The position numbers were made by a program, and so were the translations under genes. The notes under the pieces were generated by a model that was given only the letters and a program-made list of their open reading frames with translations, searched no databases and was not told where the DNA came from. Positions 1 through 64,000 of a stretch of 64,000 nucleotides of DNA are shown here, piece after piece. The DNA is from Mya arenaria (taxonomy: Eukaryota > Mollusca > Bivalvia > Myida > Myidae), in contig NC_069125.1 of assembly GCF_026914265.1 (NCBI RefSeq), positions 65,523,479 to 65,587,478 of the forward strand, in the 5' to 3' direction. How positions within the stretch are numbered: position 1 is the stretch's first letter; every line of letters starts with the position of its first letter.

Positions 1-159
1 TTAGCAAGTGTTCCATATCTTAGACTCCTCTATTAAAATATAATTTCAGAAATGAGCAGTTATTGTTAATAAACTATATGTTGGGTTAAAGAATTCAAGT
101 GATTTTATAAAATGGTTTTAAGAAACTCTTCTTTTCAGAATTGATAACATGCATGCATG

Positions 160-330
160 CCAAGAAAGCCTAGTGGTAGAGCGTTTGCTTCAAAGCAGGA
201 AGTAGGCGTGTCATACCAAAGACGTTATAAATTGGTTCTCCCTTACATGGTGATAGGCATTAAGGGCATTACTGGGAAATTTGGAGTTCTAGTACTGGTT
301 AAACCCTAGGAAAGTTAACTATCTTCCATG
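160..330 (+). mobile_element. Possible tRNA-derived SINE fragment
   Basis: 'agcctagtggtagagcgttt' resembles a tRNA A box region and is followed by 'gcttcaaagcagg', which can pair like an anticodon arm. No good B box is present. Weakly supported. Confidence 0.3.
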
Positions 331-1137
331 ACCATATGCTATACACTATTCTTTAGGAGTTGTATTGATTTTCAATTATGTGATAGGATAAGAAAATCCC
401 TGTGCGCTTTTTTCAAATATAGAATGTATGGAAACCCTAAATGTCCACTTCGGGTTATCAATGTTGTGTTGTTTTACATATAAGTCAAATAACTTACTAT
501 ACAGTATGGTTGCACTAATTAGGACAACATTCTTTTTTATAATAAGTTTAATTGGCAAAATGTTTTACTGAAAAATAGGATGTTCCAAAAAATGTCCATT
601 TCATTACCAGAAAAATTGCCTTTTTCCCAAGACACATTCAAACTCATAATCTGTGTCATTATTTTTAAAATTGGTTATACATATCTTAAAAGCACTTACC
701 AAAGAATGGTGTCCAATAGAATTTCATCCTAGTCATAATGCAATACATGAAAATAAACTCCAAATGACCACTTATGTACATGTTGATGGCATGTTTGTCA
801 TTGATCTCTATGTAAACAGACAGTGAGAAACAGTTACCTTTTATTGAGCATCTGTACTTTTGTAGAGAAACTTTGCCTGGACAAGATTCTTTGGCATTTG
901 CAGTTTATATATGTGTAACCATTTTAAGAACACTTCATTAAACATCAAGTTTGAATGTTCTTATATAGACATGCACTCTGTTTATTTCCACAATTTAAGT
1001 GCTGCTTTAACTATGAATATAAGTTATATATTGTCAGCATCATGTTTAAAATCGTCAGTGTTGATGCTCTGCTTTTTCTGTAACTGTCATTCATGTATTT
1101 TCTTGGTAAATCTAATACCACGTGTAATAAAACCCCT

Positions 1138-2702
1138 TAAAGGGACTAGACACCACATGTCAAAATTGCAAGAATACAAAGAAAATTGTCCAAAACCTTC
1201 ATAAAATTGATACCATTGTGTACAATGCATTGAATCTTACTTACTGATGAATGACACATGTATCTTTCCCAGCTTTTGGGCATTGTTCTAATTCTAAATT
1301 TGCTAGGATTGTTTACCAAATAAAGTCAAGTAAGTTTAAAAACAACGTCGGTATATTTATCTGTACTCAACACGTGACTTTCACATGCTTCATGGCTTTG
1401 CAGAAGAACTGAAGATGCTATGAAGAGGAAGACTACTGTGAAACAACATAGACACAGAGCCTGACAGATCAACATTGGTGATGAAAATGATGGATGAAAA
1501 CTTTTGAAAGATGTTAACTCTGCTGAAAATGATATCGAGCTGGTAAACGCTCATTGACAGTAAAGTGTCTGAAACGATAACATGACTTGCAAGGTGTTAA
1601 AACACATTCTGCGCTATTTTAAACTGGGAAACCATTATGTGCTTTTTCTTAATGGGGAAACTCAGTTGAGACAGCAGCATGATTGTTGCATTTATTGTTT
1701 CAATAATGTAAAATTATGTATTAACAGCCTCATACTAGCTTGCATTGACAATACTAGGCTTGATGCGGGGAATACTGTATTTCAGGGTTCGAATTTAACT
1801 TTGAGGAGCACTCGCAAAATGAAAAATCAACTTGCAATTTTATTATTTGCTTTATTCCCTTATAATATTGTCTAATTAAAGTAGAAATTTACACTTAAGA
1901 CATATTATGAATATTAAAAAGTATCAATCTTGAGTAACTCGGCTACTAGAACTTGTTGATGGCTTATTCTTTTTGGGGGGTACTGAAAGACTCATCAGAT
2001 GCTGGCCACTTTTTGGTAACAAAGCTGTCCAATAATTTGACATTGTTCACTTTGTATATTTACCCTCGCCATCGGGTAATACCCATTACGCAAGCACGCT
2101 ACAGATTTAATTAAGTCTACAAGTATTAAAAACAATAACATTATAAATTTCAAATAAATAAAAGTAACAGTAAAAGTAGCGTGGATGCTTTGGACCATGA
2201 AATATATCGATCGACAAAGTCTATTCACTTTGACAGTTGGGCGGAAATATATTCAAAGGTTGATGGGGTTTTCATATTGTGCGAGAAAGCGCTAAATTTA
2301 GCCAATGATTGAGCTCGGTGATTATGTCATTTGTATTCACTTTGTATTATGCACGCCTCGGAGCATCCCGGAAAGATACGAGATAAATCTCCGCCTTTTC
2401 CGTATTTGTTCTTTTTTTGAAAACTTACTAGAGCGTGACTCCGTACTGTCTTCTTTATACTGGTAGTGTAAACATGCCACTTATAGGCTGTTTACACTAG
2501 ACTATGTAGCGAAATTAAGTTCATGTTCATTCCACTCTCCTTTTAACATTTTGTGGTCTAGAAAAGGCAACTCGCAGAATTTTGCAAGCTTGAATAAAAG
2601 TTACTCGCAATTTGTAAATGTCGCTCGCATTTTGCGAGTATGCGAGTCTAAATTCGAACCCTGTATTTGCCAATTTTTGGACCATATCAGGTGTCTAGTC
2701 CA
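1138..2702. mobile_element. Possible TIR element, ends GGACTAGACACC / GGTGTCTAGTCC
   Basis: 'aaagggactagacacc' at about 1138 and 'ggtgtctagtcc' at about 2689-2700 are inverted copies, each followed inward by a similar 'aaaattg' stretch. A second inverted pair lies inside: 'ggttcgaatttaactttgag...cactcgcaaaatg' near 1784 and 'cattttgcgagtatgcgagtctaaattcgaaccc' (in parts) near 2628-2662. It could be one element or two inverted insertions. No coding sequence recognised. Confidence 0.4.
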
Positions 2703-3034
2703 AATAATTGTACATTTACGGAATTTTTTTACGTTTTTTGATATGGCAAATCCTTCACGTACAAATTGTTTAGTATCAAAAGTGGGTAGTTATTCCGTCG
2801 GGATTCCGGGTTAAAGCATTTAACATCTAAAAAATATATCATAAAAACAAGAAATATAACCAGATTATGTTATTTTATATCAGTTCGATACATAAAAATG
2901 TCATATCCTACGAATAATTATGAGTTTGACGTGTTTTTTTTTTCATTTCTTGCTGTCAAAACATAGCGATATATACATGAAGGGCACCTGCAAGGCTTCA
3001 GGACACAATTTTTAATCAATCGGAACATTTTTGC

Positions 3035-3130
3035 CTTGGCCGAGTGGTTACGATAGTATTTACGAGGTCTATCTCGAAGCTTGTCTGAGGTGGCCGAGTT
3101 ATAACGATTGGGTCGAGTTGTTCCACTTGG
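3035..3130 (+). repeat. tRNA-like fragment pair ('ggccgagtggtta')
   Basis: 'ccttggccgagtggttacga' and, about 60 bp on, 'gaggtggccgagttataacg' resemble two degraded heads of tRNA-Ser/Leu type. No folded tRNA could be drawn. Likely SINE debris. Confidence 0.3.
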
Positions 3131-4796
3131 CATAATTGTTGTTTGTGTCAGTCAAATTTCATTTTGTTGGAAAGGTAAATAATGTGTTTTAATACATTAA
3201 ATGCTTGTTTTGTGCAAAATAACTTTTCACTTACATGATCAAATATGAATATAAACCTTTATGATCAATTTAAACCATAAAATACTTCACTTAATACAAT
3301 TTCAATATTTTTCAAAACACCCCAGGTTTTTGCACAAACCCGTTTAGACTTTAGGGAGTGGAAGAATCCCGTATATCATGTCTATAATTTTAGACTAATC
3401 AGGTGTCTTGTTTCTTTTAAGTAGGCTTCAGCAAATATCTCAAAATCAACATCATTTTAAAGGGTTTGACATTAAGGAATATAGAAAGATGAAAAAATCA
3501 TGTAGAAGTTGAAAGAAAATCGTTTACTAAATCATAAAACTTTACAAGTTTATAAAAAAAAGCAACATGCATTTTAGTAAGTGCCTAAAATGACAGCGCA
3601 GGAAAACCGAATGGAATGGAAGTTGATAGTCATAGTTATCGAGCATGGCTTCAACCCGTTTTCGATCCGACACAGTAAAAGTTAAACACCGAAACGACTT
3701 CTGATGATCTCAATGTCCGAACTTTCCATCCGAAATACTGATATGCTTGACAAAAACAAATGTAGTTTTACCACAGTCTTCATATAAAATGTAAAATATT
3801 TTAGACAAATCAACAGAATGTGTTTTGATACAAACTATGTATTATATTTTCCCTCTTGTCAAATAGGATAAAGCCCAGATAATGTTTGACATAACTTTGT
3901 TTACCTCATTTCACGTGTTTCCTGTTTATATGTAGCACACAACAGTTTTCAAAACCCATCGCTTTTAAAAACTCTTACGCATTAACTTCCCTTTACATGA
4001 ACCCGCAACAAATGTCAAGTTAACATTTTAAAGAAATTTTGCGTTATATACGAACACCAGGCCTTTGGCTTTGCTTCTCGAAAATACTTCTGTAATTACT
4101 CAACTCATTTTACCTCTTCCTATCCAGGATTTGGTGATAAAGTGGGCGTAACTTGACTTGCACCCCTCCGGGTCACCTCCCACTGAACTCGAAATTAAAT
4201 TGTCGGCAAGGGGTCTTTGGAGATACTTATGCAATAACTTTCTACAGTTTCTAGTCCGAAATTGTACATATTGGGCATATTGATACAGATTTTTGGTAAA
4301 AATTCAAACATGATTGTTCAAGATTTGAAAAAGTGTACTTAAGTTTTGTTTTTTTAATTCAATGACCTTATATTTATAGGATGTTAACACACACAATTTG
4401 GTTAAAATATTAGGAAGCAATGAACATTACCAAAATATGAAAGATGCAGAATATGTTTCCTTTCCATTGGCAATATACACAGAATTAAATAATGTACTTA
4501 ATTTCGAGAAACTGAGGCAAAATAATTTGATATTATTTTTTTCAACATGTATGCTATTTTATTTAAGCATGGCATGGCGTTTATTTCTAGTATGTCTTTG
4601 CTTTTATCTTATCAATATAACAATACTTCACAAATCGTGACGCATCTGGTGGTGTTGTACCAATGACCTCTCAATCTGCAGGCATCAATATAAAAGCTAG
4701 CTGAAAAGTGAGACAGAATACGTGCTGCTCTATACATATATAAAAACCCAGTTACACTTCACTCACCATTTTAAAATTTGTCTTCCACATACATGC

Positions 4797-4900
4797 CATA
4801 TCCCCCGGCGGGGGGGGGGAATCACCCGAAATTTCGATCCATCCCCCGGTCTCCCGGCGGGAGATAAAAATCCCCCGGAATTAAAAATTTTTTTTTTTTT
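4797..4900. repeat. CCCCCGG-rich hairpin block followed by poly-T
   Basis: In AT-rich surroundings, 'atcccccggcgggggggggg'-type tracts and the odd palindrome CTCCCGGCGGGAG recur, with 'atcccccggaatt' and then a T run. The composition is unlike its neighbours. It could be a mobile-element end or simple-sequence growth; not identified. Confidence 0.4.
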
Positions 4901-5698
4901 TATTTTTTTAGAAATTTTACATCAGGCAATAATGACAAAGTGAAACCACAGTATGTGAGTGTAACTAATTGTACAAATCCACAAGGGTGAAATGCCAAAA
5001 GGAAACTTTTACAACAAGTGATCAATTACTTTGTAGTAATTATCAAAGGAAAAGAAATATTACTATTTTGGAAGGAAGAAATTAATAATATTAATTCTAT
5101 TCTCTTATTGTCTGAAAGTCATCAAAGCTGATAGAATTAAGCACAATTTTCTAAAAGGCTTTAGAGGAAGGTAAATTTAATTTAATTGTCTCGAAAACAT
5201 ATTTTTCCAATGACATATTTTTGCGCAAACCAAATTGATAGTGTCCCTGGATGACCTTATTTTGGAAGTGATAGCAATGAAATGTATGCATTAAGTTCAG
5301 TTTTGCAAACACATTCCATTATGATCATGACCTCTGACTTCCTTTCTTGTTTTTAAAACAACAGCAATGAAATTCTTAATATGTCTACAGTCTTGCGAAA
5401 AAATTGTATTTCTAACCTTGCATGACCTTGACCATTTTTTATGCCAAATTTCGGAATTAGACATATTAGTGGTTTTGCAAACACATTTTGATATGACATT
5501 AACCAAGACTGTTCGACCTATTTTCTTCGTTTAAAAGATACATGTTCATGTTCTCTGGACTTCCCTACAACACTGATGATGCTTGATTTAATCAAAGACC
5601 CCGCACTGGCAGGTGCCAACCTTCGTCCATATTTTCCAATAGAACTTGACCAATATGTTAAACAGAGTTATGGCATTTGCTACATGCATGTATCCCAT

Positions 5699-6057
5699 TT
5701 TAAAGCTGCACTCTCACAGATTGAACGTTTTGACAACTTTTTTATTTTTTGTCTTGGAACTAGCCAATTTTTGCAAAAATCCATGGCAACCAGTAAGATA
5801 AGACAGCTGACAAAAAATTAGATGACAGATTTTTATATTTAAGTTCAAACATTGATTTTTAAGCATTTTTCATAAACTGTTATAAACAGTTTAAGCCATA
5901 AAACATTAATTTTCGAACGGAATTATAAAAATCAACGATTTGAATTTTTGTCAGCAGCCTTAAATCAATGGTTTACAGATATTTACGCAAAAGTTTGCTC
6001 TTTCCAAAAAAAAAAAAAAGGTGTAAAAATGGTAAATCTGTGAGAGTGCAGCTTTAA
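5699..6057. mobile_element. MITE family 1, copy 1
   Basis: About 360 bp bounded by inverted ends: TTAAAGCTGCACTCTCACAG on the left and its complement CTGTGAGAGTGCAGCTTTAA on the right. The AT-rich interior has no coding capacity. Two further copies lie at 11626 and 23306. Superfamily not assigned. Confidence 0.8.
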
Positions 6058-6803
6058 ATTGAAACATTAATGCTAAATTTGATGTAAATAATATAAAGGT
6101 TTTATGGCAATTAAACAATGTAGCAAGTTGATGTTAACACAAAAGCTATGACAATACTGTTGCCCTTTCTTCAAAACACACACAAGCTTCAAACCTATCC
6201 ACAATAAAGCAGAGGAACAAAAGTTTTATCTGTTTTACTACATCACGGTTTTGTTCATCATTTAAAAAAAAGGTTAACACCAAAAGAACATTAACAAAAA
6301 AGAATACATTACATGACATTGTATGTAAAACCAAAAGTGCATATCTATACACATGATAAGTTAACAAAGTTGTTTTGACATACACAGGTACGTGTCTGTA
6401 ATTGATAATGACTACATGTATTGGAAATGTAAAATTATACTGTTACATATTATTCAATTTCATCATCTTTTTTCACGATGAATTTCAGTTTGAAATGAGT
6501 AAAAATGCTTTACTGACACTAAATTGTTGAGAATAGCATTCTATACACAAGTACCTTTTCTCAAGCAGATAGTGAGAGAACACAATATTACGTTGTATTG
6601 ATACACTGCAATACACTGCAGAATTTGGCTTATCTCAATCAAAAAGAATATTGTTATCACCAAATATTTGGTTGACTGTCTGCTTTAAACATTCACGTGG
6701 ATTCTAGTAAACTAGACCAATCCTGAAAGCCCTCATACACATGTACAACAGGTACCGGTACATATACATTGTATAAAGCACGGTTTCGAAAATCTGCCAG
6801 ACC

Positions 6804-9800
6804 TCAAGGCTTTTTGTTGTCTGTTGTGCCCAGTAATGCCCATATACACAGTCCTCCAGAGATCAACACCCCTGACCTGAAAAATGCAATTAAAACAGAT
6901 GATATAATTTCAACATATACAAACGAGCACACTTTTTAATAGCCAATGCAAACTTTCATCTATATTTTCCAGCTGGTTGAGGGGCACAACTCAACAGTTA
7001 TTTATTTTCCATAATAATATTATTACTTATTATAGTCATTGTTACACCCTGGGCATTGATAGCATTTTACTAGTTACATGCTAAAAAAAATGTGAAATAA
7101 GCCTGGCTAAGGCCTAAGTTTTGCATGACCCAGACCAAATCACTAAAAGGCCTAACTTTTGCATGATCCAGCCAAAAACACCAAAGGCTATGACAATACT
7201 TATATCATTGTTTTCTTACCCCTTTCTCCCTCCCCCAGGCCAGCTAATTAATTTTTCTACTGTTTATGTAGCTGCTTTACATGCACATATATTGTACACC
7301 AAGTTTACATTACAGCGCTGTAAATATAAGCAATTTTGGCAGAGATAAAAGCGTTATTTTACTTATACAGATAAGGAGAAAATTGGACATTCCATTTTTC
7401 TTGTCACACAAAACATACCAAAGTATTCCACGGACCACAGGTGAATGTCTCCACACACTGTACTTGGTCACAAAGATGCTGTTGTGCTGTTTAAAGGCCT
7501 TCAGAATGTCCTTGGAACTTGAAAAAAAAAAACATACGGTAAGCAAAAGGATAAGGCCTTACAAAATATATTTGGTTTGGGTAACCCGACTCATCGAAAT
7601 ACCCTAATAATTATTTATTTTTTATGTTTCAATACGTGATTTAAAACCTTTAAAGCTTTATTTAGAAAATTGCTTTAACCTCATTCTCCAATGATGACAA
7701 TTATGTTCTTATATAAAGCCTAATAGAAAAAGCCTACCTACCCTACCTAGTTTTTAAAGTATGTAACCTTAACCAAACTATTTCATTTTTTTGGCCTAAC
7801 ATACACAGGCATGTATTAATGTACAAGTAGACATTTTGACAATTTGCCATTAAATGTCAATGAATTTGCATATGTTTAAATCCGACTGTCCAAACTTTGC
7901 AAATCATATATTGTAACATATATAAATTATAATTAGTACAGATTACTTTTTTTTTTTACTATTTTGTTTTTGTTTTGTAGGGTGAGTTATCAAGGAATGA
8001 TGTTAATTTACCATTTGAAACTGTTGGTGGCTGCCAGTGCTTGGTTCTTGCCATACAGTTTTAAGTCTACATTGCCATACGGAGAAAACCACTTTGCCAG
8101 CTGCAACCATAAACATTATCAATTTTAATATTTGTCAATAAACATCATATTGACAGATTTTTTTTACATTGTTTTAAATGATTACATAATGTACAAGTGT
8201 GTAGGTAACATTCCTAAATGATGTTATAAAAGTGGAAACTATTTTCAAAGAAGTTTCATATTTTGATATTATTAATCATTTGAGGACACTTATATGCAAA
8301 TACGGCCACCATACTTTACAAACCCATGCTATTCTCACCTGATCAATATTGAGTCTTTTCTTCATAAATCTGCTCTTCACAAACAAGAACTCTGGCTTTT
8401 GAGATTTGTAGTCAGCCCCATCTAGATTCTAATACAAATTATTTATTTGAAAAATTATTGAAACCATAAATAAGACAATGACCTCTTTTATAAAAAAAAT
8501 CTTAATGTTGTCCATTCAGTATTTTGTAAAGACAGCTACAGGTTGTATAATAATGTAACGGCTTATATCATATGATTATGTAACAACATTTAGTTTTTGA
8601 GATTAAGGAATCTGACCCACATATAAGCAAGTTATGTTTACGATTATGTTAAATGTTGATGCAAGTTGTGACCCCATGTAATTTTAAGCATCTTTCGAAA
8701 GAGTTCTTCTTGCCGATTACCAAAATGTTAACTAAATGACCAGAAGTATTTTGTATATATTTAAAGCTATTGTACTTTGTAATTTTGTTTCAACTGAAAT
8801 CAAAAGTGAAGACTTCTTTTTTTTCAAGGACAAAAAAAATTGTTTATAACACTACTTAATGTCTAACTTCTTCAGTTTTTTCCTACACCAAAACCCCTTT
8901 GAAATGATTCAAAAATAATATGGTATTAGAACTCAAAAGGCTTTCAAAATTCCAGTGTTTGTGTTTCAGATACCTTAAATGCAAATAAGGTCATCCTACT
9001 ATCAAGGTAATCTCAACTCCATCAACACAAGCGATCATTACAAAAGTTGATGTTGGGAAATCCTCAACTATTATTGGCTAAAAAAAGAAATATTATTAAT
9101 TAAATTGGTAAAACATATTGATTCATAGAAATTTGTGAGATATTCAAATGCTATAGAAACTTACTATATTGTTGACTCTGGCTCGTATGATGTTGATTCT
9201 GTTGCAGTAGTCTTCCATCGCCTGGAGGTAACGCCGGAACATGCACGGTATCACATCGGAGGATCTACAACGCACATGAGGGCAATTTAGTACAAAGTCA
9301 AGTGTGTATGGAAAGCATTTCAGTTCATTCATATACATTCATTTTTAAAGAGTAGAAAAAATGCTTCCAAACAGATCTTGTAACACAAGATTGCCATCCA
9401 TATAATTTCTAAATGCTTAAATAGCCATTCAAACTTGAACACTGTTTGTTCCGAAAGGGCCATAAAAGTTAAGTTTAATGTTCATTGCATCTTGCAGAAC
9501 ACTCTCAGCTTAGTGACAGGGTGCAAAAGAAGTGTTTTAACTATGTAGTTTTTAAAATTTGAAGGAAATATTTTTATACATATAGTTGAGGCAAACTTTC
9601 TTGAGCCATAAAGCCGTAGAAATATTGTTTCCAGTTATGTTTACTTCTGGACATGCTCTGCTTATTATGGAGCCAAAAATAGTTGCTGAAAGTCTGAAGC
9701 CAATGGCCTATTTCGTTGAGGAGACAATGGGACAACAGACTTTAACATTCAACTCAACATGGACCTACATACGCTCACGGAAGGGATATTTACCATAACA

Positions 9801-12800
9801 TTATGCCAATTTTCAGGGGGGTAAAAAAGAACAAGAAAACAAGAAAATGTGGTTTTTTTTAGATAAAGATGAAGATATATTTCATAAGAACAGTCTTTAC
9901 AAGTCAATTCACATACTTAACATCCATGAAGGTTATGATGTGTGCATATCTCAGGAACACTGTAAAACAATAAAATCATGAAATTGTGGAAAAATCCAAA
10001 TTCATTTGTTTAGTTATTAGTTTTAAAATTATCAAAAGTTTAAATTGTCTGGTCTAGGGTTACAGCTTTTGCTTTGAAAAATGTTAAATGGACAAGAACT
10101 TACTGTATAAAATGCCTTTCCAATGTCAATGAACACACCAGCTTATTTATCAATCTCCTTATGATTGTCAACTGGACATGGGCTTACAAATACAGTATCC
10201 TTAAAAATTTCAACTGACATGGATTTATAACTGCTAAAGTACAGTCATGTTAAAGAAATAGACTACAGCCACATTAATGACTATATCAAATTTTCAGTGT
10301 ATATTTAAGCAGAATAACTTAGTGAATGAATCAAGATGTGTTTTATTGTTAAAGTTTATAACATCTTACCAAAACCACACATATAAGCATCAAAACCAGC
10401 TTCATGAGGTAGGAAACCATCGCCTGTGAATGAAAAATTGACCTGTAGACTATGGCCAGTGATTAAGACAAATAATTAAATACATAGTGCATTTTACTTC
10501 ATGGTCATGTCACTATGCAAAAACATGTTATAACATAAAAGTTAATTGGCATAGATTCTTTAAACACAAAAAATTGAAACAAGTTTCATGAAGATTTGGT
10601 AGCAATGTGGCTGCTTGAGTGTCTACAGGTAAAATATATACAGGACTGAATAAGACAACAGTCAAGACAAAAGCTCTCCATGAGTAAGTTAATTAAGTAT
10701 CCAACATAATAACTACACAGGTTGTAGCTGTAATTTCTGTGTTTTAGAGTACACCAAATACTTTTTTAAGATATTATAAATTGTAAAAAAAAAATATGAA
10801 AGAGCTTCTGATTTTACCCAAAGTTCTCTCCAAAGGTGTGTCATGAAGCTTAATACTTAATTGATACAAGTCAACAGAAATACACAGAAATGACTTACGA
10901 TATCTGTCAAACCCTTCAGCATGAACTACAGCTGGGGGATGTATGACCAAGTCTCGACCTTTCTCACTGGAAATACAAGCCATAGGTCAGAGACTACATA
11001 CTTTGGTCAAGATTTTGATCAATAAGAATCATTTTGTATTTGATTTGGAAAATCAATGGTGGAAATAGCAACATTAAAACTTGTGAAACTGACATTATGC
11101 AAGAAGCGAAGCCATGTCTTTGGGGGTTTCGTAACATAAACCAAAAAAGTTTTTTATATTTAAAAGTTTTTTATATTTAATAACTTATTTAATGTTCCTA
11201 TGTTTTATCAACATAAGGTATACAATTTGTCCATTATAGAAACAAAGGTTTTTGTCCTTGACACTGTTTACAAATGTGTATTGAGGGGTTTTATGATCAT
11301 TGCTAAACCACATTTTAACTTACATAATGAAAAATGAGGAAAAAAAGAGAAAGAAAACATCTAAATAGTAGGTCTATATGACAATTTAGTGATATTTATA
11401 TATTCAAAATAAAAAAGAATGAAAAACACACCATTGTATAGCAGAAATATGGACAGATAACAGTCTTTGGAAAAAAAGCTTTGTTTTATTTCACGACGTC
11501 CTTGGCATGTAAAAGTTCTCGGTGCCTTAACGAAGGGTTGCTAATAATTGTACATAGAAAACTTTTCCCATCATTATTTGTGAATGAAATCTTCAATATT
11601 TGTTCCCAATGTATTGAATTGCAAGTTAAAGCTGCACTCTCACAGGTTGAACGTTTTGACAACTTTTTTATATTTTGTCTTGGAACAAGCCAATTGTTGT
11701 GAAAATATACCGGTATGGAAACCAGTTATATAAGACTGTTGACAAAACATTAGATTGCGGAATTTTATATTTAAGTTTAAAAATTAATGTTTTATGCATT
11801 TTTCATAAACTGTTCGAAACGATTTAAGCCATAAAACATTAATTTTTGATCGGAAATATGAAAATCTAGGATCTGATTTTTTGTCAGCAATCTTCTATCA
11901 TTGGCTTGCAGTTATTTACGCAAAAAATTGCACTTTATAAGACAACAAGAGCTGTCACAGTATGTGACAAATGCCCCCGAATGTGACATGGACCTACGAA
12001 CAAGGTCAGTACATGAAAAGTTTATCTTGCCTTTACGTGTCAAATACATATGGCAAGTTATTTTAAATTGCCTCTGAACATAAAAAAATACCACCCATAC
12101 TTGAAAACCTACACTGTTATGTCCTTATATTCAGAATTTCCTTGTGAATAAACACTTAGTGTATCTTTCACCTTAGAGGTAGGGACATGGGTCTTGCACA
12201 CAACACGTTGTCTTCGTATGTGGAACACATGTAGCAAGTGATTTTAAAATCTGTCCATACAAGGGAAAGTAACAGCCCGGACACGACAACCTATACTCTA
12301 TGTCCTTATATGCAGCACTCCATTGCGAATAAACACTAAGTGTGACCTTGACCTTTGAGGTAGGGACACGGGTCTTGCAGGCGACACGTCGTCTTGGTAT
12401 GTGTAACACATGTGGCAAGTTTTTTTTAAAATCTGTCCATACAAGAGAAAGTTACAGCCCGGACACGACAACCTATACTCTATGTCCTTATATGCAGCAC
12501 TCCATTGTGAATAAACACTAAGTGTGACCTTGACCTTTGAGGTAGGGACACGGGTCTTGCACGCGACACGTCGTCTTGGTATGTGGAACACATGTGGCAA
12601 GTTATTTTAAAAACAGTCCATACAAGGGAAAGTTACAGCCCGGACACGACAACCTATACTCTATGTCGTTATATGCAGCACTCCATTGTGAATAAACACT
12701 AAGTGTGACCTTGACCTTTGAGGTAGGGACACGGGTCTTGCAGGCGACACATCGTCTTGGTATGTGGAACACATGTGGCAAGTTATTTTAAAATCTGTCA

Positions 12801-15800
12801 ATACAAGGGAAAGTTACAGCCCGGACACGACAACCTATACTCTATGTCCTTATATGCAGCACTCCATTGTAAATAAACACTAAGTGTGACCTTGACCTTT
12901 AAGGTAGGGACACGGGTCTTGCACACGACACGTCGTCTTGGTATGTGGAACACATGTGGCAAGTTATTTTAAAATCTGTCCATACAAGAGAAAGTTACAG
13001 CCCGGACACGACAACCTATACTCTATGTCCTTATATGCAGCACTCCATTGTGAATAAACACTAAGTGTGACCTTGACCTTTGAGGTAGGGACACGGGTCT
13101 TGCACGCGACACGTCGTCTTGGTATGTGGAACACATGTGGCAAGTTATTTTAAAATCTGTCCATACAAGGGAAAGTTACAGCCCGGACACGACAACCTGT
13201 ACTCTATGTCCTTATATGCAGCACTCTATTGTGAATAAACACTAAGTGTGACCTTGACCTTTGAGGAAGGGACACGAGTCTTGCACGCCACACCTCGTCT
13301 TGGTATGTGGAACACATGTGGCAAGTTATTTTAAAATCCGTCCATACAAGGGAAAGTTACAGAGCCGGATGGATGGACGGACGGACGGACGGTGCGATTT
13401 TAATATGCCCACCTTCGGGGGCATAAAAATAAAAAAGTTGTAAAAAACGGTATATCTGTGAGAGTGCAGCTTTAAATATCTTAATATATTGTTTACATTA
13501 TTAATTTGCAAAATGAACTTGTCCACAAACTTTAAGAAATTCCACATACATGCATTTACACTGCGTTACTGTTGGAAGATGATAAAGTGCAGTATAAATT
13601 CAAATGATTTTGTGTTATCATTCAAGAAAATCTAATAAATTCATCATGTTCTTGAAGTAAACTTTCCATACCTTTCAATATCCGTATACAGTTCCGACAG
13701 ACTGGTGTTCTGCAACAATCCCGACTCCTCCAGTTTCTTGAATGAAATCAACAAATGTTTACTTAGTATTATAAAATTATTCCAAAATAATAGAGCTCTT
13801 TAAGGCAACTCAGAAAAGAAGCATGTATCATTGTTTATTAAAAGTTTTACAGGAAATATGCCATCAAAAAAGTTAGTTTTAATTTAAAACTAACTTTTTT
13901 GATGGCATATTTCCTGTAAATCAGACTGATTAAAAAAGAGCATTCAATCATAAGTGACAAATGCCCCTGAAGGAATGAACCGAAGTCCCTAGCACCTGAA
14001 ATGTAATTGCAAAATTTCAATGAATACTCAATAGCCACAAAGTACAATATTGATCTAGAGGCTGGAGCTGACACAATGTCTCTATGTGTTGAATATTTGT
14101 GCCTAGTTATTAAAAATTTGTACCAAATTTGCATGAGGAAGTTACAGCACGGACTCAATCATATGTAATGTACTAGCTGAATTTTCTCATATAACCTGCA
14201 AGTAAGATCTTGACCTTTAAGGTAGGAACTTGGGACTTGTGTCAGACATATCATCTTCATGTGCTGAACATTTGCTTATAGTTATGTAAAATTACTCCAA
14301 TGTGTGAGAAAACTACAAGAAGGACATGACCATATGTAATATGATTGTATATTCACCAAATAAAAACAAAAACAAGCATATAATTTAGGTACAGATAATA
14401 ATATATTAATCTTTATAAATGGTGTTTTTTTTAATTAATAGCTATATGGCCATAAATCCCCAGTTAAAAAGCCGCAAAATATCACTACTATTATTTTATG
14501 TACCTTAATCATATGCTTTTTGTTTGTTTTGATCATTAGGTTCAAATGAGTCAAACATGAAAATGTATAAAAATTAAAAAAAAATATTTTCACATCAAAC
14601 TATATTGGGTGCCTGTAGTGTGGGGTAAATTTGTGCCAGTTCATCCCATGCATAAGAAAGATAGAGCCTGGAGATAAAAAAGCAAACAACAGAGCACATG
14701 GACAGATGGATGATACAATTACTATATTACATGAAAATTCAATGTAAAATAGATATAACTGGAAAATCAATAAAGCATCTTTGGCATACCCCTCTGAGCC
14801 TAAGAGCAACATGTTTAGTGTCGTATATCCAGGGAAAGAAGGCATGTAGGGTTGCCTTGAACTCAGAATACGACACGGGTAGTGGGCGGTGGAATTTGTC
14901 ATACATCAGCATCAGGTCCATCAACATGTTGTGACCCAGCAGAGGCTGTAAATAGGTTCATTCTTTAAAGACAATGATTATTATTTTTTAAGCCTGGGCC
15001 CAGTTTCACAAAATTACTTGATTAAGTCATTAACTTCCATTACAATTACAAATTTCAAATAAGTTTGAAAGGTTTACTGTTCAGAACTTTGATGCAGTGC
15101 AAATCTTTGCTAGCAAGAAAATCGAAATGAAATCTCAATTTTAACTACCGGGTAGGGATGCAATCGAATGGCAAAATGAATATTCGAATATTCGGTAATT
15201 CTTTCTATTGAATATTCGAATATTCGATTATCAAAATACGTCTTTTAGAAGTTGAAGTAAACTATTATTATAATTCACTAAAGTAATAACCGGGGTATTT
15301 TAACCCTACTTTGCCATAGCAAGTACGCTCGGCAGACCCTGGTTTTCCCCAAATGATCCTCTGAATTTTCATATTTTCAGAAAGAAAAAACGCAATACAT
15401 TATGAATAAACAATTACCAAAATCGAATAATTTCAATTCCACTGCTTTCATATTTATACACAATGTGAAATAAGATGGATTCCTGGTCAAATGATGTTAT
15501 GCGTCTATGGAAGGTCTTTCCATAGATAGAGCAGCCACACATTTTGTCTCACTGTACATCAATAGAGAAAAATAAATATATCGTAAACCGCTGTAATATA
15601 CAGTTTCATTTCAAAGCATGAAGATTATATCGAAAAACATGGAAAACAGTATAAAGCACATACATGTAACTACATTACTGTAGCACATGTCATTCATATC
15701 ATCACGGCGATTTCAGCAATGTTACACAGCTTAATTTGCAGTCAAGACAACACATTGGTGAGAAGGCCGATTCTTTAAATCCTTAATTGGCAAAGGCATT

Positions 15801-18800
15801 TAAATTTACTGAAAATAATTGAAATTTTGGATGTCTCTTGTCTTTTAGCCAGTTATTGTAAAATTACAGGAACTTTTAATTGTACCAGACGGTAAGTCCC
15901 TTAATGACATATGACACGTGTTTAGTGTATTGTCATCCTATTTCACACCTCTGGCGTTATGGGTCAATGCTGTAAAAATAAGTTGTACGCAAAATATGTA
16001 TTATTCTATTTATTCAACATCAAAAAATCGAATATTCGAATACCGATTTTGACATTCGAATACCTAACGTTTGATCGAATATTCGTTTGCATCCCTTATT
16101 TTAACTCATCAATACTGTATACTGTAAATGATGATAGTAAGTCATACCTTCTTGCATTGCTTCATGACCCGGAAGACTCGTGTAAAGCCAAGCATTTTGA
16201 GTACGAGTTGCTCCTCTTGTTTCCATTGTAACGCCTTCTCTGCCTCCTCGAAACGTTGACGCTCCTCCAACCCTATACGCTCAATACTGATCTTGGGTGA
16301 GCAGGAATATATTTTGACAATTAAAAGATTATAATTATTTGAAATTCAACAACAGTACAGTAGCTTCCCTTATTTCCTACTGTGTGTTTAAAAATTAAAT
16401 ATTACTAAGCCATCTTTCGAAAATAATTTGTTTAAACTGGTTTTAAATAAATGAGCTATTTATTTTTAATGTTGTATGAACTAGAAATACAAGATGTGTA
16501 TTTTAAAAACACACACCATACCAGTTTGCCATCATTATCAATGGTTGTCCAAATGGAGGGAAATCTCCCTCTCAGCTCCATACTCAACACATACATTGGC
16601 ATACCCTCTGTTTCTGAAAAAGAAAATCTGTCAAATAGCAAAACGAAAGTTTAATTGCCCTTCAGCTAAAGTATGGATATTAGAGAATCTATGTCCTTTT
16701 AAACCATCTGCATAGATTTATAATTGTCCTAGACCTGATGAACTTAATGAGAAAATAATTTGAAGATTTTACAATTCAATCATCAAATCAAAACAATAAA
16801 TGAACAAAACTATTGATGTAATTGATGGATGCTCCCAGACATACTCTACTGGATACCTTTGTGAAATGATTATACTGGTTCATCAAGGTGGGGGAACTTT
16901 TTTTGAAAACAATTTTTATCAGAGCAATTCAAATATCCAGGAGTGTTGTCTCCACCTGCACACTGCTGTGACACTGGATAGGACATATCTGTCTACTTCA
17001 AGGTACCCACAGGGTAGGACATACCTGTCTACTTCAAGGTACCCACAGGATAAGACATACCTGTCTCCTTCAGGTACCCACAGGGTAGGACATACCTGTC
17101 TACTTCAAGGTACCCACAGGATAGGACATACCTGTATACTTCAAGGTACCCACAGGATAGGACATACCTGTATACTTCAAGGTACCCACAGGATAGGACA
17201 TACCTGTCTACTTCAAGGTACCCACAGGATAGGACATACCTGTCTACTTCAAGGTACCCACAGGATAGGACATACCTGTCTACTTCAAGGTACCCACAGG
17301 ATAAGACATACCTGTCTACTTCAAGGTACCCACAGGATAGGACATACCTGTATACTTCAAGGTACCCACAGGATAGGACATACCTGTCTACTTCAAGGTA
17401 CCCACAGGATAAGACATACCTGTCTACTTCAAGGTACCCACAGGATAGGACATACCTGTATACTTCAAGGTACCCACAGGGTAGGACATACCTGTCTACT
17501 TCAAGGTACCCACAGGATAAGACATACCTGTCTACTTCAAGGTACCCACTGGGTAGGACATACCTGTCTACTTCAAGGTACCCACAGGATAAGACATACC
17601 TGTCTACTTCAAGGTACCCACTGGATAGGACATACCTGTCTACTTCAAGGTACCCACAGGATTGGACATACCTGTCTACTTCAAGGTACCCACAGGATAG
17701 GACATACCTGTCTCCTTCAGGTACCCACAGGGTAGGACATACCTGTCTACTTCAAGGTAGACACAGGATAGGACATACCTGTATACTTCAGGTACCCACA
17801 GGGTAGGACATACCTGTCTCCTTCAGGTACCCACAGGGTAGGACATACCTGTATACTTCAAGGTACCCACAGGATAGGACATACCTGTCTCCTTTAGGTA
17901 CCCACAGGGTAGGACATACCTGTCTACTTCAAGGTACCCACAGGATAGGACATACCTGTCTCCTTCAGGTACCCACAGGGTAGGACATACCTGTCTACTT
18001 CAAGGTACCCACAGGATTGGACATACCTGTATACTTCAAGGTACCCACAGGGTAGGACATACCTGTCTACTTCAAGGTAGACACAGGATAGGACATACCT
18101 GTCTCCTTCAGGTACCCACAGGGTAGGACATACCTGTCTACTTCAAGGTAGACACAGGATAGGACATACCTGTATACTTCAAGGTACCCACAGGGTAGGA
18201 CATACCTGTCTACTTCAAGGTAGACACAGGATAGGACATACCTGTATACTTCAAGGTACCCACAGGGTAGGACATACCTGTCTACTTCAAGGTACCCACA
18301 GGATAGGACATACCTGTCTCCTTCAGGTACCCACAGGGTAGGAAATACCTGTCTACTTCAAGGTACCCACAGGATAGGACATACCTGTCTCCTTCAGGTA
18401 CCCACAGGATAGGACATACCTGTCTACTTCAAGGTACCCACAGGATAGGACATACCTGTCTCCTTCAGGTACCCACAGGGTAGGACATACCTGTCTACTT
18501 CAAGGTAGACACAGGATAGGACATACCTGTATACTTCAAGGTACCCACAGGGTAGGACATACCTGTCTACTTCAAGGTAGACACAGGATAGGACATACCT
18601 GTATACTTCAAGGTACCCACAGGGTAGGACATACCAGTCTACTTTAAGGTAGACACAGGATAAGACATATCTGTCTACTTTAAAGTAGACACAGGATAGG
18701 ACATACCTGTCTGCTTCAAGGAAGACATAGAATAGGACATACCTGTCCACTCAAGGGTATATACAGGATAGGACATACCTGTCCACTCAAGGGTATATAC

Positions 18801-21800
18801 AGGATAGGACATACCTGTCCACTCAAGGGTATATACAGGATAGGACATACCTGTCCACTCAAGGGTAGATACAGGATAGGACATACCTGTCTGCTTCAAG
18901 GAAGACATAGAATAGGACATACCAGTCCACTCAAGGGTATATACAGGATAGGACATACCTGTCCACTCAAGGGTATATACAGGATAGGACATACCTGTCT
19001 ACTCTAGGGTAGATACAGAATAGGACATACCTGTCCAATCAAGGGTATATACAGGATAGGACATACCTGTCTACTCTAGGGTAGATACAGAATAGGACAT
19101 ACCTGTCCAATCAAGGGTATATACAGGATAGGACATACCTGTCTACTCTAGGGTAGATACAGAATAGGACATACCTGTCCAATCAAGGGTATATACAGGA
19201 TAGGACATACCTGTCCACTCTAGGGTAGATACAGAATAGGACATACCTGTCCAATCAAGGGTATATACAGGATAGGACATACCTGTCCACTCAAGGGTAT
19301 ATACAGGATAGGACATACCTGTCTACTCTAGGGTAGATACAGAATAGGACATACCTGTCCACTCAAGGGTATATACAGGATAGGACATACCTGTCCACTC
19401 AAGGGTATATACAGGATAGGACATACCTGTCTACTCTAGGGTAGATACAGAATAGGACATACCTGTCCACTCAAGGGTATATACAGGATAGGACATACCT
19501 GTCTGCTTCAAGGAAGACATAGAATAGGACATACCTGTCCACTCAAGGGTAGATACAGGATAGGACATACCTGTCCACTCAAGGGTAGATACAGGATAGG
19601 ACATACCTGTCTGCTTCAAGGAAGACATAGAATAGGACATACCTGTCCACTCAAGGGTAGACACAGGATAGGACATACCTGTCTGCTTCAAGGAAGACAT
19701 AGAATAGGACATACCTGTCCACTCAAGGGTATATACAGGATAGGACATACCTGTCCACTCAAGGGTAGATACAGGATAGGATAGGACATACCTGTCTGCT
19801 CGAGGGTATATACAGATTAGGAAATACCTGACTACTTCAAGGTAGACATAGAATCGGACATACCTATCTACTCAAGGGTAGATACAGGATAGGACATACC
19901 TATCTACTCAAGGGTAGATACAGGATAGGACATACCTGTCTACTCTAGGGTAGATACAGGATAGGACATACCTGTCTACTCTAGGGTATATACCAGATAT
20001 GACATACCTGTCTACTCTAGGGTAGATACAGGATAGGACATACCTGTCTACTCTAGGGTATATACCAGATATGACATACCTGTCTGCTAGAGGGTAGATA
20101 CAGGATAGGACATACCTGTCTGCTAGAGGGTAGATACAGGATGGGACATACATGTCTGCTAGAGGGTAGATACAGGATAGGACATACCTGTCTGCTCTAG
20201 GGTATATACCAGATAGGACATACCTTCCTGCTAGAGGGTAGATACAGGATAGGACATACCTGTCTGCTCTAGGGTAGATACAGGATAGGACATACCTTCC
20301 TGCTAGAGGGTAGATACAGGATAGGACATACATGTCTGCTAGAGGGTAGATACAGATTAGAACATACCTGTCTGCTAGAGGGTAGATACAGGATGGGACA
20401 TACCTGTCTGCTAGAGGGTAGATACAGGATAGGACATACCTGTCTGCTAGAGGGTAGATACAGGATAGGACATACCTGTCTGCTCTAGGGTAGATACAGG
20501 ATAGGACATACCTTCCTGCTAGAGGGTAGATACAGGATGGGACATACCTGTCTGCTAGAGGGTAGATACAGGATAGGACATACCTGTCTGCTAGAGGGTA
20601 GATACAGATTAGAACATACCTGTCTATTTAAAGGTAGACACAGGATAAGACATACCTGTCTGCTTAAGGGTAAAAGTCTTCTCCTCTTCTTTACTGACCA
20701 GCCAATCTGCCACACGAGAACAGATCTTCTGTATAGCAAACTCATCCAGATCTCTTTTTCCATGAAAACAACATTCTTATTTTCATTTTTTTTTGTATGT
20801 GTTACTAAAACTATGTTTAGAAACATTTAGCTAAACTATTCCAGGTTAACCTATTATTAATTCAAAAATCATTATATATTAATATTCCAATACAAATATA
20901 TGACAACTACTTCAATACCAGATGCCAACAGGAGACATGTCGAGCCTGTTGAAGGAGCCTTTGACACAGACATAGTGCTCTTCCATGCAAAAGCAACACA
21001 TAATCACATGTAGTAGAATAGATATCAGACACCATAATTATGATGTTTATATGACCACCCTAAAAAATAAAAGTAATATTTCAAAATAACAACAATTTAT
21101 GTGACCCTGGGTCGTGCATGAGACACACAATCTCATAATGATGACTATGTGTGCTTGGTTACTTGCCAATCTAATAATACATAAATATGTGGCTTGGACA
21201 AGTAAGTGGCCTATGAACACAGCTCATTTTGACATGTAAGTTTGACAGTGACCTTTGCAATACAGGCCTGAGTCTTTAACTAACCCATTCCACATAATAG
21301 AGAACATATGTGTCAAGTTACTTGGGATTCCTATGATACATGGTTAAGATGCAGACTAAACTTGTGCGTGACATGCTGCCCGTCATGATGCCCATTCCTT
21401 TCAACTAAGTTGAAAATGCTATAATGCATGGTAAAAATAAGGCCCGGAGTAGTACTGTCCTATCAGCAGTACTCATTTAGACATTTAGCCTCAAAGTGAG
21501 ACCTTGACCTTTGAAGTACAGACCTGAGACTAGTACATGACAACCCCTAATATTAATGTACATTCATGTCAGGTTTCACGGAAATCCTACAATGATTGGT
21601 AAAGAGGTGGCCCGGACAAGATACAGGTCTATCAATATTTATCATTTCAGCCTATGACCTCTAAGCATGACTGTGAACCTTCATGGCAAGTTCTTCGAAA
21701 TCCTATAATGCATGGTCTTGATACAGCCAGTACCAGAATCTTATCAACCTTTGACCTCTAAGCATGACCTTGATCTTTGAGATACAGACCTTGGTCTTGT

Positions 21801-24800
21801 GTGTGACAAGCCACTGCATTATGGGGAACATTCATGGCATGTTTTTAGAAAATCCTATAATGCATGGTCAAGATACAGCTCAAAAAAGTATCATTTCAAC
21901 CTTTGACCTCTAAGCTTGACCTGGCTCTTGAGTGTGAAAAGCCACCTTATCATGGTAAACTTTTATGGCAAGTATTTTTTTAAAATACTGCAATGCATCG
22001 TCAAGATACAGCCCGGACAAGGTTCAGTACGGACAGACAAACTGACGCACGCACATACACTGTACTGCCATTGTGACAACTATGTCTCGCTCACCACACA
22101 CAGGGGTGACAACAACATTCTGTAACTTAAGTAAAAGCCACACTACTGCAGATGCTCACCTTTCCAGCCCTGTAAACATGGCCTTACTGGCAATATGCTC
22201 CCGGACCTCTCGCTCCTGGACTTCATTGAGAAATGACACTCCCTCATACACAAACTACAATTATAATCAAATTCATCAGTATTTATCATCATAAATCTGA
22301 TGTTACATTGTTTTTTTTGGTTTGCCAACTCTAAACAAACAGATTCTCATCTCACCATTTAAAACATAGAAATAAGAAATAACCTGTAATAATGTGAGAG
22401 TTTACTATATATATTTTTATATGCAAACATACCTTGTTGAAATCAAACTTGTAGCGGGTCAAAAACTGAAAACTGGATGCCTGAAGAAAACAAAGTTTTT
22501 CAAATGATACCAAGTAAAATTAATACATGTATTCTGCAAGTCAAATTTCTTTTCATGGTTCATTCAGAGCAGCCCTTAAAACTAAACACTCGACTATTCT
22601 ATCACTATATAGTTTAATGATTGCAAAGTTCTGGTAAAGCATGCTATAAAGTTAGATTACACGCAAAACCTTTACCACAGTTTCTAGGTGATTAATAAAC
22701 AGCCATAATTTTCATTACCGGGGTTATATGATTATGCAAAATATAGTTATCTAACTTGATAAGTTAAGGATTATGGATGGTTGATGGATGGTTTTGACAA
22801 AATTCATTAAACATGTAGTTTTTTAAAGATACTTATTGTTCTATGACCCATCAGCTTTCTTTTTATTTGAGCTAAAAACAAAGGAATAGTACACAATACT
22901 TTTCTCAAGAGGTTATTCCACATATATTTTACCTGGCACACAAACTTTTCATCAATCGGACCAAACGAGCGGGGGTATATTGGTATGTTGAAAGTCTTTG
23001 CAGTATACAGGCTGAAATGTGCAGTAAAATATCATTTACATAGTAACACTGTCATGTGACTTGTTAGTTCAGCAAACACATTAAGAGTTTGATATTCATG
23101 CATATTTTATTCTCATAACTTAATAACAGAAAAAGCATCTTCAAAGATGTTAGTACCTGTTCTGTTTTCGGTCTCTGGTAAATGTTGATATTCCTGAAAA
23201 ATCATGTAGCATGGTAACATGTGAATACTTCTAGTATATAACTCTTTAAAAATCAAGAAATTATTTTATATTTATTGTATAAAATATTATTTTTTAAATT
23301 TAAAGTTAAACTGCACTCTCACAGGTTGAACGTTTTGACATTTTTGTTTATTTTTTGTCTTGGAATGAGCCAATTTTTGCGAAAAATTCATGGAAACCAG
23401 TTATATAAGACTGCTGACAAAAACTTAGATCGCAGATTTTTAATTTAAGTTAAAAAGTTGATGTTTTATGCATTTTTCTTAAATCGTTAGTAGCCATAAA
23501 ACATTAATTTTTGAACGGAAATAAGAAAATCTGCGATCTGATCTTTTGTCCGCAATCATTTATCATTTGTTTGTGGATATTTAAGCAAAAAATTGCTCTT
23601 TCCAATTCAAAAAATAAAAAAAATTGTAAAAATGGTATATCTGTGGGAGTGAATCTTTATGCCATAGAATCAATGTGATTTACAAAGTTTAGTTAATCAT
23701 AATTACCTTCACTTTTGACCAAATATCTCATAAATAGAATGATTTACACCTAAATAAATGTTTCTTTAAATGAAGAGAAGAAAAAACTCATAACTGAACT
23801 TTGGCATGATACAACCTAGTCTAAACTAACCTATCTGGCACATTGTAATTTGGGACACTGTTTTTCTCAGCTTCCTATAGCGCTCTGCACCATCGTCAAA
23901 TAGACTGAAAAATATGTAGATGTAAGAATATCTAAATGATCATAGAAGATCTATGTACATCTGGGACCAGTTGGCTCTAGTGTACATTAAATGTTAACTT
24001 GACAGAGCAATATCTATAATATCTAGGCCATTTCAGATGTTACATAACAGTTATGTAGTAATAAAGGACCTTTTTCAACATTCTCATTACCAATCTTGCA
24101 AATTTTATATTACAAGTAAACCAAGCTATCTTATTAACAATTGTACATGTAATCTACCATGAGAATAGACCTAACAATAGCTGTCATAGGACAGCCAGCA
24201 CAACAATACCGGTATGTTGCTTTTATGTGATCTACCATGAGAATAAACCTAACAATAGCTGTTATAGGACAGCTAGCAAAACTATATGTTGCATTTTTCT
24301 TTAAAATGAATGCATTAATGATGTTAAATGTTCCTGTCAAAAACAATAAAAACTAGAGCTGTCACATGAGTGACGAATACCCCCAAATGCAGCCCGGACA
24401 CAGGAATGGCAAACCATTCCTTTGAAAAGAGGCCATAACTCCAAGGTTACTGCACACTGCATCTTCTTTTATCATGCATGTATTGTTTTATTTAAATCTG
24501 TTGAGTAATTTAGAAGTTACACTGCTGACAAGAAAAACTAGCTGATGCTCTAGCTGATCTCTTCTGGAATAAGACATCTAGAGCATTCACGAGCTTTTCT
24601 TCCAACACGATCATCATCAAATTTTACAAGTACATATTTGGGCTTGAATGCATCCTTATCCACCTGGGAATAAATCCCGGGACTGTTCCTGTAGCCGAAT
24701 TAACAAGTCCATCTGACAGGTCAATATTTGTAGTAAGCACCACTGTGGCAAATATGCCATACTTAAGTTCTGCTGGTATTCCACTGGCATCTGGTTCAAA

Positions 24801-27800
24801 TGAAGCATGCTGGATTTGTTTTGTTTGTTCATCTTTCCAAGTGTCAATTACTTTTAAGGTAAATATTTGCTCATTTAGTTTTTGGAGGATCTATCAAACT
24901 TGACCTGTATATTCTGATGTTTCACCTGTGTACCATAAAATGTTCAAATCTGTCAAGCCTTTCATGAGTTATCATCCGGAAACCATTTTTCTATTTTTAG
25001 TAACAGTGACCTTGACCCCACCAGCCCCAATATCGAACTTGATCTGTATCTTCTGATGTTACACCTGTGTACCAAAAATTGTTCAAATCCGTTTAGCCTT
25101 TCATGAGTTATCATCCGGAAACTGTTTTTCTTTTTTTAGTAACAGTGACCTTGACCTTAGCCCCACCAGCCCCATTATCGAACTTGACCTGTATCTTCTG
25201 ATGTTACACCTGTGTGCCAAAATTTTTTTTAATCTGTCTAGCCTTTCATGAGTTATCCTCCGGAAACCATGTAAACCGACCGACCGACAGATCGACCGAC
25301 CGACTGACCGACCGACAAGCTCACTAACTTGATCTGTATCTTCTGATGTTACACCTGTGTACCAAAAATAGTTCAAATCCGTCTAGCCTTTCATGAGTTA
25401 TCGTCCGGAAACTGTTTTTCTTTTTTTAAGTAACACTGACCTTGACCTTGGCCCCACCAGCCCCAATATCGAACTTGACCTGTATCTTCTGATGTTACAC
25501 CTGTGTACCAAAAAATTTTCAAATCTGTCAAGCCTTTCATGAGTTATCGTCCGGAAACCGTTTTTCTATTTTTAGTAACAGTGACCTTGACCTTGGCCCC
25601 ACCAGCCACAATATCGAACTTGACCTGTATCTTCTGATGTTACACCTGTGTACCAAATTTTTTTTTGACAGACCGACCGACTGACCGACAAGCTCACTCC
25701 TATATACCCCCTCAAACTTCGTTTATGGGGGTATAAAAATCATAAACAAGAGCTGTCACAGTATGTGACAAATGCCCCCGAATGTGACATTGACCTATGA
25801 ACAAGGTCAGTACATGAAAAGTTGATCTTGCCTTTACATGTCAAATACATATGGTAAGTTATTTAAAATTGCCTCTAAACATAAAAAAATACCACCCATA
25901 CTTGACAACCTATACTGTTATGTCCTTATATGCAGCATTCCATTGTGAATAAACACTAAGTGTGACCTTGAACTTAGAGGTAGGGACATGGGTCTTGCAC
26001 GTGACATGTCGTCTTGGTATGTCGGACACATGTGGCAAGTCATTTTAAAATCTGTCCCTACAAGAGAAAGTTACAGCCCGGACACGACAACCTATACTCT
26101 ATGTCCTTATATATGCAGCATTCCATTGTGAATAAACACCTAAGTGTGACCTTGACCTTAGAATAGGGACACGGGTGCATGCGACACATCGTCTTGTTAT
26201 GTGGAACACATGTGGCAAGTTATTTTAAAATCTGTCCATACAAGGGAAAGTTACAGCCCGGACACGACAACCTATACTCTATGTCGGATTGTCCTTATAT
26301 GCAGCACTTCGTTGTGAATAAACACTTAAGTGTGACCTTGACCTAAGAGGTAGGGACACGGGTCTTGCACGCAACAGGACGTCTTGGTACGTCGAACACA
26401 TCTGGCAAGTCATTTTGAAATCTGTCCATACAAGGGAAAGTTACAGCCCGGACATGACAACTTATACTCTATGTTGGATTGTCCTTATATGCAGCACTTC
26501 ATTGTGAATAAACACTTAAGTGTGACCTTGACCTAAGAGGTAGGGACACGGGTCTTGCACGCGACAGGTCATCTTGGTACGTCGAACACATCTGGCAAGT
26601 CATTTTAAAATCTGTCCATACAAGAGAAAGTTACAGCCCGGACATGACAACTTATACTCTATGTTGGATTGTCCTTATATGCAGCACTTCATTGTGAATA
26701 AACACTTAAGTGTGACCTTGACCTAAGAGGTAGGGACACGGGTCTTGCACGCAACAGGTCGTCTTTGTACATCGAACACATGTGGCAAGTCATTCTAAAA
26801 TCTGTCCATACAAGGGAAAGTTACAGCCCGGACATGACAACTTATACTCTATGTTGCATTGTCCTTATATGCAGCACTTCATTGTGAATAAACACTAAGT
26901 GTGACCTTGACCTTAGAGGTAGGGACACGGGTCTTGCACCGACACGTTGCCTTGGTATGTGGAACACATGTGGCAAGTTATTTTAAATCTGTCCATACAA
27001 GGGAAAGTTACAGCCCAGACACGACAACCTATACTCTATGTCCTATATGCAGCACTCCATTGTGAATAAACACTAAGTGTGACCTTGACCTTAGAGGTAG
27101 TGACATGGGTCTTGCTCATGACACGTCGTCTTGGTATGTGGAACACATGTGGCAAGTTATTTTAAAATCTGTCCATACAAGGGAAAGTTACAGCCCGGAC
27201 ACGACAACCTATACTCTATGTCCTTATATGCAGCACTCCATTGTGAATAAACACTAAGTGTGACCTTGACCTTAGAAGTAGGGACACGGGTCTTGCACGT
27301 GACACGTCGCCTTGGTATGTGGAACACTTGTGGCAAGTTATTTTGAAATCTGTCCATACAAGGGAAAGTTACAGCCCGGACACAACAACCTATACTCTAT
27401 GTCCTATATGCAGCACTCCATTGTGAATAAACACTAAGTGTGACCTTGACCTTAGAAGTAGGGACACGGGTCTTGCACGTGACACGTCGCCTTGGTATGT
27501 GGAACACTTGTGGCAAGTTATTTTGAAATCTGTCCATACAAGGGAAAGTTACAGCCCGGACACAACAACCTATACTCTATGTCCTATATGCAGCACTCCA
27601 TTGTGAATAAACACTAAGTGTGACCTTGACCTTAGAAGTAGGGACACGGGTCATGCACGTGACACGTCGTCTTGGTATGTGGAACACTTGTGGCAAGTTA
27701 TTTTGAAATCTGTCCATACAAGGGAAAGTTACAGCCCGGACACAACAACCTATACTCTATGTCCTATATGCAGCACTCCATTGTGAATAAACACTAAGTG

Positions 27801-30800
27801 TGACCTTGACCTTAGAGGTAGGGACATGGGTCTTGCACGTGACACGTCGCCTTGGTATGTGGAACACTTGTGGCAAGTTATTTTAAAATCTGTCCATACA
27901 AGGGAAAGTTACAGCCCGGACACGACAACCTATACTCTATGTCCTTATATGCAGCACTCCATTGTGAATAAACACTAAATGTGACCTTGACCTTAGAGGT
28001 AGGGACATGGGTCTTGCACGCGACACGTCGTCTTGGTATGTGGAACACATGTGGCAAGTTATTTTAAAATCTGTCCATACAAGGGAAAGTTACAGCCCGG
28101 ACACGACAACCTATACTCTATGTCCTTATATGCAGCACTCCATTGTGAATAAACACTAAGTGTGACCTTGACCTTAGAGGTAGGGACACGGGTCTTGCAC
28201 CGACATGTCGCCTTGGTATGTGGAACACATGTGGCAGGTTATTTAAAAATCTGTCCATACAAGAGAAAGTTACAGCCTGGACACAACAACCTATACTCTA
28301 TGTCCTATATGCAGCACTCCATTGTGAATAAACACTAAGTTTGACCTTGACCTTAGAGGTAGGGACACGGGTCTTGCTCGTGACACGTCGTCTTGGTATG
28401 TGGAACACATGTGCCAAGTTATTTTAAAATCTGTCCATACAAGGGAAAGTTACAGCCCGGACACGAGTTATTGAGCTGGACACACGGACAGACGGACGGA
28501 CGGACAGGGCGATCTTAATATGCCCACCTTCGGGGGCATAAAAATCAAGGGCCATCATCTGTGGAGTTATGTAACCTGATTGTGTGTTAGCCATAAACAA
28601 CTGTGTGAAGTATGAAGTCCATTGAATGAACAGTATTTGAGGTCTGAGTTAAAACCCAAAGCTGCCCTTAAACTTGGACCAAACATTTAAAGTCAATCAA
28701 GAGCCATAATTTGTCTTTATGATAATATGGTTATCTAACCTAATTGTATGATGGTAGTCAACAACATTGAAAAGTATGAAGTCAACTAAATGAAGTGTAT
28801 AGAAGTTATTAGTGAAACTCCCAATTTACCTTCAAGCTATGATCCTTAGTCAAACAGGGGCCATAATTCGTATTTAGGATGATACAGAGTTAAGTAACTA
28901 AATTGTGTAATGGTCCTGAACAACGTTGAGAAGTACAATCGGGGCAACTAGTATAACCATCCTTATTCTTCAGATACATGTAGACAAGATCAAAAAAATA
29001 TGATATATATATATATTATGAAGATGTTGATGATTTAATTTTTTGGCATGAACTACCTTGATTTGACTTGCTCATTCAATCTCAGGCCTGTGAACTCAGT
29101 GTCAATAGCTGTAAAGATATAAGTTAAAATATAAAAATATACATGAGCATACATTTGGAATACAGCTGAAACAATGATCATGCACTTTGGAAAATAGATC
29201 TTTTAAAATTGAGATACTTTTAAATAATTACATAATGGCAGCATGTACAGCAGAACATAAAAATACTTTTTCTAGCACTCATTTAATGATGTTTAGCTAA
29301 ATTGATATCATTAAAAATTTATTTCTACACAAAAATAACAGTATAATTGTTTATTGATTTTTAATTTCAACAGTTCAAATCAGAGACATAAATTAATGAC
29401 TATGTTTTAGGGCTATTCTTTAAGTTTCTGGACAGAAGCAAATTTATTCCACCAATTAATAATATAAACCAGGGCTTCTAAAAACCTCCAATTTGCAAAG
29501 ATGTGACACTGATGTGTGGGTTAGTAGTACAGCTCTCTATATTGGGTCGCACTAAAATGCAGTCTTTACAGCGGACTTAATAGAAAGCGTTGAATAGTGC
29601 GCACGACATAGATATAGAAAAAATCTCAACATAGCATTTATTGGAATACTGCGGACGATATTGAAGTAGAATAAATCTCATAAAACTAAAATTTTGGTCA
29701 TTTTTCGTAATAAATCTGTTTCAATAGTGTGGACGACATAGAAATAGAACAAATCTCAATATGTACATTTGTTTGAATAGTGCGGACGACATAGAAATAG
29801 AACAAATCTCAATATGTACATTTGTTTGAATAGTGCGGACGACATAGAAAAAGAACAAATTTCAACAGATCATTTATTGGAATACTGCGGACAATAAAGG
29901 AGTAGAATAAATCTAATATTAAAAGCTTATATTTTGGTCATTTTTTGTAATACATCTGATTCAATAGTGTGGACAATATAAAATAAAAACAAATATCTTT
30001 ACCTCTGTATCAATAGTGCGGACAATATTGAATAAGAACAAGTCTCATTACCTCTGTTTGTTCTATTTCTATGTCGCCCGCACTATTCAAACAAATTTAT
30101 TTACTTATATATCTACTTATATTCTTATTTCTTGATTCTTTCATTTATTATTTACGAACTCACTAACTAATTCATGTATTCAACAACACAAGGGCCATTG
30201 CAAGATAGCCCCCACTTGGTGTGGCCTGGATGTAGATAGATACTTTCTATTGCTTATGATTAGAAAAGTAATCCATCTACAACTAAGCGCTCTAAAAATA
30301 TATTTAAATTTTATTAAATACAATAATATTATGTTTATATGTGCTTATTTTTGCCAATATTATCTTATTTTCACCACAAAAAGCCGGATTTTCATTCATA
30401 AAAACAATAATAATAAACAAATACAAGCTCTTATAACATGTTATCTATCAATTCTAATAAAATAACATTAACATTTGCATCATTCAGCTTACGCGAATCA
30501 AGGAAAACACAATTATTAGATTTCCTTCTTTGTCTATATTGGCCGCAGTTTTCAAAACCCTTCTTTGTTTATGTTGTCTGCACTATTCAACGCTTTCTAT
30601 AACGTCCGCTGTAAAGACCCTAATTTAGTACTGTACAGTCCGTTTATATTCTTCGAAAAGTCAAGCTAAAAATTAAGTTCTTTTCAAATATTTTTTCAGT
30701 ACAATTTCTTAAAGACCCAACATCCGATCAGACTATCGGATGTAAATGAGCTATAGAAGAGGAGTGGCTTATCAGTTAGGGTCAGTACCTGGGAAGTATT

Positions 30801-33323
30801 TATAGCCCAAGAATGTAAACAAACAACCCATATCTGAGTGAGTAGCTACTTTGTTGGAATGCTTTCAGATGTTGTAAGGCTCAATTAACAGATTATTTAT
30901 ATAAGAACATGTTTACAACTTTGGCCTAGAAATGTTCCAAAATGTGAAGTCTTTAGCCCTGACCAACTGACCCATGCAAATTGGAACAGTTCATATATTG
31001 AATGGGTGGTATTACTTTTGAAGTAAAATTGCATTTTAATATTAAGTGTTTTTATTGCTTTAAAACGTAACACTCAAATCTACAATCTATGTTCTTGAAC
31101 ATTTTCAAAGAATGGTTAATTTATATCAACACAACTTTTCATAATTACTCTAAAAATAATTTGTGTATAAGCGACCTACCCTATTATATTTCAATAGGAA
31201 AGTTTATTTCTGGCGGGATGATTTTGGCTCCATTTTATTGCTCTCACAGTCATTCTTTTGGAAATCATCACATTGAGTATGGATGAAAATAAGCAGTTTT
31301 ATCTATCAATATCATTAAACGAGGAGCAAAAATTAACCATTAAAGCATTATTCAATCACAATAATTGGGATTTTGTTAAAATTTACAAATAAATGGATAT
31401 GAATGAACAGTCAAAACAACAGGCTGTGTTACATAATAATTTAGAATATGAACATCAGCTGAGATTGCCTTCGACATCAGAAGGAGCATTTTGGAAAATA
31501 ATATTATAATATACAGGAAAATGAGAAACTAATGAAAATGATGTTTAAGATGGAACATGTACAGAGTGTTTATGTTCATTATGTGTGACATATTACACAT
31601 GAACAGGCAAGGCTCGGTGTAGAGTCAACACACACTGGGCTTTTTCTGCCCATTTTGGGAAAAAGACCCTAGACATTTTGGGAAATTTTGCGTCATGAAA
31701 ATGCGGAGATTGAGAAATTTTACAGGGAAAAGAAAAAGCTGTCCAGTCTCCTGTGAATTAGGAAATGATTTAATATTAGTTTATTTTCCCTTTAAAAGAC
31801 CCACAATAACTGAAATATCAATCCTTTGGGGTGTAAATATCTATTGCAATAAATCATGACAGATAATATTTCATATCTCTGAATATGATGAAAATCAATG
31901 ATTACTGAGTTCAATGTTCAATTACCAAAAAAACTTCACATCACATAATTTATTAGGATGTTGAAAATGAACCAGTACAGGTAAAAAGAATTTCTAAAAA
32001 AAAAAAAAAAAAATTTGGATTGGGATTTTTTTCTGAAGATTGGGAAAAATATCTTATATTTTGCTTTGGGAATGGGTCCGATAGTCGGACCCGCGGGTAC
32101 TATAGAAAAAGCCCTGACACATGAACAAAATAGAAGAGTTCGCAGAGTGAGATATAAAAAGTTCTGGTCAATGTTATATCACAGTGCATGAAACAATCAA
32201 AATAAAACAGAAAGCTAGACTAATGTAAGGGACAATGTTGATATGACAGTATTCAGAATACAAAGAGAAATAATGCCAAGATGTGTGCTTGAATTGGTCT
32301 GATCAAAATACCCACATACAGCTGGCATTACCATAATGATATTACTGTGTTATATTCACTGGAATTTTATTGTCCCTGTTGTGAGAAAAAATGCAGCTGA
32401 ACTCAGTAAGTTTATATGCATGCCATTTACATGATTGAAAATCTGATTCTAGATAGACCTGTCTAACATGTGCTCATGTTTACAAACAGAAGATCACATG
32501 ATCAAGCCAGATTGTTAGCTCCTACAATATTCAAAATTTGAAATTGAAGATATGCATTTCTTATTATCAAGACCATGTTTTAACATAAAACTATGATATA
32601 TGTATACATATTGATGGACATACTTTCAAACTACATGCCTAAATTTTTATGGGTTGTAATAATTTGATTTAAGGTTAAAATTTTGAAAAATGCTTTCCTG
32701 ATTTGAAATGCTTTCAAAAAACAGGGGAAAACACCCACCTGCCATTACCTCCCTTTTATACCCCAGTTGGGTCTTTAAGCATTTCATTTCTCCTTGGAAG
32801 TGAGAAACATTTATTCATCTTACGCATACATACATGTGCTTACCAAAAATAAAATATTTCTTTTAACCATTCTGGTGCAAAATGAATCATAGAATCCTAA
32901 ACAAATAAACAGGAGTTCAGTATCTGACTATCAATTCAGAGCGTCGTACTAGTCTTAGGAAGTTACATGTAAGTGATTGATGTCAAATAATGGCATGCTA
33001 AATTATAGTCCTAGCTGAATTATTTTTAATGACACTCACAGATATCTACCTAAATAAACAAAAGCCAGAAAACGATAGTCACTAAAACTTTTAAAACATC
33101 AGCAAACTAATAGGACACTTGCAAATTTGAGTTGCTGTAAAATAAAATAAAGAATTAATTTACAAATACAAATACAGTATGTATACCATAAAAAACAACT
33201 TTCAGTTCCATGTATGTATTGGTATTTAGTGTAAAAATAATCACCAATATAATCACAGCTTCTGATTGCTTGTTCTATTTCAGCAAACTTTTCATCGAAA
33301 GAACTACTTAGGATTTCAACCAT
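6804..33323 (-). CDS. PNLDC1: PNLDC1: PARN-like 3'-5' exoribonuclease (piRNA 3'-end trimmer), 20 exons
   Basis: Exons in transcript order: 33323-33245, 29108-29057, 23904-23831, 23193-23157, 23011-22933, 22480-22433, 22254-22160, 20753-20656, 16613-16522, 16291-16148, 14945-14790, 13736-13672, 10966-10899, 10423-10370, 9959-9917, 9264-9165, 8428-8339, 8100-8012, 7517-7419, 6876-6804. All junctions are GT-AG and phases agree, giving 544 residues without a stop (human PNLDC1 is about 520-530). CAF1/DEDDh nuclease residues are visible: D29 and E31 in AIDTEFTGL, D276 in GHNMLMDL, and H369 and D374 in PHEAGFDAY. Family-typical blocks include MCQIG, FHRPLPVSY and WRHSPVV. Residues 522-537 form a C-terminal membrane segment, fitting the known mitochondrial outer-membrane tail anchor. 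PARN lacks that tail, and the C-terminal half follows PNLDC1 rather than PARN. In animals the enzyme trims PIWI-bound pre-piRNA 3' ends, usually with a Tudor-KH partner. The least certain boundary is the exon 8 acceptor (purine-rich, before 20753). Confidence 0.93.
9000..9077 (-). other. Candidate in-frame cassette exon inside PNLDC1
   Basis: Between exons 16 and 17, a 78-bp stretch is flanked by a strong acceptor (T-rich tract then TTTAG) and a GTAGGA donor, is phase 0 at both ends and is open (PIIVEDFPTSTF...VDGVEITLI). Without it, exons 16-17 give VNNINLDGADY, which matches the conserved family segment, so the main form should skip it. Confidence 0.3.
11626..13475. mobile_element. MITE family 1, copy 2, split by a satellite-bearing insertion
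   Basis: The left part (11626-11940) and right part (13431-13475) match copy 1 and carry the same inverted ends. A family A element (11942-13430) sits between them. Located in PNLDC1 intron 12. Confidence 0.8.
11942..13430 (-). mobile_element. Family A satellite-bearing element (pearl/Helitron-like), copy 1
   Basis: On the plus strand it opens with 'acaagagctgtcacagta', continues with about seven tandem units of about 181 bp (each with 'gtgaccttgacctt' and 'agcccggacacgacaacc'), then a (GGAC)n tract at 13370-13390 and a conserved end 'cttcgggggcataaaaat'. The low-coordinate end carries a short hairpin, GTCAC-N5-GTGAC. The plan of arm, tandem core, tetranucleotide tract and arm matches the bivalve 'pearl' elements, thought to be Helitron relatives. 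It is inserted in MITE copy 2. No coding capacity seen. Confidence 0.8.
13846..13920. repeat. Perfect 75-bp palindrome (37-bp arms, 1-bp centre)
   Basis: Read from 13846 the left arm (TTTACAGGAAATATGCCATC...) is exactly inverted after the single centre base 13883, ending ...GATGGCATATTTCCTGTAAA at 13920. There are no mismatches. It would form a long hairpin in DNA or RNA, in PNLDC1 intron 11. Confidence 0.9.
13930..14345 (-). repeat. Degenerate family A relic
   Basis: It opens with 'aagtgacaaatgcccctgaa', like the family A end, and contains 'gatcttgacctttaaggtag' and 'aagttacagcacggac', like its tandem unit, but is strongly diverged and lacks the other end. An old insertion in PNLDC1 intron 11. 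Confidence 0.5.
15147..16098. mobile_element. hAT-like TIR element with 8-bp target duplication
   Basis: Ends are 'gggatgcaatcgaatg' on the left and 'cgaatattcgtttgcatccc' on the right, inverted with respect to each other and followed inward by 'aatattcgaatattcg' palindromic motifs. The 8-mer TTTTAACT flanks both sides (15139-15146 and 16099-16106), the length expected of hAT insertions. No transposase remnant recognised. Lies in PNLDC1 intron 10. Confidence 0.7.
16970..20655. repeat. 36-bp minisatellite (about 100 units) built from the PNLDC1 exon 8 splice-donor junction
   Basis: Units are 35-36 bp and read on the minus strand as ...AGACAG|GTATGTCCTATCCTG... followed by a variable ACC-rich half. 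The array starts at the real exon 8 donor (20656/20655) and fills about 91 per cent of intron 8 (20655-16614). The exon 8 3' end (ACCCTTAAGCAGACAG) and the first intron bases align with every unit, so roughly 20 coding bases plus roughly 16 intron bases were copied. Three homogenised blocks are seen: about 16970-18720 (plus strand 'ctacttcaaggtaccc'), 18720-19790 ('ccactcaagggtatat') and 19790-20640 ('ctgctagagggtagat'). Long open frames on both strands arise because 36 is a multiple of three; they are not genes. Confidence 0.95.
21093..22110. repeat. Degenerate tandem repeat related to the bivalve satellite core
   Basis: About five diverged units with 'cctataatgcatggtcaaga', 'atacagcccggacaag' and 'gacctctaagcatgacc', ending in 'cggacagacaaactgacg'. 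It has the same layout as families A and B but low similarity. It fills most of PNLDC1 intron 7. Confidence 0.5.
23306..23660. mobile_element. MITE family 1, copy 3 (diverged)
   Basis: About 355 bp, similar throughout to the copy at 5699. The left end is intact (ctgcactctcacagg) and the right end is decayed. Lies in PNLDC1 intron 3, close to exon 4. Confidence 0.7.
24151..24300. repeat. Two-copy tandem duplication, about 78 bp
   Basis: 'tctaccatgagaatagacct' begins the first copy and 'tctaccatgagaataaacct' the second. Both go on to 'aacaatagctgt.ataggaca'. About 90 per cent identical. In PNLDC1 intron 2. Confidence 0.7.
24353..25740 (-). mobile_element. Family B satellite-bearing Helitron-like element, copy 1, with PIF1 remnant
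   Basis: In element orientation (minus) it starts near 25740 with a (GGTC)n tract and about four imperfect tandem units of roughly 130-140 bp ('acaggtgtaacatcagaag'). It passes through a PIF1-helicase-like coding remnant (24890-24550) and ends in hairpin GTCAC-N4-GTGAC followed by AGCTCTAG. A 3' hairpin just before CTAG (CTRR) is the Helitron 3' signature. No target duplication is expected for this class and none was seen. Confidence 0.75.
24550..24890 (-). pseudogene. PIF1-type helicase C-terminal fragment in family B copy 1
   Basis: The translation reads ILQKLNEQIFTLKVIDTW, then ELKYGLFATVVL and TNIDLSDGLVNSATGTVPGF, and after a one-base frame change continues with KYVLVKFDDDRVGRKARE up to the stop at 24552-24550. 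'N(I/L)D.SDGLVNG..GTV' followed by a 'V.FD' strand is the conserved region after the helicase motifs in PIF1-like proteins and the helicase part of Helitron RepHel. Only this C-terminal piece is present; there are no Walker motifs or Rep domain. Confidence 0.7.
25746..28545 (-). mobile_element. Family A satellite-bearing element, copy 2 (longer array)
   Basis: Same ends as copy 1, with hairpin GTCAC-AGTAT-GTGAC at 25755-25769 and the (GGAC)n tract near 28490, but with about 14-15 tandem units of about 178-187 bp. Units starting near 27301, 27481 and 27661 are almost identical, showing recent local amplification. It lies in PNLDC1 intron 2, only 5 bp from the end of a family B element. Confidence 0.8.
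28546..28970. repeat. Degenerate repeat next to family A copy 2
   Basis: Two to three diverged units of about 150-190 bp with 'gggccataattcg' / 'gagccataatttg' and 'caac...ttgagaagtac' phrases. No coding frame. In PNLDC1 intron 2, close to exon 2. Confidence 0.35.
29545..30640. mobile_element. TIR element with inverted sub-terminal tandem repeats
   Basis: The left end has 'gtctttacagcggac' then 'agaaagcgttgaatagtgc'. The right end has the inverse, 'gcactattcaacgctttct' then 'gtccgctgtaaagac'. Inside the left end the phrase 'gaatagtgcggacgacatag' recurs about every 60-80 bp, and 'gtcgcccgcactattcaaac' appears inverted on the right. The middle is AT-rich without coding potential. The long repeated TIRs recall foldback elements. 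It fills part of PNLDC1 intron 1. Confidence 0.65.
31637..32112. mobile_element. Short TIR element (GGGCTTTTTCT ends)
   Basis: The left end GGGCTTTTTCT and right end AGAAAAAGCCC are inverted. A hairpin-like 'gggtccgatagtcggaccc' lies just inside the right end. About 475 bp, with a poly-A run near 31997 and no coding capacity. Probably a hAT-type MITE. In PNLDC1 intron 1. Confidence 0.55.
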
Positions 33324-33761
33324 CTTTGTTTGCTAATGTAGTGGCAATGTATTGAAATACAATAAAAATCTTGAACAACAATTTACTAAGTTGCAACAAA
33401 GCGAAAGTAAAAGTAGCATGGCACTCTTCTCCTTGACCTTTTGTGAAGATTTGATTAGCGCATACTATTTACGACATCATGCTTAAAAGAAAAGTACATA
33501 AAGTGTATGATAAAATATGGTATAATGGTTTCAGTAAAAAATTATACATTTCTATTGTAGTTTAAATCATTTAAACCTGTCTGTATATTTTACGACTTTC
33601 ACCTCTTCCGCTCTCGTCCAATGAAATCCGGCGTAACACATTGACGTAGAGACATGTAAACAAATGGTGGGAAGGAAAAGATCTGCACATTCTTGTTTCA
33701 TCGAAGTCAAATCTCAATTCAACGCGTGTACTCTATTCAATATGGATGCTGAATGATCAAC
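33324..33761. promoter_or_regulatory. Shared bidirectional promoter between PNLDC1 and TCTN2
   Basis: Only 438 bp separate the two start codons, which point away from each other. The stretch holds a CCAAT in 'cgtccaatgaaat' near 33615 and a TGACGTA half-CRE-like site near 33640. I see no clear TATA box at a suitable distance. Both 5' UTRs and core promoters must lie here unless an untranslated first exon sits inside a neighbouring gene. I found no convincing RFX X-box, although TCTN2 orthologues are ciliary genes. The boundaries are simply the two ATGs. Confidence 0.6.
33742..33756 (+). promoter_or_regulatory. Five-codon upstream ORF before TCTN2 start
   Basis: ATG GAT GCT GAA TGA ends 5 bp before the TCTN2 ATG at 33762. 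If transcription starts upstream of 33742, this minimal uORF would be met first and could lower initiation at the main start. Position is seen; effect is inference. Confidence 0.35.
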
Positions 33762-36700
33762 ATGCATACCTTTGCAGCGCTGTTCCTACTGGCTGTTTCA
33801 TCAGCTTCAGCCCAAAGTTCGTAATATAAACCAAAATCTGTAAAATGTTTACAGTTTAGCCTTTAGTCTAATAAGTGACATCCCTATCTATCTATCTATC
33901 TATCTATCTCTGTTTAATGTCAACTCCTCTTCCGAGTGTTACTGACATGAACGGTGACCGCCGGCTTGTTAGTGAAAAAAATAAAACACTGATGAGGCAA
34001 ATCACATCAGAAAAGTGAGAACTAGGGTATAAAAGAGAACACAATTTAGGTAACATGATAAAAAGAGATTGGTGAACTGGTAAAAGGATAAAAATACTGC
34101 TCGCTTTTCTAATGCTTAATGGTTGCCACAGCCACTTTGAATGTGTCAGGGGTGGGGATAGTGACAATATGATTTGGCAAACTGTTCCAAAGTACAACCG
34201 AGGGAGGATAGAATGAAAATTTGTGATAGTCAGTTTTTACTTGAATTTGTCTGAAACATAGTGGGTGCATTAGTCTGGTAAATCTTATTGGTGTTTGAAT
34301 ATAAGATGGCAGCGTAATAGCAACATGATGATGGTATATGTTGTAAAACATTACAAGTCGGGAATCCAGTCTACGTTGTTCAAGTGAGCGCCAACCAAGA
34401 CTTTCCTGCATGTTTGTAACACTGGAGAGAGGAGAGAAGTCATGTTTAACCCAACGGATAGCCCGACATTGAACCATTTCAATTTTATTGGTGTTTGATT
34501 TTGTGTGTGGGTGCCAAATTGTGCTTGCATATTCTAACTGTGGACAGACAAGGGTTTTGTAAGCTAAAGTCCTGACACTTTCTGTTTTTGTTTTTATATT
34601 TCTTTTAATGAAGTTGAGAGTATGATTTCCATTGGTGGTAATTCTCGAGATATGAGTGTTCCAGGTGAGGTCTGCTAATATGTCAACACCAAGATATTTT
34701 GCACTTCTGACTGGCTCTAAGATCTGGCCATGGAGAATGTATCGATTTCTGATGATATGCTTATTCTTTGTTATGTGCAAAACTTGACACTTGGAGGGAT
34801 TAAACTCCATATCCCAATCATTTTCCCATAATTCCAGTTGTTTGAGATCATTTTGAAGGATAGCACAGTCAGAGGGAGAATTGATGGTAAGGTAAACAGC
34901 AGTATCATCTGCAAAAAGTCGAACTTGTGATTTGATACTAGAAGGGAGGTTATTTATGTAAATCAAGATAAACAAGGGACCCAGTACAGAGCCCTGAGGT
35001 ACACCAGGTGTTACAGGTACTTCTTCAGAATGATCGCCATCCAAGACTACTGTCTGACTTCTATGAAGGAGAAATGCCTCAGACCACTTGAGAACCTGTG
35101 GACAAACACCATAATCCTGTAGTTTGAATAGAAGTTTGAGATGATTTACCTTATCAAAAGCTTTGCTGAAGTCCAAAAGAATTAAGTCAGTTTGATTACC
35201 TGATGAAGTGATTCTTACAAGATCGTCGGTCAGCTCAATAAGTTGAGTTTCGCATGAGCGCTTTTCACGAAAGCATATCCCATGTAGAATATAGAAACCA
35301 GAGCCTCCTTAGTCCATCTTGGACCACAGTGGTTTGATGAACTCCTGCTTTGGTGTCATATGACCTGTATAAATTTAAGTGACATTGAACAGAATTATTA
35401 TTTTTTCTTCAAATTTATCAAAGAGGTCACTCCTACCAACTATCTAGCTTAAAATATCTATGAATTACTGCAGTTTGACAATGTCATAAAATCTCCAAAT
35501 GCCTAAATATCGGATAAGTATGCAGATAAACATTACTTTATTTAATGTATCAAAGAAAAATACACATTCAGTAAAAATTCCTGCTTGGCTTGATATTCGC
35601 AAGGCTCAAAGTATTTTGGCCGGTCCCTGAAATATCAAGCCAACAGGTTTAGACTTTTATATAGACTGTCTTAAATATAGAACAATATAAATAGCACATA
35701 ATAAACATAGAATGAATACAGTTCAATATGAATAGCTCATTATACATATAAGCTAGCAGGCAAGTGGTTCTCGGACAGCAGTAGTTCTTGGACAGCAGTA
35801 GTTCTCAGACATTTCAATGACATTTTCCCTTCATATTGGATGTTACATATCAGGCGCCAGGTTATTATCAATCAGGCGCTAGAAACATCTTAGCAAGTAA
35901 CACTGGTTTCATCAGGTAAGGATTATGAGAAGTTAAATTTCAAAAGTCTCCATTTGTTGACATAATCACATCTCACTTCCGCTGAAATCACAATTTAAGT
36001 GTGAATACGCAAAAAAGCAAACCATAATATCAGGGCAGGATTCCAAGTTATGTTGTTAGTTTTAGGAAGCTTTCCAGAACTACTACTGTCAAACTAAAAT
36101 TTAAACTCTTCTGAATTCCTCTGACATAACCTATGAAAATAGAGTTAAGTTGTTTAATTTCACTTGATTTTGCATTATTTCAACAGAATACAAGCTTAAG
36201 TTTATTATAAAAAAATGAATTTCCATTAATTGGCCCTTTTGTTTGTTTGTGTTTTCTGAACACATAGAATTGGATATCTTTGTTCTATCTCGTGTACTGT
36301 TTAAGTTTTCATGCAGTTAATAATTTGCAAATTTATTAATTAATGCACTTATACATTTTCAAGTATCATTGGTTACACTGGTGACACATTTTTTAATTGG
36401 CCCGTCTGCTGCTGTTGTGAAAGTATGCATGACAATAATAGGTCAGACTCTTAAATATATTGGAGCCACAAGACTTGGGCTACAATAAATGTATTAGTGC
36501 GCAGTTTCAACATCTCAAAATATTGGGGCGGCGGTGCCTGTGCCTGCAGAGGAATTACACATAATCACAGGAGCCTTTTCTGATATCAAATGCGAAGAAT
36601 ACTAGTGCAAAGTATGAAGCATGTTCTTTGCACTGGTGTTCTGGAGTTGGAATTATAGTAAAAGATTGTTGATCATAAAAAATATTGTTGTTTTTCTTGA

Positions 36701-39700
36701 TCAGGAAGCCCAAAACCTATCCATCTGCAGAAGCTAAACATTAATTTGGTATGGGTGAAACACCTTGTATTGCATAACTATGGTCAATGTACGCATTTAT
36801 TCCGGTCTCTACCAAATTCAACTACATAAACCCGTTCAATGCCAAATACATAATAAATAGTTATCACCATACTATACAATATATCTGTGGTTACTGTGGA
36901 AAAAGTGTTAAATTATTATTCAAAATTTATTAAATATCGAAATATGAAAAGCTATCACCAAACAGTTTCAAATTTCAAAATATGTGTTTAGGAACGGTAT
37001 CATGAAAACATTATATTAAAATTTATATAGGCATTGAACAATAGAATCTGCCCTGTTAGCTCAATGCTAGTGTCCCAGCAGTCTTCAGTTTTAGCACAAA
37101 ACTGGATCGACCTAAAAGGTTAATAGGGAGGAATGTTGTGTGTGTGGGTAAGAACCAGCCGCCCGTTTAGCTCATTTGGTTAGATTGCCTTGCTAGTGTT
37201 CCGCGGTCATGGGTCCGAGCCCAACATGGCGCACTTTTCCTCCCAAGATTACTTTTTTGTTCATTAAAACAAATGAAATTGAGAACTGTTTAATCAGACC
37301 AAAAAATCAACAGGGAGAACCCCATTTAAGAGCTTTAGACACCCAAGTGTTTATTGAATCTTACTTGGCCCTTTCGGCTCAACATTCTGTGAATGTTTAA
37401 GTTGCATTATTGTTTATACATACCAGTCAATGACAGCATTGCAGTTGTTGGAAGCTTGTTTCCTAGCTTGTAGAATTCCCTCTTTTATTGACAAGGGAAT
37501 CCATTGTGGTGGGTGGGCTAAAGCTTTTATCTGACAGCATGGTCAAAAGGGTCTACTGTTTGACTTGAGTATTACAGTGGAAAGTCCTATTAAAAGGATA
37601 CCCTTGGCAAAATTCTTTAATATTGGTTTGTGAGGATGAAAAAGAATGATTGGTATCACCAACTCAAACTGGGGAAATACTTTGAAGATTAAAGCCACAA
37701 AGAAGTTGAACATGTCCAAAGAAGCAGAACTTCATTGTATATTGACCCAGGCTTGAAGTTCATTACTCAAAACTAAATTAATTCTATGATTGGTCTTGTT
37801 GTAGTTGCCCAGGAGACAGAAGTTATCAATGCAGCCTTCGAGGACATAGCCCCTTGTCCCTGTGATCTCACTGGTGGTTCATGTGATACAAACTGCTGCT
37901 GTGATTCTGTAAGCATTTCAAATTGTAAACAAATTTGGAAAGTTTAAAAACAGTAAAATTTGTTAGTGTTATATGTATGACTAAGTTTTTGATTCTTTTT
38001 GTTGAAGTCACTGTTGATCATATGATTTTAAGAACAACCATTAATATATACTGCATTGAGTAAAAAGCAAAACATGAATGTATCGTAACTTATATGACTA
38101 CTGTAAAGAGTGCAAGACATGCTTTATAATAATACTTTTAAGTGTAAATGTTTCTTAAACTATTCCACTGCTATTTCAGGATTGCACAGATGATCAGAAG
38201 AGGACTTTTGAGGCCTGTATACCATTTCTGCCTGGGGGCCAGGATCCAGAGACACAGCATCACCGATGCACCTCCACCCACCAAAACAAGGAGGACTGGT
38301 TTCCCCTGCTCTGTGTTCAGTTTGAGTATAACGCCTTCCTCGGATACTTTTATGACTGGCAGAAAAAACTTGCAAACAATACTCAGACATTCCTTGACAG
38401 GCTGAGCACTGTGTCCTATTATTGGTACAGGTAAGGATAGAGTTAGTTTTTAGAGAAACAATTTTAAATGCAAATGTTATTTTTCCCTAAATTAAACTTG
38501 TCTTTGTTGTTTAAAACAGGTAAGATTTTTTGGAGGTTTTTCAAATGTTGTTTTGGTGTAGCATAGGTTAATTGAGAAAAACTGTTTAAAATCTGCTTGT
38601 GATTGATTACTTTAGGGAACAGGACTCCAGGCAGGTTGCCGACCTGGGTGTTGTGGCGTACAAGTATGGAACCAGAGTGAAAACAAAGAGTGAAACCCCT
38701 AGTCGGTTTGGTACCTTCACTCTTCCCCAGCCTGTCCTCAGTGGTCAGTGCCTGGACACAGCCCCTGTCCAGTACCTGAAGAATCTTGACCACTCATGTA
38801 CATTTACCCTCACTACTGATCTGTGCTCATCTTCATCCATCCTTAGCCGACTTTTCTATGTCCAAAATAGCAGTTTCACCTCTTCCTTCAGTGTTTTACA
38901 AGAATTCAATGGAATTAATGTGGCAATTACAAATGTAATATATAAATGTGCATCATCTGCCCAAGCTTCTACATATTTACGTTCAACAACTCCAATAACT
39001 GTTGATAGCTCAGCCACCTCAGATCTTCGACTGGATGAAAATTGTGTAGGAACCTGTGGAACAGATCTCTGTGTTGATCTAAATACACCTGATTCGACAA
39101 CCCCATCTACTACTGTGGATGACTGTACATCTCAAAATGTATTGGTCAATTTTACCCCTTCATATAATAGTGTGTCTGAAATCTGCTCAAATGCTGTAAT
39201 AGATGTTGAATACACTGCCCAGTGGGCTGGCAGCACTATTGTTAGAGTAGATGCTGTGATAATTGTTGGCGATATTCCGGTAAGAAGCAATAACGTGCCC
39301 AATGTCCTTTCACAACGTTTCAAGATGACCTTTCTCAACAATAACATAACAGATGCAGCAACAGATAATTTTAACAACATAACTGGTGAGCCATACACAA
39401 GGTCAGGAAAGGTTGGATATGACAAAGGGAGTGAATTCTTCAGTGGATCCATGGTGTATAATACCACAACTGATCCCCAGCAGTTCCTCTTTGTCAACAG
39501 TAATGCATCCAGGCAGATGGCAGTCTTTAGTCCAGGTATGAACTAATTATGACAAAACAAACTCCACAAGATGTTGTCACTGACTTCTTGGTCAAAGTGT
39601 ACTTTCTAGTAGATTTAGTTCATTGATTTTAAATGTTGAGGACATTTTATAGTATAGGGCTTACATAAACTACTGGTACTTATATGCCATTTCAATGCAT

Positions 39701-42578
39701 TCAAGTGTATTCTTTTAACATAAAATATCAATTTTGTTTGCTGTTTATTAGGATTAAATCAATAAGATAAAAATAATAATAATGAAGACTTGTTTTTTTC
39801 CCAGGACCTGACGGCCTGTGTGAGGGGTCGGGAAGGAGGGTTCTAAAATTTGGAGAAGACATCACAACTTCCTGTACTCTGCAGCTGAACGTGGCGAACT
39901 TTACTGACTGTACAGCCCTCAGGTAAATGATGGAGTGAACAATTGACTATGTATCACCCACATTTATTGCAGTGAACAATTGACTATGTATGATATCACT
40001 TACATTGATTGGAGTGAACTGTTGGTTGTGTATCACACACATTTATTGAAGTGAACAGTTGGTTATGCATCACACACATTTATTGGAGTGAACAGTTGGT
40101 TATGTATCACACACATTTATTGGAGTTAACAATTGACTATGTATGATATCACTTACATTGATTGGAGTGAACTGTTGGTTATGTATCACACACATTTATT
40201 GGAGTGAACTGTTGGTTATGTATCACACACATTTATTGGAGTGAACTGTTGGTTATGTATCACACACATTGATTGGAGTGAACTGTTGGTTATGTATCAC
40301 ACACATTTATTGGAGTGAACTGTTGGTTATGTATCACACACATTTATTGGAGTGAACTGTTGGTTATGTATCACACACATTTATTGGAGTGAACTGTTGG
40401 TTATGTATCACACACATTGATTGGAGTGAACTGTTGGTTATGTATCACACACATTTATTGGAGTGAACTCTTGGTTATGTATCACACACATTTATTGGAG
40501 TAAACACTTGGCTATGTAACACACACTGATTTATCATACATACATGTATTGCATCAACCAACTTTTTGCAGATAAATGTTAAAACAGATGAACATTATGG
40601 TTGCTTTCAAAATGTTTGCAGCTTGTCTAGTTGGTACCAATAATTTTGTTTTCACAATTTAAAAGCATAAAACGGTGTTTCTTGTGACTGAAAATGGGGC
40701 CGAAATCGGCCCCTTTCACAATGCCACAAAGTATATACTTTTTTCACAAAAGTTGGTTTTAAAACAATCCCCCCAAAAATATTAAGAAACAATTCAACTC
40801 TTAACAAGTAAACTAGAACAGTCATGATTAAATGCATTTCTTATCTCTTAAATTTCTGTATCTTAAAGTGCCTTTGCTTTGTTTCATTTTTTGAAATATA
40901 GTATTTGAAATATACCGATAGAATCATAAATTCACAATTTAAGGCATTTTGTCACTATTTTCACAATTCTAAGGGCAATGGCCCCATTCACAAAAATGGT
41001 GAGAAAAACAACAACACTGTTGCTTATTTGCCTTATGACAGGAAGCGCATGATCTACTACCTCAACTCCCTGATGCCAGCAGATGTGTTGGGAAGACGGG
41101 GATACAATGATCAGCTAAACTCCGCATTCTGGGTCCCTGTCCTCAGGTAGTATTCATGCTTTGTTTGAACTTCATTCCTAGATTTAAGCAAACAAATATA
41201 AGTATTATTGCAATGATCATCACAATCATGCCATCATCATGCTACATAAGGTTCTTTGGAAAACATATTGTTAAAACTTTTGCTTTGGATGTCGATATTA
41301 ATATCGGTATGTTTATTTCACAAATTGGTTATTCCTCACATGTTAAAAACTTTTTAAAAAAATGAAAAGCTAATCTAGAATACCCAGACTACAATGGATG
41401 CAATCAGTTGTTCCCTCTTTTTGTGGAAAGATTATCTTTTGAGATGAATAATTTACCTTAGTTCTCTAACTCATCATCTTCAGGGAAGATCTGACCCAGG
41501 GCTGCACGCTGAGCGAGTATTTCCCACTGGGCTCCAGCCCGGTGGACCGGAGGGCCGGAATCTGCTTCAACATGACCAACACCATACAACTAGACATCTT
41601 CTACGCAGAAACGGGACAGTCTAATAGCTACCCAATCTATGAAGTGCTTGGTAGTAAAGTTAGGTCAGGCTTTCTTTTTGCTCATCAAAATGTGTTTGTT
41701 AATGTTGTATTTCATGCTTGTCAATAAATTGAGGATTGTGTTGTGATTTGTACACTTGTTGCATTACTTCATCTTGTAATTTTGATTTGTAAAAAAGAAA
41801 TCAATAACACAAATAAGTAATACAAATTCTTCCTTTTTTGTCAGACTTGTCTCATGTTGTTACAATTAAATAGAATATAATTGCATGTATGTTGCAACTT
41901 TACAGCTACCAGAACACCAGCTGGTCTGTACGCTGTTCGAATATGGCCGGGGGCGTGTGTGAGGGGACCGATAGCCAACCCTTCCTGCTCACCTCCCGCG
42001 TCCGCTTCACACAGATACCACCTCAGATACCCAAGCCCGTCTCCAAGTATGTGACACTGTTGTTGTTTTTTTAAATGTTGTACATGATGTGATAAAAGTT
42101 TTAAATTTGTAATTACCAAAATATAATGATTCATTTAACAACCCATCCTTTATGGTGTGCCTTGCTGTTGGGATAAGTTCTCAACTGATTCCATTTTTAA
42201 TATTTATATTTACATTATTTGTGTAATATGTCTTTCTGTAATTAGTTTGCGAGCGTAGATGGCAAGCTACTCCAGTCATAAAGAATGTAAAAAATTATTT
42301 ACTGGTCTAAACTCAAGTCAGTATTTTATTATTGTTAAATAAAAAGCCGTATTACAGTTACAATTAATTATAATTGAATTCGATTATTTTGCAGGTATTA
42401 TGAGTCACCGCGTGAAGATAACAAGCAGCTATGTCCTGGTGACCGATGCTGGGACAACCTCATGCACCCCTTCACCAGGCGGTATAATTCTGAGAGTCGT
42501 GAATACGTGTTTGGGATGGTTTCATTGTCAATCATATTCTTCATTGGATACGGCCTTGTCTCTAGGCCATTTTGGTGA
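33762..42578 (+). CDS. TCTN2: TCTN2: tectonic-2, ciliary transition-zone protein
   Basis: Exons: 1 at 33762-33816 or 33820; 2 at 37805-37908; 3 at 38180-38430; 4 at 38616-39535; 5 at 39805-39922; 6 at 41042-41146; 7 at 41484-41663; 8 at 41906-42046; 9 at 42395-42578. Exon 1 encodes a signal peptide (MHTFAALFLLAVSSASA). Exon 2 carries the tectonic cysteine motif CPCDLTGGSCDTNCCCDS. Exon 3 has DWFPLLCVQFEYNAFLGYFY, which resembles tectonic-2 more than tectonic-1 or -3. Exons 4-8 are the DUF1619-type beta-rich ectodomain with many Cys and N-glycosylation sites. Exon 9 ends with CPGDRCWDNLMHPFTRRY and one membrane helix before the stop, as in TCTN2. Tectonics belong to the MKS/B9 complex that gates membrane proteins into cilia. 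Exons 2-9 join cleanly in frame. The exon 1-2 junction is uncertain: the better donor (33821) is out of phase with exon 2, while the weak donor GTTCGT (33817) is in phase and would give 685 residues. An unrecognised N-terminal exon is possible. Confidence 0.9.
33887..35300 (-). mobile_element. 5'-truncated LINE (CR1/Jockey-like non-LTR retrotransposon) with reverse transcriptase
   Basis: An open frame from about 35300 to 34109 encodes most of a reverse transcriptase. In order it shows FREKRSCETQLIELT, LLDFSKAFDKVNH, TPGVPQGSVLGPLF and the catalytic LFADDTAVYL, then a C-terminal region with SFYPPSVVLWNSLP, typical of CR1/Jockey-type elements. The endonuclease half and 5' UTR are absent, the usual result of incomplete target-primed reverse transcription. 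The 3' end (low coordinate) finishes in a short (GATA)n tail at about 33887-33910. It lies in TCTN2 intron 1, antisense to the gene. The intact frame suggests a fairly young insertion. The clade assignment is tentative. Confidence 0.85.
37145..37250 (+). mobile_element. tRNA-derived SINE fragment in TCTN2 intron 1
   Basis: 'ccgtttagctcatttggtta' (A-box-like) and 'ggtcatgggtccgagccc' (B-box-like) lie about 45 bp apart. A partial related head, 'ccctgttagctcaatgctag', lies just upstream at about 37051. The acceptor arms do not pair. Confidence 0.45.
39930..40540 (+). repeat. 37-bp minisatellite in TCTN2 intron 5
   Basis: About 16 units of 'tgttggttatgtatcacaca' plus 'catttattggagtgaac', starting within 10 bp of the exon 5 donor. 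Inner units are nearly identical and outer ones diverged, the usual minisatellite pattern. Confidence 0.9.
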
Positions 42579-43329
42579 TGTTGCTCAAATAGTGGGGAGT
42601 TTTAAATTCAGCTGTGATAGGAGGAAGAGTTATGTAAAACTAGTACCGGTAGAACTACATGTTCACTCGTAATTGATAGAAATTCATAAGAGATTTAATG
42701 TTCATTGACTGCCTGGAAAAGTTAATCCTGCTATCCATTGTGTGGGAGAATGACAGCTGAACTCAATGGATGAAGTATGATGGTGGAAAATGGTGAATCC
42801 CGGGCATGGTTGTGACAGGGAATCCCGGGCATGGTTGTGACAGGGAATGGTGCATAATTATATTGATAAAAAAATCTTATAAATAGATTACCGCTATTAC
42901 TAGGGTGTCTGAGTGTGCTAATTAATCACTGCTAGAGATTTTGGAAAATCAGTGTGAAGTACAGTATATTTTTTAGATAAATGTTGGATACTTCCATATT
43001 TGTTTTAACCCTTAAAATCAAAATGAAGCTTTGATTTGAAGGTTTATGATTAAGTTAAATTGTAATCATGAAAATGCAGTTAAATAGATAAAAGAATGTG
43101 CTTTTTAGCTTGTCTGTTTTTTTTAAGAAAACAAGTCACTGTATTGTGATACACTTGCTGTCTGCGTATGTGTCATATAAGAAAATAGACATTACAGATT
43201 TATTTTTTTTTTAAATATTGAAACAACACTTGGAAGTTGGATCCCATGTTGCCTGAGACAGAACGCACATGAACAGCAGGGCCCGTAACTCTGGCTTTAA
43301 GTATTGTCAAATAATTCCCATTCTCTTGA

Positions 43330-43335
43330 AATAAA
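43330..43335 (+). terminator. Probable TCTN2 polyadenylation signal
   Basis: AATAAA lies about 750 bp after the TCTN2 stop and is followed at about 43356-43385 by a GT-rich stretch of the kind bound by CstF. It is the best-supported 3' end for this gene by sequence. Confidence 0.5.
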
Positions 43336-43489
43336 CAACTACAGACTATTTATGTCAGCTCTGTGGTACTCTTGTGTAAGTTGTTAACATTGTAAATATA
43401 AATGTATTTTATTTATTTATTAGTGACTAATTTATACAAATAAATGTTTGAAACTGTATCTTCTTCAGTGAATTTTTGAAACTATTTTC

Positions 43490-44060
43490 AAATCGCACGG
43501 TCCGTCTGTCCATGCATCCGTCCTTCTGTTTGTTTTTCCTTTTGGGCTGTAATCTGCACAGTGTGATTTTGAATAAAAACCTGGCACAGATGTAACACAC
43601 AGAGGCTACGTGTCTTGTGAAGAGTCCCACATCCCCACGTGGCCACCAGGCCACACTTAAAATGTTGATCATTATGGAATGCTGTGTATGTATAGAAAGA
43701 TATTAGATGGTCATGTCAAGGCTGTAACTTTGTCATGCAGAAGGGAATTTTAATATAACCTGGCAAAGATAATTGGCATATAAAGACGACGTGTCGCATG
43801 CAAGACCCTATTCCCTAAGCTTGAAGGTCATGGTGAAGAGGTTAATCTTAATTTGTTTTTGCATAAATGCACAAGAGTTTTAGTGGTTGTGCCCGTGCTG
43901 TAACTGTCACTGCCTTAAAGGTCAAGGTCACATTTAGAGGTTAATCATTATGGAATGCCGCCTAATTATATGCACATACAGTATAGTTGATCCTGTTATT
44001 ATAAAAATAACTTGGCACAAATGCAAGGCACACAGAGGCAATGATTTACTATAAAATTAT
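43490..44060 (+). repeat. Degenerate family A-like relic, opposite orientation
   Basis: It starts with 'tccgtctgtccatgcatccg' (the GGAC tract inverted) and later has 'gacgacgtgtcgcatgcaag' and 'cttgaaggtcatggtgaag', the inverse of the family A unit. It lies downstream of TCTN2, outside any gene. Confidence 0.5.
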
Positions 44061-44235
44061 GTTCAACGAACTAAATTAAATATGCTTCGAAATACCATTG
44101 AATCACTAGACGCTGACCTTTGGAGTTTTATGAATGAGGCATTTCCAATTAAGAATAATTCATATGCAAGTGTGTATGTCTGAGCATGAATATTTACTTA
44201 ATTAAGTGCAATTTATTTGATATCAAGTTTTGATA

Positions 44236-44325
44236 TAAACTTCCGTGTTGTCACTTATTAAAGCCAAAGTTTGCTTGATCTAAACTTCCGTGTTGTCACT
44301 TATTAAAGCCAAAGTTTGCTTGATC
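44236..44325. repeat. Exact 45-bp tandem duplication
   Basis: 'taaacttccgtgttgtcact' begins both copies (44236 and 44281), which are identical over 45 bp. A recent duplication in intergenic DNA. Confidence 0.85.
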
Positions 44326-46082
44326 TAGGTCAGGGTCAAGAATGGTTTATATTGGATCAAGTATTAAAAATACACATTTGAGGCCACATTTTCGTTCAAC
44401 AATTGAGCCAAAATATAATTGCTTTTGACAATTCATTCCTTCGTGTGACCTTGTACATGACACCGCCTCAGCAGGGTGAATATGTGTGAAAAAATGCCAA
44501 CTTGGATTATAGTTCAGATTTTTTTCTTTTCTTTTTAAATTTTGTGTATTTTTTAAATAGTTTTCCTCAGTAGGATAATAGTTAATAAATATGTATTATC
44601 AAACAACGCCCGTCATCAACATCGAGCCAGCTAAGGGTGTATATTATTAAACGTTACATTGACTGAAAGTAGCCCAGAAAAATCTTGAGAATAAGTTATT
44701 AGGACCATTAACTCCATTTCAGTGTTGTTTAACAGTAATGCAAGTAAGTGATGAAAAAAGCATATCTATAGAGATTATATAAATATATAATTTTAACCAT
44801 GACCTCTAAATATTACCTTTACCTATGTCGTAATTACAAACACGTACGTGTCTTAATTATATTAGTTTGCTAATTTATATTTAAGCTATTTCAAGTAAGA
44901 AATTTTAATTATTAAATGCCCATTGAGAGTGACCGTCTTGATTTATTAGTCCGAGAGCTCAGGTGTATGGCATCAATGGAAACCCATTTCTTAAGTGCTC
45001 GAATTATAGAATATATACACAAAAAGGCGTGTATGTACTTGAATTACCTAATTACCATACACGACCTTGTGCATAAAGCCAAGACAAGCCAAGCTATATA
45101 AAAAAGTATTATTGACTTAAATGAAGTAAATGTAACCTTTACTTTTGTGGGCGACACTTAGCCTTGTGTTGATCGACCTTGTTAATTATGCGTGATCAAG
45201 CTAACAGTCCGGACAAGTACGTAAAGCAGTAAAGAAATTACATATACTTTTTAGTGTGTGTCTACCTTATCCCTGATACGTTTGCATGCCGAGATTCTCA
45301 AGATAGGTGGTACAATAAGAAGCTGAGTAAATTTTCCCACGGAGTCATGTCATGTTAAGGCAATTTTCATTTGCTTTCATCAATTTAAATGGACTATTTT
45401 ATTTATGTTCAAAGTATAATTATTTTACATTACCAAAGAGACAATAGGAATATAATCTACGGTATGGAGTAAGTGATAATATTAATACAGTAGAGTTATA
45501 AACCATATGGGTGAAAATATAGCATATGATCAAAATGCACCATTTCGGATTGAAAAGTGTTAAATTTTCATTAACCCCCTTGCCAACATTTTAAACCATT
45601 TAAATTATGGTTCTGAGGGAGGGGCGAATGTCAAAAGGTTTTGTCTCTTAGTTACACCCCAATTCATAACTATTAGATTCAAATTTAAAGGTATTTCTTT
45701 CAAAATCATCGCACTCAATTCATCAGCTTATCATTTGATAATGTTAATTATAAATGGTTATACACGGAGCTTAAACAAATAACCGTTTGGGGTGGAGACG
45801 TTTTTACTGTATATCGAACACCGGAAACTGGTTTGGTATCCAGCTTCCCTTCTTATTTTTCAATATTCACCGACGCTTAAGGGAACCGGCTATTTTCACA
45901 ACTCACCGTGGCCAACAAACTGATTACATACGATCAAAGTCCGTTTTCTTATTTATTTGTAAAGGATATGATACGTTCGTTATGTAGAGTAACCTATAAA
46001 TATCATAACACTCTTAAACCTCTTAACCAATGTTATCTATAACCAATAGAAAGTCAGAAATTGCCCTTTACTGTAGTGTACA

Positions 46083-54899
<8,817 letters not shown>

Positions 54900-55499
54900 G
54901 AACACCATATCATAGCCTTGTATTTGCCATTTGTATAAATAGAACATTGTACATGAGAATTGATATTTGGATTTTACAGAGATCTTTAAATTTTTTAAAT
55001 TGTTTTATTTTTAATTTATTTGATTTTAATTTCAAGTGTGTGGATGTGAATTCATTGATAATTAATCTCTTCTGTTTGTCTTGGCATTCTCCTTCGCTGT
55101 CAGAACACAATGCCCTTGATTATTCATATTGCAAGAAAGAACACAAAGAAGAAAGTTCTTTTGAAAACAGCTACAAATTGAAGATGGTATTGAAATTTTA
55201 ATTAATTTTAAATACTTGAAATCCGTTTCCGCCATTGTACAAAATGACCTGTTTAAGAAGGCATATAGTGGACCAGCTTACACATAATTCCTCATGATGA
55301 CATGGGTCCATTGCTATGTTAGCCTTGTATTTATCATTGTCGATCACCTGCAAAGTCTGCTGAATTTGACTGGCTTAGTTGGAAAGTCAAAAAAAAAAGT
55401 ATTGTTTTTGTATAAAGAAGTTGGATTTTGTCTAAAGTGTTTGAATTATACAAAATCAAAAATCTTTTCAAAGAACTTCTTGAGAAAACGGTTAATTAC

Positions 55500-56330
55500 A
55501 TGTACATGTTTGTAAGTGGTGTTTGTACATGTTTGCATGTGTGACTTTGAACATGTATGTATGTGTGTGTTTATACATGTTTGCATGTGTGACTTTGTAC
55601 ATGTATGTATGTGTGTCTCTGAACATGTATGTATGTGTGACTTTGTACATGTATGTATGTGTGTCTCTGAACATGTATGTATGTGTGTCTTTGTGCATGT
55701 ATGTATGTGTGTCTTTGTACATGTATGTATGTGTGTCTCTGAACATGTATGTATGTGTGTCTTTGTACATGTATGTATGTGTGTCTTTGTACATGTATGT
55801 ATGTGTGTCTTTGTGCATGTATGTATGTGTGTCTTTGTACATGTATGTATATGTATGTGTGTCTTTGTACATGTATGTATGTGTGACTTTGTACATGTAT
55901 GTATGTGTGTCTTTGTACATGTATGTATGTGTGTCTTTGTACATGTATGTATGTGTGTCTTTGTACATGTATGTATGTGTGTCTTTGTGTCTGTATGTAT
56001 GTGTGTCTTTGAACATATATTTATGTGTTTTATACATATATGTATGTGTGTCTTTGTACATATATGTGTGTCTTAGTACACATATGTATGTGTGTCTGTG
56101 CAAATGTATGTATGTGTGTCTTTGTGCATGTATGTATGTGTGTCTTTGTGCATGTATGTATGTGTGTCTTTAAACATGTATACATGTGTGTGTGTTTGTA
56201 AAAGTATGTAAATGTTTTTTTTTACATGTATGCATTTGTGTTTTTGTACATGTATGTATATGAGCCTTTGTACATGTATTTATATATGTAGATGTATGTA
56301 CATGTTTGTATGTAGGTGTATGTAAATGTA
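55500..56330. repeat. 24-bp ATGT-rich minisatellite downstream of VMP1
   Basis: Units are 'catgtatgtatgtgtgtctt' plus 'tgta', with variants at the edges. It begins about 600 bp after the VMP1 stop and may be in its 3' UTR. The 24-bp period leaves long open frames on both strands (about 190-215 codons), which are not genes. Confidence 0.9.
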
Positions 56331-57330
56331 TTTATTAAATGAATACAGCTGTGAAAAATATCTGACTGTGTCTGGATTTTAAAACATTGATTGCTGTATG
56401 ATGGTTACTAATTTATCAGTGGATCATGTTGATTCAGAATAGTATATATTGTATACATTTTATGCCTTTAATATCACTTTTCACTAAGCTTGTATCCATA
56501 TACAGGGATATCACTGTTAACAGTGCAATAGTATGTATGGGCATGCTAGACTTATGCATTTGTTGTATGGTCTTTCTGATAAGTTAGTCAATTGTAAGGA
56601 TCACGTTTTTGAAGGCAATACCATAGTTTGACCTCAGTCAAGAATACTTTGTCCATTTTCGTTAATTTATCTATTCATGTCATTAACATTTGTGTTATAA
56701 TAATTGATACTGTTTGATATTTCACCAAATCAGCAACATGATTTACTAAACCAGACGCAAATTTCTCAAAAATTCTTATTAAAGCATAACAGGCTTAAGT
56801 GTCTTATTACACTTATCCAAGTCAGTTGATTTGTCAACAAAGAAAATACTTTATTGTGCTATCTGATATATAACACCTTATAATTAAATGTCTAAAAACT
56901 CTTAACAATGACAAATACACACAATACATACCAAAATAGTGAGCTTATCTTGATCCCATTATATTTAAGAGACTTGAGAATGTCTGAGAAATCCAGGCCA
57001 GGAGAAAATAATAACATTTCTTTGGTGTTATGGAAAAGCTGCATTTGATATGAAAGGTACTATTATTACCAATGTAGGCTGAGCATTGGTTAAACTAGCA
57101 TTAGATTAAGTTATTCAGGGATATACTTACACTTCTATGGTTTTAATATCTATATAATTATGATCTTAATATTCAGATTCATGGACAGATGGAAAATTCT
57201 TGTAATATTGCAAAATCATAAAAAAGGTTTCCTGTTAAACTGTATGTTGTGCACATAAAAATATGCTTGTTTTAAACAGAAATGTTGTATTTACCTATTA
57301 TAATTGTATATAGAGAAGGTTTATTGTTAT

Positions 57331-57408
57331 AATTTATTGCTCGCTTTAGCTATTTCATATTTCTCTGACAATTTATTGCTCGCTTTAGCTATTTCATATT
57401 TCTCTGAC
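57331..57408. repeat. Exact 39-bp tandem duplication
   Basis: 'aatttattgctcgctttagc' begins both copies (57331 and 57370), which are identical. Intergenic, no gene nearby. Confidence 0.85.
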
Positions 57409-58929
57409 AACACCTTATTGAAACATTGGTTGTAAATACATGTTCGTACTATTTATTCTTCATGCATTAGATCAAGTCTTGCTTCTTATATTTTGGGAAA
57501 AATGATACACAAAATGGTGTTCATCATTATTGTGAATTATAAAGGTAACATCATCGTTTTTATCTGTAATTTGAACTCGAACCTCATCGCTATACATGTG
57601 AACTATTGTTGGCTTTTCCTCATGCTTTTAGTGTACCAACATTCCTCTTTGTTTTGCTCAAGCTCTCAGTCAGAATTTGTTTCCTTTATTTTACCTCAAG
57701 TTTCCTTTCTAAGATTGGGTTACAACTATATGAAAATTACTTTTTTTCGCAATGTAGTCTAGTAAAGTGTTTAACCTTATCAATATATTTATGTACAAGT
57801 TAAAATGAAATAGTTAGCATAATGCAATTACCTTTGTGTTAATGTAATATATGTAATCTGCATATTGTCAGATATGTCTTAAATGTTTCATCATTTGATG
57901 GATTTGTCAAGGATAACATAATAAAATACTGCGATGCATTTTTTTTCTTCGTGAATTACTGACCATGAAATCATCAGATTTACGCTTTCGTCACACTGAC
58001 CTGGTTGTTCGTACTTTTGTTAAATATTTAACAATGAAAGCATTGTCACAGTGACGAAAATCGTTAAATTGTTGCAAACGACTGAACATTTAACGACTCG
58101 CCAGGTAAGAGCAAGTGGCAAATAACAATAGTTAGTTTAACAACTCGTTAGAAATGTAGCGAATATTCGAAAAACTGGCACTTGTCTGTCTGATTCAAAG
58201 GTGCCATGGTCCTGCCGTCTCTGGGACTCGAGAATCACGTCCAGTTTATTCGTCATAATTCCAATTTTGGTACATTATAATTCGTTTTAAACTGTCAAAA
58301 CAATTCTAAAAGAACATGTTACTTCAACCTCGACTTTTCAGCGTTTAGGATAATTTGATATTTGTCAGTCATTGTTTTGGACCCGTCTGGTCAAAACTTA
58401 AGCTATATTGTATGTTAGACGCTTGTATTTCTTTCTTCATAAAACTCCTCTTCATACTGTTTTTATGAACATTAGTTCATAATGGGTATCTTGTCAAATA
58501 CTAAGTCAGGTCGAATTTTCGTTAACACTGAGGGTTATTTAATCAATAAGTGTTTGGAAAAATATGGAACGATTACCGAAGTCCGCTAAATATCGAGCGA
58601 ATGTCACGAATTAAATTCAAAGTAAATATTATTGGAAAAATCCATTCGACTTTGCCCCAGGAGGCTATTACTTTTGAAATCAATACCTGAGGTGATGGTC
58701 AGTTTCTTTGAAAGCATGCGCTAAAAATGGCAGCATCCAGTCAGATGGCTTGTAATAGTGAATTTTTTCTCTCCATTATTAAAAAAGATGTTTCATTGTC
58801 CATGTACCAGCACACAAGGGTCTGAGTCAATGCGAAATGCGCTTTTAAATTTAAATGGCCGTGTTACATGTCGGCTTCCTTTGATACAAACATTTTACAC
58901 AAAGTGAATCCCATTCGGCCCAATACATA

Positions 58930-60680
58930 CTAGTAGGGATTGGTCAGATAATTTTCAAATTTGGTCAGAATGTTCCCCCCTGATGAGTTCTCGACTTCTT
59001 GTAAAAGTGGGTCAAATGGGGTCAAAACAAGGTTTTTTGGTGAAATCTTAGAAAAATCTTTGGTACACAGACATTATTTTTGATCCATTATTTCTCAAAC
59101 TTAATCAGAATGCTTTCCGTAATTAGTTCTCGGGCAAATTTAAAACTGGGTCAAATATGATAGTTCAAAGTCAAATCTTAGATTTTTCGTCCATCATTCC
59201 GTATACATATCTTGGTAGGATTTGGTCAGATAATGTTCAAACCTTTGTCAGAATGTTCCCCTTGATGAATTTCTCGATTGCGTGGAAAAGTGGGCCTCAT
59301 GGGGTCAAAAACAAGGTGACTTGTTAAAAATATTTGGAACCAAACACATTATATTTGGTCCAATATTCATCAGAAAATTTCCTTGATTAACTCTCGGATA
59401 AATTTTAAACTGGATCACATGAACAATTTGGTAACTAGGTCAAATCTTAGATTTTTTTGTCTGGAATCAAAACATTGGAACAAGTTCTTGGAAGGATTTT
59501 ATAATGTTCTAATTTGGCCAGAATGCTTCCCTCGTTCAAGTTCTCAACGCTTGTAAAAGTGGGTCACATAGGATCAAAAACTAGGTCACAAGGTCAAATC
59601 TTAGAAAAATCTTTGGAACACTAGGGGCATTATATCTGGTCCAATGTTCATCAAACATGATTAGAATGTTCCTCTTAATGAAATATTGGATGAAATTAAA
59701 ACTGGGGCACATGTTGGTCACTAGGTCAAATCTTAGATTTTTTGTCTGGAACCATATCATTGTTGTGATTGGTCAGAATGTTTTCACTTTGACAGAATGT
59801 TACCCTTGATGAAAACTCACCGCACATCTAAAGAGGGTCACATGGGTTGAACCTAGGTCTTTAGGTCAAATCTGATCTTGTATTGGGAACATACTTGACG
59901 CAGTTAATCCGGTCCAATTTTTATGAAACTTAGTCAGAATGTTTTTCTTGATGAAGTTATTAAATAGTTTGGAACTGGGATAACAGAAACAAGTTCACAT
60001 TGTGAAGTCTATTAATATCATGTCCGGAACCTATCAGAATATTTGCCTCGATGAAATCTTGTTTTCACAACTTTTTGGTAACTTTGCGATCAATATGACA
60101 TTTGCATGCCAAGTTACTTACATACGTACATAAGGTTGACCAAACTTTTGGAATATTTCATGGAGACCTTTCATTGGAAATCGTTGTGGGCCCATTGCGT
60201 CAAGGTCACTGTCACTGTACCTTTAAATAGAAAAACGATTGAAACTGAATATATTTAGTCTGGGTTGACATATTGTGACCAAACTTGGTATATAGAAAGA
60301 GTGTATGGATGCCTATAATGTGATTTCGTTTTGGACCTTCAGGGTAAAGTCAATGTCATTGTTACTAGAAGTAGAAAACCCCGGCTAAAACTGAAAATCT
60401 TAAGTTTGGGTTGGCATATTGTGTCCAGACTTGGTATATAAAAATAATTATATGGATACCTTTCATGGGATTGCGTTTGGGACCCCATAGGGTCAAGTTC
60501 ACTTTTACTCAACATGGAAAAACGGTTGAAACTTAACTGAATATCTTAAGTTTCGGTCGACATATGTAGAACAAATTTGGTATTTATAAAGAGTTAATAG
60601 AGATCTTTCATTGAATTGCGTTCTAGGGCTCCTTGTGTCAATGTCACTGTTACTAAAAATTGAGAAACAGTGGAAACACT
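58930..60680. repeat. Degenerate tandem repeats, 58930-60680
   Basis: Two diverged series. The first (about 58930-60050) alternates 'ggtcagaatgttccccttga' with 'gtcaaatcttagatttttt' about every 130-150 bp. The second (about 60150-60680) repeats 'gttgacatattgtgaccaaa' with 'cttggtatat' and 'tcactgttact...gaaaa'. No coding frame survives. Confidence 0.6.
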
Positions 60681-60932
60681 GAAAACAGTTACAGTACATT
60701 CATTAACTAAATCTCGTTACTATTCGTATGATTTACGATACAATAAAAATTGATTAAATTTATCTTCAATAAGTGTTTGCTTCAATACATTATTCTATGT
60801 ATGCAGTAAAACATTTGGTCCTCTTCACAACACACGCTGTAGTTCATTTGTCGATCATTTAAAACCAGTGTTTCTTGTTGAATATTGATAATGTTCTTCT
60901 TAAATCTTACTGGAATCCATAATTCATTTGTT

Positions 60933-61130
60933 CGTTTGGCATCCGGTTAGCGCAGTAGCTTTTGCACTTGCATCTCACCAAGGCGTCGCGGGTTCAAATC
61001 CTGGCCTTAGCGTATGTGAGTTTGGTTTGTGGTCAAACGCAGGCGGGGTTTCTCTGGGTACTCCACATCACAAGACCATACTCTCAAGCAACATTGTGAC
61101 AACGACAGTGACTTATCATAAGCTAATATG
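60933..61130 (+). mobile_element. tRNA-derived SINE
   Basis: The head has an A box (GGTTAGCGCAGTAGC) and a B box (GGGTTCAAATCC) at tRNA-like spacing. The ends do not pair as an acceptor stem. It is followed by a body with 'tggtcaaacgcaggc' and 'tttctctgggtactcc', like the conserved central domains of metazoan SINEs. A SINE rather than a tRNA gene. Confidence 0.6.
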
Positions 61131-62981
61131 ACATTCTTCACAGTCGTTTTGAAATAGATATACTAGTAGCTTAAACTAACTGGTCCCTTTAGCAATGATT
61201 ATCGTTTACTAGTTAAACTTGTATCAATGCTAGAGCGTTGTCTTGTTATTAGAATAATTTGTTGCTTTGCTTGGCACCGGAATTGCAACTTTATATTTAA
61301 TTATCTCACAGTTTTAATGATCAGTTTTTTCGTATGTGTGTGTTGATAAAACCGAATTAGCGTTATTTTATGGCGGTAAAGTTTGGAGATAGTTGGTAGT
61401 TGGGAGTTTGGGATTCGAATAATTAATTATTCAACTACCTGCTGTTGATTGTTTGATTTCTTTACATGTGTACCTGTTGGGACATTCGTGAATAACCAAC
61501 CTGAAACGTTCGAATATCCAACTGGCGAATGTAGAAAACATACTCAAACAAAAAGGTGTTTCTCACTAGGATTCATCTGTGTATGATGCATATAAATACA
61601 TTAGGCGTATGATTTTTTTACCTTTTATCCATAAAACAAGTCACCATCTGAATCCCCAACTACCAACTATAATCGCGAATAACCAACTGGATATGAGTGA
61701 GATTTAGGCAATATAATTTATATCTTAACGAACTCTAGAGTCTGTATAATAACAGGATTCCTGTACTTAAACCGTATGGAGATTTGTTTGTATATATACT
61801 GTTCGTCGAGAACTGTGTACATATGAATTCATTATAACAACAATAATATCATTTGTAGTTGTATATTCTGTATCAAATATTATGTTATGTTGTTGTTTTT
61901 TAAATATAAATTACGGTTCCTTTATAGTGTATTTTGACGCACAAATCATTCAATGGAATACCAATGGTCGACAATACACATTAAAACTCAAATGCTGAAC
62001 TGTATACGTTATGATTATACCAGCAAAAAATATTGCTTTATCAGCAAAGATATTGATACGATTGGATATATGAGCAAGCGAGATAGCATGTCAGCAATTT
62101 CCACCAGTATGAGAAGCTTAAAAGAGTGTCAGAAGCGAACAAGGTTCATTCTTAATTCTATCGTGATTATTTTGCTTTGTGCATATAATATTTTCCATGT
62201 CATATAGTCACATTTATTCACAGTGGATCCTTAGAATATGCCCAAACATTGAACATATTATATTGAAAACGAAAGGGAATTAAGGACATCATCGGCTGCG
62301 AATAGTTTCGTACTAAACATTTTAGAGGCCAAGAAGTGTGAGATGTAAACCTATAAGAACGATTAGATCAAGTATGATACTCTATCGTGATATTAAAGTC
62401 ATAAAACATATTTTGCAAACATTTATGCTCAGTTTAATGTAAAAAATTGTTTAAAGGTATCATAAAAAGAATATAAACTTTGAAACGATCTGATCTTCGA
62501 TAAGTCTGTAGCATTGACATATAAGAAAATTATTCGAGGGTAACTTGGTGAGAACAGTATCTTCATCAAAATAAGCACATCAATTTTATTTTTCCAAATA
62601 TGATTCAACAAATATTCAATTTTGGGTGTAATTTGTCATAGTTACAGCCCTTGCCCTGTGACTTTAATTACAAGATTTTATCTTGGCTTTCTTTTTTGCA
62701 GATAAAAATGAAATGAAAAAGCGGACGGAATTTCTTCTTTCTGAAATTCTTAACAGCGTATATCCAAACACCGCCAGCAAGCAGCGTGTATATATCACGT
62801 GAAAAAACTCTCTAAATTTTGTATTGCCAGATTGCGCTTGAATAAAATATGTTTGGTGCGTCACTTATTGATTGACTCGATCCTGAATTCTTCTTTGATT
62901 GACAAGCAAGTTTTGCTAAGATTCTGCTTAAATATAACGGTTTTACAGGATTGTGATATGGCGGGTGCTATTCTATTATAA

Positions 62982-62987
62982 TTTAAT
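62982..62987 (-). terminator. Possible polyadenylation signal of the SLC6 gene
   Basis: ATTAAA on the minus strand lies 64 bp past the stop codon. It is the nearest acceptable variant signal and would give a very short 3' UTR. A canonical AATAAA also lies farther on, near 62585. Confidence 0.3.
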
Positions 62988-63050
62988 AAAGATACAGGTA
63001 ATATTTAAGATTTAACAGAACCTATTTGCAACCTCTTACATGAATTAATT

Positions 63051-63954
63051 TTACGCAAACACATTATTCTCAGATCTAAGAACAGCCAGTTCGTGTTCTA
63101 ACATTAATTTCATGGCAGATTTCTTTGGATATCGACCAAACACATTGAAGTAGAACAGATCCCAGAATGTTCTCTCCGAGTATTTGATTTTGTTCTTCCT
63201 GTAGTTGCAATCCATTCCATCCCCGCATGGTCCCCACGTGTCGGTGGGTCTACACAGGGAACTGATTCTCTGAAAATGGGTACTCATTAAACTTATTCAT
63301 AAGCCTTTTACAAAATAACCATATACATTCTTATTATACGTTCCTTATTGTATAATGTTTTAACAATATAATTTTTTATCACATGAAAATACGATGTAAG
63401 TTATGTTGAACAATAACGAATCTTATCGTATACAAAGGATACAATACTCTATAACATGCATTACAATGCATCGATGAGTATGTATGAAAACCTTGGTGAA
63501 ATCAATTCAAACCTGAGTAACGGTGCCTTTGGCCCGGTAGATATTGAGAACAGCGTAGCCGAATACCGGGACCACGGCGATTACAACCATTCCCCACCCA
63601 ATAGCTTGTGCGTAACCAGGGTAATGATACGACCCGTAGTTAGGGGGAACATACTCCACACAACTCATGAAAAATATAACCTGCAAAATTCGCAAACTTT
63701 ACGATTGTGTATCAACAGGTTTTGCAATCATTAATTCATACATTGTAAAATTACTAAACTTTATTACTGTATTACTAAAACGCAAACGACGACAGTGACC
63801 TGCCGATTACATTCATAAAACCTTTATCGACAAAAACAGTAATAGTTCCTTACCAACACAGTTGCAGGCGAAATGAAAGCGAGGAGCCACCGAAACACTG
63901 CATGGAGAGGACGACCCAACATAACATGTATATCTTCACTAAAACGATCCAAAC
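63051..63954 (-). CDS. SLC6-family Na+/Cl- dependent transporter, C-terminal exons (partial)
   Basis: Three exons in transcript order: 63954-63854, 63680-63513 and 63269-63051 (TAA at 63053-63051). They are joined by GT-AG junctions in phase 0, and the first needs one base from an upstream exon beyond the window. The visible 161 residues start with GLDRFSEDIHVMLG, the loop before TM11 in SLC6 proteins. TM11 follows (WLLAFISPATVLVIFFMSC), then the extracellular loop YVPPNYGSYHYPGYAQ, TM12 (AIGWGMVVIAVVPVFGYAVL) and the cytoplasmic RPTDTWGP motif that marks the start of SLC6 tails. The 72-residue last exon ends in a charged tail. The family moves neurotransmitters, amino acids or osmolytes across the plasma membrane. 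The substrate cannot be inferred because the binding-site helices TM1, 3, 6 and 8 are outside the window. Confidence 0.88.
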
Positions 63955-64000
63955 CTGCAATGGCAAAATTCATTCACATAAATAAATCCAAGCAGGTGCT

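Follow-up and report, generated by a model that had tools for sequence, protein, structure and literature searches.

A minisatellite of splice donor sites in an intron of a PNLDC1-like gene of the clam Mya arenaria

Tandem repeats that span a splice donor are already known as a kind, with examples in human ABCA7 and CBS and at other human exon–intron boundaries. The VNTR in intron 18 of ABCA7 is described as having 25-bp units in 12 to about 427 copies, with one-unit retention of 2 ± 1% at steady state, independent of length, and with skipping of the downstream exon 19 that increased strongly with VNTR length; frameshifted transcripts rose under translation block (PMC5954066). As the 2% is a steady-state value and the block raised frameshifted transcripts, the true leak should exceed it. 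In CBS, a 31-bp VNTR is given as c.1444_1467+7(16_21), a nomenclature by which each unit should combine 24 exonic with 7 intronic nt and the donor should recur in every unit, and the same report describes a 68-bp junction duplication spliced at the more distal of two sites (PMC2630376). Within human segmental-duplication genes, internal tandem repeats at exon–intron boundaries are reported to alter splicing, and 27 intron modifications remained after manual inspection (PMC2812944). Donor choice itself has been addressed with five minigenes, each with a pair of identical strong donors in an exon-definition context, of which only the upstream one was used; in the human data set of that report about 60% of events favoured the downstream donor until strength was matched, and the stronger donor won 85% of exon-definition events (PMC9225289).

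Here we describe an array of 36-bp units in an intron of the clam. It is probably a donor-site minisatellite derived from the junction between exon and intron in a PNLDC1-like gene, mostly tolerated and non-functional, with decoys that would nearly all be ignored.

The array and its host gene

The window (the whole stretch of 64,000 nucleotides analysed) contains the features listed in Table 1. TRF finds 102.9 copies with 87% matches, in agreement with the roughly 100 copies given by a first-pass annotation of this DNA, which had also placed the donor boundary where we find it. Read on the minus strand, the unit joins 17 nt of exon end to 19 nt of intron start in the register of the real donor; it is the copy of the junction that had been proposed and, as in a donor-spanning VNTR, includes the host exon's own donor site. 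The array adjoins the exon on the intron side, and its edge (20669 by TRF, 20672 by BLAST) reaches up to 17 nt into the exon.

Table 1. Features of the PNLDC1-like locus (positions in the window)
Feature	Position	Strand	Remarks
Inferred PNLDC1-like gene region	9165..29108	-	stop-free chain of 15 exons, 401 residues; gene incomplete at both ends
Next exon, 92 nt, TEGMPMYVLSMELRGRFPSIWTTIDNDGKL; acceptor TTTCTTTTTCAG	16522..16613	-	
Intron with array	16614..20655	-	4,042 nt; array makes up 91.2% of intron
36-bp minisatellite	16970..20669	-	TRF; 102 decoy donors beyond the real one, 89 with identical 9-mer
First in-frame stop (TAG) if real donor is skipped	20624..20626	-	after 10 sense codons
Real donor CAG/GTATGT, cut 20656/20655	20650..20658	-	top of 15 inferred donors
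Exonic part of first repeat unit, 17 nt (TACCCTTAAGCAGACAG)	20656..20672	-	matches 3' part of array units
Exon upstream of array (exon 8 of the first-pass annotation)	20656..20753	-	98 nt; open frame, AG acceptor, GT donor

The real donor and the decoys give 103 donor-like sites at the locus, of which 101 retain an intact GT. The earlier statement that every unit presents the 12-mer AGACAGGTATGT is too broad, since the exact 12-mer occurs at 60 sites (59 decoys and the real donor); what most units do share is the 9-mer CAGGTATGT (CAG/GTATGT), exact at 90 of the 103. All 90 minus-strand occurrences of this 9-mer in the window fall inside the array. The upstream exon ends in ...TTTTACCCTTAAGCAGACAG, encodes DLDEFAIQKICSRVADWLVSKEEEKTFTLKQ-T and is in frame with its neighbours, and PARN homology crosses it. 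Its number, 8, is the label of the first-pass annotation; the present gene model starts at a conserved internal exon. The real donor scores 11.65 and the next best of the gene's 15 inferred donors 11.56, by a small, local weight matrix whose training includes the real donor itself. The in-frame TAG predicted to follow decoy use is present, one codon earlier than the 11 that had been counted.

PNLDC1 has a C-terminal membrane anchor, is expressed in the germ line and trims piRNAs. Judged from its sequence, the window gene belongs to the PARN family and is most plausibly PNLDC1, the identity originally assigned to it: it matches CAF1 in Pfam (E 4.7e-76) and PARN in the PDB (E 1.5e-44), and the alignment with PARN 3d45 pairs IDTEF with IDGEF, GHNMLMD with GHNMLLD and HEAGFD with HEAGYD, motifs whose acids we take to be the four catalytic acidic residues. 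Only one RNA_bind match exceeds the cut-off, at C2:33847221, on the same strand and in the same neighbourhood as CAF1 pieces at C2:33865788-33873565, and the C-terminal piece of the window gene stays below it (16.5 bits, cut-off 27.9). PARN carries RNA_bind, and the window gene is distinct from the PARN gene of the same genome, in keeping with PNLDC1; a PARN stretch separates the two loci poorly (46% vs 43% identity).

Copies of the array and donor arrays in other genes

A second copy of the region lies 632 kb away and has 84 donor sites, 19 fewer than the 103 in the window. Over the modelled part the two copies differ at 0 of 401 residues and 3 of 1,205 nt, and an identical predicted protein with either 84 or 103 sites suggests that either array length is tolerated. 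Array turnover between the copies looks ordinary. The second copy may be a haplotype left unpurged or a genuine duplication (alleles or paralogs). Five of five probes placed about 108–408 kb from the known block had no match in the 5-kb stretch at the same offset, so the block is either limited or shifted by indels.

A genome-wide search that skips very common words found the 36-bp unit at the present locus, in the second copy and nowhere else. As far as such a search can tell, the array is therefore not a dispersed satellite, nor did the search return a transposon origin. Arrays beside an exon end unlike the unit, which the first-pass annotation had held would count against copying of the junction, were likewise not seen inside the genome. 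The claim of uniqueness applies to the unit alone, because the bare 12-mer occurs 409 times (reversed control, 14,759).

Donors seeded further arrays in the genome, on firm evidence in two genes: one for cathepsin L, whose exon ends at C8:32099469, and an LPCAT3-like one, whose exon ends at C9:5219328, both on the minus strand. In both, residues typical of the protein family continue through the exonic portion of the unit to the final codon of the exon, and the array is followed by the next exon of the family, which makes copying from exon to array and use of the 5'-most donor well supported. The array of a kelch gene was probably seeded likewise, on the basis of its downstream kelch exons; the 24 residues of the kelch exon itself were uninformative against the PDB (best match Crov588, E 3.2e-8 and repeat-driven; LZTR1, E 3.1). 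Pfam had no family match for three of the exons, those of cathepsin L and of the kelch gene and the one preceding an UNC-93-like gene, and the exon-like end at another array locus (L049) matched LINES_C alone, at a sub-threshold 13.3 bits. Across several genes, 37 to 103 donor sites stand in a row after one exon. Their strengths vary: in the cathepsin L array the last base of the exon makes most decoys weaker, and 9 of the 36 decoys in the LPCAT3-like gene are nearer the consensus than the real donor, the nearest of them 415 nt away.

The direction of copying is less certain for PNLDC1 than for these genes, because TLKQT, the residues that close its exon, show no conservation in PARN and the alignment has about three extra residues near the junction. 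Both points would also fit the reverse order, in which an array, either inserted or an older satellite, was there first and provided a new donor, the exon end then being derived from the array. We consider that order of events quite unlikely, given that the search described above did not find the unit beyond the locus and its duplicate and that, in the two sister cases, coding sequence conserved in the family makes up the exonic part.

Genome-wide enrichment of donor-bearing arrays is not established. Raw triplet matches of a motif against the same motif backwards number 1,884 vs 885 for CAGGTATGT and 211 vs 377 for CAGGTAAGT. Distinct arrays, counted by eye with related copies left unmerged, number 17 vs 5 for CAGGTATGT among the matches listed (C1, C2 and C3 to 6.14 Mb) and 8 vs 12 for CAGGTAAGT among the matches listed (C1–C7 up to 67.46 Mb). 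One of these 12 control arrays carries CAGGTACGT.

How splicing may handle the array

We infer the fate of the array in splicing as follows. Head-to-tail duplication of a 36-bp segment over the PNLDC1-like junction would have been followed by growth into the intron until the array comprised about 100 units, which may now be turned over by minisatellite gain, loss and conversion. Since the introns flanking the 98-nt exon measure 1.4 kb before and 4.0 kb after it, exon definition is its probable mode of recognition. U1 at the donor nearest to the exon, which is the real one, would pair across the exon with the upstream acceptor; farther decoys would define longer exons and mostly be outcompeted. 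Slight use of the first decoys would lengthen the exon in 36-nt steps, all with the same in-frame stop, and these products should undergo nonsense-mediated decay. Because decoys would mostly lose and any leak should be degraded, we read the array as mostly tolerated rather than functional.

That array length tunes output of the gene, as the first-pass annotation suggested, we regard as unlikely. A longer array would cause more decoy use or more skipping of the downstream exon, which would shift the frame because this exon has 92 nt, and so yield less functional PNLDC1 protein in the germ line. The 19-site difference between the two region copies offers variation of this kind, and the length-dependent skipping of ABCA7 exon 19 is a precedent (PMC5954066). 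One-unit retention in the same VNTR was independent of length, however, the minigenes used the upstream donor only (PMC9225289), and the predicted protein of the two clam copies is intact and the same throughout the modelled part; the first two of these points weaken the suggestion as originally made.

The units themselves bear on a role for the decoys. The GTATGT core of the PNLDC1 unit is 99.6% conserved against 87.9% for the unit overall, ranking first of 36 hexamer windows over all units and second of 36 over distinct units. The decoys might serve as a platform of about 90 identical sites that recruits U1 snRNP, its strength set by array length, either helping to define an exon whose acceptor is poor or shielding the long, repeat-rich intron from premature polyadenylation, which U1 is reported to suppress in introns. 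The acceptor concerned, CATGGAAAAAG, has the lowest pyrimidine share (0.45) of the gene's 15 inferred acceptors and the exon's donor the highest score in the gene. We nevertheless hold such a platform to be very unlikely: the donor core ranks 9/44, 38/41 and 9/32 in three comparable arrays and is not their best conserved part, turnover between the two copies of the array looks ordinary, and pyrimidine share is only a rough guide. We rejected selective upkeep of decoy donors, as the PNLDC1 signal is not repeated in those three arrays.

Some observations sit uneasily with a tolerated array. In a neutral array GTATGT would be the top hexamer only by chance, and the other arrays differ in this. 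The 85% stronger-donor rule fits badly with the LPCAT3-like gene and its nine decoys nearer the consensus than the real donor, and the human CBS 68-bp duplication uses the more distal site.

Every intact site reads CAG/GT, so each CAG/GTATGT could in principle act as acceptor and donor at once, with units removed stepwise and seamlessly by recursive splicing. The mean pyrimidine share upstream of the unit sites (0.57, vs 0.61 for the gene's acceptors) is compatible with this, but many units are purine-rich before CAG and contain earlier AG dinucleotides (GAAGTAGACAG), from which the ratchet-site consensus differs, and we judge the process highly improbable. Concealment of decoys in RNA hairpins with the preceding unit, a partner that the first donor lacks, is extremely improbable: units do hold complementary stretches (CCTGT/ACAGG) that fold into small stems, but the real donor is not more accessible in computed folding. 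Over three window sizes, 73, 88 and 91 of the 102 decoys were as open as the real donor or more so for the 11-nt donor stretch, and 60, 61 and 77 for the hexamer.

Comparison with known systems

Published minigene work on donor choice, as described, sets two competing sites against each other; the clam genome offers 37 to 103 per exon in several genes. PNLDC1 decoys mostly equal the real donor, those of the LPCAT3-like gene include nine nearer the consensus, and most of those in cathepsin L are weaker, so that one RNA data set could separate position from strength. Such data would show how much leak a piRNA-pathway gene tolerates, and also whether repeat length affects splicing beyond human disease genes.

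Like the clam array, the minigenes pit identical donors downstream of one exon, but their two donors were designed, their introns measure 365 nt and the data are human (PMC9225289), as against about 100 natural donors here. The segmental-duplication repeats, as reported (PMC2812944), concern recent paralogs and new introns formed via repeats, whereas the clam case is a long run of donors inside an intron that already existed. The CBS VNTR has 16 to 21 units, in another gene and another species (PMC2630376). Closest is the ABCA7 VNTR as described (PMC5954066), which likewise extends its tandem units into the intron; there the unit's first two bases form the real donor of the exon, and decoy use leads to a premature stop as well. 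RNA shows one-unit retention through a decoy in ABCA7. The clam unit, in a bivalve gene, has 36 bp including 17 nt of exon and is divisible by three, so that decoy use would meet an in-frame stop instead of a frameshift.

The array and its donors in the PNLDC1-like gene

Fifteen exons bounded by AG and GT join in frame to a stop-free predicted product of 401 residues, which matches Pfam CAF1 (E 4.7e-76) and, in a PDB search, the PARN structure 3d45 (E 1.5e-44), which we take to be the mouse protein. A different gene of the same genome, on contig C2, combines CAF1 pieces with the RNA_bind domain of PARN, and therefore the gene in the window is the PARN-like one; it is best read as PNLDC1. Searching with a PARN stretch gave poor separation between the two (46% identity to the C2 locus vs 43% to the window gene). 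PNLDC1 is the piRNA trimmer, and the putative PNLDC1 in the window would have this function too.

The 36-nt unit consists of the end of exon 20753-20656, TACCCTTAAGCAGACAG, and the start of the following intron, GTATGTCTTATCCTGTGTC. TRF reported one array, and parsing it on the minus strand gave 103 donor-like sites, from 20655 down to 16988. GT is intact at 101 of these, CAGGTATGT is present at 90 and the complete AGACAGGTATGT at 60; none of the minus-strand occurrences of CAGGTATGT (0/90, all within the 64-kb window counted) lies outside the array. Eighty-nine of the 102 decoys are identical to the real donor, which ranks first of the gene's 15 in a small weight matrix that includes it. The PARN alignment carries on in the next exon (16613-16522), and read-through beyond the real donor yields 10 sense codons and then TAG. 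The exon before the array is 98 nt long, lies between introns of 1,406 and 4,042 nt, and has a purine-rich acceptor. Introns of this gene also hold two further long arrays, built from a related unit of 180-181 bp.

Coordinates of arrays and associated features (window positions, or contigs C of the same assembly; L, labels of loci outside the window)
Feature	Position	Strand	Remark
36-bp minisatellite, 102.9 copies	window 16970-20669	-	TRF
Acceptor of exon before array (CATGGAAAAAG)	window 20754-20764	-	lowest pyrimidine share among 15 inferred acceptors
180-181-bp unit arrays	window 12106-13362; 25904-28466
Cathepsin L array, 43.7 copies of 44 bp (31 nt exon + 13 nt intron)	exon end C8:32099469 (L055/L061)	-	homology
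LPCAT3-like array, 37.1 copies of 41 bp	exon end C9:5219328 (L043/L065)	-	next exon RYIFKRL
Control-motif array, 47-bp unit	C1:50680454-50681590	-	coding-looking
37-bp array, 15.8 copies	window 39931-40526	+	starts 8 nt into intron
399-residue open frame	window 34109-35308	-

A second copy of the region

In the searched genome (1.216 Gb, 18 contigs; window at C4:65523479-65587478), two 181-nt array probes, searched with very common words skipped, matched the window locus and C4:66173355-66176378 alone. At least 80 kb around the array recurs on this contig at a distance of 632 kb (C4:66146001-66226000, L025-L032); the non-array blocks are ~94-99% identical, and there are gaps. This copy holds 84 donor-like sites. 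Units 1-22 show no difference between the copies in order or sequence; the two arrays differ mostly by gains and losses of units farther from the exon. Copy against copy, the coding parts differ at 3 of 1,205 nt and at none of 401 residues, and the read-through stop is the same. None of five probes placed ~108-408 kb from the known repeated block had a match at that offset in the 5-kb stretch examined for each. The second copy is either an unpurged haplotype or a segmental duplication, its array an allele or a paralog.

Donor-seeded arrays in other genes

Genome scans for runs of three tandem consensus donors returned many unrelated arrays among the matches listed; an excess of donor-bearing arrays over chance is not established. 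The exon side was examined for 20 hand-picked arrays, some chosen for their coding look (7 from one scan, 13 from the other), and in two, cathepsin L and an LPCAT3-like MBOAT gene, homology reached the residue directly ahead of the first donor. In cathepsin L, the exon before the array matched in PDB (E 1.3e-4) and gave no family in a Pfam search, and the exon after it encodes GQCGSCW (Peptidase_C1, E 1.8e-14); the LPCAT3-like exon before the array matched in PDB at E 7.7e-15. A gene with kelch exons downstream of its array is probably a third case. One array is followed by an UNC-93-like open frame; it may adjoin a noncoding exon. The other 16 showed no clear exon in the 1.15-1.4 kb viewed by eye and as open frames, and a Pfam search of one of them (L049) gave nothing above cut-off. 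The control-motif array on C1, whose unit contains CAGGTACGT, is possibly another donor-seeded array.

Decoys equal the real donor at 27 of 55 sites in the kelch gene, 17 of 36 in the LPCAT3-like gene and 3 of 42 in cathepsin L, where the others are mostly CAAGTAAGT. Among the 43 parsed cathepsin L sites, CAGGTAAGT occurs only in the four closest to the exon, including the real one, and CAAGTAAGT in 29. The LPCAT3-like real donor, CAGGTAACT (CAG|GTAACT), is farther from consensus than nine of the 36 decoys of its own array, which are consensus CAGGTAAGT, the nearest 415 nt downstream. The 5'-most donor is the one required for the family protein in both firm homology cases, the cathepsin L and LPCAT3-like genes.

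Within the window, a second array, of 37-bp units, also starts at a donor. The exon before it ends in CTCAG at 39922, followed by GTAAAT, and the donor itself is not repeated in the array. By eye, this exon extends a tectonic-like gene, the preceding exon of which is covered by Pfam TCTN_DUF1619 (E 3.4e-17). The 399-residue open frame resembles, by eye, a non-LTR reverse transcriptase.

Expected splicing and comparison with known junction repeats

By analogy with published systems, the real donor of PNLDC1 is expected to be used near-exclusively, with a small leak to decoys that would send transcripts into the in-frame stop. PMC9225289 describes five minigenes in an exon-definition design, each with flanking introns of 365 nt and a pair of identical strong donors, of which the upstream one alone was used. 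It also describes a human survey in which the upstream site was favoured under exon definition when donor strengths were near-equal; without the equal-strength filter, the downstream site was preferred in ~60% of events, and a stronger site mostly prevailed over a weaker one. Masking of the decoys by hairpins was computed and found no support.

Word searches of open-licence papers gave, among the matches listed, no paper that describes a donor array in PNLDC1, and none on donor-seeded arrays as a recurrent class in a bivalve. Tandem repeats at boundaries are known in human duplicated genes (PMC2812944), and donor-spanning ones in human ABCA7 and in CBS (unit c.1444_1467+7). For ABCA7, PMC5954066 gives one-unit retention of 2 +/- 1% at steady state with no dependence on length, next-exon skipping that climbed with VNTR length, and frameshifted transcripts that increased on blocking translation. 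The 68-bp CBS junction duplication is spliced at the more distal site (PMC2630376), and therefore the upstream-donor rule is not universal. The PNLDC1 array is of a kind already known; its interest lies in how many decoys it has and in its set of sister genes.
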